The translations under genes were made by a program, and so were the position numbers. A stretch of 64,000 nt of DNA from Flagellimonas lutaonensis (GTDB taxonomy: Bacteria > Bacteroidota > Bacteroidia > Flavobacteriales > Flavobacteriaceae). Below the pieces are notes generated by a model, which was not told the origin of the DNA, did no database searches, and was given only the letters and a program-made list of their open reading frames with translations. Positions within the stretch are counted from its first letter, which is position 1; each line of letters begins with the position of its first letter. Shown one piece after another: positions 1 through 64,000 of the stretch. The stretch covers positions 186,001 through 250,000 of the forward strand of contig NZ_CP011071.1 of assembly GCF_000963865.1 (NCBI RefSeq). Direction: 5' to 3'.

Positions 1-1
1 C

Positions 2-181
2 TATGTGGCCGTAGTATCGGCCAAAGATGCAGAAGACTATGCCCGACAATCGAAAGAAAACGAGGCATTGCTGGGCGAAGAAGGCAAAAAACTGTTTGGT
101 GAAATGTTCAGGTACGTGCTGCGCTATGAAACGGATGAGGGCCAAATGCGGCCGGATCTGGGCTATGCACCATCAAATTAA
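2..181 (+). CDS. C-terminal end of an unrecognised protein (5' cut by window edge)
   Basis: An open frame enters from the window edge and ends at TAA 179-181, giving about 59 residues ending ...DLGYAPSN. The fragment is rich in charged residues and has the look of the C-terminus of a small dimeric alpha/beta-barrel protein of the ABM or NIPSNAP kind, but there is too little sequence to assign a family. It is co-directional with the exported-protein cluster that follows, 46 nt downstream, so it may be the upstream member of that operon. The frame continues without a stop to base 2. Codon use resembles the downstream genes, which supports it being coding. Confidence 0.55.
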   Translation, partial: YVAVVSAKDAEDYARQSKENEALLGEEGKKLFGEMFRYVLRYETDEGQMRPDLGYAPSN

Positions 182-227
182 ACCAATTAATATTAAGACT
201 TACTCCTTAATTGAAACCAATTCAAAA

Positions 228-746
228 ATGATAAAAAAGCACTTTTTGAGAATATCCATTGTTTCCGCCATACTTCTAGCCGCAACTTTTGGGTGCAATC
301 AACAAGAAAAGGAAAAAGAAACGGCAGAACAGTCAGAGAATGTCGAAATCGAAATGCACGCACCTGATTATTTTCTGTTGCGGCCCGAAGTTGAAAAGGC
401 CTATGGCTATTCACATGCGGTAAAAATTGGCAATTCCATTAAAATCTCCGGTGCCGTAAGCATGGACGATGAAGGAAACCCAACTGCGGTCGGTGATATG
501 GAGCAACAAATGAAAAACTGTTATGCCGATCTCGACAAAATCTTGAAACACTACGGATGCACCTTCGATGATGTAGTGGTGGAAAACGTGTTCACCACCG
601 ATATGCCCAAGTTTTTGGAAGTAGCCGGCTACCGGGCCGAAATCTATAAAAATCACTTCCCGACGGGGTCTTGGTTAGGTGTAAAAGAATTGGCTTTGCC
701 AGAATTTCTTGTTGAGATTGAATTGGAAGTGCACAAACCGGAATAA
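228..746 (+). CDS. RidA (YjgF/UK114)-family lipoprotein
   Basis: A 172-residue product. The reading frame is open further upstream, but ATG 228 gives a clear export signal (MIKKHFLRISIVSAILLA) followed by a plausible lipobox ending in GC near residue 23. A RidA-type domain fills the rest: GNSIKISGAVSMDDEGNP, then a long helix and a C-terminal strand with the family feel of VEIELEVHK. Cytoplasmic RidA enzymes hydrolyse reactive enamines and imines. A lipidated, exported version is unusual, and its substrate cannot be read from the sequence. I did not see the complete set of residues expected for an archetypal RidA deaminase, so it may be one of the non-RidA subfamilies. It is followed closely by two NTF2-like lipoprotein genes in the same direction. 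Confidence 0.8.
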   Translation: MIKKHFLRISIVSAILLAATFGCNQQEKEKETAEQSENVEIEMHAPDYFLLRPEVEKAYGYSHAVKIGNSIKISGAVSMDDEGNPTAVGDMEQQMKNCYADLDKILKHYGCTFDDVVVENVFTTDMPKFLEVAGYRAEIYKNHFPTGSWLGVKELALPEFLVEIELEVHKPE

Positions 747-769
747 CAATATAAACAAACACAAAAACT

Positions 770-1672
770 ATGAAGAAAGTAATTTTTATCGGAGTTGTAT
801 CAATGCTGTTCATGGCCTGCAATCAAGGAACGCCACGATACACCACAACAGGACCAGAGGTAGAACTGGTAAAGTCTTTGGTGGCAGATTATGAAAAAGG
901 TGATTGGGATGCCTGGCTTTCCCACTATGCCAATACGGCCCAAATACACCACAACACTTGGGAAGATGCTTACATTTCACCAAAGGAGTTGAAGGAGAAT
1001 CTTCTGAGCCTTTTGGCCACTACCTCTTCCTATGGTTTTGACGACACCCCCATCTACTACGAAAAAATTATTGATGACGAGGGCAAGACCTGGGTAAATT
1101 TTTGGGGCAACTGGCGGGGAACCTTGGGTGAAAACAATAAAGAACTTCAAGTGCCCGTGCACCTATCGGTACATGTGGCAGACGGTAAAATACATGAGGA
1201 ATATGCCATGTACGACTTGAGCGAATTCACAGCGGAGATTCAGAAAATTGAAGCCATGAAGAATTTATCGCCCGAAGAAAATAAGAGTATCGTAAACAAC
1301 ATGTACAAATCGTTCTCCACAGGTGATATTCCTGCTGTACTGGAAGCACTTGACCCCAAGGTGGTATGGAACGAGGCCGAGGGCAATCCATGGGCAGACG
1401 GCAACCCCTACATAGGACCAGACGCTGTCTTAAACGGCGTTTTTTCCCGAGTTGGGGAAGAGTATGAATACTTTACCCTTGAAGACATCAATTTACATGA
1501 TGTCGGAGAAGACAAGGTATTGGCCACCTTACGGTACAATGCCGAAAGAAAGGATAATGGCGCCAAGCTTGACGTTCAAGCGGCACATCTCTGGACCATC
1601 AAAAATGGCAAGGCAACCGCATTTCAGCAATATGCCGATACCAAACAACTTTATGAAACCACAAACCAATAA
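770..1672 (+). CDS. Lipoprotein with two NTF2/SnoaL-like domains
   Basis: A 300-residue product with a signal peptide and lipobox (MKKVIFIGVVSMLFMAC; Cys17). Two successive SnoaL/NTF2-like cone-shaped domains can be recognised, about residues 28-160 and 165-295. Each has the pattern of a helix (VKSLVADYEKGDWDAWLSHY; IVNNMYKSFSTGDIPAVLEA) followed by strands around an invariant-type W. The family includes small-molecule binding proteins, cyclases and isomerases. No catalytic residues can be assigned here. It begins 23 nt after the RidA-like gene and ends 13 nt before another NTF2-like lipoprotein gene, so the three are probably co-transcribed and work in the periplasm or at the outer membrane. 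Confidence 0.8.
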   Translation: MKKVIFIGVVSMLFMACNQGTPRYTTTGPEVELVKSLVADYEKGDWDAWLSHYANTAQIHHNTWEDAYISPKELKENLLSLLATTSSYGFDDTPIYYEKIIDDEGKTWVNFWGNWRGTLGENNKELQVPVHLSVHVADGKIHEEYAMYDLSEFTAEIQKIEAMKNLSPEENKSIVNNMYKSFSTGDIPAVLEALDPKVVWNEAEGNPWADGNPYIGPDAVLNGVFSRVGEEYEYFTLEDINLHDVGEDKVLATLRYNAERKDNGAKLDVQAAHLWTIKNGKATAFQQYADTKQLYETTNQ

Positions 1673-1685
1673 AATATATCCAACA

Positions 1686-2267
1686 ATGAAAAAGTCACTA
1701 TTTCAAATTCTTATCATGCTTGCCATGTTAACGGCAGTTTCATGCAAGCAAGCAAGCACCAACGAGAACACATTGCTTGAAACCGAGATGGGACCAACTG
1801 CTGACCATGCAGATTTTAACAAGAAGGTAGAGACCATACGTGCCTTTTTTCAGGCGCATGCCGATGAAGATATAGAGGCACAAGAGGCGATGCTGGCCGA
1901 TACACTCAAATTCAGCCCTCCAAACTACAATGGCAACAAATGGGTGGGCAAAGAAGAGTTTTTGGCAGCCATCAAGGGCTATCATGACAATTTTGAAAAC
2001 ATTCGATACCATGAGGGTGTCGTCACGGCTGATAACGGTACGGTTGGTGGTTTTTATTCTGGTTCCGTTTATCCGAAGGAAACGGCCGAAACCAAAGCCA
2101 ATGTCATTCGTACATATGGCACGTGGACGGCGACACACGCCGAAAGTGGCCAAGAAATGGGCGTAAAGTTCTTTAACCTGAGCACTTTCAATGAAGACGG
2201 TAAGATTGCCACCCTATCTGACTATTTTGATCTGAGCAGCTTGGTGCCAAAAGAAACAGAGAACTAG
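1686..2267 (+). CDS. NTF2/SnoaL-like lipoprotein
   Basis: A 193-residue product from ATG 1686. The frame is open further upstream, but that would overlap the previous gene by more than 200 nt and lose the signal peptide. The start MKKSLFQILIMLAMLTAVSC gives a good lipobox at Cys20. Residues about 45-185 form one NTF2-like domain (VETIRAFFQAHADEDIEAQE; KEEFLAAIKGYHDNFENI). The organisation matches each half of the preceding double-domain protein, suggesting duplication within the operon. The ligand or reaction is unknown. Its position 13 nt after the double-domain gene supports co-transcription. Confidence 0.78.
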   Translation: MKKSLFQILIMLAMLTAVSCKQASTNENTLLETEMGPTADHADFNKKVETIRAFFQAHADEDIEAQEAMLADTLKFSPPNYNGNKWVGKEEFLAAIKGYHDNFENIRYHEGVVTADNGTVGGFYSGSVYPKETAETKANVIRTYGTWTATHAESGQEMGVKFFNLSTFNEDGKIATLSDYFDLSSLVPKETEN

Positions 2268-2310
2268 AATAATCCTAATAATAATTGCAAACAACTAAAA
2301 TCGACAAACA

Positions 2311-3078
2311 ATGAAACGAGTATTATTGACACTATTGCTGTTGCCATTTTTGGTATCGGCGCAAGACTATCAAGAACCACTGGTATTTCAAAACGTGATG
2401 CTTAGCGTGATGCCAGGACACACCGAAGCCTTTGAAAAGGCGGTAGCGGCCCACAACAAAAAATTCCACCCGGCAGGGCCGTACCAGGCCATTGTCTATT
2501 CTATCAACAGTGGAAAAAATGCGGGCAAATATATGTGGAACATGGGGCCTTTGCCTTGGAGCGCGCTTGACGGGCGCCCCACTTCAGACGATGGCCATGA
2601 TGGTGATTGGGATGCCAACGTGGTACCCCATTTGACCGGTGATGTTGACGTCAACTATTGGAAGTTCCACCCCGAACTTTCCAATTTCTCCAAAGATTTT
2701 ACCTTAAAGAACCTTTCTGTATTCATGGTTGACGTAAAGCGTTTCAAAGACATGGATTTCATGAACAATGTCGTCAAAAAAGTGCACGAACTATATGCTA
2801 AAAAAATGCCCGACCAAATACATGGCGCATATACCAATGAACTGGGAAATGAAGAAGGACTTGACTTTGCTTGGGTAGACTTCTTCGACACCATGGCCTG
2901 GATGGGGAAAGAAGACAAATTTCCGCAATATTTTGAAGAGGTTCATGGTGCCGGTAGTTTTCAAAAATTCTTGAAAGATGTTGAGGCCACGACCAATGGC
3001 CAGAAAAGCGAAATATGGAGTTTCAGAAAAGATCTTAGTGGTACCGATGGCACAGTTGAAGCGGCAAGCCGACAATAA
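2311..3078 (+). CDS. Secreted protein of unknown function, possible dimeric alpha/beta-barrel fold
   Basis: A 255-residue product with a classical signal peptide (MKRVLLTLLLLPFLVSAQ) and no lipobox, so probably periplasmic. The opening VFQNVMLSVMPGHTEAFEKA and a second segment near residues 137-165 (VKRFKDMDFMNNVVKKVHEL) look like two alpha/beta units of an ABM or NIPSNAP-like barrel, but this is a judgement from pattern alone. It is 43 nt downstream of the NTF2-like gene, and a strong terminator at 3110-3137 closes the cluster. That makes it the likely last gene of an exported-protein operon whose shared role is unclear. Confidence 0.7.
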   Translation: MKRVLLTLLLLPFLVSAQDYQEPLVFQNVMLSVMPGHTEAFEKAVAAHNKKFHPAGPYQAIVYSINSGKNAGKYMWNMGPLPWSALDGRPTSDDGHDGDWDANVVPHLTGDVDVNYWKFHPELSNFSKDFTLKNLSVFMVDVKRFKDMDFMNNVVKKVHELYAKKMPDQIHGAYTNELGNEEGLDFAWVDFFDTMAWMGKEDKFPQYFEEVHGAGSFQKFLKDVEATTNGQKSEIWSFRKDLSGTDGTVEAASRQ

Positions 3079-3109
3079 ACGATTCACCCTACCCAAACCA
3101 ACCGAAGAA

Positions 3110-3137
3110 AGGTCCAGAAAACTTCTGGGCCTTTTTT
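3110..3137 (+). terminator. Intrinsic terminator closing the exported-protein cluster
   Basis: A 10-bp stem (AGGTCCAGAA with TTCTGGGCCT, one G-U pair) and a 3-nt loop are followed by a run of six T. It lies 32 nt after the stop of the preceding gene. Confidence 0.8.
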
Positions 3138-3235
3138 GCATCATAAAAAAGTGTAAGCGTTTTTAAAATTTTAGGCGTGGTATCTGTAATTTTCAAAGCA
3201 TTCTCACTACCAAAAACATATTCAAAACTTTTGCT

Positions 3236-3991
3236 ATGAGATTTCTTGTTTTTTTCCTCATTCTTTCCCTTCCCCTTATTTTGAATGCCCAACGCCCTAG
3301 TGCGTTCAACAATGGTAAGTTCTTTGAAAGGCATGGTACAAGAATGCTCTATGGCGGATCTGAAGATAATCAACATTTCATCATCGACAATCTTGATTTG
3401 GATCCCGGGCAGTTTCACTACGGATTGGGCCGGGAGCGTTTTCCGGCACTTTTGCAACCCACGTACCTTACGGTCATGGAAGCTGATAGGTACTGGAGAG
3501 ACGACAGCCGTTTTTTGGTGGCCAAAAAAGGGGGTGAGGTAAAGGCTTACTCCGTTCGAGATTTGACCCGGCATGAGGTGGTCAACGATGTTTTGGATGG
3601 TGAGCCCATTTTTGTCGCCTACTGTATTCTTGCTGATTTGGGTGCCATTTACAAACGCACCTATGGTGATAAGACCTTCACCTTTGCCGTGAGCGGGTAC
3701 ACTTACTACGACCCCGATGTTTGGGATGGTTTGGACGGATTTATTCTTTGGGACAGGGAAACCGAAAGCCTTTGGTGGCCCTTGATAGACAAAGCGGTCT
3801 CAGGACCTTTGAAGGGGGTAAGGTTGCAAAAACTCAAAGCCATTCACTGGGAAGATACCACTTGGAGGAACATCAAACAGAACTATCCGGATGCCAAAAT
3901 CATGAAATCAGGTTTGGACTATAAGCGGCCCAAATCATGGAAAAAATACAACGATGTTTCAGATATCGTGAAAACCTACTCGAACCGATAA
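3236..3991 (+). CDS. DUF3179 domain-containing secreted protein
   Basis: A 251-residue protein with a cleavable signal peptide (MRFLVFFLILSLPLILNAQ). The DUF3179 signature runs through the body: YLTVMEADRYWRDDSRFLVA, then KAYSVRDLTRHEVVNDVLDG, IFVAYCILADLGAIYKR, FAVSGYTYYDPDVWDGLDGF and LWDRETESLWWPLIDKAVSGPL. Many family members have YCPLC; here only the first cysteine of that pair is present. The function of the family is unknown. The gene stands alone between the terminator at 3110 and a convergent gene at 4038. Confidence 0.88.
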   Translation: MRFLVFFLILSLPLILNAQRPSAFNNGKFFERHGTRMLYGGSEDNQHFIIDNLDLDPGQFHYGLGRERFPALLQPTYLTVMEADRYWRDDSRFLVAKKGGEVKAYSVRDLTRHEVVNDVLDGEPIFVAYCILADLGAIYKRTYGDKTFTFAVSGYTYYDPDVWDGLDGFILWDRETESLWWPLIDKAVSGPLKGVRLQKLKAIHWEDTTWRNIKQNYPDAKIMKSGLDYKRPKSWKKYNDVSDIVKTYSNR

Positions 3992-4037
3992 AACCGAGCA
4001 ACTGTCCTTACCATTATGGAAAACCAATAAACCCCTT

Positions 4038-5147
4038 TTACTCTTGTTCTGAATAGTCTTTATAAATCGCCTCTTCAAAGGCTTTCCAATGGGCTTCGGT
4101 CATGCGTTCTGGGGTAAACAGGCATATTCCCTTGGCCCCGTTTTGCATGGAAACAGCAATGGCCGTGCCCAGCTCTTCGGGCAACAAGCCGTGGTTTTCA
4201 GGGTCGTTTTCATTGGTTTTGTTTTCAGGTTTGGGGCAGATAAAAAGTCCGCTATAAACCGGCTTGCCATTGGCAGCCACAACTTCTTCGGCCACCATTT
4301 CGCCGACCCATTCAGGTCCCTTGAGATAAAAATCGTTGTAGTTCATGGGGTAAAAGGCATCCAAGTTCCAGTTGTTCCATTCTTGGCGCACCAGTTTTTT
4401 GGCGATTGAAGGACCTGGAAAAACCGCTGCATTTATTTTTTTTCCCTTGGCATGTACCACTTCGGTAAGGTTGTTGACCGTATTGGTAATTAAATCGTAA
4501 CGGTATTGTTTCCATTCCGGTACCTGAGCCGGGTCTTCGGCCTCTTTGATGTCGATTCCGGTCTTTTCCATGAAATCATTGGTACACTGTTCACAATAAC
4601 AGTAGTCGTACTGCGGATATTCGCGGTCCATTACCAATCCATATTTATCCCAAAGTCCACGTGCCAAGATCACATCTGGGAACCGGATATAATCCAAATG
4701 GACGCCATCGACCTCTTCGACCTCGGCCACACTGCCGTAAAGTTCTGCCAAAAAGTGCTGTACCCCCTCTTTGTTGGGGCATAAAAAAGTATAGTAGGGC
4801 ACATAGGCCGGCTTTTCAAGGGCTGATTCGCCCAATCCATTAGTAGCGTACCATTCGGGTTTCAGTTTCGGATTTTTGCCCTGCACCATGGTGGGTATCC
4901 ATGTGTGGAACTCCAATCCCACTTCTTTGGCAATGGCCCCTACCCTTTTGTAGGTGGCGGGGTCATGGCCGCCGTTGTACATCAACCCATCTATGCCCTT
5001 GTCTTTATAATCTTTAAACCGGATCTTCAATTCTTGATCGTTTGCCTCACCGGGCCCACTGGTCCAAGCATATACCGGTATCTTTGACTTTTCGGCGCAA
5101 GAAGTCGCCAGTAAAACGAGTAGCAGCAGGGTGAAAAATTGTCTCAT
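4038..5147 (-). CDS. GHL10-type putative glycoside hydrolase lipoprotein
   Basis: A 369-residue lipoprotein (signal MRQFFTLLLLVLLATSC, Cys17). The body is a TIM-barrel-like COG1649/GHL10 domain: GIDGLMYNGGHDPATYKRVG, then LEFHTWIPTM, and the hallmark VDGVHLDYIRFPD near residues 145-158, whose acidic residues are the expected catalytic region. A Cys-rich YCYCEQC stretch lies just after it. The protein probably acts on carbohydrate at the cell surface; the substrate is unknown. It is convergent with the DUF3179 gene and divergent from the PaiB-like gene. Confidence 0.8.
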   Translation of the reverse strand: MRQFFTLLLLVLLATSCAEKSKIPVYAWTSGPGEANDQELKIRFKDYKDKGIDGLMYNGGHDPATYKRVGAIAKEVGLEFHTWIPTMVQGKNPKLKPEWYATNGLGESALEKPAYVPYYTFLCPNKEGVQHFLAELYGSVAEVEEVDGVHLDYIRFPDVILARGLWDKYGLVMDREYPQYDYCYCEQCTNDFMEKTGIDIKEAEDPAQVPEWKQYRYDLITNTVNNLTEVVHAKGKKINAAVFPGPSIAKKLVRQEWNNWNLDAFYPMNYNDFYLKGPEWVGEMVAEEVVAANGKPVYSGLFICPKPENKTNENDPENHGLLPEELGTAIAVSMQNGAKGICLFTPERMTEAHWKAFEEAIYKDYSEQE

Positions 5148-5265
5148 TGTGAACTATGTATTGTTTTTGTGCTGAAAAATACCGAAAGCTTTACATGATT
5201 ATGCATATTTTAGATTAACAACATTGCAGAAAACCTTAACGGCACCCAATCAGTAAAAAACGCTC

Positions 5266-5877
5266 ATGTACATTCCCTTACACTATAAAAATGAAAATTT
5301 CACAGAGGTAAAGGATTTTTTGGCCCAGAACAGTTTTGGTATCCTTGTGAACCAAGTGGACAAAAGGCCTTGGGCCACCCACATACCATTGGAACTGGAA
5401 AAGGATTCTTTTGGCGATGATGTATTGGTGGGACACCTAGCAAAGGCCAACCCCCAATGGAAATCGTTCGGTGACGAACAAGAAGTGCTCTGTATTTTCA
5501 ACGGTCCGCACGCCTATGTATCTTCTTCATGGTACAAAGAGGAAGAAGTGCCCACCTGGAACTATATTGCCGTACATGTATATGGGAAACTGACCATACT
5601 TGATGAAAAGGCCACTATGGAGGCCTTACACCGATTGGTCGACAAGCACGAAAAGGATTCGGATAAACCCATCTCCCTGCACAATATGTCGCCCAAAACC
5701 CTGAGGCAGGTAAAAGGGGTGGTCGGTTTTCAAATAAAGATCACTGAAATTCAGGCCGCCTATAAACTATCGCAAACGCGCCCTGAAGACCATGCCACCA
5801 TCGTTGCCCGTTTAAGGGAGCGGGGTGTAACAGAAAGTGAAATTGCACGACACATAAGAGAACAGTCCAATCAATAA
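5266..5877 (+). CDS. PaiB-family FMN-binding split-barrel protein
   Basis: A 203-residue protein matching the FMN-binding 'negative transcriptional regulator' (PaiB) family along its length: MYIPLHYKN at the N-terminus, FGILVNQVDKRPWATHIPLE, LVGHLAKANPQW, then the signature HAYVSSSWYKEEEVPTWNY near residues 84-104 and GVVGFQIKITEIQAAYKLSQ. The family fold binds flavin. The regulatory role comes from Bacillus and is not shown here. No signal peptide is seen, so it is cytoplasmic. A short membrane-protein gene follows after 13 nt and is probably co-transcribed. Confidence 0.88.
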   Translation: MYIPLHYKNENFTEVKDFLAQNSFGILVNQVDKRPWATHIPLELEKDSFGDDVLVGHLAKANPQWKSFGDEQEVLCIFNGPHAYVSSSWYKEEEVPTWNYIAVHVYGKLTILDEKATMEALHRLVDKHEKDSDKPISLHNMSPKTLRQVKGVVGFQIKITEIQAAYKLSQTRPEDHATIVARLRERGVTESEIARHIREQSNQ

Positions 5878-5890
5878 AAACAACCGTACC

Positions 5891-6271
5891 ATGTTACACA
5901 GTAAATTTTGGCAGGCCTTCTTCGCGCTTGCCCCCATCTTGATCGGAATACTTTCAATAGGGTTTTGGATGTACTTCGTCGTAAACCTGATCACGAACAT
6001 AGAAACGGCTGAGGCCTCTGGCGGTGAAGTGGAAGCTTCGATGATACTCGGCAACATCGCCTGGTTTGTGATTGTAATAATGCTGATCATACTCATTTCG
6101 TTATCGAGTTTGGTGTTCTACATAGTGCATGCGGTGCAGAACCCCAACCTAAAAGGCAATAGCCTACTGGTGGTCTGGATCTTGCTCTTCGTTTTTGTAA
6201 GCGGTATTGGCCAGTTGATCTACTGGCTGGTCGAAATTGTCGGAAAACGGAACGACCCAAAAGTAGAATAG
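5891..6271 (+). CDS. Small integral membrane protein
   Basis: A 126-residue protein with three clear hydrophobic segments (about residues 10-36, 55-82 and 90-115) and a short polar C-terminus (KRNDPKVE). The layout recalls the PLDc_N-type cardiolipin-synthase N-terminal membrane module, but no catalytic domain follows. It lies 13 nt after the PaiB-like gene and ends just before a bidirectional terminator. Function is not recognised. Confidence 0.7.
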   Translation: MLHSKFWQAFFALAPILIGILSIGFWMYFVVNLITNIETAEASGGEVEASMILGNIAWFVIVIMLIILISLSSLVFYIVHAVQNPNLKGNSLLVVWILLFVFVSGIGQLIYWLVEIVGKRNDPKVE

Positions 6272-6281
6272 GCACAAAAAA

Positions 6282-6308
6282 GAAATGGCCCGGGGCGAGG
6301 GCCATTTC
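6282..6308. terminator. Bidirectional hairpin terminator between convergent genes
   Basis: A perfect 10-bp stem (GAAATGGCCC with GGGCCATTTC) and a 7-nt loop are flanked on the left by six A, which are six T for the minus-strand gene ending at 6347. It serves the PorP/SprF-like gene and probably the membrane-protein gene on the other side. Confidence 0.75.
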
Positions 6309-6346
6309 AAAAATCGGCTCCTTAAAGAAATGGAGCGACCGAACAA

Positions 6347-8002
6347 TCACTCATCGTCAAACAATGTCTCTGCATAGTTTGAATATCGTGGGTTCTCAAC
6401 ATGCATGATCCACATGTCTTGGTTATACTTACCGTTCAGTTGTGAGCCGTATGCGCTTCTAGCGGCCATATCGTCATCAAAATGTGCCAAATACACATAG
6501 TTGAGGCCATTCTCGGGATTTTTAAAGTACTTCGGATTCAACCCCTTGGTTTTCAGTTCTTTTATGAACCGGTGTAAATAGTTTTCGTTACCGAAAACAT
6601 TGACTATGAGGTAATGCCCTTTGCCGATGCCGTCGAGTTTTATATATTTTTCAATGGGTTTAAAGGCTCCCCCTGTAAAAACGCCGGTTTGCTTTTCTGT
6701 TTTGCGTGTCGCTCGCGTAATCGAGGCAATATCGTTCTTAAAGGTGGCCGCCTTCACGTTCTTTGTCAAAAAGAGCTCTTGGGCTTTTTTCTCGATATCG
6801 GGTTTGTTGTCATGGTTTTCTTTGCGTACCATTCGCATCACCATTTCAAACCGTTGCTCTAGATCTCTTTGGCGGTTGGTTTCCATTGAATCCAATCGAA
6901 AGATCAACTCATCGATAATGGCCAGGTTCATGCGTTGTTGCTCTTTTATCTTGGCCAACTCTTCCTCAAGTGGGGTCAAATCGGCATCGGCCTTACCAGG
7001 TTTATCTTCTTGACCGGTTTCTTCGACTATTTGGACCAACCTTTTATCATCTTCTTCAGCCACATACAAGTTTTTGGTAAGATTTGGGACAAAAGAGTAT
7101 GCTACTGAAATTTCATGGGTTACCCCAAGATTGTTCAATGAGTTATTGAATCCCTTCTCAAAATTGTAACCGAACGACAAGCGCTTGTTAAGGTTAAAAC
7201 CTGTACCCGCAGATGCCCCGTAGTATTGGTCATATCCACCCTGTATCCAGCCTAGTTTGGGCAGGTCGAGAATGAGGCCCCCGCCAAAAATCGGTTCTTG
7301 GCTTCCCTCAAAACGGGCCCTGGCCAACGGCATCAATCGCCCATCTTCAAAGATGCCCCTTCCATTTTTGAATTCATGTGCATACTGTAGGTGGCCAGAA
7401 AAAGTCTTTCCATTCACTTCTGAAAGCATTTCGCCACTTTTCAGATTAAAATCGAACAGATTCTGTGCAAATACACCCACATCGAACATACCCAGAGAAA
7501 GGTTAAGACCGGGTTGAAAAGATATGATCGAGCTATCCTCAAGGTCGTCTAACAAAGGGTCTTCTTGCAGGGCTACCGCACGACTTTCGTCGAAACTGCT
7601 CTTGTAATAGGGCAGGTTAAAACCAAAACTAAGATCGGTGTTCTTGCCAAGTCGAATACCATGGGCGTAATTGGCCATGACCCCAACATTTGAAATTACA
7701 CCTGATTGTTGGTTGTAGACACTGAGCCCAAGCCCTGTACGATTATTGAGTACCGCACTGTAGCTCAAAAAATAATTTTGTGCATTGTCTTGAAAGTCTG
7801 ATCCTTGACTACGATGGAAAAAATTAAGATAGGTCTTGTCTTCACGAACCGTAGAAAAGGTCGGGTTGATCAAAAACCTGTTGAACTTCATCAAGTTCTG
7901 AAAGGGCACGTTATAGGCCACATAGGGGTTTTCGCTCTGTGTGTGGGCATTGGGCGAAAATAGCAAAAGGCACACTGCCATAACCAAAGTACTTTTGCCC
8001 AT
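6347..8002 (-). CDS. PorP/SprF-family type IX secretion outer-membrane protein with coiled coil and SPOR-like tail
   Basis: From ATG at 8002 the product begins with a proper signal peptide (MGKSTLVMAVCLLLFSPNAHTQ). An in-frame ATG at 8044 adds 14 residues before the signal and is less likely. The body matches the PorP/SprF beta-barrel family (NPYVAYNVPFQNLMKFNRFL, then repeated strands such as TGLGLSVYNQQSGVISNVG). After about residue 310 a non-barrel extension begins. It has a charged predicted coiled coil (EEELAKIKEQQRMNLAII and following), then about 80 C-terminal residues (HYLIVNVFGNENYLHRFIKE) that resemble a SPOR-like peptidoglycan-binding repeat. Such proteins partner with large T9SS type-B adhesins; one is encoded at 52992-61484, but not adjacent. 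Confidence 0.85.
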   Translation of the reverse strand: MGKSTLVMAVCLLLFSPNAHTQSENPYVAYNVPFQNLMKFNRFLINPTFSTVREDKTYLNFFHRSQGSDFQDNAQNYFLSYSAVLNNRTGLGLSVYNQQSGVISNVGVMANYAHGIRLGKNTDLSFGFNLPYYKSSFDESRAVALQEDPLLDDLEDSSIISFQPGLNLSLGMFDVGVFAQNLFDFNLKSGEMLSEVNGKTFSGHLQYAHEFKNGRGIFEDGRLMPLARARFEGSQEPIFGGGLILDLPKLGWIQGGYDQYYGASAGTGFNLNKRLSFGYNFEKGFNNSLNNLGVTHEISVAYSFVPNLTKNLYVAEEDDKRLVQIVEETGQEDKPGKADADLTPLEEELAKIKEQQRMNLAIIDELIFRLDSMETNRQRDLEQRFEMVMRMVRKENHDNKPDIEKKAQELFLTKNVKAATFKNDIASITRATRKTEKQTGVFTGGAFKPIEKYIKLDGIGKGHYLIVNVFGNENYLHRFIKELKTKGLNPKYFKNPENGLNYVYLAHFDDDMAARSAYGSQLNGKYNQDMWIMHVENPRYSNYAETLFDDE

Positions 8003-8015
8003 TAGTGGCCTTATG

Positions 8016-8150
8016 CTAAAACTGGGGGTAGTTATTGAAGCCATAAGCTGAGTATTTTGGATTAATCACAATCCCAACCAGATCTAGGCCCATCAACATT
8101 AGAAACAATAAGAAGACAAGAATATCCATAACAGGGTAATACTTGATCAT
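8016..8150 (-). CDS. Possible 44-aa single-span membrane peptide upstream of the PorP/SprF-like gene
   Basis: ATG 8148-8150 to TAG 8016-8018 encodes 44 residues with one strongly hydrophobic segment (MDILVFLLFLMLMGLDLVGI). It ends 13 nt before the preferred PorP/SprF start and overlaps the longer alternative start. It may be a leader or a small membrane protein, or simply chance. Support is only the hydrophobic profile and the position. Confidence 0.25.
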   Translation of the reverse strand: MIKYYPVMDILVFLLFLMLMGLDLVGIVINPKYSAYGFNNYPQF

Positions 8151-8432
8151 AGGCTAAGTTTGCATTTGGGATTGCAATTGTAATATTACATACAATTTGG
8201 ATGAATGACCAATTTTTTCGATGAAATGCGCCAAAACATATAATTTTTTATAAGAAAATACTTATTTCGTTTTTTTAAGTCTAGACTATATGGTACGATA
8301 GTCTTCTGGGTGCAAACATGTATCGCCGCCACAGTTCAACCTGAAAATTCAACAATTGGGTTCAAACGATTATTTCGATGGCAAAAGTTCCCTGATTTTT
8401 GACCTATCAATAATTACTTAAAAACAAGAAAC
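8151..8432. other. AT-rich divergent promoter region, no gene seen
   Basis: About 280 nt between the PorP/SprF-like transcript and the DUF2141 gene. It is AT-rich, with A/T runs around 8240-8280. I see no convincing ORF or hairpin. Promoters for both directions presumably lie here, but no confident TAnnTTTG box could be assigned. Confidence 0.4.
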
Positions 8433-8852
8433 ATGAAAAACTTATCAATCATCTTCGCACTCCTTTTTACCAGTTTTGTAAGCATTGCCCAAGAGAATAA
8501 AGGTGTTACCGTAACGGTGACCATAGAAAACGTACTGTCAGATGGTGGCACCATATTGGCAGGATTGCACACAGCCGATACCTTTATGAAAGGGCCCGGA
8601 GTGGCAAACGCCATGCAGCCTGCAAAAACTGGCGAACTGACCCTGACCTTTGAAAATGTTGAACCTGGAAGCTATGCCATCATGGTCATGCACGACAAGA
8701 ATGATAACCAGCGCATGGACTTCGAAGAAAACGGCATGCCGAAAGAGAGCTACGGTATGTCGGGCAATGAAATGACGATGGGCCCACCCACATTCGATGC
8801 TGCAAAGTTTGAAGTATCAGACGAGGATATACAACTCAACATTCGCTTTTAA
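8433..8852 (+). CDS. DUF2141 secreted protein
   Basis: A 139-residue protein with a signal peptide (MKNLSIIFALLFTSFVSIAQ). The mature part matches DUF2141: VTVTIENVLSDGGTILAGL, LTFENVEPGSYAIMVMHDKN, then DNQRMDFEENGMPKESYGMS. It has the beta-sandwich-like pattern typical of this periplasmic family of unknown function. The D-x-N-x-D-type segment around DKNDNQRMDFE could bind a metal such as calcium; that is inference. It stands alone and is closed by a strong terminator. Confidence 0.88.
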   Translation: MKNLSIIFALLFTSFVSIAQENKGVTVTVTIENVLSDGGTILAGLHTADTFMKGPGVANAMQPAKTGELTLTFENVEPGSYAIMVMHDKNDNQRMDFEENGMPKESYGMSGNEMTMGPPTFDAAKFEVSDEDIQLNIRF

Positions 8853-8885
8853 AACATAATCGTAAGGCATTGTATATGTTTAAAA

Positions 8886-8916
8886 AAGCGCAGCTGAAAC
8901 TTTTTCAGCTGCGCTT
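8886..8916. terminator. Strong bidirectional terminator
   Basis: A perfect 14-bp stem (AAGCGCAGCTGAAA with TTTCAGCTGCGCTT) has a 3-nt loop and is preceded by A-rich sequence, giving T runs on the minus strand. It separates the convergent DUF2141 and dps genes. Confidence 0.88.
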
Positions 8917-8955
8917 GATTTATTCAAAGTCATCCCTAGTTGTAGGGTATTCAAA

Positions 8956-9435
8956 TCATACCTCTTCTGCCAACCAGGCCTTCATCATCCAAACGGTTTT
9001 CTCCTGTTCTGTGATAAAATCGCTCATCATGGCGTTGGTGCCTTCATCGTCAGCATCATCTGATGTGTGTAAAATATGGCGCTCGATATTCAACAGTTCC
9101 TTCAAGGAATCAACAATGAGCCGAATGGCATCCTCATCTTTTGTGATGTTAATGCCCACAGGCACCTTCGAATGCTTGATATAATCCTCGAAGGTATGCT
9201 GTGGCACACCGCCCAAGGTCAATATTCGCTCGGCAATTTCATCGACCTTTACATTTGCATCGGTGTAAAGCTCTTCAAACTTTAGGTGAAGGTCAAAAAA
9301 GCGCTTGCCCTTAATGTTCCAATGAATTCCCCTTAAATTTTGGTAATAGCGTTGAAAATTCGCCAAGAGTACATTCAACTCTTGGGCCAAGGCTCTTGAC
9401 TTGTCCAAATCCAATCCTATACTGTTTGTTCTCAT
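8956..9435 (-). CDS. dps: Dps ferritin-like DNA-protection protein
   Basis: A 159-residue Dps/miniferritin. The ferroxidase ligands are all present with canonical spacing: His38, His50, Asp65 and Glu69 (12, 15 and 4 residues apart, as in E. coli Dps). They lie in GIHWNIKGKRFFDLHLKFEE and KVDEIAERI. Dps stores iron using hydrogen peroxide as oxidant and shields DNA in stationary phase. The short N-terminus has one Lys and one Arg, so strong DNA binding through a basic tail is not assured. The gene is divergent from oxyR across a 99-nt intergenic region, so peroxide control of dps by OxyR is likely. Confidence 0.95.
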   Translation of the reverse strand: MRTNSIGLDLDKSRALAQELNVLLANFQRYYQNLRGIHWNIKGKRFFDLHLKFEELYTDANVKVDEIAERILTLGGVPQHTFEDYIKHSKVPVGINITKDEDAIRLIVDSLKELLNIERHILHTSDDADDEGTNAMMSDFITEQEKTVWMMKAWLAEEV

Positions 9436-9454
9436 GTTCTGATTTTTAAAGGTA

Positions 9455-9515
9455 TAAAGATATTGAATTACAAAGTTGATTTCTATAAGATTTATCGATT
9501 GTTTTTATATCTTTA
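9455..9515. promoter_or_regulatory. Divergent dps/oxyR promoter pair
   Basis: Two TATCTTTA boxes face away from each other, at 9455-9462 on the minus strand for dps and at 9508-9515 on the plus strand for oxyR. Each is one base off the Bacteroidota -7 consensus TAnnTTTG. They lie 19-20 nt from the respective start codons. The sequence between them is AT-rich and is the natural place for an OxyR operator. No clear -33 box was found. Confidence 0.4.
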
Positions 9516-9534
9516 TCGGCACTAATTATTCAAT

Positions 9535-10476
9535 ATGACCATTACACAATTACAGTATGTTTTGGCGGTGGCCGAATACCGAAACTTTACCTTGGCCGCC
9601 CAGAAGAGTTTTGTTACACAGCCCACTTTGAGCATGCAGGTGCAAAAGCTCGAAGATGAGTTGGATGTGCTCATTTTTGATCGTGGCAAAAAACCCATAG
9701 CCATTACAGAGGTAGGCAAAAAAATCGTGGCCCAGGCCAAAAACATTGTGGCCGAGGCCGAGCGCATCAAAGATATCGTCGACCAAGAAAAAGGGTTCAT
9801 CGGGGGTGATTTCATATTGGGCATCATACCTACAGTGATGCCAACCTTATTGCCGATGTTTCTGCCAACGTTTGTCAAAAAATACCCAAAGGTAAACCTG
9901 ATCATCAAAGAACAGGCCACCGATACCTTGATCCGCAACCTTCATGACGGGCATATCGACGCGGCCATTGCTGCCACCCCCCTTGAAATTGAATTCATTA
10001 AAGAGCGACCCCTGTACTATGAGCCGTTTGTGGGCTACGTTCCACCAAACCACCGTTTGGCAAAGGCACAAGAGCTATCAGCCAGTGATCTAGACATACA
10101 TGATGTGCTTTTGTTGCAAGATGGGCACTGTTTTCGTGATGGCGTGATCAATCTGTGCAACTCATCCCGAAACAGGGTTGCTGAGCATTTTCAAATTGAA
10201 AGCGGAAGTTTTGAGACCTTGGTCAATTTGGCCAACGAAGGCATGGGCATGACCCTGTTGCCCTATTTGAACACCTTGGAACTGGATGCTAAGAAGAGAG
10301 GGAACCTTAAGCATTTTAAAAATCCGGCACCGGCACGCGAAATCAGTCTAATCTATCATAAAAGCGAGTTGAAAATACAGATAACCGAGGCGCTCAAAGA
10401 AGTAATTTCAGGTATTGTAAGAGGGGCCATCGCTTTTCAAGACGTAAAAATCATAAGTCCTTTGAACAAAAGTTAG
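9535..10476 (+). CDS. oxyR: Peroxide-sensing LysR-family regulator OxyR
   Basis: A 313-residue LysR regulator. The winged HTH occupies about residues 1-60 (TITQLQYVLAVAEYRNFTLA), with the effector domain after about residue 90. The redox pair is exactly where E. coli OxyR has it: Cys199 in DGHCFRDG and Cys208 in INLCNS. This strongly supports disulfide-based hydrogen peroxide sensing. It is divergent from dps, a classical OxyR target. Its stop (TAG 10474-10476) overlaps the stop of the convergent small lipoprotein gene. Confidence 0.95.
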   Translation: MTITQLQYVLAVAEYRNFTLAAQKSFVTQPTLSMQVQKLEDELDVLIFDRGKKPIAITEVGKKIVAQAKNIVAEAERIKDIVDQEKGFIGGDFILGIIPTVMPTLLPMFLPTFVKKYPKVNLIIKEQATDTLIRNLHDGHIDAAIAATPLEIEFIKERPLYYEPFVGYVPPNHRLAKAQELSASDLDIHDVLLLQDGHCFRDGVINLCNSSRNRVAEHFQIESGSFETLVNLANEGMGMTLLPYLNTLELDAKKRGNLKHFKNPAPAREISLIYHKSELKIQITEALKEVISGIVRGAIAFQDVKIISPLNKS

Positions 10477-10862
10477 TTGCGCCTTCGATAGCGATATGAA
10501 CACTCTTCTATACAACCAATAAATCCTAATATCATCTTATCGCCTTTCAGTTGAACATTAAATCTCAGTTGGTTGTTTTCCTGGGGTAAAATCGTCAATA
10601 TTTGGTTATCATCATCAAAGCCATAATTTCCCGAAACATCATTTGAAGAGTTTTTTCTGCTGAAAGAACCATCGCTCTTAAAATGATAGATTTCTCCATC
10701 TTCTACCAAAGTCCATTCTTTGACGATATCCCCTGGACTTATTCTTGTGGCCTCCAATTCCCATTGGCCAATAATTTTACTGTTACCAATGGGCATCTCT
10801 GAAGAATTGTCTTCCTCACAGGCTAAAAAAGAAACAGAAAGCAATAAGATTACGATTCGCAT
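10473..10862 (-). CDS. Small lipocalin-like lipoprotein
   Basis: A 129-residue lipoprotein from ATG 10862 (MRIVILLLSVSFLAC, Cys15). The frame stays open upstream, but only this start gives an export signal. The mature part (IIGQWELEATRIS, EIYHFKSDGSFSRKNSS, GNYGFDDDNQILTIL) has the pattern of the lipocalin-like/DUF4488-type small beta-barrels common in Bacteroidota. Two late cysteines (GCIEEC) may form a disulfide. Its last codons overlap the end of oxyR on the other strand. Ligand unknown. Confidence 0.75.
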   Translation of the reverse strand: MRIVILLLSVSFLACEEDNSSEMPIGNSKIIGQWELEATRISPGDIVKEWTLVEDGEIYHFKSDGSFSRKNSSNDVSGNYGFDDDNQILTILPQENNQLRFNVQLKGDKMILGFIGCIEECSYRYRRRN

Positions 10863-10906
10863 TTTGCTTTTTTTTAATAGAGTCGAAAATGCGGGGTTGG
10901 TTGCGA

Positions 10907-10940
10907 AAAAAAGCCCTGACAAAATTGCCAGGGCTTTTTT
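10907..10940. terminator. Hairpin terminator
   Basis: A 12-bp stem (AAAAAAGCCCTG with CAGGGCTTTTTT) has a 10-nt loop and A/T tracts on both sides. It lies directly after the stop of the 65-residue gene on the minus strand. Confidence 0.8.
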
Positions 10941-10941
10941 C

Positions 10942-11139
10942 TCATGCTTTTAAATACATTAAACTTGTCTGCAATTCTGGTTTGTCCAATACAAAATATT
11001 GTAACCAGATCTTTAATTCTTCAATTTCATTTGGCAATAGCCTTGAGATTGCTTTTTTCAATTCTCTAGCAAAGAGTTTTGCATCAAAACTGACTTTCTG
11101 CAAGACAGTTTTGGTATACTCTAACATAGCTCTGGCCAT
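10942..11139 (-). CDS. Conserved-looking 65-residue protein of unknown function
   Basis: A small, mostly helical protein (MARAMLEYTKTVLQKVSFDA ... IEELKIWLQYFVL) without signal peptide or membrane span. It has no recognised domain. Reality is supported by an immediate downstream terminator and by codon use like the neighbours. It is divergent from the PBP4-like gene. Confidence 0.65.
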   Translation of the reverse strand: MARAMLEYTKTVLQKVSFDAKLFARELKKAISRLLPNEIEELKIWLQYFVLDKPELQTSLMYLKA

Positions 11140-11248
11140 ATGTCAAAAAGTTTATTTGGTTTACTGGGTTGCACCCCAATTTACCTATAAAAGATATATC
11201 TTGGTTGGCAAAACACGTTAAAATTTAGATAAGTTGTTGTTAAAATCG

Positions 11249-12559
11249 ATGAACGACAGATCGCAACTGCCTTTAAAACAACACATTACGAAGACATGGG
11301 TCTATGTGTTGATTTGCTTGTTGGTTATGGGTGCCTGCGCTCCCGCCAATCACCTAAAAATCAAGAAACAGGTCGACATAAACCTGTCTCAGACTCTTTT
11401 CGAAAACCATTTTTCGGGTTTGTTGGTCATTGCCCCCGAAACCAATGATACCCTCTATGCCCAAAACAGTAAAAAATACTTTATCCCGGCCAGCAACACC
11501 AAGATATTTACCCTTTTTACCGCATTGAAGCTGCTACCTGAACACGTGCCTTCACTAAAGTACTTGGGTATGAACGATACCCTCTATGTTGAAGGCACCG
11601 GCGATCCATCTGCCTTGCATCCTTATTTTAACGACAGTACGGCCCTAAATTTTCTGAAAGAGCATCAACATATCGCCCTTTTTCTAAACAATTTTCAAGA
11701 CGATCGTTTTGGTCCCGGCTGGGCTTGGGGCGATTACCAGTGGTACTATTCCCCGGAACGTTCGCCCCTGCCCCTGTATGGCAATGTGGTGACCGTTTAT
11801 AAAGCCGATTCGTTGGTGGTGTCACCCTCCTATTTTGCCGATAAGCTTATTGCCTTGGATTATCGATTGCAACGTGAGGAAAACGAAAATGTGTTCTATT
11901 TCGACCCGGCCAGAAAAGATACGGTTGAAATCCCCTTTCGGGTCGACAGTACCTTGACACGCCATCTTCTGGAGGAGGCGCTACAGAAAAAGCTCACCGT
12001 TGTAAACAAAATGCCCGAGGGTGAAAAGCAGGTATTATTTGGTATGTCGAGGGATTCGCTATGCCGCAGAATGATGTTGGAAAGTGATAATTTCTTGGCA
12101 GAGCAGCTATTGGTCATGGCTTCTTCTACCCTATCGGACACCCTATTTTCACAAAAAGCACGCGCCTTTGTTCTCGATAGCCTGCTCACCGATCTGAAAC
12201 AGCCTCCTCGATGGGTCGATGGGTCTGGCCTCTCGCGCTATAACCTCTTCACACCCGAGTCAATGGTTCAGGTGCTGCACCATCTTTACAAGGAAATGGA
12301 TAGAGACCGATTATTCGGATTCTTTCCGGCAGGCGGAGTATCGGGCACACTTGAAAAATGGTATGCAACCGAAGGAAATCCCTATATCTATGCAAAAACA
12401 GGAAGTTTGGGGAACAACCACAATTTAAGCGGTTATCTCATCACCAAATCAGGTAAGGTATTGATATTCAGTTTTATGAACAATCATTTTCGTCTGCCAT
12501 CAGCTGAAGTAAAAAAGCAGATGCAGGCCATATTCGAGTTTATGCGCGATACTTACTGA
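11249..12559 (+). CDS. dacB: PBP4-type D-Ala-D-Ala carboxypeptidase/endopeptidase (peptidase S13)
   Basis: A 436-residue protein from ATG 11249; an in-frame TTG at 11234 is less likely. The N-terminal hydrophobic stretch ends in VMGAC, suggesting lipid attachment. All three penicillin-binding motifs are visible: S82-N-T-K85 in PASNTKIF, S279-D-N281 in ESDNFLAEQ, and K383-T-G in AKTGSLGN. The long insertion between the first two motifs is typical of S13 enzymes, which trim peptidoglycan stem peptides or cross-links in the periplasm. At roughly 430 residues it is close to the family length. It is a single-gene unit. Confidence 0.87.
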   Translation: MNDRSQLPLKQHITKTWVYVLICLLVMGACAPANHLKIKKQVDINLSQTLFENHFSGLLVIAPETNDTLYAQNSKKYFIPASNTKIFTLFTALKLLPEHVPSLKYLGMNDTLYVEGTGDPSALHPYFNDSTALNFLKEHQHIALFLNNFQDDRFGPGWAWGDYQWYYSPERSPLPLYGNVVTVYKADSLVVSPSYFADKLIALDYRLQREENENVFYFDPARKDTVEIPFRVDSTLTRHLLEEALQKKLTVVNKMPEGEKQVLFGMSRDSLCRRMMLESDNFLAEQLLVMASSTLSDTLFSQKARAFVLDSLLTDLKQPPRWVDGSGLSRYNLFTPESMVQVLHHLYKEMDRDRLFGFFPAGGVSGTLEKWYATEGNPYIYAKTGSLGNNHNLSGYLITKSGKVLIFSFMNNHFRLPSAEVKKQMQAIFEFMRDTY

Positions 12560-12627
12560 AGAAAATTTCAAATTTCAAATTCCAAAAAAAAAAACAATTT
12601 GGTGCATGGAGCTTGCAACATGAGGTT

Positions 12628-13230
12628 TTAGCAGATCAACTTGTTGATCTGTGCATACTGCAACAACATAATGGTCTTGGCATCTTTTATTTCGCCTGAT
12701 TCAATCATTTTTAGGGCTTTGCTGAAGAGCATTTCGAGCACCTCGATGTTCTCGTGCTCATCTTCGGCGCCACCGCCCTGGCTTACTTTCATGGTATCTG
12801 TGTACTGCCCAATAAAAAAGTGAAGGATTTCTGTGACCGACCCCGGCGACATATATGATTCAAATATTTTTTTGACGTTGTCAATCTTATAGCCTGTTTC
12901 TTCCTCGACCTCTTTGATGATGGTCGCCTCAGCATTTCCATTTTCCAAAACACCCGCACAAGCCTCAATCATCATTCCATCTTCATTCCCGTTCAAATAG
13001 GTGGGCATTCGAAACTGCCTTGTCAAGACCACTGTTTTCTTTTGTTTGTTGTACAAAAGAATGGCAGCCCCGTTGCCACGGTCGTACACTTCCCGTACTT
13101 GGGTTTCCCAGCTTCCGTCATCCTTTTGGTATTCAAATGTGAACTTTTTGAGCCAATGCCAGTTATCTGACAATAGTTCTTCATCAATGTTGCGCACCTT
13201 ACCCATTGTTTGAATGTCTTTGTTCTGCAT
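12628..13230 (-). CDS. nudK: NudK-type Nudix hydrolase (probable GDP-mannose pyrophosphatase)
   Basis: A 200-residue Nudix protein. The Nudix region at residues 90-115 (CAGVLENG, then KEVEEETGY) follows the NudK variant rather than the classical box, with the metal-binding EVEEE glutamates present. N-terminal GNGAAILLYNKQKKTVVLTR and RQFRMPTYLNG also match NudK and ADP-sugar pyrophosphatases. The predicted reaction is hydrolysis of GDP-mannose or a similar nucleotide sugar to the monophosphate and sugar phosphate in the cytoplasm. An alternative start lies at 13206. The patatin gene lies 49 nt upstream and may share a transcript. Confidence 0.85.
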   Translation of the reverse strand: MQNKDIQTMGKVRNIDEELLSDNWHWLKKFTFEYQKDDGSWETQVREVYDRGNGAAILLYNKQKKTVVLTRQFRMPTYLNGNEDGMMIEACAGVLENGNAEATIIKEVEEETGYKIDNVKKIFESYMSPGSVTEILHFFIGQYTDTMKVSQGGGAEDEHENIEVLEMLFSKALKMIESGEIKDAKTIMLLQYAQINKLIC

Positions 13231-13279
13231 TCAAATATATGGCATTGACCAACGTACCGCTTTGGAAAGTTGCAAAGGG

Positions 13280-14083
13280 TCAAATTGCCAAACTTTTTAC
13301 AATAGGGGCTGCTTCTTCCTCCAATACCTTGCTGGCATATTCGTAACCGATCATATAGGCTTTTTCAATGCCTTTTTTATCTAATACTCCAATATACTCG
13401 AGTCCCTTAGGTTTGAATAGAAGGTCAACAGTGTTGAACTTGCCCATCGAATTGGCATACAACATCAACGATTTGGCCCGATTGGTAATATCATACGAGT
13501 TGTTCATGCCCGTAGCACCTATTTCTTTTACAGCGGTGGTGTACGAACCTATGATCACGTCTGCCCTGCCTTCAAGCGGTTCCACGGGAAAATTGTTCAT
13601 GATACCGCCATCTGCATAGAGGTAACCATTAATTCGAACCGGGCTAAAAACAGGAGGTAATGCTGCTGATGCCAGAAGCGGTTTGTAAAGTGATCCTGAG
13701 CAAAAATATTCTGATGTACCTTTCTGCAGATTGGTGGCCACTATATGCAACTCTTTTTGCAATGCCTCAAAACTATCTACTGGAAAATGTGTTTCCAAAA
13801 AGGCAATGTATTTATCGGTATCAAAGAGGCCCGGTTTATTGATGGTCAAAAAGTTATATTTAAAGAGCGGGGTTTTTCTAAAAAAGGCCAGCATATCTAT
13901 GGTGCTGGCCCCGTTGCTGTACAGAGCACCTACCAATGCACCTGCGCTGACCCCCGATATAATTTCGGGAAATATGCCATGCTCGTTAAGAGCCTTCAAG
14001 ATACCAATATGGGCCATGCCCTTTACCCCACCGCCAGAAAGTACAAGGCCTACGACTTTGTCTCTTTTAACTCCTGTTTTCAT
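13280..14083 (-). CDS. Patatin-like phospholipase
   Basis: A 267-residue single-domain patatin. The oxyanion loop SGGGVKGMAHIG (residues 16-27), the nucleophile elbow GVSAG (Ser46) and the DGG motif (Asp158) make a complete Ser-Asp dyad. Bacterial patatins release fatty acids from phospholipids or other acyl esters. No signal peptide is seen, so it is cytoplasmic or acts at the inner membrane. It begins upstream of the Nudix gene in the same direction, with 49 nt between them. Confidence 0.9.
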   Translation of the reverse strand: MKTGVKRDKVVGLVLSGGGVKGMAHIGILKALNEHGIFPEIISGVSAGALVGALYSNGASTIDMLAFFRKTPLFKYNFLTINKPGLFDTDKYIAFLETHFPVDSFEALQKELHIVATNLQKGTSEYFCSGSLYKPLLASAALPPVFSPVRINGYLYADGGIMNNFPVEPLEGRADVIIGSYTTAVKEIGATGMNNSYDITNRAKSLMLYANSMGKFNTVDLLFKPKGLEYIGVLDKKGIEKAYMIGYEYASKVLEEEAAPIVKSLAI

Positions 14084-14174
14084 AAAATATGTTTTGTGCC
14101 AATGGTCGTTTTTTCAATGGTGCAAGCCGGCAGGGTTCGATAAGGCCCCTTCTCCACTTTTTTTAAGCGTTCCC

Positions 14175-14609
14175 TTACGCTATCTTTATACTTCTTTTGT
14201 TGCTAAGGCTTTTGTCTTTGCCCACCTTGATGTCTAGACGGCCGTTCTTCATTTTTGCCTGAATGCGGTCTGGGTCCGCATTGCTGGGCAATTCAAAAGC
14301 CCTATAGAAAGAGTTGCTTACAAACTCGGTTCGCACCCAGTTTTTGTTTTTTTCTTCATGGCTCTGTTCTTTATGGGCACTTACAACCAAATAGTTATCA
14401 TTTACCTCAATTTTAACATCTTTTTTATCAAGACCGGGCAGAGCCAACGACAGTTCAAACGCCTCTTCACCATCACTGATGTTAGTTGAGGGAATGGTCA
14501 CCAACTCTTCCGTGTCTTTGTTCTTGTTGGGCAGCAGTTTACCAACAAATTTATCAATAAATGGGGGAAATTTTATATCTGTTCCGATTTCCTTTCCGAA
14601 TACTTTCAT
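14175..14609 (-). CDS. Hsp20/alpha-crystallin small heat-shock protein
   Basis: A 144-residue protein with an alpha-crystallin domain (about residues 45-140): AFELSLALPGLDKKDVKIEV, the conserved PGLDKKDVKIEV turn, and FELPSNADPDRIQAKMKNGR. It acts as an ATP-independent holdase for unfolding proteins. It lacks an evident C-terminal I-x-I tail apart from SIKIA. It lies 92 nt downstream of a second hsp20 gene in the same direction, forming a heat-stress pair. Confidence 0.9.
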   Translation of the reverse strand: MKVFGKEIGTDIKFPPFIDKFVGKLLPNKNKDTEELVTIPSTNISDGEEAFELSLALPGLDKKDVKIEVNDNYLVVSAHKEQSHEEKNKNWVRTEFVSNSFYRAFELPSNADPDRIQAKMKNGRLDIKVGKDKSLSNKRSIKIA

Positions 14610-14701
14610 GGCACTACACTTTTATTTTTGATTGAACAAGTTGACTTATAAATAAAATAGGGAGCCGCATCCCTGAATAGAGCGACCCCCTTGTCTAAGT
14701 C

Positions 14702-15178
14702 TTATGAGATTTTGATGGTCTTGGCCGGTTTTTGAATGGCCTCTTCTTTTTTGGGAAGATGAATGCTCAAGATACCATCTTTGTACTTGGCCTCAATTTT
14801 ATCATCATTCACTGTTTCAGGAAGCGAGAATGTTCGCTTGAATGATGCATAGCCAAACTCTCTTCGGGTATAGTTGTCTTCTTGCACTTCATCATGGTTC
14901 TCCATATCGGCAGAAATAGAGAGAACATGGTTGTCTAAATCTACCTTAAAATCGGATTTTTTGAGTCCTGGCACAGCCATTTCCACAAAATAGGCATCCT
15001 TGGTTTCCCTAATGTTTACTTTAGGCAAGGTTATGCCTTTATTGAAGTTTGAAGTAAATACAGATGGCATGTCCATGTTGAACATTTCATCGATCCAAGA
15101 TGACCATGCTGGAAAGGTAAGGCCGTTTGAATTTGCGATTGCCCTACTTCCATTTCTTGTGGTTACCATATTGCTCAT
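14702..15178 (-). CDS. Hsp20/alpha-crystallin small heat-shock protein
   Basis: A 158-residue paralogue of the next gene. The N-terminal arm (residues 1-45) contains FPAWSSWIDEMFNMD. The crystallin domain follows with AYFVEMAVPGLKKSDFKVDL and FSLPETVNDDKIEAKYKDGI, and the C-terminus TIKIS supplies an I-x-I-like anchor. This form is the more typical bacterial Hsp20. About 200 nt of AT-rich sequence upstream (15179-15378) probably holds the heat-responsive promoter; no CIRCE-type inverted repeat was seen there. Confidence 0.92.
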   Translation of the reverse strand: MSNMVTTRNGSRAIANSNGLTFPAWSSWIDEMFNMDMPSVFTSNFNKGITLPKVNIRETKDAYFVEMAVPGLKKSDFKVDLDNHVLSISADMENHDEVQEDNYTRREFGYASFKRTFSLPETVNDDKIEAKYKDGILSIHLPKKEEAIQKPAKTIKIS

Positions 15179-15378
15179 AGCTACACAAATTTTAAAAGTT
15201 AGACAATAATTTCAAACCAGAACCAAATTCTTGATTCCGTTAAGAACATAGCAAAATTAATGCCAAAATATGATGAGTGCCGAGGTTGCAATTTATCTTA
15301 ATTTAAAAGGTCAAATTGACACTTAACACCTGTCATAACAATACATGAGGGGTGACATTATTTCATAAAATCATGCCA

Positions 15379-16569
15379 TTATTCTATTTGATAGTCTTTG
15401 TTCTTATCAGTCATCCAATAAAGAACTTTTAGGCTTTGCACTAAAATAAAGTAGTGCGATTTCCAAAGAAAATGATAAATCGGAGATGGTTTCTCAAAAT
15501 CTTTTTTAGAAATTTTCAGACAATCTGTTTTAATAATTTGCCGGAGTTTTGTAGAAAAATCGCCCACCACCTTCAAGTCAAAAATTTCTACATTTAACTC
15601 TATACTCAATAAGTCGCTTAAATCATTCAAGTTATAAGATCCGACCGTGCACCATCTATCGTCAGCAACTGCAACTTTGGCATGTAAAATAGCGGGCTGG
15701 TACTCATAAATGTGTATGCCTTTGCGCAGTAAGCGGCCATAATAATATTTCACCGCAGTTGAGTAAAACAGTACATCCGATTTATGTGGAAGCACTAAAT
15801 GGATATCTACCCCCCTTCTTGCAGCACCCTCCAACAATTTCAATTGACGATAACTGGGAAAAAAATAACTTGCGAACAGTAGTACCGAATGCTGTGCATT
15901 TCGAATGGCCCTGTGATAACTTTGTCGAATTTGTAGTTTATTCTTGAAAAAATCATTTTCGAGTACGTTTATTTCTTTCAGATTTTGGTGATCGTGCTTT
16001 AACCAATGGTTTTCTGCCACCACTTTTTGTACACTTTGCTTTTTAAGGATTCTAATAGCCAAATTATGAAGTCTAACACAGACCTCGCCCTCTAAAAAAA
16101 CAGCAAAGTCGAGCCAGGGAAGTGATTTGTGGGTACCGTAATAACGATTGGCAATATTAATGCCCCCAACAACGGCCCGATGGCCATCTACCACCAATAG
16201 TTTTTGGTGCAGCCTGCGACCCATACGAATTGGAACTGAAAGCCGGAGTTTTGAGAAAAACCGAACCTCAATGCCCGAATCATGAAATTTATTGAGAAAA
16301 TTGTTGGTCAAGTGCCCACTGCCAAAGCCATCGAGTACAAGGTAAACTTTAACGCCCCGATTAGCAGCCCTTATCAGCGCCCTTTGAACAAGAATACCGG
16401 TGCTGTCATTCTCAAAGGTGTAGATCTGTAAATGAATTTCGTTTCTTGCCTCTTCTATAAGCCGAATATATTTTCTGAAATACAATGGACCCCCTCTGAA
16501 AATTTCACTTCTTGAAGTGGTTTTATCCCTAAGCTTCCTGGTCTCTTTGTCTGGTTGGTTGTTTGGCAT
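15379..16569 (-). CDS. Phospholipase D-family protein (cardiolipin synthase-like)
   Basis: A 396-residue protein with two complete HKD motifs, H121-x-K123...D128 (LHQKLLVVDG) and H296-x-K298...D303 (LHAKVAVADD). Each is followed by a glycine-rich strand (VVGGIN; TVGSYNLN), as in ClsA/ClsB. No N-terminal membrane spans are present, which fits the ClsB/YmdC-type soluble or peripheral enzymes that make cardiolipin or transfer phosphatidyl groups. Its N-terminus is very basic. It stands alone, divergent from ftsH. Confidence 0.88.
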   Translation of the reverse strand: MPNNQPDKETRKLRDKTTSRSEIFRGGPLYFRKYIRLIEEARNEIHLQIYTFENDSTGILVQRALIRAANRGVKVYLVLDGFGSGHLTNNFLNKFHDSGIEVRFFSKLRLSVPIRMGRRLHQKLLVVDGHRAVVGGINIANRYYGTHKSLPWLDFAVFLEGEVCVRLHNLAIRILKKQSVQKVVAENHWLKHDHQNLKEINVLENDFFKNKLQIRQSYHRAIRNAQHSVLLFASYFFPSYRQLKLLEGAARRGVDIHLVLPHKSDVLFYSTAVKYYYGRLLRKGIHIYEYQPAILHAKVAVADDRWCTVGSYNLNDLSDLLSIELNVEIFDLKVVGDFSTKLRQIIKTDCLKISKKDFEKPSPIYHFLWKSHYFILVQSLKVLYWMTDKNKDYQIE

Positions 16570-16802
16570 CCCGCAATTTAATATTAATCACATAAAAACT
16601 TCCAAGAGCATCAATGTTTTAATCTATGTTAAAAAGCAGAAAATTCTTGTTTGCAGCTTTTTTCCCGCCTCTATCGACGAACTGACATAATTTTGACCTA
16701 TCTTTTTCAAAATTTTATGACAACTCGTCAAAAAGGCACCTTAGCATCTAAATTGCCCATAATGGCTATACAAAATGATTTCTGGACAATTTCCTTACTA
16801 AA

Positions 16803-18725
16803 ATGAAAAAACAAGATAAGTACTCCATTTGGTTTTATTTGGCCGTATTCGCCTTCATGATCGGACTTCAGGTTTTGCTTTTTCCTGCCAGCAATGCCGC
16901 TAAACAAGAGCTATCGTACAAACAGTTCAAAGAAAAACTTTTAGAGGGCAAAATTGAACGCCTAGTAATCCAACAAGATAAAATTTTAGGGATTTTTAAA
17001 GATTCAACGCGCACTACCGATACTATAAAAGTGTCTTCAGGGCCCACGGCACCATGGCGAATTCGAATGCAAGAAATAGAAAATCAAATGAAGCGTCAGT
17101 TTATCGTTAACCGATTGCCAAATGTGGATGACGATCAATTGCTCTACCAATTGGAAAAAGCCAATGTCGATTATTTGGGAAGGATAGAAAACAATTTTCT
17201 TCGTGATTTTTTCCTCAACTGGATAATTCCCTTTGTAATCATCATATTCATCTGGGGTTTACTATACCGCCGTATGTGGGGAGGTAAAGGGCATCCTATG
17301 ATGAACCTCGGAAAGAACAAGGCCAAAATCTATGCTGAAAAGCCTGACAATCAAGTTACTTTCAAAGATGTTGCAGGTGTTGACGAGGCTGTTGAAGAGG
17401 TACAAGAAATGGTCAATTTCTTGAAGGATCCAAAAAAATACACCCAGTTGGGCGGTAAACTACCCAAAGGCATTTTATTGATCGGTCCACCTGGTACGGG
17501 AAAGACCCTGTTGGCCAAAGCGGTTGCAGGCGAGGCCGGTGTGCCGTTTTTTAACCTTAGTGGGTCTGAATTCGTTGAAATGTTCGTGGGAGTCGGTGCG
17601 GCAAGGGTTCGCGATCTTTTTAAACAGGCCAAAGAACAGGCCCCTTGTATCATTTTTATTGATGAATTGGATGCAATAGGCAAAAAAAGAGGTGGGCCTG
17701 GTGTGGTCGGAGGCGGTTACGATGAACGTGAAAACACTTTAAACCAATTACTGGTTGAAATGGATGGTTTTGATCCAGGTAAAGGGGTCATTATAATGGC
17801 TGCCACTAACCGACCAGAAGTACTTGACAGGGCTTTGTTGCGCCCCGGTCGTTTTGATCGACAAGTTTTGGTCGACAGACCTGATATGAAGGGGCGTGAG
17901 GCCATTTTTAAGGTACACGCCCGTAACATTAAAATGGCCGATGATGTAGACCTTAAAAACTTGGCAGCACAAACCCCTGGTTTTGCTGGTGCAGAAATAG
18001 CCAATGTATGCAATGAAGCAGCGTTACTGGCTGTAAGAAAAGGTCATGACAAGGTGACACAAAGAGATTTTGAAGAAGCAATTGAAAGGGTAATCGCAGG
18101 GCTCGAAAAGAAAAATAAACTCATTACTGACAAAGAGCGTAAAATTGTGGCCTATCATGAAAGTGGTCATGCCATTGTAGGCTATTTCACCGAAGGTGCT
18201 GACGAGGTGCAGAAAGTAAGTATTGTGCCAAGGGGAATCGGGGCCTTGGGCTACACCTTACAAATGCCTCTAGAAGATCGTTACCTGATGAGCAAAAGCG
18301 AATTAATGGGTAAGATTAAAGGGCTTTTGGGCGGCAGGGCCGCAGAAGAAATTGTGTTTGGCGATATCACCACCGGGGCCTCCAACGATCTTGAGCGTGT
18401 CTCAAAACTGGCCCGCAACATGGTAACCGTATATGGCATGAGCGACAAAGTGCCAAACATTTCATTGGTGCAAGACAGCAGCGGCCAGTTTTTGGGCAAT
18501 GACCTGTTCAAGGAAAAACGCTCAGAAAAATTGGAGCAATTGATTGATGACGAGGTTCAAAAAATCATCGATGAATGTTATAAGGAGGCCAAGCAGTTAT
18601 TACAGGAAAAAAGGCCGCTCTTAGAGAAAATGGCGGTCATGTTATTGGAAAAAGAAGTGCTTGACCGACAAGAAATCAAAGAAATACTGGGCGATAAAAA
18701 GAAGAAAAAGCAGGTGGCCCATTGA
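16803..18725 (+). CDS. ftsH: ATP-dependent zinc metalloprotease FtsH
   Basis: A 640-residue FtsH of normal length. It has an N-terminal membrane span (about 9-28), a periplasmic domain, and a second span (about 138-154). The AAA module has Walker A GPPGTGKT at 228-235, Walker [10 protein letters not shown] and the pore motif region [15 protein letters not shown]. The zinc protease site HESGH is at 452-456. FtsH degrades membrane and short-lived soluble proteins at the inner membrane. The C-terminus is lysine-rich. It is a single gene with a 233-nt upstream region. Confidence 0.97.
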
Positions 18726-18776
18726 AGTTTTAGGTTCGTTCAGGAAGTTGCATTGCTTTTGTACAATTCAAACAAA

Positions 18777-19430
18777 TCAAACAGTCACCGCCTTGTTCAG
18801 GTACTGTCTAAACGGAAGCATCTCTTCGTACACCTTTAATACATGGTCATCAAAATATGGGGCGAGCACCATTTTTCTTGACATTTCATGGGCCACGGCA
18901 AAAGATTTGTTGCGCAGTAGATCAATGTGTTCATGATTGTTCGAAAATCCCTTGGGAGCGTTGATCAGCTTTTCATCTTTATACAATTCTCCAAAAGTTT
19001 CCTTGAAGGATTTTTTATTGATGACCTTTACGAATTCTTCGCCATTGTAATCAATAGCCTCTCGGATACTGCACAAGGTCTTGTGGTCGGGCCGCCAAAA
19101 ACCACCTGCCAACATGCACTCGTTGATTCCGATATGGATATAGAAATCTGCTGAATTGGGCGCCTTGTCCAATCCTGCTCCAAAATGGTCTTTATAAATC
19201 GGTTTATTCGGGTGGAACATCAAATTGTTGTTGATGCGGTTGATGCCCATTTTGCCCGGTGTGGGATAATACCCTTTATACTTTTCGGCCAATACGGCAT
19301 CCAGCCCATCCAACCAAGCGATGAAATCATTGCGAAATTGGTGGTAGTGTTTGCGGTGGGCATCCATCCATTCTTTATTGTTGTTTTTTTGGAGTGCTGT
19401 AAGAAAGTTGAAAAGGTTCTCGAAGTTCAT
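18777..19430 (-). CDS. DUF2461 (TIGR02453) protein
   Basis: A 217-residue protein from ATG 19430; an upstream in-frame ATG at 19451 adds seven unlikely residues. It matches DUF2461: FLTALQKNNNKEWMDAHRKH at the N-terminus, GKMGINRINNNLMFHPNKPI and YKDHFGAGLDKAPNSADFYI in the middle, and GGFWRPDHKTLCSIREAI later. The family is widespread and uncharacterised. It is convergent with ftsH, with 51 nt between stops and no clear terminator. Confidence 0.88.
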   Translation of the reverse strand: MNFENLFNFLTALQKNNNKEWMDAHRKHYHQFRNDFIAWLDGLDAVLAEKYKGYYPTPGKMGINRINNNLMFHPNKPIYKDHFGAGLDKAPNSADFYIHIGINECMLAGGFWRPDHKTLCSIREAIDYNGEEFVKVINKKSFKETFGELYKDEKLINAPKGFSNNHEHIDLLRNKSFAVAHEMSRKMVLAPYFDDHVLKVYEEMLPFRQYLNKAVTV

Positions 19431-19474
19431 GCTGTTGGATGCTGGTTGCACGATGCACGATGTTTCAGCAAATA

Positions 19475-19836
19475 TTACAATTTATTTCTAAAAGCAATAA
19501 TCATGTTCATCAATTTGAAGCTTGTATCGTAAAGCTCTTCAAAATGTTGCTGCGAGATGTATTTTCTCAAACGTGCTTTGTGCAAACAGGTTACAACCTC
19601 GGCAAGTGAACGGGCAGCATAGCCCAAAATTTTCGAAACTCAGGAGTCGATTGAATAATCGACCCTTCAGAAATATTTAAGGCTACAGAATCCATAGCAC
19701 GGCAAATCTGTGATGATAAGTTGTACAATTCTTTTTTGGGAAAGTCAACTGTCAGAGAATCTATTTTTTCGCCCTTATCCATGGCATCTTGCCAGATATG
19801 CAATTTTTCGAATTTAAATTTTGCAGTTTCTTTCAT
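19475..19836 (-). pseudogene. Frameshifted four-helix-bundle (S23/IVP) gene
   Basis: The N-terminal half from ATG 19836 (MKETAKFKFEKLHIWQDAMD, IDSLTVDFPKKELYNLSSQI) is the TIGR02436 four-helix-bundle family found as intervening-sequence proteins and stand-alone genes. At the AAAATTTT tract 19627-19634 the frame is lost and the product ends early. One extra base there restores the family sequence (LGYAARSLAEVVTCLHKARL) down to TAA 19475-19477, for about 120 residues, the normal length. Either a single-base deletion inactivated the gene, or this is a homopolymer sequencing error. Confidence 0.85.
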
Positions 19837-19917
19837 GTTAGAAGATTTCAATTAGCAGCAAAAGTTATTGAAATTCCGACAGAAAACATCCAAAACCGAG
19901 CATCCAGCTTCCAGCTC

Positions 19918-20718
19918 CTAAAACCTATTATCCCCGTCGAGCAAATCACCAAGACCGCCCAAAATGCTGCCCTCGCCCTTGTCTTTTCCGCCGCCTTTGG
20001 GGGCCGCCGCCCATACACGACCGGCCAGACGACTGAACGGTAGCGACTGAATGTAGACCGTACCAGGACCGCGAAGTGTGGCAAAGAACAGTCCCTCACC
20101 ACCAAAAATGGTATTCTTGATGCCGCCTACGAACTCGATATCGTAATCGACATGTTGTGAAAAGCCCACGATACAGCCCGTATCGACTTTAAGCACCTCA
20201 CCAGCGGCCAGTTCTTTTTTTGCCAGTGTGCCACCCGCATGTACAAAGGCCATACCATCGCCCTCCAATTTCTGCATGATAAAGCCCTCACCGCCAAAAA
20301 GGCCACGGCCCAAGCGTTTTGAAAACTCAATACCCACCCGAACGCCTTTGGCGGCACAGAGAAAGGCATCTTTTTGGCAGATAAACTTACCGCCCTTTTC
20401 AGAAAGGTCAATGGGCACGATCTTACCTGGATAGGGTGATGCAAAGCTCACGCTTTTTTTGCCCTGGCCTACGTTCAAAAAAGCGGTCATAAAAAGACTT
20501 TCACCCGTCAATACTCGCTTACCGGCCGAAAATATCTTACCCAATACGCCCTTATCTTGGTTGGATCCATCTCCGAAGATGGTGTCCATTTTGATGTCGG
20601 TATCCATCATCATAAAGCTGCCGGCCTCTGCCACTACGGCCTCTTGGGAGTCGAGCTCAATCTCAACGTATTGCATTTCTTCCCCATAAATTTCATAATC
20701 GATTTCGTGGTTGTTCAT
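19918..20718 (-). CDS. AIM24/TIGR00266-family protein
   Basis: A 266-residue protein from ATG 20718. The track-length start at 20736 overlaps a hairpin repeat and is less likely. The family pattern is clear: [20 protein letters not shown] at the N-terminus, several glycine-rich beta strands ([40 protein letters not shown]), and a low-complexity C-terminus ([14 protein letters not shown]). The fold is a beta-prism-like barrel. A role in membrane or mitochondrial-like processes is known only for yeast AIM24. No signal peptide is present. Confidence 0.85.
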
Positions 20719-20734
20719 TTTTGTTGTTTTTGTC

Positions 20735-20754
20735 ATTCCCGCGTAGGCGGGAAT
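20735..20754. repeat. Short palindromic intergenic element (ATTCCCGC hairpin)
   Basis: ATTCCCGC - GTAG - GCGGGAAT forms a perfect 8-bp hairpin just upstream of the AIM24-like gene. Sequences of this kind (TTCCCGC...GCGGGAA) are dispersed through many bacterial genomes as small repeat elements. Only one copy is seen here, so its repetitive nature is inferred. Confidence 0.5.
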
Positions 20755-20887
20755 CTGTTGATTTTTTGTAGAATGTTTATGCGTTTATGAGTTGAGAAGT
20801 TTGGGGTTTTGATACAGATTTATTTTAAAGAACCAAAATTTTTTCAAGGCAACAATCCTTCTTTTACACTTTTACACTCATAAACCC

Positions 20888-21343
20888 CTAAACTTTCACT
20901 TTAATCGTCCATTCAAAGTTAAATGTAGAAACCACTACCCCATCGGTATTGACCCCGACGGACTTCATCCAGAACTTCTGTCCCTCGCCAGTTGCAATGG
21001 TTTTTTCCAGGGCCTCTGTGATCAAATGGCCTTCTTCGCAGGTGAAGGTGATCTTACCCGTGGCCTTTTTTGAAAAGTTTGCGTTGTTGTTTTGAACCAG
21101 CATCGATATTTTTTTGCCGCTTTGTCTAATCTGGTGCATGACCATGGCCCCTGTGCTCAACTCTGCAGCCATGCCCTGCACCGCCCAAAACATCGACTTG
21201 AACGGGTTCTGGTTGATCCATTTATGGGTAACCGTTGTCACGGCCTTCTGGTCATCCAGATAGCGTAACCGCACACCGCACCACCAGGCAGATGGTAGTT
21301 TAAAAAACAGAAAAGTATTGAATTTACTGGTATTTTCAGCCAT
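20888..21343 (-). CDS. DUF4442 hotdog-fold protein (thioesterase-like)
   Basis: A 151-residue protein. The segments FFKLPSAWWCGVRLRYLDDQ, WINQNPFKSMFWAVQGMAAE and GHLITEALEKTIATGEGQ follow the DUF4442 pattern, a hotdog fold related to acyl-CoA thioesterases such as YiiD C-terminal domains. It has no signal peptide. The conserved NPF-x-S-M-FWAVQ segment would sit at the acyl-binding helix. Substrate unknown. It is divergent from the DUF4870 gene. Confidence 0.82.
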   Translation of the reverse strand: MAENTSKFNTFLFFKLPSAWWCGVRLRYLDDQKAVTTVTHKWINQNPFKSMFWAVQGMAAELSTGAMVMHQIRQSGKKISMLVQNNNANFSKKATGKITFTCEEGHLITEALEKTIATGEGQKFWMKSVGVNTDGVVVSTFNFEWTIKVKV

Positions 21344-21511
21344 TTCGGAAGTTTGTTGCTGCTAAAAATAGCTAAAATTATCCATTCCTTAAATGTTAAT
21401 TATTTGTTAATTTTTAGTACTTTGTTTTGCATAGTACCATCTTTTAGATATATATTTGTATCGTAAGCTAATAGGCAAACCATTTATCAACCAGAAATTC
21501 ATCAATCAAAA

Positions 21512-21994
21512 ATGGCAACAACCCTTACCAAACACGAGCGAAACCTGTCGGCTATCATTCATGCATCGACCTTTTCGAAGTACTTTATACCCTTCGGAAA
21601 TTTTATTCTTCCACTTATTTTGTGGACCGCCAATAAAAAAGAGTATGCGTTTGTCGATTACAATGGCAAGCAGGCACTGAACTTTCAAATCAGCATGTTG
21701 CTCTACTCTGTAGTAGTGGGTTTGGTAAGCATACCGTTCTTTATCGGTTTTTGGCCCGATATTTTTGATTGGAACTTTTTCGGCCTGCGCCACTTGAACG
21801 ATTTCAACAATTTTGACATACATATCAGTAGTGACGATTTTAAGTTTGGCCGGTTGTTTTGGCCAGCGGGCATTGCCGGACTGCTTCAGGTTGCCTTGGT
21901 GATCATCAATGTGGTGTATACCATATTGGCAACCATAAGGACCAATGAAGGACAAAAATTTAAGTATCCATTCACCATAAGATTCATCAAATGA
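21512..21994 (+). CDS. DUF4870 (Tic20-like) membrane protein
   Basis: A 160-residue protein with the DUF4870 signature: cytoplasmic start TKHERNLSAIIHASTFSKYF, first span around residues 25-40 with FILPLILWTANKKE, the conserved DYNGKQALNFQISM segment, then two more spans (about 60-78 and 122-143). The function of the family is unknown. The stop overlaps the next start by four bases (ATGA 21991-21994), so translation is coupled to the NTF2-like gene downstream. Confidence 0.85.
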   Translation: MATTLTKHERNLSAIIHASTFSKYFIPFGNFILPLILWTANKKEYAFVDYNGKQALNFQISMLLYSVVVGLVSIPFFIGFWPDIFDWNFFGLRHLNDFNNFDIHISSDDFKFGRLFWPAGIAGLLQVALVIINVVYTILATIRTNEGQKFKYPFTIRFIK

Positions 21995-22452
21995 AATTGC
22001 CCGGTAGAAATAACATGTTGTTGCTTGGCTTGACAATTTCGTTAACGGCCAGTGCGCAGGTATCACAAGAGTCTGAATTATATAAAACCATTGTGGAATT
22101 GGACAATACCTACTTCACCGCCTATAACGAGTGCGACATGGCCACCCAAGCCGCCATGTATAGCGAAGACCTCGAGTTTTATCATGATATGGGCGGTTTG
22201 AATACCTCTAAAGAACAGATTATCAAGAGTATTGAAAAGAACATCTGTGGCAAGGTCACCCGTGAATTGGTGGAAGGTAGTGTAGAGGTACATGAAATAC
22301 CCGGTTTTGGGGCCATTGAGATAGGGATGCACAAATTTTACAACAATCAAGAACCCAATGTTGCTTCAAAAGCCAGTAAGTTCATCACGGTCTGGAAAAA
22401 TGAAGATTCAAATTGGAAAATAAGTAGGGTCATCAGTTTACATAAAAATTAA
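21991..22452 (+). CDS. NTF2-like (DUF4440-type) exported protein
   Basis: A 153-residue protein with a signal peptide (RNNMLLLGLTISLTASAQ). Residues 28-150 form an NTF2-like domain: YKTIVELDNTYFTAYNECDM, AAMYSEDLEFYHDMGGLNTS and FITVWKNEDSNWKISRVISL, the last being the usual closing strand of DUF4440 proteins. It is probably a periplasmic small-molecule binding or stress protein. The four-base overlap with the DUF4870 gene indicates a two-gene operon. Confidence 0.8.
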   Translation: MKLPGRNNMLLLGLTISLTASAQVSQESELYKTIVELDNTYFTAYNECDMATQAAMYSEDLEFYHDMGGLNTSKEQIIKSIEKNICGKVTRELVEGSVEVHEIPGFGAIEIGMHKFYNNQEPNVASKASKFITVWKNEDSNWKISRVISLHKN

Positions 22453-22476
22453 AGAGTTTATTCATCAATCAATCAA

Positions 22477-22630
22477 CGTGCCCTGAACTTGTTTCGGGGC
22501 CAACAACCGATCAAAAACCCGTTTCCACTCCCCTGCTCATCACAGGGGGTGGGTGGAAACAAATACCGAAACAAGTTCGGCACGAAAAACGAAGAGTCAA
22601 TCAAATACCGAAAATCCCGATAATTATCGG
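22477..22630. repeat. Cluster of intergenic inverted repeats
   Basis: CGTGCCCTGAACTTGTTTCGG near 22477-22497 recurs inverted as CCGAAACAAGTTCGGCACG near 22566-22584, with only a 2-nt difference. A second perfect palindrome, CCCGATAATTATCGGG, lies at about 22615-22630. The whole stretch between the NTF2-like gene and padR holds no convincing ORF. It looks like a decayed dispersed repeat element and could fold into a long hairpin in RNA, acting as a terminator for the upstream operon. Confidence 0.55.
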
Positions 22631-22657
22631 GACGGCAGAACTAAGAACCATGTAATT

Positions 22658-22999
22658 ATGAACATAGAAAACACAAAAGCACAAATGCGCAAAGGGGTTC
22701 TCGAGTACTGCATACTGTCAATTCTAAAAGATGAAGACAAGTATGCCTCTGAGATACTCGAAGCCCTTAAAGATGCAAAAATGCTAGTGGTCGAGGGTAC
22801 CATTTATCCTTTGCTGACCCGATTGAAGAACGCGGGGCTTCTCAACTATCGGTGGGAAGAGTCTACTTCAGGCCCCCCACGAAAGTATTACGGCCTTACG
22901 GAGACAGGCCATTTATTCTTAAAAGAGCTCAATGGCACTTGGGATGAACTCAGAAGCGCCGTAAACCTTGTAACCAACAAAAACAATATCAAAAAATGA
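22658..22999 (+). CDS. PadR-family transcriptional regulator
   Basis: A 113-residue winged-HTH protein from ATG 22658 (MNIENTKAQMRKGVLEYCIL). The frame is open into the repeat cluster upstream, but those residues are repeat-encoded. The PadR core is plain: LSILKDEDKYASEILEALKD, VEGTIYPLLTRLKNAGLLNY, GPPRKYYGLTETGHLFL. Such proteins repress nearby membrane-stress genes and lose DNA binding when a ligand binds. It overlaps the PspC gene by four bases (ATGA 22996-22999), so it probably autoregulates this envelope operon. Confidence 0.92.
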   Translation: MNIENTKAQMRKGVLEYCILSILKDEDKYASEILEALKDAKMLVVEGTIYPLLTRLKNAGLLNYRWEESTSGPPRKYYGLTETGHLFLKELNGTWDELRSAVNLVTNKNNIKK

Positions 23000-24822
23000 A
23001 CAAGACAGTCAATATAAATCTCGCCAACACCTTCTTCCATATAGACGAAGAGGCGTACAACAAGCTAAGGCGCTACCTAGAGGCCATTAAGCGCTCGTTC
23101 GCTGGCACCACTGGCAGCGATGAAATCATTGCCGATATTGAAGCGCGCATTGCAGAGCTTTTTTTGGAAAAATTGGAACACGACCGGCAGGTAATCACCC
23201 AAAGAGAGGTCGATGCCGTCATAGAGGTCATGGGGCAGCCCGAAGATTATATGGTCGATGAGGATATCTTTGAAGACCAGCCAAGGGAGAAAACAACCGC
23301 TAATTCACGTAGTGTAAAAAAACTGTACCGCGATATCGACCACAAGTACATCGGTGGGGTCTGTGCCGGTTTGGAACATTACTTGGGCGTTGATGCCCTT
23401 TGGATACGGATAGTGTTCATACTTCTGGCCATATTTTCAGGATTTGGCTTAGTGGCCTATATTCTACTTTGGATCCTGGTGCCCGAAGCGGCCACCACCT
23501 CGCAAAAATTGGACATGACGGGGGAGCCCATCAACATCAGCAATATAGAACGCAAAGTTAAAGAGGGGTTTGATGATGTTGCAGACAAAGTAAAAAGTGT
23601 TGACTACGAAAAAGTGGGCAACAAGGTCAAAAGCGGCTCCAAGACCTTTTTCGACACCATAGGTGACATTATCATGTTTCTGTTCAAGGTGTTCGGCAAG
23701 TTTGTAGGCATTCTGTTGATCATCATCGGTGCGGCCACCCTTATCGGGTTGTTCATCGGCCTGTTCACAGTGGGCATTGTAGATGTGGTACACTTTCCGG
23801 GGGTAGATTTCTTCGATATCATCAACACATCGGGTGAGCCCGTTTGGCTTGCATCAATTTTAATGTTCTTCGCCATCGGAATCCCTTTTTTCTTCCTCCT
23901 CTACCTAGGCTTGAAGATTTTGGTGAACAACTTGAAATCTATAGGAAACATTGCCAAATTCTCTTTGTTGGGTCTGTGGCTCATCTCTATCGGCACCCTG
24001 ATTGTACTGGGCATTCGCCAGGCAGCAGAATTTGCCACCGTGGGCAGTAGCACCGTGAAAGAAGAGTTTGTGTTGACAGGCGAAACCGACACGCTCTACA
24101 TTAAGATGAATGAGCGAGATCGCCAATACGATTCAAAAACGGTCCATTTTGGTGATATGAAGCTTTGGTATGGCGACAATGACGAAGCCGTGCTGCTATC
24201 TGACGACGTGCGCTTCGACATAAAACAATCAGAAGATTCTCTGTTGCGCATCAATATCAGAAAAGATAGCCATGGCAGTACCTTCAAGGCCGCACGTGAA
24301 AGGGCAGAAGCCGTACGGTACAACTATGGGGTATCGGGCAACCAAATAATCCTTGACGACCATTTGACCACCGACACCTCAAATAAGGCCAGACAACAAG
24401 AAGTGCGGGTAACGGTATATGTGCCCGCCGGCAAGGTCATATCTTTTGATCGCTCAACTAAAGGACATGTTGGAAGAAGTACCAAAAACGACCGTAACCT
24501 TTATAGAAGCAGTATAGTTGATTACCTATGGACAATGGGGCGCGATGGCGAATTGAAATGCCTTGACTGCCCCATTGACCTCAATAACGATGACCATGAT
24601 GACAGGGGTAGAATCATCATCAATGAAGATGAGGTCGATATTGACCTAAAGGATGGCGATGATTCTTTTAAGATGAAGATCGATGAGGATGGGGTCGAGA
24701 TCAAGGCACAAGACAATGACGAAGAGCGTGTCAACATCGACATTGACAGTGATAGAAACTCGATAAAGATCAAAGCAAAAGATGGCGATACGACCTTAAC
24801 GAAAACCATTGTCAAATACTAG
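22996..24822 (+). CDS. PspC-domain membrane protein
   Basis: A 608-residue protein. The N-terminus (1-95) is a cytoplasmic helical region (FHIDEEAYNKLRRYLEAIKR) that includes a DUF1700-like VITQREVDAVIEVMGQPEDY. The PspC domain follows at about 108-160 (YRDIDHKYIGGVCAGLEHYL and a span ending WILVPEA). Three more membrane segments lie between 220 and 345. The C-terminal half is extracytoplasmic, beta-rich and strongly acidic (DDHDDRGRII, DVDIDLKDGDD), and may bind cations. PspC proteins sense or transmit envelope stress. Coupling to padR and the GIN-domain lipoprotein downstream forms a typical Bacteroidota module. Confidence 0.9.
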   Translation: MNKTVNINLANTFFHIDEEAYNKLRRYLEAIKRSFAGTTGSDEIIADIEARIAELFLEKLEHDRQVITQREVDAVIEVMGQPEDYMVDEDIFEDQPREKTTANSRSVKKLYRDIDHKYIGGVCAGLEHYLGVDALWIRIVFILLAIFSGFGLVAYILLWILVPEAATTSQKLDMTGEPINISNIERKVKEGFDDVADKVKSVDYEKVGNKVKSGSKTFFDTIGDIIMFLFKVFGKFVGILLIIIGAATLIGLFIGLFTVGIVDVVHFPGVDFFDIINTSGEPVWLASILMFFAIGIPFFFLLYLGLKILVNNLKSIGNIAKFSLLGLWLISIGTLIVLGIRQAAEFATVGSSTVKEEFVLTGETDTLYIKMNERDRQYDSKTVHFGDMKLWYGDNDEAVLLSDDVRFDIKQSEDSLLRINIRKDSHGSTFKAARERAEAVRYNYGVSGNQIILDDHLTTDTSNKARQQEVRVTVYVPAGKVISFDRSTKGHVGRSTKNDRNLYRSSIVDYLWTMGRDGELKCLDCPIDLNNDDHDDRGRIIINEDEVDIDLKDGDDSFKMKIDEDGVEIKAQDNDEERVNIDIDSDRNSIKIKAKDGDTTLTKTIVKY

Positions 24823-24977
24823 TTTTTAGAGAGCCCTACCGTTTGGCTTGCAAAAACCACAGTTCAGTATCAAAAAATGGTAGATCCTATTATAAAACAA
24901 CAATTTTACATCAATCAATTAATAACAAATGTCCAATCATTGAGAAAGTTCTCACAAGGGCATAAAAAACAACAACT

Positions 24978-25700
24978 ATGACAACACTAGCAAAAATTGC
25001 AATCGCATTCTTACTGGCACTCTTTGCCTCTTCTTGCGCTTTCGACATAAATTTTGGAGATGGCAAAAAGGGCAACGGAGTGGTGGTTGACGAAGCCAGA
25101 AAAGTAATGGAAGATTTTACGGTGGTATCAGCTGCTGAGGGTCTCGATGTTTTCGTAACCCAGGGTGACGAGTATTCGATTTCGGTAGAAGCCGACGAAA
25201 ATGTCATCGCCCTTATCGCCACCGATATCAAAGATGGTAAGCTCAGGATTCATACCGTTGAAAACATAGGGCGTGCCACCAAGAACATTTATGTGACCCT
25301 GCCCACCGTTACGGCACTTGAAAGCTCAAGCGGTGCCGATTTGATTGTCCAAGACCTAATACGCACCGATCGGATAGAACTTGACGCAAGCAGTGGATCC
25401 GACCTTCATGTCGAGGTACAGGCCCGAGAGGTGTATGCCGATGCCAGCAGCGGTGCCGATATTAAGGTTTCGGGCATCACTGATCGGCTTGAGGCCGATG
25501 CCAGCAGCGGTGCCGACATCAGGGCTCGTGAACTTGTGGCCAAAACCTGCCATGCCGATGCCAGCAGCGGATCGGATATTTCTGTGAACGTATCAGAGAC
25601 CTTAGTGGCCGATGCTAGCTCGGGAGCCGATATTTCCTATACAGGTGAGGCACGGGTTACCAAGAAAAAGTCCGTTTCGGGAAGCGTGCACAAATACTAG
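24978..25700 (+). CDS. Head GIN-domain (DUF2807) lipoprotein with DASSG beta-solenoid rungs
   Basis: A 240-residue lipoprotein (MTTLAKIAIAFLLALFASSC, Cys20). DUF2807 starts near residue 45 (VMEDFTVVSAAEGLDVFVTQ). The C-terminal part repeats A-D-A-S-S-G-[AS]-D-I about every 19 residues (five copies, last near SYTGEARVTKK), the rungs of a beta-solenoid. The DNA repeats GATGCCAGCAGCGG at 25439, 25496 and 25556 arise from this coding repeat. It lies 155 nt after the PspC gene, under probable shared control by PadR. Confidence 0.9.
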   Translation: MTTLAKIAIAFLLALFASSCAFDINFGDGKKGNGVVVDEARKVMEDFTVVSAAEGLDVFVTQGDEYSISVEADENVIALIATDIKDGKLRIHTVENIGRATKNIYVTLPTVTALESSSGADLIVQDLIRTDRIELDASSGSDLHVEVQAREVYADASSGADIKVSGITDRLEADASSGADIRARELVAKTCHADASSGSDISVNVSETLVADASSGADISYTGEARVTKKKSVSGSVHKY

Positions 25701-25740
25701 GGCATACCTTACCAAACAATCCATACATAACACCAATCAA

Positions 25741-25773
25741 AAGAGCCTTGACAGCTGTCAAGGCTCTTTTTTT
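25741..25773 (+). terminator. Intrinsic terminator after the PadR-PspC-GIN module
   Basis: A perfect 14-bp inverted repeat with no spacer (AAGAGCCTTGACAG with CTGTCAAGGCTCTT) is followed by five more T. It lies about 40 nt past the GIN-domain stop. Confidence 0.88.
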
Positions 25774-25900
25774 AGCAGATTATTTAACTTTATAACACTA
25801 TTTATGACACATTTCCAAAAATTATAACACGATTTTAACTTTTCGTCAAAAAAATTGTATCTTTTATGTGAAAATAATTCCTCACAAAATACACTATGCC

Positions 25901-26350
25901 ATGAAAAAATTACTCGGACTCCTATTCGTGATGTTCATTTTGGTGGCGGCCACAGAAATTTCAAACCCGCATGAAAACCAAGAAAGCTCAATTGAGGGCA
26001 CATGGGAACTGAAAAGTTTTTACAACTATGATGGAGAAGGTAACATTGCCGACACACTGCCCACAACCCCGGGTTACCGACAAATAAAGATGTACTACAA
26101 TGGCAAGGTCATGTGGACGCGCTATGTGCCCCAAGACTCCGTTGAATGGTTTGGCTATGGTTCATATGAGGTCACCGACAGCACCTTGACCGAACGTTTG
26201 GAATATATGTCGGCCTCAATGCGTAAAATAGCCAACGACAGTATGGTATGGAACATGATCTTGGTGCTCGAGCCCAATCAATACAGCCAAATATTTGTGG
26301 ATGAAGAGGGTAACAAAATCAATTCTGAAAACTACATTCGAATCGACTAA
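25901..26350 (+). CDS. Exported lipocalin-like protein of unknown function
   Basis: A 149-residue product from ATG 25901 (MKKLLGLLFVMFILVAA signal); an upstream in-frame GTG gives a poorer start. Mature segments IEGTWELKSFYNYDGEG, GYRQIKMYYNGKVMWTRY and WFGYGSYEVTDSTLTERLEY resemble lipocalin-like/DUF4488 beta-barrels, with the GTWEL opening typical of the group. No cysteine is present at the signal end, so it is periplasmic and not lipidated. It is convergent with trxB across a hairpin terminator. Confidence 0.72.
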   Translation: MKKLLGLLFVMFILVAATEISNPHENQESSIEGTWELKSFYNYDGEGNIADTLPTTPGYRQIKMYYNGKVMWTRYVPQDSVEWFGYGSYEVTDSTLTERLEYMSASMRKIANDSMVWNMILVLEPNQYSQIFVDEEGNKINSENYIRID

Positions 26351-26368
26351 ATAGCTTTAAAAGAAAAA

Positions 26369-26414
26369 AAAATGTCGCTGCACTTCGACTTCGCTCAGTG
26401 ACCAGCGACATTTT
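26369..26414. terminator. Bidirectional terminator containing an ACTTCGACTTCGCTCAGT loop
   Basis: A 12-bp stem (AAAATGTCGCTG with CAGCGACATTTT) lies between convergent genes, with A and T tracts outside it. The 22-nt loop carries CACTTCGACTTCGCTCAGTG, itself able to pair through CACT/AGTG, a string I recognise as common in flavobacterial intergenic repeats. Confidence 0.78.
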
Positions 26415-26417
26415 CAA

Positions 26418-27395
26418 TTAATCCCAACGGGCCGTAGCTTCTTCGGCCTGGCCAATGGTCGCCAAATAGCGCTCGGCATCCAATGCGGCCATACAACCGG
26501 TTCCGGCAGCCGTTACGGCCTGTCTGTAGATTTTATCCTGGGCATCGCCACTGGCAAACACACCGGGCTTGTTCGTCTTGGTCGATTTACCCTCGGTTAT
26601 AATGTAACCGGTTTCGTCCATCTCTAATTGCCCCTTGAAAATGTCTGTGTTCGGCTTGTGCCCTATGGCAATAAAAAGTCCGGTAATTTTGATTTCCTCT
26701 TTTTCGCCGGTTTGGTTATTGACCACGCGCACACCTTCTACCACCTGGTCGCCCAGCACCTCATCAACCTCCGTATTATAACGTATCTCGATGTTGTCAA
26801 GGCTGTTCACCCTATGCTGCATGGCCTTTGAGGCGCGCATATGGTCTTTTCTGATCAGCATGGTCACTTTTTTGCAGATGTTGGCAAGGTATGAGGCCTC
26901 TTCGGCAGCTGTATCGCCACCTCCTACAATGGCCACCTCTTGACCCTTGTAGAAGAATCCATCGCAAACCGCACAGGCCGAAACCCCTCCCCCGCGCAAT
27001 CGTTGCTCACTGGGGATGTTCAGATATTTGGCCGAAGCCCCTGTGGCAATGATAATGGTACGTGCCTCAATTACCTTTTCATCGTCGATCGTAACTTTAT
27101 GGATACCCCCGACCTCATCGCTCAGCTCAACGGCCGTGGCCATGCCCACACGAACGTCGGTGCCAAAACGCTCGGCCTGCTGCTGTAATTGCATCATCAT
27201 CGTGGGCCCGTCGACCCCTTCGGGATAGCCAGGAAAGTTATCGACCTCTGTGGTTGTGGTCAATTGCCCCCCGGGTTCCATACCAGTATAGACAACAGGT
27301 TTCAAATCTGCCCGAGCGGCATATATAGCTGCGGTATAGCCCGCAGGTCCAGATCCTATGATCAACGTTTTAACTCTTTCAATTTGTTCTGACAT
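26418..27395 (-). CDS. trxB: Thioredoxin-disulfide reductase
   Basis: A 325-residue low-molecular-weight thioredoxin reductase. It has the FAD-binding GSGPAG motif at 14-19, the redox-active pair Cys141-A-V-Cys144, the NADPH-binding GGGDTA near 158-163, and the C-terminal FAD motif FASGDAQD followed by CMAALDAERYL. It transfers electrons from NADPH to thioredoxin, which in turn can serve the arsenate reductase of the downstream island. Family length is normal. A perfect inverted repeat lies about 46 nt upstream of the start. Confidence 0.97.
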   Translation of the reverse strand: MSEQIERVKTLIIGSGPAGYTAAIYAARADLKPVVYTGMEPGGQLTTTTEVDNFPGYPEGVDGPTMMMQLQQQAERFGTDVRVGMATAVELSDEVGGIHKVTIDDEKVIEARTIIIATGASAKYLNIPSEQRLRGGGVSACAVCDGFFYKGQEVAIVGGGDTAAEEASYLANICKKVTMLIRKDHMRASKAMQHRVNSLDNIEIRYNTEVDEVLGDQVVEGVRVVNNQTGEKEEIKITGLFIAIGHKPNTDIFKGQLEMDETGYIITEGKSTKTNKPGVFASGDAQDKIYRQAVTAAGTGCMAALDAERYLATIGQAEEATARWD

Positions 27396-27440
27396 ATCCT
27401 AGATTCTCAGTAGTTTTTGCTCTTACAAAAGTAGCTTTTT

Positions 27441-27465
27441 TGTGCCAAAACTTACACTTGGCACA
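27441..27465. promoter_or_regulatory. Inverted repeat upstream of trxB, possible operator
   Basis: TGTGCCAA - 9 nt - TTGGCACA is a perfect 8-bp inverted repeat 46-70 nt upstream of the trxB start codon. The spacing suits a dimeric regulator. A hairpin terminator is less likely because no T tract follows on either strand, though TTTTT precedes it. Confidence 0.35.
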
Positions 27466-27932
27466 GCTAGTTATAAACAAAAGAACCAACAATAATATCT
27501 AATCTTTCATCAGCAATAAATTGATAATCTCACTTATTGGATGGAAGCCTTACAGAAAAAGTAAAGGATTATTTGTAAACACCAAGAAATCCATTTTTTT
27601 TACCATCCACAAATTTGCCCATTTTCATGTGTCTAACATAATTTACATCTATTTTCATATTTATTCCATTTAAGTCTATGGGCATCTTTATCTAACCCTA
27701 GATCTGTACTTTCATAGGTTTTTCTTCCGGCCGAATCAGCATATCTATAAGTAATTCCACGATAACAGATTGAATACCTGAACTAGTTTTATTGCCTCTG
27801 ACAAGTGATTATTTTTAGTTTATCGAATATTGCGTTGTTTGCTATATGAATCCAATAATCAGGTCGGTCATTGGACATACAATTTCATTACAATATTCCT
27901 CACTTTATTTAGTTATTTTCTTACAGGTAACT
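27466..27932. other. AT-rich non-coding stretch at the left edge of the island
   Basis: About 470 nt without a convincing gene on either strand; in-frame stops are frequent. Composition is more AT-rich than the trxB side, marking the change from backbone to the acquired region. No attachment-site copy (GTCGGGATGACTG) was found here. Confidence 0.5.
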
Positions 27933-28754
27933 ATGAAAAAACAGACCCATTCGATATTGGCTCTAGCTCTTGTTTTTGGGCTAATTTTTCATGGCACTAG
28001 CATCTTTTTCACATTGGAATCTACCTATGATGCTTTGGTGCACCTATTCTTTGCTGAACATTACTCAAAAGACTGGTTTGAACCGTGGGATTATAGATGG
28101 TATACTGGATTTACGGTTCACGGCTATCCCCCACTTGTTCATCAGAGCATGGCATTGCTTTCCTATATCGGGGGCTTGAAATTTGGTCTTTTCAGTATGT
28201 CCTTAATAATAATAAGCCTATTCATCACTGGAACCTACCGATTTGCATATGTTATCACCGGCAGCAAAAAAATTGCGGGCTATACAGCACTTTTGGGTGT
28301 TTTTTCTTCAATGTTTCTAGAGACTTTACACCTATTTGGACAATTGCCCAGTCTAATGGGCATATCGGTTCTTATGCATGCCATGCCCGAAATCTACAAT
28401 TGGATAAAGCTAGGAAAAGTCAGATTTTTAATCTCATCATTCTCGTTAATTGCCTTAACGGTTACCTCACATCACGTCACTCCTATTTTCGGTATGGTCT
28501 TTTTTATATTTCCACTCATCGGAATGGTAATTATGGATGCTGCCAAAGACCGTGTCAAACAAAATCAGAAGGTTACCTTTAAGGTATTTTTAAAGGAACT
28601 TTTTAAACACCTAAAACGAATTATAACATTTGGTGCAGGTTCGCTTTTTCCTCATCGCTTTTATAGGCACAGCCGCAGTCATCGCTTCTCCTACCGATTC
28701 CAAAATCATAGTTTCCCGCTATGGTCGGAATTTGGCGTTTCCTTATTTCATTGA
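27933..28754 (+). pseudogene. Truncated multi-span membrane protein (6-PTPS-related or glycosyltransferase-like)
   Basis: From ATG 27933 the product has a membrane span, then a periplasmic-loop signature (STYDALVHLFFAEHYSKDWF, EPWDYRWYTGFTVHGYPPLV) seen in large PF10131-like membrane proteins, and five or more further spans. Related proteins are usually well over 500 residues. Here, after HLKRIITFGAG (about 28640), the frame runs into the antisense of the adjoining metallophosphoesterase gene and ends in a basic nonsense tail (SLFPHRFYRHSRSHRFSYRF). The 3' half is therefore missing, and the gene is probably dead. Confidence 0.75.
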
Positions 28755-28896
28755 TGACCTCATTGGGCCAAATGTTGTAACCCACCAAATCGCCCAGGCA
28801 ATAGGTAGCATCGGGCCGGTGTTTTTCCAAATCATCGAAAAAGGCTTCCAATGCGGGAAGATTGGCGTGAACATCCGAGAAAAGTGCAATTTTCAT
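28621..28896 (-). pseudogene. Truncated metallophosphoesterase at the end of the arsenic operon
   Basis: A 91-residue remnant carrying the first metal-binding motifs of the calcineurin-like family: D-x-H in FSDVHANL (residues 6-13), GD in CLGDLVGYN, and GNYD in PTIAGNYDFG. It stops at about residue 91, where the sequence meets the truncated membrane-protein gene; complete homologues run to roughly 240 residues and contain further histidine motifs. It begins 1 nt after the acr3 stop. Metallophosphoesterases recur in flavobacterial ars operons, so the original was probably an operon member. Confidence 0.82.
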
Positions 28897-28897
28897 A

Positions 28898-29944
28898 TCA
28901 AGTGGTCTGAGGTCTGTAGTATTTTTTACGGAGCCAAAAAGCCACGCGAACCAGGAGTATCAGGGCGGGAACTTCCACCAATGGCCCTATGACACCTGCA
29001 AAGGCCTGTCCTGAATTCAGGCCAAAAACAGCAATCGCGACGGCTATGGCCAGTTCAAAATTATTCCCTGCCGCCGTAAAGGCCACGGACGCGGTCTTGT
29101 CATAATCCCCACCCATGGCCTTGGTGAAAAAGAATCCTATGATGAACATCAAGGTAAAATACACCAGTAACGGTACTGCGATAATCAATACATCCATGGG
29201 GATTTCAACGATCAATTCCCCCTTTAACGAGAACATGACCACAATGGTAAACAGTAGTGCTATCAACGTCAGCGGTGATACTGTTGGGATAAGTTTTCGG
29301 GTGTACCATTCTTCTCCCTTCATTTTGACCAAGATAAGCCTGCTCAAAAATCCGAGCAAAAAGGGTATTCCCAAATAAATGGCGACACTTTCCGCAATGG
29401 TGGCAATGGAAATATCGACGATGGCACCCTCAAAGCCAAAAAGAGGGGGCAATTTTGTGATGAAAAGCCAAGCATAAAAGCTGTAGGCAAACACCTGAAA
29501 AATACTGTTAAGGGCCACTAATCCCGCACCGTATTCAGAACTTCCCTCTGCCAAATCGTTCCACACCAGCACCATGGCGATACAACGGGCCAATCCGATC
29601 AAAATCAATCCGACCATATACTCCGGGTAATCCCGCAAAAAAGTGATGGCCAGTACGAACATCAAGATGGGGCCTATAATCCAATTGAGCAACAATGAAA
29701 TGGATAGGATCTTTACGTTCTTGAAAACCTTGGGCAATAGGGCGTAATCGACCTTGGCCAAAGGCGGGTACATCATTACGATCAAGCCAATGGCTATGGG
29801 CACATTGGTAGACCCCGTGCTGAACGAGTTTATGATTCCCGGAATCGAAGGAAAAAAATAACCCAATCCGACACCTATGGCCATTGCAATAAAGATCCAA
29901 AGGGTCAGATTCCTGTCCAAAAAACTTAATTTTTTTGTTGCCAT
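28898..29944 (-). CDS. acr3: ACR3-family arsenite efflux permease
   Basis: A 348-residue protein with ten predicted membrane spans and the ACR3 signatures: [20 protein letters not shown] near residues 56-75, and [20 protein letters not shown], whose cysteine is the conserved arsenite-linked residue. [20 protein letters not shown] near the C-terminus is also diagnostic. It exports arsenite at the inner membrane using the proton gradient. It starts 3 nt after the arsC stop and is followed after 1 nt by the truncated metallophosphoesterase, so it sits in a compact operon under ArsR. Confidence 0.95.
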
Positions 29945-29947
29945 GTT

Positions 29948-30580
29948 CTAAAATGTGATTTGAGAGAATACATAATGTAGTTCCGTTGCTATTTGCAGGC
30001 TTCTTTCCTCATACTTTTCCGCCTGTTGGGGCGTACCGTCAAATGCCTTGGGGTCTTCAAACGCAATAGGTATCCGCTTTTCAGCCCCTGGCACGAACGG
30101 ACAGGCCTCATTGGCCGAATCGCAGGTCATGACCGCCGCGAACGTAGAGGTTGGATTGAACGCATCGTCCAATTTTTTGGAGAACCCAATGATGGGATGT
30201 TCATTTTCAGCATACTTGATGGCATAAATGGGATTGTCACTGTCGGACAACTTTTGAATGTGGAAACCCTGTTTTTTCAAAGTTTCCACGACCATGGGAA
30301 ACAAGGCCGTTGCCTCGGTCCCTCCTGAATAGCAAGCTACTCCGCTGATGTTAAAATAGGAAGCCATGGTCTGCGCCCATATTTGGGACAAATGGCTTCT
30401 ACGTGAATTATGGGTGCAGATAAAGTTGATGCGTATGGCATTCCCTTCCGACACCTTTGCTTGAATGTAATCAATCAAGGGCTGCAAGATGGCCTTTCGA
30501 TTTGCTGGAATATCCGTTTTTTTCAGTTCTTCGATGACCCCAATTATTTTTGCATAGGGGCCGTTTTGTGTTAATGGCAT
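29948..30580 (-). CDS. arsC: Arsenate reductase, low-molecular-weight phosphatase type
   Basis: A 210-residue product from ATG 30580; longer in-frame starts overlap the DUF6428 gene. The catalytic P-loop Cys55-THNSR-Arg61 (C-x5-R) lies in NFICTHNSRRSHLS, and VMTCDSANEACPFVPGAEKR supplies the later Cys pair and the Asp-rich acid segment. An N-terminal extension of about 50 residues precedes the phosphatase fold. It reduces arsenate to arsenite, probably with thioredoxin (trxB is nearby), for export by ACR3. It lies 16 nt after the DUF6428 gene. Confidence 0.92.
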   Translation of the reverse strand: MPLTQNGPYAKIIGVIEELKKTDIPANRKAILQPLIDYIQAKVSEGNAIRINFICTHNSRRSHLSQIWAQTMASYFNISGVACYSGGTEATALFPMVVETLKKQGFHIQKLSDSDNPIYAIKYAENEHPIIGFSKKLDDAFNPTSTFAAVMTCDSANEACPFVPGAEKRIPIAFEDPKAFDGTPQQAEKYEERSLQIATELHYVFSQITF

Positions 30581-30596
30581 ATTTGATCGGGTTAAA

Positions 30597-31064
30597 TTAG
30601 CAACAGTTTCCATCGGCAGCGCAACAAGGCTCGCCACCCACTTGGGACAGCCTGATTTTTGGTTTGGGCGCTTCTATACCGCACTTATCCTTTGCCAGAC
30701 AGTCGGTCTGCTTTGAGGTAAGTTGAAAACGGTATCCATCGAAATCCAATCCAAATTTTTGGATGGTCTCGCCCTGATATTCCACCTCCACTTCCAAATC
30801 CCCGATTCCGAGAATCCTTTCCGAAAGTTCGATGATATTGACCAGTTTTTCAGGGTGAAGCCTATGGTCATAGTCATTGGCATTCCATAATTGAAAGTTG
30901 ACCACTTCCTCATTTCTCACCGTTCCCCCGCAGTCGATAAAGTGCTTGGTGACCTTGCCCACCTCGGTGACGTGAAAGTGACTGGGTACAAGTTCCCCGT
31001 TGGGCAGTTGAAAGGCTATGGTTTCAAGGTTCTTCAATTGGTGTTTTACATCTGATAGTTTCAC
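30597..31064 (-). CDS. DUF6428 protein of the arsenic operon
   Basis: A 155-residue protein of the DUF6428 family (MKLSDVKHQLKNLETIAFQL, PSHFHVTEVGKVTKHFIDCG, LWNANDYDHRLHPEKLVNII). The family is found in Bacteroidota ars operons and has no assigned function. The C-terminus is cysteine-rich (GGEPCCAADGNCC, two CC pairs), with single cysteines at DCLAKDKC earlier. This layout suggests trivalent arsenic binding, for example as a chaperone or buffer between ArsC and ACR3; that is inference. It lies between arsR and arsC. Confidence 0.85.
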   Translation of the reverse strand: MKLSDVKHQLKNLETIAFQLPNGELVPSHFHVTEVGKVTKHFIDCGGTVRNEEVVNFQLWNANDYDHRLHPEKLVNIIELSERILGIGDLEVEVEYQGETIQKFGLDFDGYRFQLTSKQTDCLAKDKCGIEAPKPKIRLSQVGGEPCCAADGNCC

Positions 31065-31112
31065 TTCTACATTTTTTTATTGCGATAAAACGATTAATAA
31101 GTTCAAATTTTT

Positions 31113-31445
31113 TTAACAACAATCCTCGTTTTCGGGAAGGTCTTGGTCCAGAAAATCCCCCATTACGGCTTTCATAGCGGCCCAGTTTTCCTTATCAATG
31201 CAATAGCATACACTGGTTCCCTCAACATTGCCCTTGACCAGCCCCAAGTTTCTCAATTCTTTTAGGTGCTGTGATATGGTGGGCTGGGCCAATCCGATTT
31301 CATCGACCAGGTTACCACAATAGCAACTGTCCATCTGGAAAAGCTGTTGCAGTATGGCCACTCTTGCAGGATGACCAAAAGCCTTGGCGAAAATCGCTAT
31401 CTGGTTTTGGGCATCGGTGAATATTTCGGTCTTGGCAAGCCCCAT
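31113..31445 (-). CDS. arsR: ArsR-family arsenite-responsive repressor
   Basis: A 110-residue ArsR/SmtB repressor. The recognition helix lies in LAQPTISQHLKELRNLGLVK. Cysteines at 41 and 43 (DSCYCGN) lie just before the winged helix, and a CC pair ends the protein (ENEDCC), both plausible arsenite ligands. It is the first gene of the arsR-DUF6428-arsC-acr3-phosphoesterase operon and probably autoregulates it from the 70-nt upstream region. Family length is normal. Confidence 0.94.
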   Translation of the reverse strand: MGLAKTEIFTDAQNQIAIFAKAFGHPARVAILQQLFQMDSCYCGNLVDEIGLAQPTISQHLKELRNLGLVKGNVEGTSVCYCIDKENWAAMKAVMGDFLDQDLPENEDCC

Positions 31446-31516
31446 ATTGATTATTTAATTGCAATATTACGATAAATATTTGTTCCTTCAAAGGAGATAT
31501 TCCAATAGACATAAAA

Positions 31517-31541
31517 AAAGCACCACTTAATGTGGTGCTTT
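31517..31541 (-). terminator. Intrinsic terminator of the DUF4382 gene
   Basis: A perfect 10-bp stem (AAAGCACCAC with GTGGTGCTTT) with a 5-nt loop; on the minus strand it is followed by a run of T. It lies 25 nt past the DUF4382 stop and separates it from the ars operon. Confidence 0.82.
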
Positions 31542-31565
31542 ATACATAAAACTATGGTATGTCAA

Positions 31566-32279
31566 CTACTTATCTATCAAATCTGCGGTTTCCTTGATGT
31601 TGTCTTTCAGGTCTTTTGCAATCTCTTGATTTCCGTCCTCATCATTCGGGAATATTTCGATAATCCCATTTTCATTACCATCAATGGCCTGGGTCAAGTC
31701 AATTTGTTTTAGGGAACCCAAAAATTGTGACATATCAAACTCCACTGTGAAGTTCACCATACCACCGACCACTTCTACACCGGTGCTTCTACCAACATCC
31801 AAGTTTTCACTGGTGTCATGCCAAAATACAAAAGGTTGGCCGTCTATTGTACCCTCAATATAAATTGACTTATCGAACAGTTTGTCGGTAGTAGGCAAAT
31901 CCTCGTCCTTATGGAACTTGAACCGCAACTCTTTGTAAATGCCATCGGGCACGACAACATCCCCAATGGTCTGGGTCAAGGCATCACCTCCATCCAGAAG
32001 GTCAATCTGATAAGGCCCTCGAAACTGTATTTCATCAGTGTCCAGGTTACTGTTTGGGTCATCGTCGTTCTTGAATACCACGTCACGAATCGAAATTCTA
32101 AAATCAGTAAAAATCACATTTTCATTGTTCTTTCCCGTAAAAGAGGCTGTTTTCGCACTGGTGCCGTTACTATTGGTGGCACTCACCTTAAGACGGATTC
32201 GGCCATCATCGCCATCATCATTGGAACAGCCTACGATGAAAAGCGAAATCAACATAGCGAATAGAAAAGAATGTTTCAT
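31566..32279 (-). CDS. DUF4382-type lipoprotein
   Basis: A 237-residue lipoprotein (MKHSFLFAMLISLFIVGC, Cys18, followed by acidic SNDDGDDG as in surface-exposed flavobacterial lipoproteins). The body (IRLKVSATNS, FTDFRISIRDVVFKNDDDPN, YQIDLLDGGDALTQTIGDVV, VPDGIYKELRFKFHKDEDLP) follows the DUF4382 pattern, a transthyretin-like beta fold. Function unknown. It is monocistronic, with its own terminator. Confidence 0.82.
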   Translation of the reverse strand: MKHSFLFAMLISLFIVGCSNDDGDDGRIRLKVSATNSNGTSAKTASFTGKNNENVIFTDFRISIRDVVFKNDDDPNSNLDTDEIQFRGPYQIDLLDGGDALTQTIGDVVVPDGIYKELRFKFHKDEDLPTTDKLFDKSIYIEGTIDGQPFVFWHDTSENLDVGRSTGVEVVGGMVNFTVEFDMSQFLGSLKQIDLTQAIDGNENGIIEIFPNDEDGNQEIAKDLKDNIKETADLIDK

Positions 32280-32403
32280 AACAATAAATTTGGTTAATAG
32301 TAAGATTTAAAACATTTTTTTTTGCTTTACGTATATAAAACAACTGAAGATCAAAAACTCCTGAAAAAATCTGATTTTTTTCCCTGAGAACGGCTACAAA
32401 AAA

Positions 32404-32429
32404 AAAGAGAGCGTTAATTCGCTCTCTTT
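32404..32429 (-). terminator. Intrinsic terminator of the DUF2892 gene
   Basis: A 10-bp stem (AAAGAGAGCG with CGCTCTCTTT) and a 6-nt loop run into at least nine T on the minus strand. It lies just past the DUF2892 stop. Confidence 0.85.
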
Positions 32430-32451
32430 GATTCAATTATGAAGTTAATGG

Positions 32452-32661
32452 TCATTTTTGCTTTACAGTGCAAGTACTAATACCAAAAGGGGCGTAAAGC
32501 GGGCAAAAACTGATAAAGCTAGTAAGTAAAAACACCCCAGCCAATACAAGTAGTATTATCCCCAAAGTTCCACTGATGGTACCTGTAAAATACAGCACCC
32601 CAATTATTACCGCTATCACAAATCGGATAATTCGGTCAGCTGATCCCATATTCTTTTTCAT
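32452..32661 (-). CDS. DUF2892 (YgaP-like) two-span membrane protein
   Basis: A 69-residue protein. The N-terminus MKKNMGSADRIIRFVIAVII and the FCPLYAPFGISTC C-terminus are diagnostic of DUF2892, the membrane part of YgaP-type rhodanese proteins. Two hydrophobic spans and two cysteines (CPLY...STC) are present. Such genes are often near Crp/Fnr regulators in Bacteroidota, as here (32830). Confidence 0.9.
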   Translation of the reverse strand: MKKNMGSADRIIRFVIAVIIGVLYFTGTISGTLGIILLVLAGVFLLTSFISFCPLYAPFGISTCTVKQK

Positions 32662-32672
32662 TGTTTTGAATT

Positions 32673-32768
32673 TTAGTTAAACGAAAACTCCAATATCAAT
32701 ACTATCAACGTAATCAAGGCAATGCAGACTAGGCAAACGAGTATAAGTTTTGTCACCTTTTTAGTCAT
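32673..32768 (-). CDS. Possible 31-residue single-span membrane peptide
   Basis: ATG 32766-32768 to TAA 32673-32675 encodes MTKKVTKLILVCLVCIALIT and a further hydrophobic half, a basic start followed by one long span ending in EFSFN. It ends 12 nt before the DUF2892 start and would share its transcript. It is too short for standard gene calling; the amphipathic layout is the only support. Confidence 0.4.
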   Translation of the reverse strand: MTKKVTKLILVCLVCIALITLIVLILEFSFN

Positions 32769-32829
32769 AGTTTTCAATTGGTTTCACTAAATTAAGGTGA
32801 TGGATCTACTTGTGCAGTGACCGAAGTCA

Positions 32830-33447
32830 CTATTTGAGTATTTTAATCGAGTTGCCCAATTGCTTTACCAGCGCTTCTCTTTCCAATTTTTTGATTGCGC
32901 GACTGATTACCTCTCGCACTGTTCCCAACTCATCCGCAATCTGTTGGTGCGACATTCGAAGTGGATTTTCCTTTTTTAGCGCGGATTTTTCTTTTAGGTG
33001 CTGATAAAGCCTTACATCAATCTTATCGAACAATACATGATGTATGGTATTTAGAAGTTCTGCATAACGGCCTTTGTACTGTTGAAAGAAAAATCTATTG
33101 ATGTCAGGATAGGAATTGGTCAGGGATCGTAATTCCCTCAATGGAAGCAAAAGGACTTCGGTATCTTCTTCAGCCACAGCGTATACTTGACTGGGTTCAT
33201 TGTTGAAACCGGCCGAGAAAGACATGATACAACTTTCTTCAGGCTGGATATAATAGAGCAGTAGCTCTCTATCCTCATAACGAGTAAAAACTTTGATGAG
33301 TCCTTTTCGAACGAAAGGTATGAGCTTGACAAATTGCCCCTCCCTAAGAATTTCCGCGCCCTTCTCAATTTTTTGGATGGTACCCACTTCCAACAATTTC
33401 TGGAACAACAGGCTGTGAATCGCTGTACTTTTGTGTTCGGGTTTCAT
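32830..33447 (-). CDS. Crp/Fnr-family transcriptional regulator
   Basis: A 205-residue Crp/Fnr protein. The cyclic-nucleotide-binding-like beta roll covers about residues 15-125 (AEILREGQFVKLIPFVRKGL, YIQPEESCIMSFSAGFNNEP) and the C-terminal HTH about 150-205 (MSHQQIADELGTVREVISRA). No Fnr-type N-terminal cysteine cluster is present, and cAMP contacts are not obvious, so the signal is unknown. It lies upstream of the small membrane peptide and DUF2892 genes in the same direction and may control them. Confidence 0.92.
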   Translation of the reverse strand: MKPEHKSTAIHSLLFQKLLEVGTIQKIEKGAEILREGQFVKLIPFVRKGLIKVFTRYEDRELLLYYIQPEESCIMSFSAGFNNEPSQVYAVAEEDTEVLLLPLRELRSLTNSYPDINRFFFQQYKGRYAELLNTIHHVLFDKIDVRLYQHLKEKSALKKENPLRMSHQQIADELGTVREVISRAIKKLEREALVKQLGNSIKILK

Positions 33448-33491
33448 TGGTCAGTTTTGGAAGAAAAATTCGTCTTCAGTAAAGATAAAAA

Positions 33492-33521
33492 AACCGCCCC
33501 ATAGTCAACTTTGGGGCGGTT
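33492..33521 (-). terminator. Intrinsic terminator of the truncated lipoprotein gene
   Basis: A 10-bp GC-rich stem (AACCGCCCCA with TGGGGCGGTT) has a 10-nt loop and a run of T on the minus strand. It serves the gene ending at 33597. Confidence 0.82.
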
Positions 33522-33596
33522 CGCCAACCTTTCTTTTTCATAGCGGGGGTTTACCAATGCATTCAGAAAGGTTTACGGGTTGTATATAAAAGGGGC

Positions 33597-34202
33597 TTAT
33601 TGTTTTTCAAAGGTCAACAGATCAATCTCTCCATCACTACTTTCATCGATGAGCTCAATCTTTGTAGCCGAGTATGACACGATGTTCCAATCATCTGATA
33701 GTTCGCTGAAGTTTTCAGGTGAGGCAAAAAAGATGTTGAAATCGATTTCCCCAGTGGTCTGCCCACCATCAAAATTACCAAGGGTACAACCGTTCTTGAA
33801 TCGCAGTCGGTCTTCGCCATTGATTCTCATGTCAACTTTTGATTCTCCGTTGTATAACTCAATTTCATGTAGCGTCCAAGTATCTTCAAAATCGGACAAA
33901 CCAGAAATGGTCAATACCACTTGAATGTTGTTGCCGCTACCAGAGGCTTCCCATGTGCCCGAATAGCTGTCCATGCCAGCCGTAACCGTCACCACGCCGT
34001 CCGCAGTAAAGTTGAAATCATACCCTGTGAAATTGTCTTCCAGATCGTTGTCATTCCGCTCCAACTTGTCCACGAACCAATCCTCACATGCCGTGAGCAC
34101 TTCGGTAAGCTGTTCCACAGTACAGCTGTTGCAGTCATCATCATTGTCATTGCCCGAACTGTCATCATTCGAATCATCGTTGGAGTCATCATCAATAGTC
34201 AC
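33597..34202 (-). pseudogene. Lipoprotein gene missing its 5' end at the IS21 boundary
   Basis: The coding frame (acidic DDDSNDDSNDDSSGNDNDDD, then CTVEQLTEVLTACEDWFVDK and beta-rich TISGLSDFEDTWTLHEIELY) is well formed down to its terminator, but it enters from the IS element. Upstream of VTIDDD the residues (GVSFVRPAMVTLTRRGWYTM) are encoded by the IS terminal repeats. Proteins of this type begin with a signal peptide and lipobox before the acidic run, so about 20 residues and the promoter are lost. It is probably not expressed. Confidence 0.8.
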
Positions 34203-34358
34203 TGTGGAAACGCCGGACATAGTATACCACCCTCGCCGGGTTAAAGTGACCATAGCTGGCCGGACGAAACTGACCCCCCCGCGCCGGGCCAAAGTGTACC
34301 ACCTTTAGATTAGATCTATCTCTAAATGGCGAAGTGCTTTTTTTGCTAAAAAAGCACC

Positions 34359-35903
34359 ATGGCGAACAAGCAGATAGATATGCGAAAAATAAAACTGATT
34401 TATAAGCTCTACACCTCTGGTGTAAGCAAGCGACGGATAAGCCAGCAATTGGGCATATCCCGCGTTACCATTAGAAAGTACATCGAATTCTTCAAGCGGT
34501 ACCGTTTCACGGGGTACGAAGTGGAGAAGATGACCCTGGAGGAACTCCACAATCTTTTTAAGGACGGGCAAAGGCCGAAGAGCCAACGCCTGCTGACCCT
34601 AAGGCAGTACTTTCCCCACTTTGACAAGGAACTCCGCAAGACGGGCGTTACGCGACGATTGCTGTGGGAGGAATATTATGCGAAGCACCCCGATGGGTTC
34701 AGGCTCTCACAGTTCAAGTATTGGTACGCCGAATGGCGCAAGGAGACCTCGCCCGTGATGCACATGGAGCATAAGGCCGGCGACAAGCTCTTTATCGACT
34801 TCACGGGAAAGAAACTCCATATCGTCGACAGGGACACCGGCGAACTTCAGGAACTGGAAGTGTTCGTGTGCATACTGGGCAGCAGCCAGTATACCTATGT
34901 GGAGGCCTGCGCAAGCCAAAAACTGGAAGATTTTATACGTTGTACCGAGAACGCCCTATGGTTCTATGGCGGCGTGCCAAAGGCCTTGGTGCCCGATAAC
35001 CTCAAATCGGCCGTGACAAAGAGCAGTCGTTACGAACCTAGTTTGAACAAGGTATTCGCGGACTTTGCCGAACATTACGAAACAGCCGTACTGCCCACAC
35101 GTACCTACAGGCCAAGGGACAAGGCCATAGTGGAGAACGCCGTGAAGATAATCTACACTAGGGTGTTCGCCCCTTTACGGAACCGGACCTTCCATAACAT
35201 CACAGATATCAACAAAGCGATATGGGAGCTGTTAGAGAAGCACAATGGAATGTCATTTAGGGGGAGGGAATACTCCCGTTGTTCATTGTTCCTTGAGATA
35301 GAGAGGCAAGAACTGATGCCCTTGCCCGAAAAACGCTATGAGATAAAAAGGTATGCCCGAGGTACCGTGCACAAGAACAGCCATATCTATTTTGGGAAGG
35401 ACAAGCACTATTACAGTGTTCCCTATCGCCATATCGGCAAACAGGTCAAGCTGGTCTATACCGACAGCATCGTCGAGATTTACCATAAACACGAAAGGTT
35501 CGCGGTACATAAAAGGAACAAAAAGAAATATGGCTATACCACCCTGGCCGACCATATGCCATCGCACCACCGCTTTGTGAGCGAATGGAGCAGTGAGAGG
35601 TTCATTGGTTGGGCAGGCAATATCGGCGAACACTGCAAAGGGTACATCATCGCCATATTGGAAAAGAAACAGCACCCGGAACAATCCTATAAATCCTGTC
35701 TTGGCATATTGCACCTTGCCAAAAAGTATGGAAGGGAACGTCTTGAGAACGCCTGCAAACGTGCCTCGGAATATGGAGCGTACAATTACAATATGGTCGA
35801 GCGCATCTTAAAGAAGGGATGGGACCAAATTGATGAAGGTATCGACGGGGATCTGGAAATGCCCGAGCACAAGAACATAAGGGGCGGAAAATACTATGAA
35901 TAA
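34359..35903 (+). CDS. istA: IS21 transposase IstA
   Basis: A 514-residue transposase. The N-terminal HTH (KLYTSGVSKRRISQQLGISR, VTIRKYIEFFKRY) binds the terminal repeats. The DDE core is complete: first Asp in DKLFIDFTGKK, second in KALVPDNLKSAV, Glu in DKAIVENAVK. A C-terminal segment (HYYSVPYRHIGKQVKLVYTD) is typical of IstA. The frame is intact, so the element may still be able to move. It lies 24 nt upstream of istB. Confidence 0.95.
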   Translation: MANKQIDMRKIKLIYKLYTSGVSKRRISQQLGISRVTIRKYIEFFKRYRFTGYEVEKMTLEELHNLFKDGQRPKSQRLLTLRQYFPHFDKELRKTGVTRRLLWEEYYAKHPDGFRLSQFKYWYAEWRKETSPVMHMEHKAGDKLFIDFTGKKLHIVDRDTGELQELEVFVCILGSSQYTYVEACASQKLEDFIRCTENALWFYGGVPKALVPDNLKSAVTKSSRYEPSLNKVFADFAEHYETAVLPTRTYRPRDKAIVENAVKIIYTRVFAPLRNRTFHNITDINKAIWELLEKHNGMSFRGREYSRCSLFLEIERQELMPLPEKRYEIKRYARGTVHKNSHIYFGKDKHYYSVPYRHIGKQVKLVYTDSIVEIYHKHERFAVHKRNKKKYGYTTLADHMPSHHRFVSEWSSERFIGWAGNIGEHCKGYIIAILEKKQHPEQSYKSCLGILHLAKKYGRERLENACKRASEYGAYNYNMVERILKKGWDQIDEGIDGDLEMPEHKNIRGGKYYE

Positions 35904-35927
35904 AAACAACACTTAAAAACAGAACAT

Positions 35928-36665
35928 ATGAACGAAAAAACAATGGAACTGATGAAACAAATGAGGTTCTTTGGAATGCACAGGGCCTTCGCCACAACAA
36001 TGGAAACCGGAGGTGCCGATACCACCTACACCAATGACGAGCTCATCGCCTATCTCATCCAGAGCGAATGGGACGACCGCCGCAACCGCAGGATAGAGCG
36101 ATTGACCAAGTCCGCAAGGTTCAGGTACACGGCCGTTATGGAGGCCTTGGACTACCGTCCATCGCGCCAACTGGACAAAAATCTTGTACAGCGGCTCGGC
36201 TCCTGCGGCTTTATCCGAAAAAGGGAGAACATACTTGTCACGGGCAGTACGGGCGTGGGCAAAAGTTATCTGGCCTCCGCCATTGGCCACCAGGCCTGCT
36301 CGATGGGGTATAGAACAATGTACTTCAACACCGCCAAACTATTCACCCTGCTAAAGACCTCCAAGGCCGACGGTTCCTACCTGAAACAGATAAACCGATT
36401 GGAAAGACAGGACTTGCTCATATTGGATGATTTTGGGCTGAAGCCCCTGGACAACATAAACCGCCACTCCCTGATGGAGATCATCGAGGACAGGCACGGC
36501 AAAAGATCCACCATAATAGCATCACAGCTACCTGTCGAAGTATGGCACGACATTATAGGTGAAAAAACACTGGCCGATGCCATCCTGGACCGTTTGGTGC
36601 ACACGGCACACAGAATAGATATAAAAGGAGAATCAATGAGAAGAAAATTGAAAAATAAAAACTAA
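35928..36665 (+). CDS. istB: IS21 helper ATPase IstB
   Basis: A 245-residue AAA+ ATPase of the IstB/DnaC family. It has Walker A GSTGVGKS (near residue 106), Walker B DLLILDDFG, and the family N-terminus MKQMRFFGMHRAFATTMET. It assembles on DNA and directs IstA to targets. Both genes intact and correctly spaced indicate a functional insertion sequence. Confidence 0.95.
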   Translation: MNEKTMELMKQMRFFGMHRAFATTMETGGADTTYTNDELIAYLIQSEWDDRRNRRIERLTKSARFRYTAVMEALDYRPSRQLDKNLVQRLGSCGFIRKRENILVTGSTGVGKSYLASAIGHQACSMGYRTMYFNTAKLFTLLKTSKADGSYLKQINRLERQDLLILDDFGLKPLDNINRHSLMEIIEDRHGKRSTIIASQLPVEVWHDIIGEKTLADAILDRLVHTAHRIDIKGESMRRKLKNKN

Positions 36666-36757
36666 GTTTAACCCACGGATAGATCAAATCTGAGCAGTTC
36701 GTTTACACTGGTCACTTTCATCCGGCGAAGGTGGGTCACTTTACCCGGCTTATCCAC

Positions 36758-37753
36758 CTTAATGTACTGATTCATCTTTTGATTGGAATATATCGGAAGC
36801 AAAAGATTTGAACCATTGTTTGCATCGTACTTTTTTAGAATCTCCAAAGCTCTGTTCAGCAAAGGTATCTTGACAGGCTCCAAACTTTTCTTCCTATAGA
36901 AGGAGAGCCATTTTTTTCCATCAGCCCCAAAGACAATGTTGTCCTTGGTCAATCTCTTCATATCAATATAGGATAGACCTGTATAGCAACCAAAGACAAA
37001 AACGTCTCTGGTTCTTTGGTGTATGTCCCTTTTCAATACAGTTTCTTCCAATAGCCGAAGCTCTTTTATTGACAAAAAAGGCCTGTCAAACTTATGGTAT
37101 TTTAGATCATATTTATTAAAGGGATTCTTTTCAAGCCATTCTAATTTTACAGCCAAGTTCATTAATTTTTTCAGCCGTTCTATATGCTTCATTATTCCAT
37201 TGTTATTCAATATTTGGTTACTAAGATTATTCCTTTTGTTTCTCAGGTACTGCTCAAAGTCAACTAGGAATCCATAATTAAGATGTCTCAAGTATATATC
37301 CGATGATTTCATCTTGACAAGTAGGAACTTCATTAAGTACTTCTTGGTGGTTCGGTAATTTTTTAATGTCCCGGGTTTCAAAACCCCTGTCATTCTTTCC
37401 CCATGATAGGCAAACAAGTCCAAAAGGGTCGCGTCATGGTAGTCCAGCCCGAGATACCTCGCTTTTACTGTTTGGGCCGTCACAAACTTTCCCTCCTTTC
37501 TCAATTCTTTATAAGCGGTCGTGATATCTGCATATATATTATCCAATTCGTCATTTATGGCCCTGGCTCTATAAGTTCGGCCAATTGCCCTGCTCATTTT
37601 GTTGTCCCATTCATCTATTGGATGGAATTTGCCCAGACTGAATTCTGTTCGTTTTCCATCGACAGTGATTCGCACATAAATTGGGGCTTGATCATCTTTT
37701 CTTTTGGCCTTAACCTGTCGAAAAAGAACTTTGAATGTTCTTGAAGTCTTCAT
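36758..37753 (-). pseudogene. Tyrosine integrase remnant truncated by IS21
   Basis: From ATG 37753 the first ~330 residues are clearly homologous to the complete integrase at 50951-52195: arm-binding domain (RITVDGKRTEFSLGKFHPID), SAM-like core (LKPGTLKNYRTTKKYLMKFL) and start of the catalytic domain (VFGCYTGLSYIDMKRL). The frame then enters the IS21 end after NQYIK and stops. The catalytic H-x-x-R and Tyr segments are missing, so it is inactive. Its start lies 223 nt from an attachment-site copy, almost the same distance as in the intact element. Confidence 0.88.
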
Positions 37754-37975
37754 TTTCTTTCGTTTTAGGTCCCGAATTAATCCTAGTAACGAAAGTCAAA
37801 TCACTTGGGAAGTCGTGTAATTACTGATAAATATACTAAAAATGAAAGTAGTGTTCAGGTCCCGAATTGGTCCCTTTTTGCTTGCAATCAGAGCTATTCG
37901 AATGGCATCAAATTTTATTAACTAATTGATTTTCAAAAAATTAACTTTTATCTGATGCCATTTGATATAGCCTTC
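37754..37975. other. Integrase upstream region, no gene
   Basis: 222 nt of AT-rich sequence between the integrase remnant and the attachment repeat. Partial direct repeats are visible (AGGTCCCGAATT near 37767 and 37858). They may be integrase arm-binding sites. Confidence 0.4.
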
Positions 37976-37988
37976 GTCGGGATGACTG
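37976..37988. repeat. Distal attachment site of the mobilizable element
   Basis: GTCGGGATGACTG matches exactly the 13 bases at 52421-52433, which form the 3' end of tRNA-Pro. The match and its position at the far end of the mob gene block identify it as the second att site. Confidence 0.8.
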
Positions 37989-38227
37989 AACTAAATTTAT
38001 ACAGTTAAGTATTCTATTTTCAAATAGTTAGGCGTTGAAATCTTTAATAAAATCCCTTTATGGACACCGATAACCAAGAAGTAACTTAAGAACGTAATCT
38101 TATTGTGTCTTTCTGACGCTAAACTAATGAGAAATTGTGTAATTTATTTCACAATTCAACATTAAAAACCATTATTATATTTAAATCGCAAGATTATATT
38201 AGAAAACCTTTGATTTAAAATATTCTG
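37989..38227. other. AT-rich non-coding end of the mobilizable element
   Basis: About 240 nt between the att copy and the lipoprotein gene, very AT-rich, with no ORF or clear hairpin. Confidence 0.4.
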
Positions 38228-38626
38228 TCATTCCCTCTCAGCCAAAAATCGCAAATCATTTAAAATTGTACGCGTGGGCAAGGATACACAACTATTAGGA
38301 GCACAATCAATACTAGTAGGATTCTCTCCCATAAATAAATTTACTGCAAAATAATCAATACTAGACTGGGTAGTTTCCAATTCAAAACGAAATGAGCCAT
38401 CATTTCCTGACTCTATTTCTTCTTCAATTATAACCTCATCTAACTGACCTACTCCAGAAACTCTTTTCCTTCCTTGAAAGTTAAGGGTTGCTCCAACAAC
38501 TGGGGATAAATCATCCTCATAAAGAAGTACGCCTTCATAAATTGTTAATTTGCTATCATTATCGTCCGAGTCGCATCCCAAAAAGGTAAAGATGGAAATA
38601 CTAAAAATTAATAAATGTTTCATCAT
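38228..38626 (-). CDS. Small lipoprotein coupled to the T9SS lipase
   Basis: A 132-residue lipoprotein (MMKHLLIFSISIFTFLGC, Cys18, then acidic DSDDNDS). The mature part (IYEGVLLYEDDLSPVVGATL) looks like a carboxypeptidase-regulatory, transthyretin-like beta sandwich, and two cysteines near the end (CAPNSC) may pair. Its ATG overlaps the TGA of the upstream lipase gene by four bases, so the two are translationally coupled. It could anchor, chaperone or neutralise the secreted lipase; none of these is shown. Confidence 0.75.
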   Translation of the reverse strand: MMKHLLIFSISIFTFLGCDSDDNDSKLTIYEGVLLYEDDLSPVVGATLNFQGRKRVSGVGQLDEVIIEEEIESGNDGSFRFELETTQSSIDYFAVNLFMGENPTSIDCAPNSCVSLPTRTILNDLRFLAERE

Positions 38627-41361
38627 GGTCTTTCTATTATAATTTTGTATTTCAAGATTTCAAAATCGGTTTTTATTTCCAACACATATATGCCCTCTTT
38701 TAATGCAGAAGTGTAATAAGTTTCCTCGTACTCACCCAAAGGTCTATAACTATTGGTTATGGTAACGGTCTCACCACCAAAATTAGTAATAGGAATTAAT
38801 GAAATATTTACATTACCTTCCGCTGGCATCGAATATTTCACGTTCACCTGTCCTTGAACAGGGTTTGGCCAAATAGTAATTCCTTTTTCAAATTCACTTT
38901 GCACTATTTCGTCCTCATCGACGGTTTCTTCATCTTTACCAATGTCATCAGTCTTTCTAATACCTCCACCAGGGTCTCCACCTTCACTACAACCATAAAT
39001 AGGATGATATTCATCATATACGGTAAAAGTTCGGCTCATGGCATTGGAAGAACCTGAGAATCCTGAACTTGATGAATACGACCTTCGCAGATTCACGGTA
39101 TAAGTTCCGACGGGTAATCCAGGGCCCATTCTTAATGTTTTTCCCTGAAGGCTAAAATTTCTTGGGCCCGTTACCGTCCAAGTATGAGTATACAAATTAG
39201 CGATTTCACTTCCGTCGTCAACAATAAACAATGTACGGCTTCCAACTTCACAGGTATACCAATAATCGGTATTAATTCGAGGTCTAGGTGGAGAAGATGA
39301 ACCAATTGTTTGATTGCAAAAGCTCGTTAAACCAAATCCAAATTCATCTTGGAAGAGGTCTGCCCAAGAATCATCTATGTCTGAATTATTTATATGCTGA
39401 GAATTGTCATTCTCTCCATATATTTTATCAAAAGGAGTCCAGTTATTTGCTTCAAGTTGTGCCACACTTCTGTTTAAATGAGACTGTGTAGTTCGTGGTG
39501 CTGTGGATGCCGTACTGCTGAACAATGGAACAAAGCTAAATAAAGAATTCCCAAAATCATTGACTGTATGCCCACCGAACCAACTTGCAATGTTAAAAAC
39601 ATCGAGTAAAAAATTCACATCTGGACCTATGTTATCTGTTTGATTGCTCTCTGTGCCCCCAGCCACCATATCATAATTAAACCCATTGAAATTATACGAG
39701 TCTTCCCTTACAGTTGTTGGAACACCTAAAGTTAGTATAATCAAAGAGGAAACCTTGGTATTCGTGTTCAAACCATTAGTGCGAACAACAATGAATCCAC
39801 TAAGAGCATTTACAAAATCAACATCCAGTAATTTGTTTCCTGGGCTATAAGTTAGTTCAGGTTCATTAACTGACCCATCTACAGCAGCATTGACAATACT
39901 CAGATTTTTTATACCACCTTGAGAAGGAAATCCAAGGTTCTGAAATTCATTCTGAAGGCTAGTGAAATCGGAATGAGGATTAGGGCCTAATCTCCTAAGA
40001 AGTAGTTGCTTAGCAGCCTTACTGTTTACACTGGTCATAGCGTCATCAACTTCTGATATTGAAATATTTAACAGTGAAAACAAATTAATATCATCAATAT
40101 CTTCAATCAGTTTTTGATACCCTACAGGTATGTTGGCACCAAGATGAGGAGCATCAAAGCTTATGAAGTGACTTACATTATGAACCCTACTTGAGTTTTC
40201 CATAGAAGTTAGAGCATATCGAGCAATTAATCCTCCCATGCTTTCACCAATAACTATAATATCATTGTTGCCTATTTTCTGGTCGTTGACCGTTTCAATC
40301 AATTGCTCAAGAACGTCCGCATTGGTTCTAATGTCTCCGCCACCGCTGTAGAAATTCAGGTAAATCATATCGTATCCATTATTTCGAAGTGTTCCCTCGA
40401 TGTTAGCCACTTGAAAACGGTCTTGGATATCATAGGCGTTTGAATCTCCTAGTGGGTCAAATCCCTCCACATAGATTACTGGCCTATCGAAAACCCTGTC
40501 ACATCCCCTAAATACCAACGCCTGTCCTCGGAAGAAGCTGCTGCCCCTGGAAGTAGTATTTGAATTCTGTTTTGAAGAATTAGGTAATGCTAAATCATAT
40601 GAAAGGTATGGTTCTTCTTTTTCCAACGTAACAATGTAGAGTTTACTATAATTGATAAATTCCCTTTCTTTGTTAAGTTCAAATTTTACAGCTATTGATT
40701 TTTCCCCATCAGAATCATATTCAACATTGATAATTTCTCCTGCGCTAACTTCTCGAAAACCTTGTCCATCTGAAAAGTCTATGGATATCGATTTAACGTT
40801 GGCATTACTTTCAACGTAGAACAAATCCCTCAAAACTTCAAATCTAATGGTACCCGAATAAACCTTATTTTTCAGAATTCCACCATTAAAAATTTTATAT
40901 TTCTTATATTTTTTATCTAATAGAAAACCGTTTTTGGTAGCTTCTATGTTTTCATCTATATCATAGTCTTCTAGGTATTCTCCTTCAACACAAATAATCC
41001 CAATTGGAACAGTTCCCTCTTGTTCTTTAGAGGATTCCATGATTTGAAGAACATCTGTCTCAGGGAAGTCTGAGTTCTTTTTCAAAAATGACTTAGACAA
41101 TCCTTGATAGATTACTTCCCAACTACTCGGCTCAACAAAAGAAAAGTAACTATCCAGTTTTTCTTCCTCAAACTTCAGAAACTCCGCAACACGGTTTTTA
41201 AAGAAAAAGCCTTTGTTCAAGAATTTCTCTGTTTTTATCGATTTCTTTTCTACACTATCCAATCGGTCATAGGCATCTTTAAGTTTTTTAAGACCATCTT
41301 CCTGGGAATAAGAAGAAGCGAATAAAATAAGAGTTAAAAATGTAAGTAAATAATTTTTCAT
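38623..41361 (-). CDS. T9SS-exported alpha/beta-hydrolase (lipase-like)
   Basis: A 912-residue secreted protein with signal peptide (MKNYLLTFLTLILFASSYS). A PGAP1-like hydrolase domain lies at about residues 290-480: VIYVEGFDPLGDSNAYD, nucleophile elbow GESMGG with Ser374, and FISFDAPHLGANIPVG. A beta-rich region follows. The final 80 residues are a T9SS type-A sorting domain (KGITIWPNPVQGQVNVKYSM ... LKYKIIIERP), so the protein is exported through the type IX system and attached to or released from the surface. It probably hydrolyses lipid or acyl esters outside the cell. It is IME cargo. Confidence 0.85.
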   Translation of the reverse strand: MKNYLLTFLTLILFASSYSQEDGLKKLKDAYDRLDSVEKKSIKTEKFLNKGFFFKNRVAEFLKFEEEKLDSYFSFVEPSSWEVIYQGLSKSFLKKNSDFPETDVLQIMESSKEQEGTVPIGIICVEGEYLEDYDIDENIEATKNGFLLDKKYKKYKIFNGGILKNKVYSGTIRFEVLRDLFYVESNANVKSISIDFSDGQGFREVSAGEIINVEYDSDGEKSIAVKFELNKEREFINYSKLYIVTLEKEEPYLSYDLALPNSSKQNSNTTSRGSSFFRGQALVFRGCDRVFDRPVIYVEGFDPLGDSNAYDIQDRFQVANIEGTLRNNGYDMIYLNFYSGGGDIRTNADVLEQLIETVNDQKIGNNDIIVIGESMGGLIARYALTSMENSSRVHNVSHFISFDAPHLGANIPVGYQKLIEDIDDINLFSLLNISISEVDDAMTSVNSKAAKQLLLRRLGPNPHSDFTSLQNEFQNLGFPSQGGIKNLSIVNAAVDGSVNEPELTYSPGNKLLDVDFVNALSGFIVVRTNGLNTNTKVSSLIILTLGVPTTVREDSYNFNGFNYDMVAGGTESNQTDNIGPDVNFLLDVFNIASWFGGHTVNDFGNSLFSFVPLFSSTASTAPRTTQSHLNRSVAQLEANNWTPFDKIYGENDNSQHINNSDIDDSWADLFQDEFGFGLTSFCNQTIGSSSPPRPRINTDYWYTCEVGSRTLFIVDDGSEIANLYTHTWTVTGPRNFSLQGKTLRMGPGLPVGTYTVNLRRSYSSSSGFSGSSNAMSRTFTVYDEYHPIYGCSEGGDPGGGIRKTDDIGKDEETVDEDEIVQSEFEKGITIWPNPVQGQVNVKYSMPAEGNVNISLIPITNFGGETVTITNSYRPLGEYEETYYTSALKEGIYVLEIKTDFEILKYKIIIERP

Positions 41362-41615
41362 AGTCAGTGTATTTATAGGTATTTATAATATATTTCTGAC
41401 AGAAATTTACAACACATAAAGATACCAGACGTAAATTTTTTGTAAAATTCGTTCAATTGAAAAACTATCAATCCTTTACATTTTAAGGATTACCCATATT
41501 TCAAATGAGTTTGCGATTTCGAAATAATTTGCAAATAGTTTTTAGCAACAATTTCTGATTTGAATATGATAGTTTATCTATCCTTGAGAGAAACCTGATT
41601 AAGTGAAAAACTATA

Positions 41616-42989
41616 TTATCCTTCTTTTTCAGACATAGAATGATTATCTACAAAATATTCAATATAGTTGGGCAACTGTGTACCTAAATAATAAGGTAAA
41701 TTCATCAATAAAAAAGGTGTTCCGGCTATAGTAGTTGATTTCTCCACTTTGTACCCCCCACCATAGATTCGAATGGCATATGGATGGTCAGTTCGGTCCA
41801 TGAACTGATGCAAGGATTTTAAGGTTCCTGTTGCTCCTGATTTTATCTCAATGGGAATAACCTTATCTTGGTAGGGATACACCAAATCTACTTCCGAGGA
41901 AGATTGTTTTTTTTCTCTAATCCAAAAATGGGGTTTTGTACTACTAATGGTATTCAATGATATAATTTCTTGCGTTATGAGATGGGGAATGATAGCTCCT
42001 TTAAAAGCATTACTCAAATCTTCCATCCCCAAAAGCTGTGCTTGAATTCCCAAAGTGTAGTTTACGAGACCGGTATCTAAAAACTGTAAACGAGGTGATT
42101 TATTAATATTTGGCTTAATAGGTGGTTCAATGTCTGTTGTAGGATAAATGAGTTGTATGATTTTTGCTGCATCCAGATTACGCATGGCTTCTCCTACCTC
42201 CCTTGACCTATAATTCGAATTTCCAAAATTCTGGAATTTGATTCTTTGGTCTATATAGAGATGGGCAGTTTCCATAATATGTCTGATTACCCGTCTTTCG
42301 GTAGCATTGGAGGCATATTTTTCAACATCTTCCTTATAGGTGGCCCAAATGCTTTCATAAACATTGGGAAGATTAGCCAAGTTGCCATCTCCAATGTTCC
42401 TTTTGACCACTTCGGGCATTCCTCCAATTATGGCATACCGATGAAAAAGTCCTAGCAATGTCTTATGTGCTACAGGATTTAAAGGTACGCTTCGCAAATA
42501 ATTTAAAGCCGTATTATGGTTTATTGCTTGTAGGTATTCAGAAAAATTTAAAGGGAATAAATATAGAAACTCGACTCTTCCCACTGGAAAGCTCTCTACC
42601 TCTTTTATTGCAAATTCCAGTAGAGATCCTGCTGAAATCACATGAAGCTCTGGAACTTCTTCAAAAAAATACCGAAGTAACTGGATGGCCTTGGGTAGTT
42701 CTTGAATTTCATCTATAAACAGTAACGTGTTCTGCTGCTGGTCAGGAGTAATATTATTTGATAATAATAATGACTCTACAATGGTATTAACATCGTCATA
42801 GGCTTCGAAAAACTCTTTGTCAGAAGTTTTTTCCAGATTCAATGGAATAAAAAAATCATAGCTTTTGGCAAATTCCGTTACTAGGGTCGTCTTGCCCACC
42901 TGTCTTGCTCCACGTAATATTAGCGGTTTCCTATTATTACTGGCCTTCCAAGCTTCCAGATTTTTTAGAACATACCTTTTAAAATTCAT
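41616..42989 (-). CDS. AAA ATPase with DUF4143 (PF13173/PF13635 type)
   Basis: A 457-residue protein. The N-terminal AAA module has Walker A GARQVGKTT at 27-35 and Walker B LLFIDEIQE with Asp93-Glu94. The C-terminal DUF4143 domain ends in a restriction-endonuclease-like segment (SSSEVDLVYPYQDKVIPIEI with the E/D...I-x-I-E-x-K pattern). Such proteins are widespread in Bacteroidota and often sit in variable loci; their role is unknown, with nuclease or toxin-like activity suggested by the fold. Three phased direct repeats lie directly upstream. Confidence 0.9.
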   Translation of the reverse strand: MNFKRYVLKNLEAWKASNNRKPLILRGARQVGKTTLVTEFAKSYDFFIPLNLEKTSDKEFFEAYDDVNTIVESLLLSNNITPDQQQNTLLFIDEIQELPKAIQLLRYFFEEVPELHVISAGSLLEFAIKEVESFPVGRVEFLYLFPLNFSEYLQAINHNTALNYLRSVPLNPVAHKTLLGLFHRYAIIGGMPEVVKRNIGDGNLANLPNVYESIWATYKEDVEKYASNATERRVIRHIMETAHLYIDQRIKFQNFGNSNYRSREVGEAMRNLDAAKIIQLIYPTTDIEPPIKPNINKSPRLQFLDTGLVNYTLGIQAQLLGMEDLSNAFKGAIIPHLITQEIISLNTISSTKPHFWIREKKQSSSEVDLVYPYQDKVIPIEIKSGATGTLKSLHQFMDRTDHPYAIRIYGGGYKVEKSTTIAGTPFLLMNLPYYLGTQLPNYIEYFVDNHSMSEKEG

Positions 42990-43002
42990 ATTACAATAAT
43001 AT

Positions 43003-43086
43003 TTGTAACAAAGTAAGGGTTATTTTTTTAATTTATTGTAATAAAGTAAGGGTAAAAGTTAGAAAATTTTGTAACAAAGTAAGGGT
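43003..43086. repeat. Three 18-nt direct repeats at exactly 33-bp spacing
   Basis: TTGTAACAAAGTAAGGGT occurs at 43003-43020, 43036-43053 (one change) and 43069-43086. The period is 33 bp, about three helical turns. The array starts 14 nt upstream of the DUF4143 ATPase start codon. On the minus strand each copy contains TTACTTTGTTACAA. It is probably a set of operators or iteron-like protein-binding sites for this gene. Confidence 0.8.
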
Positions 43087-43162
43087 AGAAAGGTGTCCAG
43101 CACCCACATTTGAACCCACGCCGCCCCAAATCTTACCATAACCTTCATGCGCGTGGTTCCTG

Positions 43163-43229
43163 TGGAATTTCTTCCGCGTTCGGGAAGATAAGCGGGAAGC
43201 CCGCCAGAGGCGGGTGAAAAGAAATTCCA
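43163..43229. repeat. Nested inverted repeat downstream of the mob genes
   Basis: An outer perfect 11-bp inverted repeat (TGGAATTTCTT at 43163-43173 with AAGAAATTCCA at 43219-43229) encloses a hairpin CCCGCC-AGA-GGCGGG at 43200-43214. It lies just past the DUF6730-like stop. It could be a terminator, a structured RNA or part of an origin of transfer. Confidence 0.55.
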
Positions 43230-43240
43230 TAGGGCGCATC

Positions 43241-43708
43241 CTACTTTTGATTTGTGATGCTGTCATGTTTTTGGACCCACTCTTGGTAATCCTTGAAAAT
43301 GACAGGATGGTCCTCAAAATATTGTGTCGCTTTAAATAATCCCTCATTCTTTCCCTCCAGATAGGCAGTTTCCTTTTGCTTTTCATATTGAATGTAATGA
43401 TAACCGAAGTAACCGAATACCGTTGCATTCAGAATCATTACTGTGTAAATTAAAGCTACCTCCCATTTCGGTATTAACCTCGATTTGTCAATATTCTTTA
43501 GTGCTTTATCCAAAGCCTGATGCTGCTTTTCCGAAATGCTTTTCAAATTGGATTGGTGTACGTTCAACAGGCGTTCCATTTCCGAGGTGTCCGGCTCGAA
43601 ACCAAATTCGTCGATATTTTTGAGCAGTACTTTGAGTTCAGTAACCCAACTTCCAAAAGACCTGATTTCCTCGGTCAGCAGTTCCGCTATTTCATCCAGT
43701 TTTGCCAT
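43241..43708 (-). CDS. DUF6730-like mobilization-associated membrane protein
   Basis: A 155-residue protein. The N-terminus is helical, likely coiled coil (LDEIAELLTEEIRSFGSWVT, EMERLLNVHQSNLKSISEKQ). One membrane span lies near residues 83-105 (VALIYTVMILNATVFGYFGY), followed by a charged cytoplasmic tail. Proteins of this layout accompany MobB-type relaxases in Bacteroidota elements. It begins 4 nt after the relaxase stop, so it belongs to the mob operon and may dock the relaxosome at the membrane. Confidence 0.7.
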   Translation of the reverse strand: MAKLDEIAELLTEEIRSFGSWVTELKVLLKNIDEFGFEPDTSEMERLLNVHQSNLKSISEKQHQALDKALKNIDKSRLIPKWEVALIYTVMILNATVFGYFGYHYIQYEKQKETAYLEGKNEGLFKATQYFEDHPVIFKDYQEWVQKHDSITNQK

Positions 43709-43712
43709 AACA

Positions 43713-44594
43713 TTACAATCCTATTTCGATTCCTATCCCTTTATCGATTGTTCTTTTGATGGTTTTTGAAATTGCTTTTGTAGCAATTTTAGCAACGAGA
43801 TTGGGAGATAGATTTACTGTGTTGCCCATCAGTTTCATTGCATTTTCGGTTTTTGCTTTCTCCACTACATTTCTGTTGAATCCAATCTGTTCGGCTATCT
43901 TGTTCATGGACATTGAAGGGTGCACCTCACTGCCTTTTAAGTTCTGTCCTGCAAACTCAAACCGAAAGCCCTGCAATTGGTTCTGCTTATTAATGGATGG
44001 GATGACCTTTACTGGGTAGGCTTCCATCGCTTTAATGTATTGGTCAAAGTCCTTTGGCCTCATTTCGCTGATGACCTTTTCGTGAATTCTTTTGAGAATC
44101 ATCCGCATATCCTTCGCCATGTCCAGTTTTTGTTGTTGGACTTCCCGTACTGTAGTCAGGCCCATTTCCTTTGCCACCCGTTCCGCAGCTTGCTGGCTCC
44201 GCTTTCCAATAAAGTTGTCTTTATAAGCCTGACCTTGAAAATTGATTCGGTTTACGTACAAATGGATATGGACGTGCTTTCTGTTTCTGTGGACAAATGC
44301 AATGGCCTGGTTCTCCCGTAATTTCATCTGTTTCAGAAAGCGTTCCGTGATTTCTTGGAGTTCTTTGTTTTTCATTTCCCTGCCATCTTTGATGGTTGGA
44401 CTCAATACAAAACTCAGGGTGTTCTTTTTACATTGATGGTTCTGCTGTTGGATGGTCCTGAACTCTTGTGTAATCTCCTTTGGGGTATCTCCGGCGAGAT
44501 ATTGGCTATGGATAATCTCGGGTTTCTTTTCTTCCCGAAGTCCGTAGGCCATGGATGCCGATGTGTGCGATATGGATTTTCCCATTCCGATCAT
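43713..44594 (-). CDS. mobB: Relaxase / mobilization nuclease
   Basis: A 293-residue relaxase. The N-terminus MGKSISHTSASMAYGL is typical of Bacteroidota MobB proteins. The metal-binding triad H107-x-H109-x-H111 followed by Asn115 (HVHIHLYVNRIN) is the catalytic site that coordinates the divalent cation during nicking. The candidate nucleophilic Tyr is Tyr17. It nicks oriT and pilots the strand. It overlaps mobC by four bases (ATGA). The gene is intact, so the element could be mobilized by a helper. Confidence 0.92.
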   Translation of the reverse strand: MIGMGKSISHTSASMAYGLREEKKPEIIHSQYLAGDTPKEITQEFRTIQQQNHQCKKNTLSFVLSPTIKDGREMKNKELQEITERFLKQMKLRENQAIAFVHRNRKHVHIHLYVNRINFQGQAYKDNFIGKRSQQAAERVAKEMGLTTVREVQQQKLDMAKDMRMILKRIHEKVISEMRPKDFDQYIKAMEAYPVKVIPSINKQNQLQGFRFEFAGQNLKGSEVHPSMSMNKIAEQIGFNRNVVEKAKTENAMKLMGNTVNLSPNLVAKIATKAISKTIKRTIDKGIGIEIGL

Positions 44595-44887
44595 GCCTTA
44601 AATCTTAAAAGGTGTTCCCTGATTTCTTTTGCCAGTTGGGTGACTTCATCTGCCAATTTTGGATTTCGCTTTCGAAACATGTTCCCGATGCGCTTGAAAT
44701 TGTTCTGATACTGAACCAATAATTTATAAGCCTCAATTTGGTCTTCAGATAAACGCTCAATAATCCTATCATCAAATGCGGCACGGCGACAATACTCACT
44801 GATGGAGAGACCTGACTTTTTGGCCTTCACTTTCAGCAGTTTCTTCTCATAGACTGAGCACCTGAATTGGACGAATTCCCTTTTCAT
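44591..44887 (-). CDS. mobC: MobC relaxosome accessory protein
   Basis: A 98-residue protein from ATG 44887 (MKREFVQFRCSVYEKKLLKV); a longer in-frame start adds a Cys-rich, unlikely leader. The ribbon-helix-helix segment (VQFRCSVYEKKLLKVKAKKS, LSISEYCRRAAFD) and the later helix (LLVQYQNNFKRIGNMFRKRN) are typical of MobC, which binds oriT and helps the relaxase. It overlaps the relaxase start by four bases. Confidence 0.9.
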   Translation of the reverse strand: MKREFVQFRCSVYEKKLLKVKAKKSGLSISEYCRRAAFDDRIIERLSEDQIEAYKLLVQYQNNFKRIGNMFRKRNPKLADEVTQLAKEIREHLLRFKA

Positions 44888-45082
44888 AGGTTTTTTCCTC
44901 TTTTGCGACCTTCGGGAGCAAAAGCAAGATTTGTCATGACAATGACACATCTTGAATTCTCACTCAGACGCATATACCAAGCCGCAACCATATCACCTCT
45001 CATCTCCCTATCCATAAACCCAAAAACATCTGAAAAACATTCTTTACCAAATACAAAGTCATAAGGATAAAGTAATTGGCAT

Positions 45083-45373
45083 TCATTTTTTATCCTTTGA
45101 AATTCTTCGTTCGAATTCAGCTTCTAAATATTCATCGGAGAGGTTGGGCTTACCCATTAACCAAGCGTCTATAATATCCTTATCGAAAAATTTCTGGCGA
45201 ATGTACTTGTTACCACCCATGGGTATCAATCGTAATTGTGTCAGTTTGTAAATCTTACTTTTCGATAGTCCCGTATAACGGGCAAGGTCATTGACATTCA
45301 TAATCCGCTTTTGGTGGGATAGCAACTGCTTAATGTCTTTCAAAAGCTCCACCACATTTTCATCTGCTTCCAT
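45083..45373 (-). CDS. Excisionase-like helix-turn-helix protein
   Basis: A 96-residue protein of the HTH_17/MerR-like excisionase group: MNVNDLARYTGLSKSKIYKL then RLIPMGGNKYIRQKFFDKDI, DAWLMGK. Proteins of this type act as recombination directionality factors or regulate mob and excision genes in Bacteroidota elements. It precedes mobC in the same direction. Confidence 0.88.
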   Translation of the reverse strand: MEADENVVELLKDIKQLLSHQKRIMNVNDLARYTGLSKSKIYKLTQLRLIPMGGNKYIRQKFFDKDIIDAWLMGKPNLSDEYLEAEFERRISKDKK

Positions 45374-45494
45374 AATCTCATTTTCTAATAATTACCTTGT
45401 ACAAAGGGCAATTGTGTTACAAATCTTCGAGCCAAAGAAAGCAGATGATATGTGATGGAAAGGGAAAAAAGGGAAGATGTCCCCCAAAGAAAAT

Positions 45495-46166
45495 TCAATA
45501 GTCCCCCAAAAAATCGAAGAAAGAGTCGATTAGGCCTTCGAATTCGTCGCCCGGAGGAAACTCACTATACTTTTTGGAAAGGGTCTTTGCGTAGATAAGG
45601 TTGCCCTTGTGATAGACCTTTTCCGAACGTTCAAAGGTTTTCAAATGCAGTCCATTTTTAAACCGTTTGAACTTTTCGAGGATGTATTTCAATTGAGGCT
45701 GTGTGCAGATAAAATGAAGCTCGGAATCATGTTCTTCAAAATCAAGAACAAAAAAGTAGTGGAAGTCGGCGAAACTGGTCAGGTTTTCATCCAATAGTTC
45801 ATAACGGACAAGGGAATTGTAAATCCTTCTTAGGACTCTTTCGTTAAAGTCCATATTGATGCCGACAAGTTTTAGTTTGGGGGTGCTATGCTTTCGATTC
45901 AACTGTTCTTTATAAGATTCCCTAACGAGTATCCCCATTATGATTAAAACAAACAGTGCGATTGGAAGTAATGCGACCCAAAGAAGCTCATAATCATCAT
46001 ACAGCTCCAAGGCCCAGAAGACAAAAAAGGCACCAAAAACCAAAAACCATACGTACAGGCCATTGTTGCCTCGTTTTAGATAACTGTCCGTATCATTCTC
46101 GATTCTATCCTTCCGCAACTTGATGTTGACCAACCAACTGGCTATGGTGTCGATTAACTTCATCAA
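45495..46166 (-). CDS. Two-span membrane protein of unknown function
   Basis: A 223-residue protein. Two adjacent membrane spans at about residues 37-54 and 60-80 are followed by a soluble domain (VGINMDFNERVLRRIYNSLV, FHYFFVLDFEEHDSELHFIC, PGDEFEGLIDSFFDFLGDY). No family is recognised. The soluble part is rich in aromatic and acidic residues. It sits between the mob genes and the SIR2 operon on the element, separated from the latter by a structured non-coding region. Confidence 0.7.
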   Translation of the reverse strand: MMKLIDTIASWLVNIKLRKDRIENDTDSYLKRGNNGLYVWFLVFGAFFVFWALELYDDYELLWVALLPIALFVLIIMGILVRESYKEQLNRKHSTPKLKLVGINMDFNERVLRRIYNSLVRYELLDENLTSFADFHYFFVLDFEEHDSELHFICTQPQLKYILEKFKRFKNGLHLKTFERSEKVYHKGNLIYAKTLSKKYSEFPPGDEFEGLIDSFFDFLGDY

Positions 46167-46614
46167 TTCAAAGGGTATTTATTTAAAGATAACCAAAAGG
46201 AGGAGGGTTGTAGCCAAAATCTCGATGTAACCTATTATACGCTAGGTGGAAACGCAAAATTTTTGTGGCTGGGGAGAAGAAAGGTCAAGCGGTTTTTCAC
46301 CGCTTGTGCTTTCGCGCCGCTCCGAGGGTGTCGGAAAACCAGAAAGGTTTTCTGACTTCCGCAGGGGCATGGGAAAAAATTGAAATTAGCAAAGTTTAGA
46401 AAATCCAAGGCTCTTAAAAGAAGTCTTACAAAGTTCCAAAATAAATTACTAATATATAATTGTAAAAGGGTTTGTACTTCGGAGGTTCACCAAGAAGTTT
46501 TCTATCTTTTTATTGATTTTCACTAAGGCAATATGAAAATTATTTCCTGTATTCCGGTAATAAAAATTAGTATAGTTAAGATAAAAATGGAATCTAGAAA
46601 ATTATAACGGGAAT
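46167..46614. other. Structured non-coding region of the element
   Basis: About 450 nt without a gene. Two good hairpins stand close together: CAAGCGGT-TTTTC-ACCGCTTG at 46286-46306, and an 11-bp stem GTCGGAAAACC with GGTTTTCTGAC at 46330-46356 (one G-U pair). The GC-rich block 46264-46372 contrasts with AT-rich flanks. It could be the origin of transfer or a small RNA; the remainder to 46614 is AT-rich with no feature seen. Confidence 0.55.
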
Positions 46615-46851
46615 CTATTCTTCGACTTTTCTATAAGAAAATTCCTTTGTTTCTGGGTCAAATGAAGATTCTCCTATTCTAATGCTATTGGACGGATTGA
46701 GCACAGAGCCGTTTGTTGGGTCAAGAGCATTCATAGTATCTCTGTTAGCCACTTGTCCAAAAATCTGTTTTTCATAGGCTGATTCCGGTTTGTCTGGCAA
46801 CGCATCAAACAGCAACCTATCTACCTTCCTATTTAGTTCGAATAAATCCAT
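46615..46851 (-). CDS. Small fourth gene of the SIR2 operon
   Basis: A 78-residue protein from ATG 46851 (MDLFELNRKVDRLLFDALPD); an upstream in-frame TTG adds eight residues. No family is recognised. It has a short amphipathic N-terminal helix and a polar remainder (NRDTMNALDPTNGSVLNPSN, FDPETKEFSYRKVEE). It lies 35 nt after the SIR2 stop in the same direction and is the last gene of the operon, so it might be an inhibitor or accessory; that is speculation. Confidence 0.6.
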   Translation of the reverse strand: MDLFELNRKVDRLLFDALPDKPESAYEKQIFGQVANRDTMNALDPTNGSVLNPSNSIRIGESSFDPETKEFSYRKVEE

Positions 46852-46886
46852 AATTTCCCCCGAAAAGGAGTGCAAATTTACAATTA

Positions 46887-47789
46887 TTAATTCATATTAT
46901 CCAAAGCTATTTTCATGGCCTTTGTACTTATATCCATCAAGAATTTTGGGACTTCATCTTTATCTAGAATAAGAGGGGCTATTCTCAAATCCCTCAACTC
47001 TTCCTTTATCGCGACATCTACATCCCTGATGAATATCCAAACACCTAAATCCCTATCAACTTTATTTTTTATCTTTCTTAACAATGGGGCTATCAATCTA
47101 TCTCCAGAAGTGGCCTCTGACATTCCAATAAACAAAAAATTATTCTTTGATAAATAATGTTTGACCAAAACTGACCATTGACTATCGTCCTCCCCTAACC
47201 TCTGGTCGGCTTGAGATTTACTCAGAATTATTTCCTTGCTAGGTCTATCATCCATAATTGGATGAGGTACATATCCGTGCGGGTGAAATATTTCAACATC
47301 ATGGCCTGCAGAAAAGTAAGGCAGTTCAGAAACGCTGTTTACAATTAGTCCGAAGGAACTCAAATACCATTCCAGTAGAGAATCATAGTTTAGTGTAAAA
47401 ACTGTTTTAACCCTGCCTCTTCTTCCTCCTATTATCAGCCCTGCTATAGAATTAAGAGCCTTATGTTGAAAAATATCATATTTCTGACTTTCCAGATTAA
47501 GTCCATTATATAAGTACTTAGATATCAACTCGATAAGTTTCTTTTCGTCTCCTTTAAGCTCGCGGACGATTTTATCTGCTGCAATTTGAAATTCATCTGC
47601 ACTTGGACGTTCTTTTTCCAATAAAGGCAAACCGATTGCTTCGTCTTTATTTAAGTTGTTCAAAAGTGATTTCCAATCATCCACTTCGAATGATTTAGAA
47701 ATTCCGGCTCCCACAAAAAGACTGAGGGAATCTTGATATAGGCTTTTTGCCAAAAAATTTACCGCATTATCCCTGAACTCAATTTCCAT
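46887..47789 (-). CDS. SIR2-family protein (SIR2_2), probable NAD-consuming defence effector
   Basis: A 300-residue protein with the SIR2-like nucleotide fold: FVGAGIS at 25-31 (NAD-binding GAG), TLNYDSLLEW with Asn134 and Asp136, HPHGYV at 169-174 giving the catalytic-type histidine, and FIGMSEATSGDRLIAPLLRK late. In many bacterial defence systems this domain degrades NAD to stop phage growth. It lacks the long sensor C-terminus of Dsr proteins, so recognition is likely supplied by its neighbours. It begins 3 nt after the 277-residue gene's stop. Confidence 0.88.
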   Translation of the reverse strand: MEIEFRDNAVNFLAKSLYQDSLSLFVGAGISKSFEVDDWKSLLNNLNKDEAIGLPLLEKERPSADEFQIAADKIVRELKGDEKKLIELISKYLYNGLNLESQKYDIFQHKALNSIAGLIIGGRRGRVKTVFTLNYDSLLEWYLSSFGLIVNSVSELPYFSAGHDVEIFHPHGYVPHPIMDDRPSKEIILSKSQADQRLGEDDSQWSVLVKHYLSKNNFLFIGMSEATSGDRLIAPLLRKIKNKVDRDLGVWIFIRDVDVAIKEELRDLRIAPLILDKDEVPKFLMDISTKAMKIALDNMN

Positions 47790-47792
47790 TTA

Positions 47793-48626
47793 TTAGATTT
47801 CAGCGTTTTCTCTATCCAGTGGGGAAATTGAGGTATTATCGAAATAATCTGAGTCATTCAAAAATGAAATAAAGTAAATTAGAGAAATTAGATTCAGGCA
47901 TCCCTTTTGTAAATACAACTTGTAATTGCCATATCTGTCCGCGTTTAGACTCAAATTAATTCTAGACAGACCATCATCCCTTCCGACTACACATTTGAAC
48001 CTGGAAGTGCTTGGAATCCATATATTCTTTTCATCATTATTTTTATTCGATAGTAAATCGAACACCAATTCGCCGATGTCAGTTGACAGAGGCTTGTTTC
48101 CCTTGATAATCACATTAGATATATCACCCCTACTCCGTTTAGAAATTCCAACTCCTGTTGTTTTTACAGTAATATTTTTTGAGACTAACTCATTCCCAAT
48201 AACAGTATTTATCAAATTAAAAATTCTAATTATCAGGTACTTAGGTTGAATTTTAAGCTGGTTCAATACATCCTTTATAAATTGGCTTAAAAGTTCAGAA
48301 AAAGGTGTTAGTAAACAAACAATTCCATCCGCCTTAAAGTGCAATATTAAACTATCGTATGCAAAGTTTTTGACCTTGTTTCCTAGATACGCTTTGGCCT
48401 TACTTTTATCCACATTAAAATGTTCTTGTAACCCCCTATGGTAAGGCCGATCGGTATTATAGACTAGATGAATTACCTTTGCAGACATGATTTCCTCCGA
48501 TTTAATCTGTGTCCAATCCTTAAAACTTTTTGCAAGTTCTTCAATAGCAATGAAACCTTCTGTCCTAAGAATTATCATGTTATAATATCTCTGATCCCCA
48601 GTAATATCAATCTTTGGTTTATACAT
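47793..48626 (-). CDS. Unrecognised second protein of the SIR2 operon
   Basis: A 277-residue soluble protein without a family I recognise. Features are an N-terminal alpha/beta segment (YNMIILRTEGFIAIEELAKS), a middle AKVIHLVYNTDRPYHRGLQE, a helix-rich stretch (FSELLSQFIKDVLNQLKIQP), and a C-terminal region with KRSRGDISNVIIKGNKPLST and FKCVVGRDDGLSRINLSLNA. No signal peptide or membrane span is present. It lies between the HExxH protein (2 nt upstream) and SIR2 (3 nt downstream), so it must be co-expressed and may link sensing to effector. Confidence 0.75.
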   Translation of the reverse strand: MYKPKIDITGDQRYYNMIILRTEGFIAIEELAKSFKDWTQIKSEEIMSAKVIHLVYNTDRPYHRGLQEHFNVDKSKAKAYLGNKVKNFAYDSLILHFKADGIVCLLTPFSELLSQFIKDVLNQLKIQPKYLIIRIFNLINTVIGNELVSKNITVKTTGVGISKRSRGDISNVIIKGNKPLSTDIGELVFDLLSNKNNDEKNIWIPSTSRFKCVVGRDDGLSRINLSLNADRYGNYKLYLQKGCLNLISLIYFISFLNDSDYFDNTSISPLDRENAEI

Positions 48627-48628
48627 GG

Positions 48629-50746
48629 CTATTGAATTATTGACAACATTATTTTACAGGTTTCTCGAGAGTAATCAATTTCATTCTTCTCGAGTGTTTT
48701 TCGTATCCTATCTAAGAGGAAGGCAACAGGGCTATTTATTCTTTCATCTTCAAAACTATCTGGAAGGTCATATTTAAAATCCATTTCTTCAGATTCTGCT
48801 TCGTCTAGCACGGTTACAAAATCATCATTGTAGATTTTAGAGGATAAAACTTCTGAAATGAAAACATCATCGATCATGTCGACCAGCATTAGATAAGAAT
48901 AAAAACCGCCATAGTATGCTTTCGTTAAGTACTCTAAATCATTGAGCAAAAGAATTATTCTAGCAATAAGGGGCTTTTTAATTTTTGAATGCAAGTCTAC
49001 CAAGGAACTTTTCAGCATGCTTACACTTTCTTTGAACCTTTCATACGGTCTTATCGCAACGACCTTGGTGCTAATTACAATCAAACATCTAAGAATATAC
49101 TGTCTAAGGTCTGCATCAATATGGGGCAAGGAACTCCATGAGTGCCAAATTGACTTGATATAGAAATCAATCTGACCTCTATAAATGTAATTTAAATCAA
49201 ATAGGTGAACAAATATTTCATTGATATTCCGGAAGTTATGAGTTAGCAATTTAAACATCGCATTGTAATCCTTTGGAATGTCATAGGGTTGCAGTTCATT
49301 ACCCGCTACTAAAACATGTTTCTCAACACTAAGCGAACCATATTTGTCAGCAAGACAGCAATGCGTAAGAACTATGTAACGAACAGAATCAAGTAGACTT
49401 TTTTCCTCACTAAATCCATTCTTACTTATATCCCTAAAGGTCATATAAAAATTCATTTTATCTTCTTCGCTCTGCTCCGACAAATCACCAGCTAAAATCA
49501 AATTAAGTAATTGTCGAACTTGACTGTGCATCAATTCATGAGTTAAGGTCATAATACTCCACTCAGGATCTGCCCCATTGGTAATTGATTGTATTGCAGC
49601 AGAAATAGCATATTCACTCTCTCTAAAACCAAGTCTTGCACTAAAATAAGGTAGTTTAAAAAGATTATTTTCCTTTTTCGATCTTACAAATTCATCGATA
49701 TTAGAATATTTCCATCTTTTAGTGTCGTATTTGTGGGGGCTTTCAATATCCACCAAAAACGACCCTGTTTTCTTAAAATCGACTGTTATCTTTTCCTCAA
49801 AATTATATTCGTGAAAAATTGATTCAATAAAGTCCGTAATCCTGTATAATGCCAGAATACCAGAGCCAATACCACATAATGAATGCCTTCTAATTAGTGA
49901 TCTCCGCGAGAGCACTGGTATTGTGCCGGAAAACGTTTGCGTTGAAACATATGATATAATTGAAATCAATTGTATCGCCCTATCTACATATTGATTTTTA
50001 TGATAATTATCTTCAATGCTCTTGTTAATGCTTTTCTTTAATCTAATAAGCTCTTCTTCGGATAAATCCTCAACAATTTGGATATTTTTGAGGTCTTCGA
50101 ATTGTATATCAATAGAATCCTGATACTTTTTAATCTTTTTTATCAGAGAGTTAATCTCTTTATTGATTTTTTTAATTTCGAATAACCCATCGATAGGCAC
50201 ACTAGCCACCTTAGTTGCAAATAAGCTTAAGGACAAATGAAGTTCTTCAAATATGTTCTTAATTGAAATCGGCAACTGGTCATAGTCTTCAAATACAATT
50301 TTTATATCACCAATGCTTTTTGGTGCCTTTATATTTTCACATCTAACCTTTCCTGGACTTAATTCCCACTCTTCAAAACTCACACACTCATCATCAATTT
50401 TTGAGAGTAACTCATCTAAGATAGCGGTAGTTCTTCCGAATAGGATTATAGAACTTATACCATATCCAAAAAAAACCTTCACATCTAAGGATTTGTAAAA
50501 TACTTTTAATTGGGACAAAACCCTCATTGGATTTATGAAAAAACAAAATCTTATATATCGATATTCTAACAAATCCGGTATTTCCTTTTCACTTTCTATA
50601 AGTGGAAAAATTTGAGATATTCGATTATAATTATTCTTCGCTAACTGCTCCTGTTTTAGCTCTTCGAATACTTCCACATTTGCATTCAAAGATGTATCTC
50701 CCCAGTAGGAGGAAATTTCATCTTTCCTAGAAATTACAAGCCACAT
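48629..50746 (-). CDS. Large protein with HExxH metalloprotease-like motif, first gene of the SIR2 operon
   Basis: A 705-residue soluble protein of no recognised family. A zinc-binding HExxH motif, His403-Glu404-Leu-Met-His407, lies in IMTLTHELMHSQVRQLL, preceded by a hydrophobic strand as in gluzincin-type peptidases. The third ligand is not obvious. Residues 190-250 are charged and probably coiled coil. The rest is mostly helical, with aromatic-rich stretches (YSYLMLVDMIDDVFISEVLS). It may be a sensor whose protease activity processes a phage protein or the downstream partners; that is inference. It is followed after 2 nt by the 277-residue gene. Confidence 0.75.
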   Translation of the reverse strand: MWLVISRKDEISSYWGDTSLNANVEVFEELKQEQLAKNNYNRISQIFPLIESEKEIPDLLEYRYIRFCFFINPMRVLSQLKVFYKSLDVKVFFGYGISSIILFGRTTAILDELLSKIDDECVSFEEWELSPGKVRCENIKAPKSIGDIKIVFEDYDQLPISIKNIFEELHLSLSLFATKVASVPIDGLFEIKKINKEINSLIKKIKKYQDSIDIQFEDLKNIQIVEDLSEEELIRLKKSINKSIEDNYHKNQYVDRAIQLISIISYVSTQTFSGTIPVLSRRSLIRRHSLCGIGSGILALYRITDFIESIFHEYNFEEKITVDFKKTGSFLVDIESPHKYDTKRWKYSNIDEFVRSKKENNLFKLPYFSARLGFRESEYAISAAIQSITNGADPEWSIMTLTHELMHSQVRQLLNLILAGDLSEQSEEDKMNFYMTFRDISKNGFSEEKSLLDSVRYIVLTHCCLADKYGSLSVEKHVLVAGNELQPYDIPKDYNAMFKLLTHNFRNINEIFVHLFDLNYIYRGQIDFYIKSIWHSWSSLPHIDADLRQYILRCLIVISTKVVAIRPYERFKESVSMLKSSLVDLHSKIKKPLIARIILLLNDLEYLTKAYYGGFYSYLMLVDMIDDVFISEVLSSKIYNDDFVTVLDEAESEEMDFKYDLPDSFEDERINSPVAFLLDRIRKTLEKNEIDYSRETCKIMLSIIQ

Positions 50747-50782
50747 TTAAAATGAAAGATTTTATCTAAAGTGAATTAATAT

Positions 50783-50812
50783 TCTTTACAATGTAAGAAT
50801 GTACTGTAAAGA
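50783..50812. promoter_or_regulatory. Inverted repeat upstream of the SIR2 operon
   Basis: TCTTTACA - 14 nt - TGTAAAGA, a perfect 8-bp inverted repeat 37-66 nt upstream of the HExxH gene start. The minus strand also reads TATCTTTA at its outer edge, close to a TAnnTTTG box. It is probably an operator overlapping the operon promoter. Confidence 0.4.
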
Positions 50813-50950
50813 TATTCATAATATCTATCATGACCTCCTCACGTATTTAGGGAAGATTATATGTTGTTTCAAAAAAATCTTTTGAAGCCATTTTGGGACT
50901 ATTTTATTAAAATGATAAGTATTTTAGAACGAGTAGCTTACGAAATCGCT

Positions 50951-52195
50951 CTAGAGTTGCGTCGCTTTTTGGTTTTTTGACTCCATTACATCCATTAAAT
51001 TTTGCATATCCTGTCCAACTTTCTTTTCAACCACCCTGGCATAAATCTGAGTAGTGGATAATTTGGTATGACCCAATAGTTTTGAAACGGTTTCTATTGG
51101 AACACCATTGGATAGGGTTACGGAAGTGGCAAAGGTATGTCTAGCGGTATGGAAAGTCATTCTTTTTCGGATTCCACAAGCATCTGCAATTTCCTTTAAG
51201 GTTCTATTTATCATTTGGTTGCTATACCTAGGTAGTAGCCTATCCCCTTTGACTATTCTCGATTCAGTTTTATATTTTTCAATGATTTCTAAAGCTTTCG
51301 GCAGTAAAGGTATTCTTAAGGGTTCATCGGTTTTGGCCCTTTTGGTGTAAAGCCAATTATTTCCATCGATACCTTTTACCAAATGCTCCACCTTCAAACC
51401 TTGGACGTCTACAAACGAAAGCCCTGTGTAACAGGCGAAAATAAAAAGGTCTTTAATTTGCTCGGTACTTGGCCTTTTAAAGGTTGTTTGTTCCACTAAC
51501 TGCAGTTCCCATTCCGTCAAAAATTGACGATTAGTTTTTTCAAATCGAAGCTTGAAATTAACAAAGGGGTCTTTTTCGAGCCATTCCAGGCGAACACCTA
51601 GCCTTGACATCTTTTTTAAGCGTTCCATGTGTTTCATGGCCCCATTATTAGCACATCCCATTCGAGTGGAAGGCTTATACTTGCGTACATATTGTTCAAA
51701 GTCGGTTATGAAACCGTAATTCAATTTATTTAATGGAATGTCTTCAATCTTAAGCTCATCTTTTAGATATTTCTTTATACATCTTTCCGTGCTATAATAA
51801 TTCTTCATGGTTCCTGGTCGTAGGGAAGTCTTCATCGTGGCATTATGATAGGAAATCAAATCCAATAAGGTCTTACCTTGTTCATCTGTACCGAGATAAC
51901 GTGCCTTGATTTTTGCCGAAGTAATGTCTTCTCCCTCTTGTAAAAGTTGGCGATGTGCTTCGTGAAGGCCAGTAAAAACCTGGTCCAAATACTTATTTAC
52001 GGAGGTTACGTATTTGGAAGACCCCCTACCCCTTTTGCTTCTGTTGTCCCATAAAGAGGCCTTCAATTCCCGATTCAAACTAAACTCCGCTCTTTTTCCA
52101 TCTACAGTTATGCGCGCATAAAGCATTAAGTTTTCAGTTTCCCTCTCGAGTTTTCTTGTAATGAAAATAACGGATAATCTACTGTTTTCTAACAT
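50951..52195 (-). CDS. int: Tyrosine integrase of the mobilizable element
   Basis: A 414-residue integrase from ATG 52195; an upstream in-frame TTG is less likely. It has an arm-binding domain (ARITVDGKRAEFSLNRELKA), a SAM-like core-binding domain (LRPGTMKNYYSTERCIKKYL) and a catalytic domain with FHTARHTFATS (H-x-x-R), LLGHTKLSTTQIYARV (nucleophile Tyr). The usual first Arg position reads YTGLSFVD, with Ser instead of Arg, as in CTnDOT-type Bacteroidota integrases. Its start lies 226 nt from tRNA-Pro, matching use of the tRNA 3' end as attachment site. Confidence 0.94.
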   Translation of the reverse strand: MLENSRLSVIFITRKLERETENLMLYARITVDGKRAEFSLNRELKASLWDNRSKRGRGSSKYVTSVNKYLDQVFTGLHEAHRQLLQEGEDITSAKIKARYLGTDEQGKTLLDLISYHNATMKTSLRPGTMKNYYSTERCIKKYLKDELKIEDIPLNKLNYGFITDFEQYVRKYKPSTRMGCANNGAMKHMERLKKMSRLGVRLEWLEKDPFVNFKLRFEKTNRQFLTEWELQLVEQTTFKRPSTEQIKDLFIFACYTGLSFVDVQGLKVEHLVKGIDGNNWLYTKRAKTDEPLRIPLLPKALEIIEKYKTESRIVKGDRLLPRYSNQMINRTLKEIADACGIRKRMTFHTARHTFATSVTLSNGVPIETVSKLLGHTKLSTTQIYARVVEKKVGQDMQNLMDVMESKNQKATQL

Positions 52196-52366
52196 ATTAT
52201 GTAGCTTTAAATGAATAAACAACTGGTAAAAAACACATTGTCAATTACCCTTAAAAGCTACTTCAATGTACAAAAAATGTGGTGGTGTTCCATTCCCGAA
52301 TCCCTCACCAGCGAGGCATTTTCATATGGTTTCAGATGGTTTCTTTTGAAACCTCTAAAAACATAA

Positions 52367-52396
52367 AACGTTGCAAATCAGTCGATTTGCAACGTT
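52367..52396 (-). terminator. Terminator of tRNA-Pro inside the element end
   Basis: A perfect 13-bp stem (AACGTTGCAAATC with GATTTGCAACGTT) and a 4-nt loop, with T-rich sequence following on the minus strand. It lies 25 nt beyond the tRNA 3' end and so was supplied by the integrated element. Confidence 0.75.
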
Positions 52397-52420
52397 ATGC
52401 AACTAAAAGAAAATAGTTGA

Positions 52421-52433
52421 GTCGGGATGACTG
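52421..52433. repeat. Proximal attachment site in the tRNA-Pro 3' end
   Basis: GTCGGGATGACTG, identical to 37976-37988. Bases 52422-52433 are the acceptor and T-stem 3' portion of tRNA-Pro, so integration regenerates the tRNA. Confidence 0.8.
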
Positions 52434-52495
52434 GATTCGAACCAGCGACCACGCGCACCCCATGCGCGTACGCTACCAGACTGCGCCACATCCCG
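52422..52495 (-). tRNA. tRNA-Pro (GGG)
   Basis: A 74-nt cloverleaf on the minus strand. Acceptor CGGGATG pairs with CATCCCG, and the discriminator is A; CCA is not encoded. The D arm is GCGC-AGTCTGGTA-GCGT, the anticodon stem CGCGC/GCGCG with loop ATGGGGT (anticodon GGG at 52459-52461), and the T arm GCTGG-TTCGAAT-CCAGT. Loop positions 32 and 38 are A and T, which can pair, a feature known in some GGG/GGC-anticodon tRNAs. It decodes CCC and CCU proline codons and serves as the integration target. Confidence 0.93.
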
Positions 52496-52543
52496 AAAAC
52501 GGATTGCAAAAATAAAAATTTAATTGAGAAATCAACCCTGTTT

Positions 52544-52843
52544 TTAACCTCCCGATAAAAATTCGCGGATTTCCAGAAATAATGCCTCCCTTGCCGCACG
52601 TGAATCGTACTCCGGATTAAAGAGAAAGTAACTATTGGCCTGATCAAAACAGAACTCGTCCAAATCATCCCCCTGCCAAAGGTGATAACTTACCAGTAAT
52701 GTGTTGTAGTCTATTTTGTAGGGTTTTTTAGCTGGTTGAAATCCGTTCAGGTACATATTCAACCAAAAAACAGAGCGGTCAAGTTCTTTCTTTTCTTCAA
52801 AGTCAAGAAAAGTAGGACTTGGGCATTCATTTCTGTCATCCAT
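52544..52843 (-). CDS. 99-residue protein of unknown function
   Basis: A small soluble protein from ATG 52843 (MDDRNECPSPTFLDFEEKKE). Segments WLNMYLNGFQPAKKPYKIDY and LLVSYHLWQGDDLDEFCFDQ are aromatic and acidic; no domain is recognised. It lies between the tRNA and the giant adhesin gene on the backbone side. Good codon structure and co-orientation with the tRNA support it. Confidence 0.65.
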   Translation of the reverse strand: MDDRNECPSPTFLDFEEKKELDRSVFWLNMYLNGFQPAKKPYKIDYNTLLVSYHLWQGDDLDEFCFDQANSYFLFNPEYDSRAAREALFLEIREFLSGG

Positions 52844-52991
52844 CGGAAGCAAATAGGGTGTTAGTCAAACTGTTGAGCACACGTCTCGATGTCTAAAATC
52901 GTTAAATCATCCTTATTTGGCAAATTTTTTTTTAATAAATAGTATTGCCAAAGATGGATCTGGCACAACATTAAGTTGCCAAAAACAGACC

Positions 52992-55900
52992 CTATCTATA
53001 AAGGGTGAAATGCCCTACATATTGCTGCTTTTCATTGTCGTTTGCGTTGACAACATACCAGTAATCACCTGTGGGCAGGGGTTTGCCATTATAGTTGCCA
53101 TCCCATTTCTTCACTTGGTCAAGGCGGGCCACTTCCCTACCGTAACGGTCATAAATGAGCACTTCGATATTGGGGAAAAACTCTCGGTTTTTAGGTGCCC
53201 AAAAGTCGTTCATATTGTCACCATCGGGAGTGAAGAAATTCGGAAACTCTACCATGCCATCAAAATCAAAAGGGAAAACTATTTCGGCATAACAACCCTG
53301 TGAATCTCTTACCCGTATATTAATGGTGGCATCATAACTGATGTTGAAAATGTTGTCACTTCCCTGTGACTCACCTTGAAAAAAGAACTCATACCCTCCA
53401 AAACCGCCAGTTGCTATGGCCGTTATTTCATCTGGCCCCGTTTTCATGGCCTCAAGAACCAATGGCTCGTAAGGGTCGATGGTAAATTCAACAAAGGTAG
53501 TACAGCCATTTGCATGGTATAGGTAAACGATGTGGTCTCCTGCAGGCAGGTCGGCCCATGTTCGCTCGGTAGTGGCCACTGAAATGTCATCAACATCTAA
53601 AGAGAACAGAACATCAGCGAAAGAACTGCCGTTCTGTTCCACTATGGTTGTGGTACTGTTGGGGAAAATACCCTCGCAGCCATATTCTACTACCGCCCCT
53701 GCATTGATATCGACCCCAATTTCAATAGGCACGACAATATTTGACATACACCCGTTGGCATCCCTTACAAAGAATACATAGCTCTCACCACCCAACAGGT
53801 TGTCAAAGAACAGGTTGTCGTTTCTAGCGAAATCGGCATCATCTGAAGAATTCATGCTCACCTCGTAGTATTCCACACCCATACCATCAACAAATGGAGT
53901 GCCCCCTGTTATGGCCAACTGCGCCGTACCGTCTGCAAAGCCCAAACAGATTTCAGGAGTCGATGTATATGAAATCTCCAATTCTTGGGGTTCAAAAACC
54001 TGTACCACGGCAGTTTCTGAGCAACCTTCGGAGTCTTGGATCAAAATGGTGTATTCACGGCCATTGGCATCACCTTCCAGTTCATCAAAGGTGTAAATAC
54101 CTGGATTGGCAGGGTCACTAAAGAATTCGTTGAAATTCGGCCCTATGGCAAATTGAATCAAACCGACACCACCACTGGTCACCTCAACGGTTATGGTACC
54201 ATCATCTTCGCCACTACAAGTAACGGGTGTAGCAGAGGCAGTATAAATGATTGGGGCTGGACGTTCGACTTCAAAGGGGCCTTCAATATCTTGACAGGTT
54301 ACCCCACTTGTAACGGCCACATAGTAATCGGGAGACGCATCAAGACCTTCAAAAGTACCAAAATCATTGGAAGCTATCACAGTTGCCGAAGGCGATGGAT
54401 TGAACGCATCAATAGGGTCGCCGATATATAGCGTATAGACATTTGATCCCACACCCCCGGAAGAGAATGACTCAATACGGCCATCGGTCTCGTTGGCACA
54501 AGAAATATCGTCTGGTAGATTCACCACAAGATCAACATTTTGGGCATCTACCAATGTGAGTCCGTTTGAATTGATGACCCCACAGGTATTGGTAGCATTT
54601 ACTTTTCGCACCTCAAACTGATAAAAACCAGGGCCTCCACTTATCAAAGCGCTTGTATTGCCCACACCCATAGAGGTAAAGGGGTCTGTTGGCAATGAGC
54701 CAACAGGTCGGTACTCATATTCGAAACCCGGTTCTGGATTTTCAATGCTCAAGCGCATCTCGCCCATACCACCACAACCAGGTGCCTGTACCTGTACCAA
54801 ATTGGGAATGATTGGGGGTGGTGGATCTACATAGTAAGGTATTGTTACCCCTAAACATCCATAACTGGATGATATTTCAATGGCATACCAGCCTTGGCTT
54901 ATAAAACCACCGCTCGTACCCGTAAAGGTTGGGGAATCTTGTAGGCCACTTCTAGATATCTCATCTGCAATATTGTTGCTTCCCAAGTAGATTAACTGAT
55001 ACTTGTAACCTGCACCCGGCACACCTCCGGTGGCTCCGGGAATTGCGGTAATGACATCGCCTGTGGTAGGGTCATAGGCCTCAAGCACTGCATTGTTTCC
55101 ATCGGGGCATACCAAGCCCTGGGGCTCACGGATACCAGCCTGAATAGGAGGGATTGGAGCCAACGTAATATCAAACGAAACTTCGCAACCTTCAACATCC
55201 CTAAATTCCACTCGATAGTCACCGTTGGCCAAATTTTCAAATTCATTGCTGGAACCCCATGTCGCCACCTCTAACGGATAGGTTCCTGACCCATCATCGA
55301 GCATCAATCGGTATTCGTAGGGTGCCACATCCCAGCCACCAGTCAAGGTAGCCTCAATTTTACCCGTGTTGTCGTTACAACTCACATTGCCGACCTCAAT
55401 GGCATTGGGCACCAATGGGCCATTGGGTGCCCGAACAGTGGCAAGATTACTCACGTTGGAACAGAACGGATTTTGGGTAGAGGTAACCCTTACCACAAAA
55501 TTTCCGCCCGTTAGGCCTGTTATTGTCTCTGGATTGTTTGCTGTATTCAGGTTTCCTGTGATTCCTGTTGATATCTCAACACCAAGATTATCAACCGCAA
55601 AAACTTCGTAAGAATAGGTGCCTGTATAATCGGTGACCGAAATGGAAAGCTCACCATCATCACCCGGCACGGCACAACTGACTGGTTTGGCCTCTAAAAT
55701 GGTAATTGTGGGCAGTACAGGTTCTTGCACCTCGTGTTTGGGCAGTGGGTATGTACAACCCCCAGTATTGTCAACAATCTCAAAAAGATAGTCACCAGCA
55801 GCTGGCAAATCCACAAACCCGAAACTGGCACCGCTCACATTGACTGGCGGTACGGCAACCACAGAATTTGTAACTATGGTAAAATCTGTGGTGCCCACCA

Positions 55901-58900
55901 CATCGATGCGAACGCGCTCTGGGTTGGCACAATCCAACACGTTCACAACGCTTAGGGTAGGAACCACATCTGTTGGGGGATTGATGGTAGGTACATCAAA
56001 GGTCGTTTGACAGCCATTACCATCAATGGCATAAACTGTAATATCTTGGGGCGAGCCATTATCGATAATCTCAAATGTATTGCTCGATTGATAATTCTCG
56101 AAACCGGTTATGCTGTACTGATAGCCCCCTGTTGCGGTTCCGGGGTCAACCACAGTTATTGTGATTATGGTAGAACTGTAAGTGTTGGTTCCCGGTGAAC
56201 ATGAGAAGTCTGGTGCGCTGGCGGTAATTGAAAATGGAAGGGGCTCTTCTATCTCAATACCATTCTGTCGAACAGAGCAATTGCGGGCCGTTACCACCTC
56301 CACATCATAAAACTGCGGAGTTAAACCGCTAAATGAGCCTGAGCTGTTCTGTTGTACAATATTAGCGGTTCCCGCCTCGTAAAGGGTATAGGTCAATGGC
56401 CCATCTACATCTGTGCCCGCCTGAAGTATAACATCTATACTACCATCGTCGGCACCATTACATGAAATATCTTCTTCGTTGATCGCGGCGATCACGGGAG
56501 GTGTGGCGGCTTCCAATGTTATGCCATCGACTAAAAAGGTACAGTTGCCCAAACCGTCAGAAACAATGTTATCGGTCACCAAAACTTGGTAATCCCCTGG
56601 GGCAATACCCGTAAAAGTTCCAGTAATGTTATCGTCGATGTAGGCCCCTCCACCGTCTTGAAGTTCAAAGGTGAAGTCACCACTGCCCCCATTGGTGGAT
56701 ATGGTAATCTCCCCATCAGCATTGTTACAAGAGGGTTGAACACTGAACTCTCCTGAGGCCGATAAAAATTCATAAACCTCTGCTGTGCCAGTGGTACTAC
56801 AACCATCTGCATCCTCTAACAATACCGGATAGTTGCCCGGGGTGGTCACCAAAAAAGTTGCCTCATAAACCCCACCATTCAATACCCCGAATTGGGTCGA
56901 ACCATTCAAGGTAAATCGGGGGGTATCGGTTGTGTTGGGAGTGCTCACCGTAATTTGAAAATCATTACCGGGCACATAGGTGCACTGGTTTACCACAACG
57001 GGGGTATTCAAAACTGGGGGCACTTGTTGCTGAATAATTGTTGCTATATCAAATGAAGTACAACCTGATGCATCACGAACATAAACATCATAATTTCCAG
57101 CCGGACCGATAAAAGTGGAAGTGGTACCAAAATCATCCGTTGGGTCTGCCGGTGTTGCCGCACCAGTGTAATCGGGCGTAAATCCAGAAGGGCCAAACGC
57201 AAATTCATATGGGCCTCCGGCACCACCAGCTCCCGTAACCGTGAATTGGCCATCGGCATTACAGTTGGCAGGTTCTTCGGTCAGTATAAAAATCGATGGC
57301 AGATTTTGGTCTATGGTAATCAAGGCGCCATCATTACAGTCATCGGTAAAATCGGTTACGATTACCTGGTAATTACCGGGAAGCGTCTCGAACGTATCTA
57401 TGTAAGGAATGGTTATGACATTGGTCAAGTTCTGGGTATCCATCAGCGTACCGTCATCGACGTCATAGATTTGAACGAGCAAATCACTGCCTGGAGCAAA
57501 GCCTATAATTGTGTATTCTATCTGCCCGTTTCTCGAGGCATCGCAATAGCCTGCTGTAGATACAGCCGTAACTTCTAAAGGAGAGGGCCCGTCAACGGGG
57601 TCGATAATATCTTCGTAGACGCAGCCTGTGGCAATATCCAGAACCTCAACAGTGTAAGACACCCCAAACTGAAAGCCACTAAAGGTGTGCCTTCTTGGAG
57701 GGCTGCTGACAGGGCCAAATGGAGTATTTATAGGGCTCACCAACCGTATTTCAAATCCTGAGCTGCCATCACCACCAACAATATCAACAGTATAGGTAAA
57801 TCCTCCGGGGTCACAAACAGGTGGCGGTGGTGCAACCGGTACAACATCCAAAGTAGTTTGGGTCACCGTGACCAAATCTTCATCACGACATCCGTTGGCA
57901 TCCAAAGTAATGATTCTGTAGGTATCTGGTGCCAAACCTGTAAAGGTCTCAGAGGTGCTTGAAGTTGGGCCTATTCTTGAAATCTCACCTCCAAACTGGT
58001 CTTGTAAGATGTATGTGAAATCAGCGGTACCCCCAGTAACACCTGTTACATCAATAGAGCCCTCTACATTACCTGCCGAACAGGTTGCCAAATTGGAAAC
58101 GACCGTGGCATCGGGTGCCGTACCGGCCGAGGGTACCGTAAAATTCTGCGGTACGGTTTCACAACCACGGGCATCTCTAACGATATACGTGTAATTCTGG
58201 CCTTGATTCAAACCTGAATAAACGGTCTGGGAGGTGAAAGCTCCCCCGTCAAAACTTATTTCATAAGGCGGCACTCCACTTGTGGCATCTGGGGTTATGA
58301 TGGCACGGCCTGAGTTGGTCTCCCCGCACGCAGGCGGAAATACCTGAACAGAGGCAGGGTCAATGTTGATGGGTGGATCTAATACAAAAGGACTTGATTC
58401 GGCCACACAACCTTCATTATCGGTGACCCGAAAAATGTATGTGCCGGGGGTAGCGGTACTGTATGTAAAGTTGTTGGAAGTCAAGGGTACCGGTGCACCA
58501 AAAGTTGTTCCGTTATCAGAGCTGACCTCATATTGCTTTGGCCCAGCACCGGTAAGGTAGCCACCGGTTACACTGACATCTATGGCACCGGGTGCTCCAC
58601 CACATGGTATTTCTGTATTCAAGGAAGCGTTGACCCGCAATTGTGGGTTTACGGTAAGGCTTACATTGTCTCTACAATTGTTGCCATCTCGTACCTCAAT
58701 GGTGTAATTGCCTGGTGAAAGTCCAGGGAAAACAGGGCTACCTTGCCATGCACCCCCGTTTATCCTAAACTCATAAGGGGCACCAGCTGTACCGTTGGTT
58801 GTTACCTGAACACCAAGGGTAGCCCCCGTACCGGGCACATAGCATAAATCCGATGCTGTGGCATCGTAGTCGATGACCGGGGCATCAAGTGGTGTGAGCG

Positions 58901-61484
58901 TAAATGTAAAAGTGTCAGTGCAGCCCTCGGCATCCTCAACGGTCAATATATAATTGCCCGGCTGGGTCAAATTCCCGAATGTTCTGCCTGACTTGGGACC
59001 AATAGTACCGCCCAATGGTAATTGCAAGGTATACTGGTAGTTGCCCCATCCGCCTGTGGCGTTCGCCACTACCCTGCCGATATTGCTGTTGTCACAACTC
59101 ATCGCCGTAACATTACCGGTGAGGCTTAGGGGTGTCGCCGGTTCTTGTATGGTAATGGTAGCCGTATCTTGGCAACCGGTATCCACATCGGTTACGGTAA
59201 TGGTGTAGTTGCCCGCTCCTGAGGGGGGCAAATTCACTTCCAAATTGTTTTGTGGGCCACTTTCGGGCCCTCCATTGATATTATAGGTATAATTATTGGC
59301 AAAACCATCAATGATAAAGGTTCCATCACCATCGGTTGCTCCCGTGCACACATTGAAATCGCCACCGGCCTTTACTCTGGCCCTAATGGAACTGATCACG
59401 GCCGGGGTAAAACTATCCGTGTAGGTACAACCTTGGTCGTCTGTAACCCTAAATTGATAAGCTGTGTTTGTGTTTATATCATCAAACGTATCATTGCCCC
59501 CATTATCGATATAAACAGGGCTCAAAATCTCATAGCGTACAATAGGATTGGTGCTCGTTGCTGTCAATTGCACATCTGAAGTACCCGCAGCGCAGTTGGT
59601 ATCACTCTGTGCAAAGCTAATGGCCGTTGGCGGGTCAACATCCAAAATGGTGATGGGCGTCAACTCCAATCGGCAGCCACCACTATCGCGAATAATGGGT
59701 GTATAGGTGCCTGGTGCCAGGTTATCGTAATAAGTCTGCGTGCTAAAGTTTGATGGATTATCTCCCGAAATACTGAAAACATAACCGCCACCAGAACCGC
59801 CGGAGAAGGGACCTTGAAATTCGATGATTCCACCTATTACGCCACCGCTACCGTCACAGGTTCTATCTGCAATCTTAACGGCATTTCCCGTAATGGCACC
59901 GACTGAAGTTACCGTAACTGAAGTGGGAATGGTATAAATACAGTCAAAACCACCCTGCTGATAGCGTACTTGAATATTGTTGTATGTGCCGGCCGAAACG
60001 CTCAGCAATGGGTCATTGCTCCACGGATCTGCAGGCGTGGCCCTAAAAGATAGGTTATAGCCCTTTGCGTCGATTACGTTGATGTCTATTTTGGCTCCGC
60101 CATTGGTACAGTCGCCATCAATACCACTTGCCGAGACATCTGGCGGGGTCAATTCGACCACATTGGCCGAGGCCGTGATAATACATCCGTTGGCATCAGT
60201 GATTGTAAAGTCGTAGGTGCCGGCACTTGAAACGCTATATGTTGTTTGCGTGGTGTAAGAACCACCCGAATTGCCACCATCACTGACCGTAAAAGTATAG
60301 GGTGCGGTTCCGCCAGAAGTTCTTACAATAATATCGACACTTGACGAACCACAACCAGGTTCTGAGCTCAGGCTCTCGTTCACCTCTGTAGATGCCGTCA
60401 AAGCCACAATCCCATCACCAATGGTAATGGGGTTGCCATTTATGTCAAGGTTTTGTCTTGGGGGCGGACTGCCCGTACACTGCTGGGTCTCAACCTGCAC
60501 ACTATACGTGCCAAAACCAACAGCACTAAAAGTGTATGGGTTTGTTGTGATGAAGGTAGTAAACTCTTGAGGCACACCATTTTCATCAAGCAAGGTATAC
60601 TTATACGGCCCAGGAACGTCATTGACGGTGACTGTTATGCTTCCCGTATCACCAAAACACTGGGCATCGGTAAATTCAACATCGATACTGATATCCAATT
60701 GCTCAATGACGATGGGCTCGTATGGGTATTCGCAAGTGTTCGGGGTATTCTGTAGTCTTGCCTTTACGACATAAGTGCCTGGGGCAAGTCCATCAAAAAT
60801 GGGTGAAGGCTGCCAAGCACCGAAGCCACTTCCGCTATCTATACTAAACTCATAGGCACTTGATAGGTTGGTAATCTGTATACGGCCATCGACCCCACAG
60901 ATATAATCACGCTTTACATAAGTTTGGATGATAGTACTCTTCTTAACCTTAAAAAAATACTGTTGTCCATCGGCCACGACCCGAAATTCAGCACCGGAAC
61001 CGGCCGGTATGCTACTGGCATCCAAGGTGAAAGATTGTGCCGTGCTGACCGTTGTGTAACACGAAGTGTTGGTATTGGGGCAGTCTTCATTAACATCTGG
61101 CGAACAAGAGCCACCCAATACCTGCCATTGAACCGAACCATATGGCCCTCCCGACAGGGTAATAGTTCTATCATCAGAGTCGCCACAAAGGTTGAAACGG
61201 GCCACCGTAAAACCATTATTGCTACAGCCCACCTCTTCATCTGCCCCTTGGATAATAGTGGTGAACAGCATGCTCGCTGCAGTTGCACTAGCGGTTTCAT
61301 TGGCATCTGCACGGCTAAGGAAATTTTCCATTGCCACATCTGTGGATGCTTTTTCAACCTTTGAAAAAACAACCTCTGACAAAACCTTGTGAACATTGGT
61401 TTTCGCCACTGCTGAAGAAAAAACTATTGATACCAAGACCAACAGCAGGGCATAGTAGGAATGCCTAGTTTTTCTGGGAAGCAT
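52992..61484 (-). CDS. Giant SprB-like T9SS type-B surface adhesin
   Basis: A 2830-residue protein with signal peptide (RHSYYALLLVLVSIVFSSAVA). Almost the whole length is some 30 beta-sandwich repeats of the SprB/PKD-like type, with recurrent patterns such as C-x-G-x-x-D-G-x-I and G-G-x-x-P-Y-x-F/Y (for example ADDGSIDVILQAGTDVDGPL). The C-terminal ~85 residues are a T9SS type-B (CHU_C) domain: FFTPDGDNMNDFW, IEVLIYDRYGREVARL, LPTGDYWYVV. It is exported by the type IX system and displayed as a long fibre, probably for gliding or adhesion. Internal repeats are diverged, not identical. It is divergent from the sugar dehydrogenase gene. Confidence 0.93.
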   Translation of the reverse strand: MLPRKTRHSYYALLLVLVSIVFSSAVAKTNVHKVLSEVVFSKVEKASTDVAMENFLSRADANETASATAASMLFTTIIQGADEEVGCSNNGFTVARFNLCGDSDDRTITLSGGPYGSVQWQVLGGSCSPDVNEDCPNTNTSCYTTVSTAQSFTLDASSIPAGSGAEFRVVADGQQYFFKVKKSTIIQTYVKRDYICGVDGRIQITNLSSAYEFSIDSGSGFGAWQPSPIFDGLAPGTYVVKARLQNTPNTCEYPYEPIVIEQLDISIDVEFTDAQCFGDTGSITVTVNDVPGPYKYTLLDENGVPQEFTTFITTNPYTFSAVGFGTYSVQVETQQCTGSPPPRQNLDINGNPITIGDGIVALTASTEVNESLSSEPGCGSSSVDIIVRTSGGTAPYTFTVSDGGNSGGSYTTQTTYSVSSAGTYDFTITDANGCIITASANVVELTPPDVSASGIDGDCTNGGAKIDINVIDAKGYNLSFRATPADPWSNDPLLSVSAGTYNNIQVRYQQGGFDCIYTIPTSVTVTSVGAITGNAVKIADRTCDGSGGVIGGIIEFQGPFSGGSGGGYVFSISGDNPSNFSTQTYYDNLAPGTYTPIIRDSGGCRLELTPITILDVDPPTAISFAQSDTNCAAGTSDVQLTATSTNPIVRYEILSPVYIDNGGNDTFDDINTNTAYQFRVTDDQGCTYTDSFTPAVISSIRARVKAGGDFNVCTGATDGDGTFIIDGFANNYTYNINGGPESGPQNNLEVNLPPSGAGNYTITVTDVDTGCQDTATITIQEPATPLSLTGNVTAMSCDNSNIGRVVANATGGWGNYQYTLQLPLGGTIGPKSGRTFGNLTQPGNYILTVEDAEGCTDTFTFTLTPLDAPVIDYDATASDLCYVPGTGATLGVQVTTNGTAGAPYEFRINGGAWQGSPVFPGLSPGNYTIEVRDGNNCRDNVSLTVNPQLRVNASLNTEIPCGGAPGAIDVSVTGGYLTGAGPKQYEVSSDNGTTFGAPVPLTSNNFTYSTATPGTYIFRVTDNEGCVAESSPFVLDPPINIDPASVQVFPPACGETNSGRAIITPDATSGVPPYEISFDGGAFTSQTVYSGLNQGQNYTYIVRDARGCETVPQNFTVPSAGTAPDATVVSNLATCSAGNVEGSIDVTGVTGGTADFTYILQDQFGGEISRIGPTSSTSETFTGLAPDTYRIITLDANGCRDEDLVTVTQTTLDVVPVAPPPPVCDPGGFTYTVDIVGGDGSSGFEIRLVSPINTPFGPVSSPPRRHTFSGFQFGVSYTVEVLDIATGCVYEDIIDPVDGPSPLEVTAVSTAGYCDASRNGQIEYTIIGFAPGSDLLVQIYDVDDGTLMDTQNLTNVITIPYIDTFETLPGNYQVIVTDFTDDCNDGALITIDQNLPSIFILTEEPANCNADGQFTVTGAGGAGGPYEFAFGPSGFTPDYTGAATPADPTDDFGTTSTFIGPAGNYDVYVRDASGCTSFDIATIIQQQVPPVLNTPVVVNQCTYVPGNDFQITVSTPNTTDTPRFTLNGSTQFGVLNGGVYEATFLVTTPGNYPVLLEDADGCSTTGTAEVYEFLSASGEFSVQPSCNNADGEITISTNGGSGDFTFELQDGGGAYIDDNITGTFTGIAPGDYQVLVTDNIVSDGLGNCTFLVDGITLEAATPPVIAAINEEDISCNGADDGSIDVILQAGTDVDGPLTYTLYEAGTANIVQQNSSGSFSGLTPQFYDVEVVTARNCSVRQNGIEIEEPLPFSITASAPDFSCSPGTNTYSSTIITITVVDPGTATGGYQYSITGFENYQSSNTFEIIDNGSPQDITVYAIDGNGCQTTFDVPTINPPTDVVPTLSVVNVLDCANPERVRIDVVGTTDFTIVTNSVVAVPPVNVSGASFGFVDLPAAGDYLFEIVDNTGGCTYPLPKHEVQEPVLPTITILEAKPVSCAVPGDDGELSISVTDYTGTYSYEVFAVDNLGVEISTGITGNLNTANNPETITGLTGGNFVVRVTSTQNPFCSNVSNLATVRAPNGPLVPNAIEVGNVSCNDNTGKIEATLTGGWDVAPYEYRLMLDDGSGTYPLEVATWGSSNEFENLANGDYRVEFRDVEGCEVSFDITLAPIPPIQAGIREPQGLVCPDGNNAVLEAYDPTTGDVITAIPGATGGVPGAGYKYQLIYLGSNNIADEISRSGLQDSPTFTGTSGGFISQGWYAIEISSSYGCLGVTIPYYVDPPPPIIPNLVQVQAPGCGGMGEMRLSIENPEPGFEYEYRPVGSLPTDPFTSMGVGNTSALISGGPGFYQFEVRKVNATNTCGVINSNGLTLVDAQNVDLVVNLPDDISCANETDGRIESFSSGGVGSNVYTLYIGDPIDAFNPSPSATVIASNDFGTFEGLDASPDYYVAVTSGVTCQDIEGPFEVERPAPIIYTASATPVTCSGEDDGTITVEVTSGGVGLIQFAIGPNFNEFFSDPANPGIYTFDELEGDANGREYTILIQDSEGCSETAVVQVFEPQELEISYTSTPEICLGFADGTAQLAITGGTPFVDGMGVEYYEVSMNSSDDADFARNDNLFFDNLLGGESYVFFVRDANGCMSNIVVPIEIGVDINAGAVVEYGCEGIFPNSTTTIVEQNGSSFADVLFSLDVDDISVATTERTWADLPAGDHIVYLYHANGCTTFVEFTIDPYEPLVLEAMKTGPDEITAIATGGFGGYEFFFQGESQGSDNIFNISYDATINIRVRDSQGCYAEIVFPFDFDGMVEFPNFFTPDGDNMNDFWAPKNREFFPNIEVLIYDRYGREVARLDQVKKWDGNYNGKPLPTGDYWYVVNANDNEKQQYVGHFTLYR

Positions 61485-61533
61485 AGGTTAATTGGTGTTA
61501 TGGTAAGAATACTCAGATTTGGGACCTTAATAT

Positions 61534-61580
61534 TCTAATCGTAATTATCTAATCGTATAAAAACTTTCTTTTTATCTTCG
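61534..61580 (+). promoter_or_regulatory. Promoter region of the PQQ dehydrogenase gene
   Basis: TATCTTCG at 61573-61580 is one base off the TAnnTTTG consensus, 49 nt before the start. Upstream, TCTAATCGTA occurs twice in direct repeat at 61534-61543 and 61548-61557 (14-nt spacing), a possible activator site shared with the divergent adhesin gene. Confidence 0.35.
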
Positions 61581-61628
61581 GCAAAGACCGTCATTCGTCT
61601 ATATTATTATAACATTCAACGTAAAATT

Positions 61629-62747
61629 ATGAAAAAAAGTGCCTTATCCCTTTATTTTTTCGTTGTACTGCTTACCTCATCATGTGCCCAAAAGGTAGAT
61701 AAGGGCATAAATCTTCCTTCACAAATCAACTTTACGGCCGAATCGGTGGTCGATGGATTGCAAAACCCATGGGGTATGGCCTTTTTGCCAGATGGAAGTA
61801 TACTGATCACGGAAAAATCTGGAAAACTTATCCATTTCAAAGAAGGAAAAAAGGTGGAAGTTGCGAACACCCCTGAGGTCTATGACCGAGGCCAAGGTGG
61901 TTTCATGGATGTGGAACTGCATCCCGATTATGCTCAAAACGGGTGGATTTACTTCTCTTATTCCTCAACCGATGGGGAAGGTAGCGGTGCCAATACCGCC
62001 ATCATGAGGGCCAAGTTGCGCGATAACCAACTTACAAACAAAGAAATACTGTACAAAGGGGTGCCCAACACCACCCGAGGGCACCATTTTGGTTCTCGAC
62101 TGGAATTTGATGACGAGGGATATCTTTATTTCTCGATAGGAGACCGGGGCAACCGTGATGAAAACCCACAGGATATAACCCGCGATGGTGGTAAAATCTA
62201 TCGCCTACACGATGATGGGCGCATACCGACCGACAATCCGTTTGTTGGTAAATCCGGTGCCAAAACTGCCATATATAGTTATGGACACCGAAACCCGCAG
62301 GGATTGACCAAACATCCTAAAACTGGTGAGATTTGGGAGCATGAGCATGGTCCGCGCGGGGGCGATGAAATCAATATCATCGAAAAGGGCAAAAACTATG
62401 GCTGGCCGGTGATTACCTATGGCATCAATTACAGTGGCACAAAAATCACTGACGAAACCACACGACCGGGTATGGAACAGCCCATTTACTATTGGGTGCC
62501 CTCCATTGCACCCAGTGGCATGACCTTTGTCTCGTCTGATAAATACCCCTATTGGAAAGGCAACCTTCTGGTAGGATCGCTCGCTTTTCAATACCTCGAG
62601 CGATTGGTTCTGGAAAACAACAAGGTCACCTATCGCGAAAAATTGCTCGATGGCATGGGGCGTGTGCGAAACGTACGCCAAGCACCCGATGGCCATATCT
62701 ATGTGGGCATCGAAGGAAAAGGCATTTATCGGTTAGAGCCGAAATAG
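61629..62747 (+). CDS. PQQ-dependent sugar (aldose) dehydrogenase lipoprotein
   Basis: A 372-residue lipoprotein (MKKSALSLYFFVVLLTSSC, Cys19). It is a six-bladed beta-propeller of the soluble glucose dehydrogenase family: NPWGMAFLPDGSILITEKSG, GGFMDVELHPDYAQNGWIYF, RGHHFGSRLEFDDEGYLYFS with the catalytic-type His, HRNPQGLTKHPKTGEIWEHE, HGPRGGDEINIIEKGKNYGW. It oxidises aldose sugars in the periplasm using PQQ and calcium. Family length is normal. No PQQ biosynthesis genes are in the window. Confidence 0.93.
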   Translation: MKKSALSLYFFVVLLTSSCAQKVDKGINLPSQINFTAESVVDGLQNPWGMAFLPDGSILITEKSGKLIHFKEGKKVEVANTPEVYDRGQGGFMDVELHPDYAQNGWIYFSYSSTDGEGSGANTAIMRAKLRDNQLTNKEILYKGVPNTTRGHHFGSRLEFDDEGYLYFSIGDRGNRDENPQDITRDGGKIYRLHDDGRIPTDNPFVGKSGAKTAIYSYGHRNPQGLTKHPKTGEIWEHEHGPRGGDEINIIEKGKNYGWPVITYGINYSGTKITDETTRPGMEQPIYYWVPSIAPSGMTFVSSDKYPYWKGNLLVGSLAFQYLERLVLENNKVTYREKLLDGMGRVRNVRQAPDGHIYVGIEGKGIYRLEPK

Positions 62748-62759
62748 TCGTTTCTGCCA

Positions 62760-64000
62760 TTATCTGTGCTGTTTGGCCAAATCTTCCAAGGCTTTTATCA
62801 CATTTCGGGCCCTGTCTCTATCGGGTTGGCGATTGAGAAACAGAAAAACTTCGGTGTCAGATGGAAAATAGACATTGAACAACTCAAATCCACGGTCAGA
62901 TCCGTCCATATTGGCAGTAGGTCCTTTGAAAAATAGGCTGTTCTCTTCGTTGAGTACATCCCCAGAGCGAATGAGTCTGTAAAAACCCAAGAGGTCGTTT
63001 AAGGTCGAATACATTCCCCCACTGCCTTTTACCAACCAAGAGGTTTTCCCCCAATTTGGGGGAATATTCGGAATACCGATGGAAGATGGTCCATGGCCCA
63101 CGGCAAAATCCGTTAAGGTCAAGCCGCGTGACTCACCATATTCACCGGTGCGCGTCATATTTGCTGGATCTAGAAAGTTCTGGCGGATAAACGTGTAATA
63201 CGGTTCCCCAGAAATAATTTCAATAAGGGCCGCCAACAGGCCAAAGGCCCCATGGGAATGTTTTTTGCCTTTTCCGGGCTCGAAGAGCAACTCTTGGGCC
63301 AGCAGGCGTTGCACCGCCTCTTTTCGGTCAATGTACCTCAAATCAGCATCCCAATCTTCGTTGGTATGGAAGAAATCAGGAAATCCAGACTGGCCCGTCA
63401 ATAGGTGATGTATGGTGATAGAAGATTTATCCTCGGGAACATTGTCAAGATATTTATCAATGGTGTCTTCAAGAGCTATTTGACCTTTTTGACGAAGCAA
63501 AAAAATGGCCGCTACCGTAAAGTCTATGGGCCGGGATCCAATGCCAAAAATTGTATTTACAGTGTTTTTTTGGTTTAGCTTTTCATTGGCCATACCAAAA
63601 CCCTTTTCGAAAAAAACCTCACCTTTGATCCGCACGTGAACGAGGCCAGCAAATCCCTCCTGTTCCAAATTATCAATAGTTTGCCCCAAATTCTCCAATG
63701 TTATCGTCATGGCATCCGCTGCCTTCATTACTTCCAGATTGGAAATAACATCGTTTTCATGGTCTAAAACTACCTTGAGTTGCTTGCTCCCGTTGTCCGA
63801 AGACAGATTGAACAGTACTATATTGTTCATCAAATCAACACCTATACCATCCAAATACGGTCGTAGTTGACTACGCAGTCGCTTCAAATATTCAAAGGTT
63901 TTCTTGCGGCTCTCGCCAGACATTTGGGCCATATTTCTATCGATAAAAGCATTGATGGCCCCATCATCGTTGGATAAGAGGAATTTCTCTACATTTCGCT
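62760..64000 (-). CDS. Beta-lactamase-fold protein with degenerate active site (5' cut by window edge)
   Basis: The frame is open to the window edge (RNVEKFLLSNDDGAINAFID before Met 63932), so the start lies outside. An N-terminal helical region precedes a class-C beta-lactamase-like domain: FEKGFGMANEKLNQKNTVNT, FGIGSRPIDFTVAAIFLLRQ, SSITIHHLLTGQSGFPDFF. The usual S-x-x-K reads S-R-P-I, and Y-x-N is replaced by H-S-H in KKHSHGAFGLLAALIE. It is probably not a hydrolase in the normal way, and may be a binding protein. It is convergent with the sugar dehydrogenase gene. Confidence 0.8.
   Translation of the reverse strand, partial: RNVEKFLLSNDDGAINAFIDRNMAQMSGESRKKTFEYLKRLRSQLRPYLDGIGVDLMNNIVLFNLSSDNGSKQLKVVLDHENDVISNLEVMKAADAMTITLENLGQTIDNLEQEGFAGLVHVRIKGEVFFEKGFGMANEKLNQKNTVNTIFGIGSRPIDFTVAAIFLLRQKGQIALEDTIDKYLDNVPEDKSSITIHHLLTGQSGFPDFFHTNEDWDADLRYIDRKEAVQRLLAQELLFEPGKGKKHSHGAFGLLAALIEIISGEPYYTFIRQNFLDPANMTRTGEYGESRGLTLTDFAVGHGPSSIGIPNIPPNWGKTSWLVKGSGGMYSTLNDLLGFYRLIRSGDVLNEENSLFFKGPTANMDGSDRGFELFNVYFPSDTEVFLFLNRQPDRDRARNVIKALEDLAKQHR

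Follow-up and report, generated by a model that had tools for sequence, protein, structure and literature searches.

In LipA-Lif operons, a secreted lipase is followed directly downstream by the gene of a dedicated envelope-anchored partner: LipA-type lipases use foldases encoded downstream, and Lif is the folding helper of Pseudomonas-type lipases. A similar pair of genes was found in the window, by which we mean the whole 64,000-nucleotide stretch of Flagellimonas lutaonensis DNA that was analysed; unlike in LipA-Lif, its lipoprotein has no foldase match and the partner is also found without the lipase. Among the Tle/Tli pairs, phospholipase effectors of the T6SS with their immunity proteins, Tle3-Tli3 comes closest to it, a precedent for a phospholipase with an outer-membrane lipoprotein as its immunity protein (available part of PMC9860674). 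Like the window pair, it combines an alpha/beta-hydrolase lipid esterase with a beta-structured outer-membrane lipoprotein. However, Tle3-Tli3 uses VgrG and the T6SS, whereas the window hydrolase has a T9SS sorting domain and inhibition is predicted for its partner; Tli3 has an inserting loop and three beta-sheets stacked on one another, whereas the window lipoprotein is modelled as perhaps transthyretin-like. No VgrG, PAAR or Hcp family was found among the scanned neighbouring proteins. The TANFOR/BaCT polymorphic toxins share with the window pair the Bacteroidetes host, an adjacent immunity gene and an antibacterial role, which is predicted here, and T9SS export has been hypothesised for them; they carry varied C-terminal toxin domains, with a DNase as BaCT, whereas the window family has a constant catalytic domain and the sorting tail in the same protein (PMC7073777, in the sections available, which mention neither lipase nor lipoprotein). 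The BSAP proteins of Bacteroidales offer a parallel to the antagonism proposed here, as surface antagonism in Bacteroidota that involves surface lipoproteins with an export signal, but there the antimicrobial proteins, pore-formers of the MACPF type, are the lipoproteins (available part of PMC12853789). Immunity genes kept without a toxin, comparable to the orphan lipoproteins found here, are described as orphans from gut bacteria, where they concern T6SS effectors and not a T9SS-type hydrolase (available part of PMC12247911). The main text of a 2023 review of T9SS effectors (PMC10202324) contains none of the words antibacterial, competition or lipase.

The pair has the following features, with approximate limits for all hydrolase regions except the sorting domain:

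38623..41361, minus strand: T9SS-type alpha/beta hydrolase with a lipase fold, 912 aa (ORF, Pfam, alignment, structural model)
Hydrolase residues ~1-20: signal peptide
Hydrolase residues ~21-275: N-terminal domain
Hydrolase residues ~276-676: catalytic domain with Ser374, His656 and probably Asp564
Hydrolase residues ~700-782: Ig-like region, followed by a linker
Hydrolase residues 830-909: type A sorting domain (Por_Secre_tail match)
38228..38626, minus strand: partner lipoprotein, 132 aa, or 131 aa from the second ATG (ORF)
38623..38626, minus strand: ATGA, in which the stop of the hydrolase gene overlaps the start of the lipoprotein gene (sequence)

The hydrolase combines the N-terminal Sec signal peptide (hydrophobic N-terminus, by eye) and the C-terminal Por_Secre_tail of T9SS type A substrates; PF18962 matched with 34.4 bits against a cut-off of 27, and the type A tail model TIGR04183 of NCBIfam scored 22.6, slightly below its cut-off of 23. 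SprA, the sole T9SS core component searched for, is present in the genome (2940 bits). The Pfam families DUF676 (33.4 bits, cut-off 20.3) and PGAP1 (30.0 bits, cut-off 24.3) also matched, and the protein has the attributes of PGAP1/DUF676-type lipases: an alpha/beta-hydrolase, a GxSxG nucleophile, in this case Ser374 within GESMGG, and a conserved triad. Ser374 and His656 are invariant and Asp564 is nearly so among 46 aligned hydrolases including that of the window; judged by conservation alone, Asp564 is probably the triad aspartate. Structural comparison of the hydrolase model with BlEst2 gave Z 18.0 over 224 aa. The ORF, the GESMGG motif and PF18962 agree with the description in the earlier note of a 912-aa hydrolase with Ser374 as nucleophile and a type-A sorting domain, and the 132-aa lipoprotein that it reported to overlap by ATGA is likewise encoded on the minus strand as described.

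Initiation at the second in-frame ATG (38621-38623) would convert the overlap to TGATG and fits the N-termini of the relatives better. No Bacteroidetes-type promoter pattern was found, and sigma-70-type promoter matches did not exceed chance level. The lipoprotein has the lipobox FLGC (by eye) followed by the acidic DSDDND. The stretches after the cysteine resemble the export motifs SDDFE or K-(D/E)2 in the window (C-DSDDND), L073 (C-VFDDEN) and L076 (C-DKDSSD), and are less like an export signal in L074 (C-IDFTKD) and L168 (C-EQEPRQ). Near the C-terminus, C107 and C112 (131-aa numbering) are invariant in the five paired lipoproteins. No Pfam family matched the window lipoprotein, and the three matches of a PDB sequence search (best E 0.16) were of no use. 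An identity as BSAP-5i immunity protein was rejected, as the NCBIfam match (E 0.1) covers the signal peptide only. Single-sequence searches with the lipoprotein gave one weak match outside its own genome (G033, E 4e-4); these are weak negatives because the window query (Z=100000) barely recovers its own paired relatives (L076 at E 9e-6, L073 at 1e-3, L168 at 0.29, L074 with no match). The five paired lipoproteins were joined into one family via L076 and L073.

A structural model of the lipoprotein (built from 4 sequences, pLDDT 73.7; best Foldseek match at E 2.3e-3) suggests an all-beta, perhaps transthyretin-like fold, with many tied rows in the comparison, among them the TTL domain of carboxypeptidase D (5aq0; Z 8.6, rmsd 2.4, 79 aa) and DUF3823 (4eiu; Z 8.1, rmsd 2.5, 91 aa). 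This fold bears on the possibility that the lipoprotein helps the hydrolase to fold or acts as a secretion or anchoring adaptor, like Lif or the PorP/SprF proteins of type B T9SS substrates. The fold matches of the hydrolase include LipA-type lipases, and the two genes are directly adjacent in an operon order conserved in one branch of the family, both of which favour a helper; the predicted fold and the lack of a match to any foldase or beta-barrel family count against it.

The earlier note had also called the pair mobile cargo. This is supported by an element at 37,976-52,433 that contains the pair, an intact tyrosine integrase and MbpA/MbpB-like mobilization genes and has at both ends the same 13 bp, taken from the end of tRNA-Pro:

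37976..37988, no strand: GTCGGGATGACTG, a 13-bp direct repeat that is probably the att site on the far side of the element (repeat search)
41616..42989, minus strand: AAA_14/DUF4143 ATPase, neighbour of the pair within the element
43713..44594, minus strand: relaxase (PF03432, 100.8 bits; MbpB-like at 92.5 bits, below the NCBIfam cut-off of 400)
44591..44950, minus strand: MbpA-type mobilization protein (128.6 bits, cut-off 90)
45083..45373, minus strand: HTH_17 protein, putatively excisionase-like (domain match)
50951..52222, minus strand: tyrosine integrase, intact (PF00589, PF13102, PF17293; domain matches)
52421..52433, no strand: GTCGGGATGACTG, the other copy of the 13-bp direct repeat, at the 3' end of tRNA-Pro and probably the att site on the integrase side (repeat search)
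52421..52495, minus strand: tRNA-Pro (GGG), probable attachment gene (tRNA call)

The 13-mer was spotted by eye and then tested, with a chance expectation of 0.07 matches. It is short: a 20-mer cut from the end of the tRNA found nothing but the tRNA itself, even when 3 mismatches were allowed.

Relatives were taken from an alignment scan of genome contigs, as the best 80 of 583 confirmed stretches (598 matched). Of these 80 loci, 5 had no hydrolase ORF. The counts leave out the repeat loci L072, L169-L173, L175 and L176, hydrolase ORFs shorter than 440 aa or unclosed in the locus, extra hydrolases per locus and identical sequences. An earlier contig scan with a single hydrolase gave 37 stretches fitting the pattern, and viral contigs gave 40, none of which was confirmed in either case; plasmids gave no DNA match and, by protein, 22 records, all below 60% identity and none covering 80% of the query.

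In the window's branch, a homologous lipoprotein lies directly downstream of the hydrolase in 5 of 6 members among the matches listed, with gaps of -11 to 152 bp and the same gene order and orientation across at least two bacterial families; L075 is the member without a partner. Adjacency and co-inheritance, as expected of toxin-immunity pairs, were thus observed. Identities (10 pairs each) were 16-29% between the lipoproteins and 37-55% between the hydrolases, which is the conserved pairing with variable sequences that the earlier note had suggested looking for. In 14 of 15 pairs, no other part of the hydrolase is as well conserved as the catalytic region 276-520 (44-69%). This is unlike polymorphic toxins, in which the N-terminal part is constant and the C-terminal toxin domain varies. 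A test for positive selection on the lipoproteins was negative, with dN/dS at 0.26-0.58 in 8 computable pairs. Leaders of the lipoprotein arrays described below are likewise low in dS, so that leader duplication or gene conversion shapes the pattern besides selection on the cores.

Small lipoproteins are common in Bacteroidota, and lipoproteins of this family exist as orphans, so an independent gene that travels with the hydrolase by chance was considered. Against this stand the order and orientation kept in 5 of 6 members and at least two families despite the low lipoprotein identity, and the clustering of partner labels on the hydrolase tree (quick, with several long branches, midpoint-rooted), which required 7 changes compared with a shuffled mean of 28.2 and was equalled in 0 of 200 label shuffles. 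Chance association is therefore very improbable.

Other branches were found with a different partner or with none. In a second branch, a second lipoprotein family, DUF6252-like, lies directly or closely upstream of the hydrolase in 23 of 26 members among the matches listed, and the same holds for 3 of 3 members of a third branch. The two lipoprotein families show no HMM cross-hits and no detectable relation. Two or more DUF6252-like copies, partial ones counted, occur in 13 of the 26 array-labelled loci, with six in L134. The three loci of this branch without a partner are L147, L099, which has only 145 bp of upstream sequence, and L108, where a DUF6252-like lipoprotein at a distance of 2.4 kb upstream precedes a fragment of a hydrolase 5' end. 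Among the array-labelled loci, 7 of 26 have the hydrolase frame split (L138, L088, L124, L109, L131, L134, L066), compared with 0 of 6 in the window's branch, an observation given little weight because some splits may be assembly errors.

The largest branch has no partner of either family in 60 of 60 members among the matches listed, which indicates that the enzyme fold alone requires no partner; an extra hydrolase piece was found there in L117 only and looks like a second partial copy. The earlier note had named as a refutation that lipase homologues usually occur without the lipoprotein. This applies to the largest branch but not to that of the window. Two loci labelled as having no partner do contain lipoproteins, a DUF6252-like one 176 bp downstream in L087 and a different one upstream in L083; L143, with two DUF6252-like copies upstream, was left out of the counts for lack of a hydrolase ORF. 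In L237, an array-type lipoprotein adjoins an unrelated 828-aa protein.

DUF6252 as a whole was rejected as an immunity family: core DUF6252 genes, present in 51 of 100 genomes of the window's family and absent from its own genome, had no hydrolase within ~1.5 kb on either side in 30 loci, and the array lipoproteins form a subgroup that has diverged from it. No paper naming DUF6252 was found in the literature searched.

Several loci retain a lipoprotein where the hydrolase has decayed. In G1065, an intact lipoprotein, 87% identical to that of L168 across the last 93 aligned residues, follows a hydrolase reduced to its last 45 codons, and in G093 an N-terminal remnant of ~75 codons lies among five lipoproteins. 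Orphans related to the window lipoprotein, with no hydrolase trace nearby, are G1094, G1084 and G1083, the last a tandem pair. These three and G1065 come from 196 genomes, in which the hydrolase matched 5 others but none of these four at E<=1e-60 (top candidates per genome scored). Of the 26 array-labelled loci, 5 have N-terminal hydrolase stubs lying between the lipoprotein copies (three in L081; L104, L139, L064, L134). In an unselected sample, 11 array-type matches occurred in 4 of 95 genomes; 4 adjoin an intact hydrolase, 5 the G093 remnant and 2 lie elsewhere. A second lipoprotein copy in G1008 (L231) was not called tandem because it starts 20 bp after a 119-bp sequence common to the start of another contig. 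Orphans and arrays with toxin remnants are frequent but not universal in toxin-immunity pairs. Keeping the small gene is partly expected from its size, since a deletion is likelier to strike a 2.7-kb than a 0.4-kb gene.

In a LipA-Lif system, the partner serves its lipase alone and is not expected without it, unlike the lipoproteins of these orphan and remnant loci. A helper or adaptor is further opposed by the association of one hydrolase family with two unrelated-looking lipoprotein families and with neither in the partnerless branch. PorP-like proteins do anchor type B substrates, which would speak for an adaptor, but in P. gingivalis it is A-LPS that anchors type A substrates (both from the available part of PMC9143113). 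Accordingly, of the two options offered in the earlier note, a surface lipase with its anchor was weakened by the A-LPS route and the orphans, whereas a toxin-immunity pair gained from the conserved pairing, the remnants and the orphans. A helper or adaptor is quite unlikely.

Nutrient scavenging, in which a surface lipase works with a lipoprotein capturing substrate or product lipids and the arrays hold varied binding proteins, was judged only slightly less unlikely. The partnerless branches may be ordinary secreted lipases, the acidic stretch after the cysteine fits surface export and the lipoprotein dN/dS is below 1. Hydrolase 5' stubs in arrays and single lipoproteins beside a remnant are, however, unexpected for an uptake system, and the scanned proteins of the element include no transporter match.

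On sequence evidence, it is somewhat more probable than not that the pair represents a T9SS-exported membrane-lipid hydrolase with a lipoprotein immunity protein, and that both travel as cargo on a mobilizable element. The remnants, the stubs between array copies and the orphans favour self-protection over a chaperone or an anchor. The hydrolase would reach the periplasm by Sec and then the cell surface or medium by the T9SS, where it may cleave envelope lipids of other bacteria, including sister cells, at their ester bonds. The co-translated lipoprotein, whose acidic stretch resembles a lipoprotein export signal, would bind or block it at the outer membrane, leaving the producer and a new host of the element unharmed. 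Old antidotes would be retained when a weapon is swapped or lost, as the arrays with stubs suggest. Against this toxin-immunity reading count the members without a partner (L075 in the window's branch, three in the second branch and all of the largest), the conserved catalytic region, the lipoprotein dN/dS below 1 and the size effect on deletions. In addition, the T9SS is not known to deliver proteins from cell to cell, and the LPS outer leaflet is a poor phospholipase target.

The kind of system, a phospholipase effector with lipoprotein immunity, is already known; the export route and the immunity families would be new if the reading holds. A wider proposal, drawn from genome comparison and somewhat short of probable, is that the T9SS is used in antagonism, that secreted lipases have at least twice gained unrelated antidotes, one downstream and one upstream, that DUF6252-like arrays with 5' stubs record past weapons exchanged or lost with their antidotes kept, and that the window's element spreads a weapon-antidote pair among flavobacteria. 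If this were true, DUF6252-like lipoprotein arrays would gain a role. For the role of the T9SS in bacterial competition, the pair offers a small, testable two-gene system with an intact catalytic serine, orphans and remnants.

The earlier note described a 912-aa hydrolase gene overlapping that of a 132-aa lipoprotein, and a check of the sequence bore this out. The hydrolase was modelled over all 912 residues from an alignment of 46 sequences (mean pLDDT 80.0, pTM 0.57). The model contains a lipase-fold domain at about residues 250-676, whose top structural match is BlEst2 (Z 18.0, rmsd 3.5 over 224 residues); the next matches, at Z 15.5-17.6, are lipases and esterases. PGAP1 matches 40 of 46 aligned relatives and Por_Secre_tail 34 (E<=1e-3). 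For the lipoprotein, a model built from four sequences (pLDDT 73.7, pTM 0.63) predicts an all-beta fold. A transthyretin-like or prealbumin-like fold is a suggestion of this model only, because such domains stand among many tied rows of a second-look structural alignment (Z 7-9) and Foldseek gave no match at E<=1e-3. The acidic stretch after the lipidated cysteine resembles export signals reported for surface lipoproteins in PMC5080379.

The 3' end of tRNA-Pro holds a 13-bp sequence (52421-52433) that is found again at 37976-37988, with 0.07 matches expected by chance; the pattern was picked by eye before this expectation was computed. Judged from its genes, the stretch of about 14.5 kb between the repeats has the anatomy of a mobilizable element. 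Between the repeats lie:

adjoining tRNA-Pro: intact tyrosine integrase
HTH_17 protein
MbpA and MbpB-like relaxase
SIR2-containing cluster
41616-42989, minus strand: AAA_14/DUF4143 ATPase, adjoining the hydrolase
38623-41361 and 38228-38626, minus strand: hydrolase and lipoprotein, at the far end of the element

The ATPase scores 646 bits against PDC-S01, a candidate defence family of PADLOC. A three-gene run at 46887-50746 (minus strand) encodes a SIR2_2 protein, whose ThsA/LmuA-type PADLOC matches are weak (about 40 bits), and two proteins of 277 and 705 aa that have no Pfam or PADLOC match; a HELMH (HExxH) motif was recognized by eye in the larger one. This run is possibly an undescribed defence system carried in the pair's own element. 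A 19-nt repeat occurs three times at 33-bp spacing (43002-43086) in the gap that separates the ATPase from the mobilization genes. Outside the element, just beyond the 13-bp repeat, a tyrosine integrase (36668-37753), whose catalytic domain has no Pfam match, abuts an IS21 copy with IS21-type istA/istB (34359-37753 together) and is probably left over from a second element at that tRNA site. On the other side, beside tRNA-Pro, a 2830-aa repetitive secreted-looking protein is encoded (52992-61484, minus strand), its C-terminal end resembling, by eye, a gliding-type sorting tail.

Matches to the hydrolase at E<=1e-3, some confined to the sorting tail, were found in 86 of 299 genomes of the window's own family. 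An alignment-based scan of the genome collection, of which the best 80 loci were kept (75 with a hydrolase ORF), yielded four close full-length relatives, namely L076, L073, L074 and L075 (45, 44, 41 and 35% identical in the best segment). L168, the fifth, turned up among 196 genomes from the family to which the Algoriphagus genome of L074 belongs. When two candidates per genome were scored in 395 genomes sampled from the phylum, the window's own genome alone gave a match at E<=1e-60.

L073, L074, L076 and L168 carry a small lipoprotein gene directly downstream of the hydrolase; L075 has no downstream partner lipoprotein. By sequence, these four lipoproteins are homologous to that of the window and share with it two cysteines near the C-terminus. 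The phmmer links (Z=100000) are L076 to the window (E 5e-6) and L168 to L074 (E 5e-10), with no match in either direction between the window and L074. The pair in L168, together with an IS66-type transposase, is flanked by direct repeats of about 580 nt that are 95-96% identical (5772-6355 and 11647-12229).

In a tree of 106 hydrolases, the window's and its five relatives form one branch (100*), five of the six having the homologous downstream lipoprotein. A second branch has a DUF6252-like lipoprotein upstream in 23 of 26 members and a third in three of three; neither label occurs in the largest branch (60 of 60) or in the remaining 11 rows. The partner labels require seven changes on the tree against a shuffled mean of 28.2, with none of 200 shuffles as low. 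That the lipoprotein simply hitch-hikes with the hydrolase is very improbable. The DUF6252-like group was defined by an HMM made here from 15 such lipoproteins; of four upstream lipoproteins scanned against the Pfam DUF6252 cut-off, L101 and L102 pass, L107 falls short and L081 does not match. DUF6252 is named in no paper of the literature collection searched, which omits most subscription papers. In L083 a lipoprotein gene (535-1170) lies 20 bp upstream of a hydrolase outside the DUF6252-labelled branches; its product carries two carboxypeptidase regulatory-like domains and is possibly of a third partner family.

The lipoproteins also occur without an intact enzyme nearby. A profile of the window's lipoprotein family matched 11 of 108 genomes at E<=1e-3, five of them above 45 bits. 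Of these five, G1008 has a paired lipoprotein and a second copy on another contig. In G1065 all that is left of the hydrolase is its last 45 codons, 89% identical to the end of the L168 hydrolase, and an intact lipoprotein comes after them. In the other three, G1094, G1084 and G1083, the 14-16 kb read around the lipoproteins gave no trace of a hydrolase by tblastn (E<=0.1). The lipoproteins of L168 and G1065 have a pairwise dN/dS of 0.43, which is consistent with constraint, and is no proof that it acted after hydrolase loss.

At least two lipoprotein copies are present in 13 of the 26 DUF6252-labelled loci (23 from the second branch, three from the third), with a maximum of six in L134. In 35 of 45 within-locus pairs the first quarter of the lipoprotein is better conserved than the remainder, and in 24 of the 45 it reaches at least 80% identity; the remainder is 26-81% identical. 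Stubs of the hydrolase 5' end (residues 1-49, 1-76 and similar) lie between array copies in L081 (three), L104, L139, L064 and L134. The five-lipoprotein array of G093 (L236) also holds one; no other hydrolase was found in the 19.5 kb read, and that genome's hydrolase matches at E<=1e-3 are to the sorting tail only. An array-lipoprotein query of 95 sampled genomes gave 11 matches in four genomes: four beside an intact hydrolase (G059, G041), five in G093 and two elsewhere (G041:C222, G076). In L108 (3173-4396) a DUF6252-like lipoprotein is followed by a hydrolase 5' fragment of about 200 residues that is 30% identical to L087; a second hydrolase lies 2.4 kb downstream.

At some loci the lipoprotein is retained without the hydrolase, in places as multiple copies, and the partner role is filled by two families with no detectable relation. 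This is the kind of record that immunity genes usually leave. The toxin-immunity arrangement proposed in the earlier note is the reading towards which we lean: the hydrolase would be the toxin and the lipoprotein its immunity protein. PMC12247911 offers a comparison for the immunity-gene record, and the enzyme class with its lipoprotein partner resembles Tle3/Tli3 of the T6SS (PMC9860674). A helper for folding, secretion or anchoring would be expected to vanish with its enzyme, yet the lipoprotein sometimes outlasts it; this, and two unrelated-looking families in the same role, weaken the reading as a folding or secretion partner, which we regard as improbable. A pair for nutrient or lipid capture is unlikely, if somewhat credible. 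Against toxin-immunity stand the conserved catalytic domains, a lipoprotein dN/dS below 1 and the lack of a partner in one of the six members of the window's branch. Gene length alone, moreover, favours keeping the small lipoprotein gene over the hydrolase gene, and no delivery of proteins into other cells is known for T9SS; both count against the same reading.

No T9SS lipase paired with a lipoprotein antidote is described in the titles or abstract openings among the matches listed, most subscription papers lying outside their coverage. In L237 (7951-11235) an array-type DUF6252-like lipoprotein adjoins an 828-aa secreted-looking protein other than this hydrolase; the DUF6252-like family may also protect against different enzymes.

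Follow-up and report, generated by a model that had tools for sequence, protein, structure and literature searches.

An undescribed, mobile SIR2 operon with a new HExxH protein family and a predicted RdgC/CENP-like partner

The gluzincin metallopeptidases of families M1, M2, M4, M13 and M48 carry an HExxH motif within a helix together with an invariant glutamate further downstream, and in M2, M13 and M48 the second motif reads ExxxD. Within the window analysed here, a 64,000-nucleotide stretch of the Flagellimonas lutaonensis chromosome (NZ_CP011071.1, positions 186,001 to 250,000), one gene encodes a 705-residue protein with the same two elements, the downstream glutamate being Glu510 in an ExxxH motif that is comparable to ExxxD. 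It departs from the gluzincins in having 103 residues between the motifs, in the histidine that ends the second motif and in the lack of a Pfam match in any of 15 family members.

Two further groups of described systems bear on this locus. Pairs of a trypsin- or caspase-type protease with a nuclease gate the effectors of Hachiman, AVAST, Lamassu and canu systems, in a report whose text names neither SIR2 nor metalloproteases (PMC12799240). Our locus resembles these in that a putative protease gene is retained next to an effector gene in settings of mobility or defence, whereas here a putative metallopeptidase takes the place of the trypsin or caspase and a SIR2 protein that of the nuclease. 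The second group comprises the SIR2 NADase systems, Thoeris ThsA, DSR2, Avs5, SPARSA and Lamassu LmuA, with which the operon shares a ThsA/LmuA-like SIR2 domain with conserved asparagine and histidine residues; here, however, the SIR2 protein stands alone and the partner set differs, none of the other operon genes encoding a TIR, Argonaute, STAND or SMC protein. What switches on SIR2 effectors elsewhere is a binding event or cyclic ADP-ribose and not cleavage, and the known SIR2 defence enzymes are activated through assembly. Three assignments were considered and set aside. Thoeris combines ThsA, a SIR2 and SLOG protein, with the TIR protein ThsB, whereas our SIR2 protein has SIR2_2 only and the operon lacks a TIR gene. 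Lamassu places the SMC protein LmuB beside LmuA, and no SMC gene occurs among the conserved operon genes. DSR1 and DSR2 are very long SIR2 proteins with a large C-terminal sensor region, while the SIR2 protein here is about 300 residues.

A third likeness lies in the predicted fold of the protein encoded between the HExxH and SIR2 genes, which resembles RdgC, CENP-L, CENP-N and Iml3 (Foldseek E 2e-4 to RdgC), although it has no sequence-level match to them, sits in a SIR2 operon and reaches a TM-score of only about 0.43. Searches of the open-licence literature returned no paper on this gene combination and none linking RdgC to SIR2 defence. What the locus holds is a mobile SIR2 operon, undescribed so far and spread across phyla, in which a new HExxH family is joined by an RdgC/CENP-like partner. 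This is a larger find than that of the first-pass annotation, which had singled out the 705-residue protein from the sequence of the window.

The HExxH protein and its family

The HExxH protein is encoded by an ATG-started open reading frame at 48629..50746 on the minus strand, as first described, and founds a family, so far unclassified, of putative zinc peptidases. The earlier remark that it belongs to no recognised family held, with no significant Pfam-A, PADLOC or NCBIfam family in our scans of the protein and no significant Pfam or PADLOC family in any of the 15 homologues of alignment A3, each scanned singly. Profile and fold searches of the PDB gave no significant match either, nor any sign of membership of a known peptidase family. 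The protein contains a single HExxH, His403-Glu404-Leu-Met-His407 (codons 49526..49540, minus strand). The motif is weak evidence by itself because it appears in 2.0% of shuffled versions of the protein, and becomes credible because homologues conserve it.

A whole-genome search recovered one homologue (G116) with 33% identity across 583 residues (E 9e-83), and a profile search recovered a second (G1051) from a Flavobacteriaceae MAG. Both were found without use of the motif and both retain it, as ITHEMTH and ITHEMLH, so that the conservation of Glu404 among homologues, proposed at the outset as a check on the assignment, is borne out. In the MAG a run of eight T (L019:1320-1345) carries a frameshift that interrupts the gene; the assembly may be at fault, or the copy may be broken or phase-variable. 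From the window protein and these two homologues we built the DNA pattern W...T.THE..H..VR and scanned a collection of genomes from 84,980 species. Each of the 13 stretches recovered encodes a relative (tblastn E <= 1e-29), one of these stretches being the G1051 contig again, and so does one viral contig. The sources of the relatives are Bacteroidota, a Melioribacteraceae MAG, Rhodococcoides and a second actinomycete, a planctomycete and a Lysobacterales MAG. HExxH is invariant in 15 of 15 sequences of alignment A3; for the pattern-found loci this conservation is by construction, while G116, which is among the 15, and G1051 were not selected on the motif.

Outside the search pattern, Glu510, His514, Asp517, Tyr520, Tyr522, Tyr529, Trp534, Trp537, Tyr550 and Arg553 are invariant in 14 of 14 sequences. 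The residues E510-xxx-H514-xx-D517 (codons 49196..49219, minus strand) are thereby conserved across Bacteroidota, Actinomycetota, Planctomycetota, Pseudomonadota and the viral contig, which supplies the downstream glutamate or histidine that the first-pass annotation had looked for in a gluzincin-type site. Conserved aromatic and arginine residues beyond the motif also include Trp127 and Trp345. The predicted site is gluzincin-like and would be formed by His403, Glu404, His407 and Glu510, with Glu404 as the predicted general base, Glu510 as the predicted third metal ligand and His514 and Asp517 probably assisting as predicted second-shell residues. The 705-residue protein represents a genuine family that had not been classified before, and its predicted zinc-enzyme site is kept across several bacterial phyla.

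The family is rare, occurring roughly once per several hundred genomes among the approximately 1,950 searched by protein or profile. Single-sequence scans of genome contigs, viral contigs, plasmids and phages returned no homologue, the family was absent from the phage and plasmid records searched, and a two-sequence profile run on a phylum-wide sample added no member. A second DNA pattern, IWxSW...DLRQY, gave only chance matches in viral contigs, and a candidate additional member, G1658, proved to be a genome identical to L030.

An AlphaFold model of the HExxH protein, built with 14 sequences, reached a pLDDT of 76 and a pTM of 0.67. HExxH falls within a predicted helix spanning residues 394-417, and ExxxHxxD within a second at 494-521 with a pLDDT of about 90; residues 369-395, just ahead of HExxH, were predicted with low confidence, and the large N-terminal region, residues 1-240, has no recognised fold. 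The hydrophobic strand that had been proposed to precede THELMH, WSIMTL, is a helix in the model and not a strand, because the predicted helix holding the motif begins at residue 394, while the charged coiled-coil suggested for residues 190-250 is consistent with predicted helices at 185-209 and 230-272. Foldseek searches of the model against the PDB and viral models gave nothing significant, and among PDB matches to the full model there was no zincin (best E 0.24). Weak aminopeptidase N matches in Foldseek were set aside as not significant, as were the PDB profile matches, which were to helical design proteins and to HtpX at E 0.63. The model fits a gluzincin-like active site within a fold that is either new or modelled too poorly to be recognised, and the identity of the protein as a zinc peptidase, by family or by fold, is putative.

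The operon and its mobile element

Downstream of the HExxH gene of the window, starting within a few bases, come genes for proteins of 277, 300 (SIR2) and 78 residues. The order HExxH, middle, SIR2 holds across phyla in 12 of the 12 loci with enough flanking sequence (the window, L004, L019, L045, L023, L030, L026, L046, L051, L050, L049 and L048); L047 and L052, which are cut inside the middle gene, were excluded from the count. Pairwise identities of the three proteins co-vary, with Spearman coefficients of 0.73-0.76. Three of the four operon proteins have no Pfam or PADLOC family, yet the genes stay together in lineages as far apart as Bacteroidota and Actinomycetota. The pairing with a SIR2 effector that had been read from the window is real and constant across loci, but the SIR2 gene (46887..47789) is not adjacent to the HExxH gene; one gene intervenes and a small gene follows. 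At least two further parts that the first reading missed, a protein of RdgC/CENP-L/N fold and, in most loci, a small protein with a promoter motif of its own, alter the likely wiring.

The middle protein (277 residues in the window, about 270 across loci; 47793..48626, minus strand) gave an AlphaFold model with a pLDDT of 78.5 and a pTM of 0.81. The best Foldseek match was E. coli RdgC (E 2.1e-4, probability 1.00), followed by Iml3, CENP-L, CENP-N and TBP. The match to RdgC is distant, since TM-scores are only near 0.43, and the matches are mutually consistent because the matched proteins are known to be alike, the mutual similarity of RdgC, Iml3, CENP-L, CENP-N and TBP having been published (PMC4080450). 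No credible sequence family was found for the middle protein, and the Pfam RdgC model was unmatched in 10 members. It is as a structure prediction that we describe an RdgC fold here. RdgC, a recombination protein, is toroidal and binds DNA (title of PDB 2owy), and the middle protein may likewise bind or sense DNA, which makes it our proposed sensor.

The SIR2 protein, 300 residues and ThsA-like (46887..47789, minus strand), matches Pfam SIR2_2 (E 1.2e-11) and the PADLOC ThsA model (E 9e-12), with matches to ThsA and LmuA models overall. In alignment A7, Asn134, Asp136, His169 and His171 are invariant, so that the catalytic asparagine and histidine of the SIR2 fold are conserved as Asn134 and His169/His171. 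SIR2_2 was the only domain recognised. The protein would on these grounds act as an NADase, and we propose it as the effector. The window protein had just two PDB sequence matches, both weak, among them 9v0g, a 278-residue 'NAD-dependent protein deacetylase' present as 6 entries and 52 chains, for which we found no paper.

The small protein (78 residues; 46615..46851, minus strand, start ATG at 46851) is our candidate inhibitor or protease substrate. In 8 of 8 main-clade Bacteroidota loci a 75-82-residue protein of this single family follows SIR2 (HMM E <= 4e-29), and in two pairs of relatives pN is 0.20 against a pS of 0.69-0.88, which indicates purifying selection. All eight spacers between the SIR2 and small genes contain TAnnTTTG, against a background expectation of 0.027 per 60 nt; in the window the match is TAAATTTG (46873..46880, minus strand). 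TAnnTTTG is the consensus of the Bacteroidota -7 promoter element (PMC7366714), and it is absent from the 200 nt upstream of all eight HExxH genes. The arrangement differs in Rhodococcoides and the other actinomycete, in the planctomycete, on the viral contig and in L051, which is a divergent flavobacterial MAG: there a small ORF lies directly ahead of the HExxH gene. One well-supported branch (98/96) divides the two arrangements in a tree in which some branches are long. Profile-profile comparison of these 5' ORFs with the 3' Bacteroidota small proteins gave no support for homology (hhalign probability 1%), and three of the six 5' ORFs rank among the top 9 non-member matches of 3257 segments. 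Homology of the 5' ORFs to the 3' small protein stays a possibility, hinted at by rank evidence alone.

The window operon sits on a mobilizable element of ~14.4 kb (37976..52437) integrated at tRNA-Pro (52421-52495) and flanked by a short direct repeat of the 3' end of this tRNA, with the copy CAGTCATCCCGAC within 37976-37992. The element encodes a tyrosine recombinase adjoining the tRNA (50951..52222, minus strand; Pfam Phage_integrase and Arm-DNA-bind_5) and a MobA/VirD2-type relaxase with a NikA-like mobilization protein (43713..44950, minus strand; Pfam Relaxase E 9.6e-29, NikA-like E 6.4e-21). No RNA family besides the tRNA was found within it. At other loci the neighbours include an AAA_21 (OLD/AbiEii-like) ATPase, a cytosine methylase, a ParB-like protein and, on the viral contig, a large serine recombinase.

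The element and its borders hold several other genes. Between the operon and the mobilization genes lies a 223-residue membrane protein with a sub-threshold DUF6617 match (45495-46166), and an AAA_14/DUF4143 ATPase, an archaeal-type predicted ATPase (41616-42989), is carried aboard the same element. Near the far end is a 912-residue secreted-looking protein with an alpha/beta-hydrolase-like motif (GESMGG) and a C-terminal sorting-type domain (38623-41361). Just past that end is a second tyrosine recombinase (36668-37753) whose catalytic domain has no Pfam match, adjoined by an istA/istB-like transposon pair (34359-35903 and 35928-36665); together these may be the disrupted remains of an earlier integration into this tRNA. 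Beside the integration site, 52992-61484 encodes a 2830-residue repetitive surface protein with a gliding-motility-type C-terminus.

Proposed function and competing readings

The genomic context of the HExxH family suggests a role in defence. The HExxH protein is probably one component of an undescribed, mobile, anti-virus suicide system, because it is always found with the same partners. More specifically, we favour, tentatively and at somewhat less than an even chance, a reading in which it is a zinc peptidase of a new family, or a switch derived from one, that acts as the transducer of a mobile abortive-infection operon. Sequence establishes the conserved site, the gene set, the separate promoter motif and the mobile setting, DNA binding and NADase activity are read from fold or family, and the order of events, the peptidase substrate and the role against phage are conjecture. 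The protein of RdgC/CENP-L/N fold would bind DNA and recognise phage DNA or a recombination state, and this recognition would release the HExxH enzyme. The enzyme would then cleave either the small restraining protein, which would be expressed separately and probably more strongly, or SIR2 itself, and the freed SIR2 would destroy NAD+ and halt the infected cell. Proteolytic gating of immune effectors has a precedent in trypsin- and caspase-gated nucleases (PMC12799240), and the protease reading of the first-pass annotation gains partial support. Counting against the proposal are the lack of a zincin among PDB matches to the model, the low confidence just ahead of HExxH, the activation of SIR2 effectors elsewhere by means other than cleavage, the rarity of the family and its absence from the phage and plasmid records searched. 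The fullest form of this proposal, a mobile immune system in which a zinc peptidase of a new class is set free by the RdgC/CENP-L/N-fold DNA sensor and turns on the SIR2 NADase by removing a small dedicated inhibitor, is doubtful when taken as a whole.

It is possible, if somewhat unlikely, that the operon is instead built on a SIR2 toxin and a small-protein antitoxin. In that case the HExxH protein would be a regulated protease degrading the antitoxin, and the module would serve mainly to stabilise its element or exclude competitors rather than to sense phage. The small protein has the size of an antitoxin; in one clade it follows the operon under a promoter motif of its own, and at the loci from Actinomycetota, Planctomycetota, the viral contig and L051 a small ORF opens the set, just ahead of the HExxH gene. 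The mobile setting would also suit such a module. A plain toxin-antitoxin pair, however, needs no third, large conserved partner with a DNA-binding-type fold, and the SIR2 protein is of a type that serves as an immune effector.

The absence of a peptidase fold match for the HExxH model would be explained if the protein were a scaffold, or a zinc-bound hydrolase other than a peptidase, complexed with the RdgC-like protein and SIR2, so that assembly and not cleavage activates the system. Known SIR2 defence enzymes behave in this way, and conserved Trp127, Trp345, Trp534, Trp537 and Arg553 outside the motif fit an interaction platform. Glu404, by contrast, the predicted general base, would be dispensable for mere zinc binding, yet it is kept in the unselected homologues, and we regard this explanation as unlikely.

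Strict conservation of the catalytic-looking residues, along with an N-terminal region (residues 1-240) that could bind targets, would also suit an HExxH enzyme that is itself an effector and cuts a protein of host or phage when the RdgC-like sensor is triggered, with SIR2 as a second, parallel effector. We consider this improbable, as two costly effectors in a fixed order at every locus would be unusual and nothing points to an external substrate. That HExxH is a chance motif in an unrelated protein with no metal site is scarcely credible, since, for all that 2% of shuffles produce one, it is kept at about 33% identity in homologues found independently of it and is accompanied by an invariant downstream ExxxH.

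The operon is compact, with four genes in about 4.1 kb, and lends itself to direct tests. If the peptidase does gate SIR2, the operon would be a metallopeptidase-triggered counterpart to the caspase- and trypsin-gated immune effectors, and it would give a role in immunity to a protein that shares the fold of RdgC and of the kinetochore proteins CENP-L and CENP-N.
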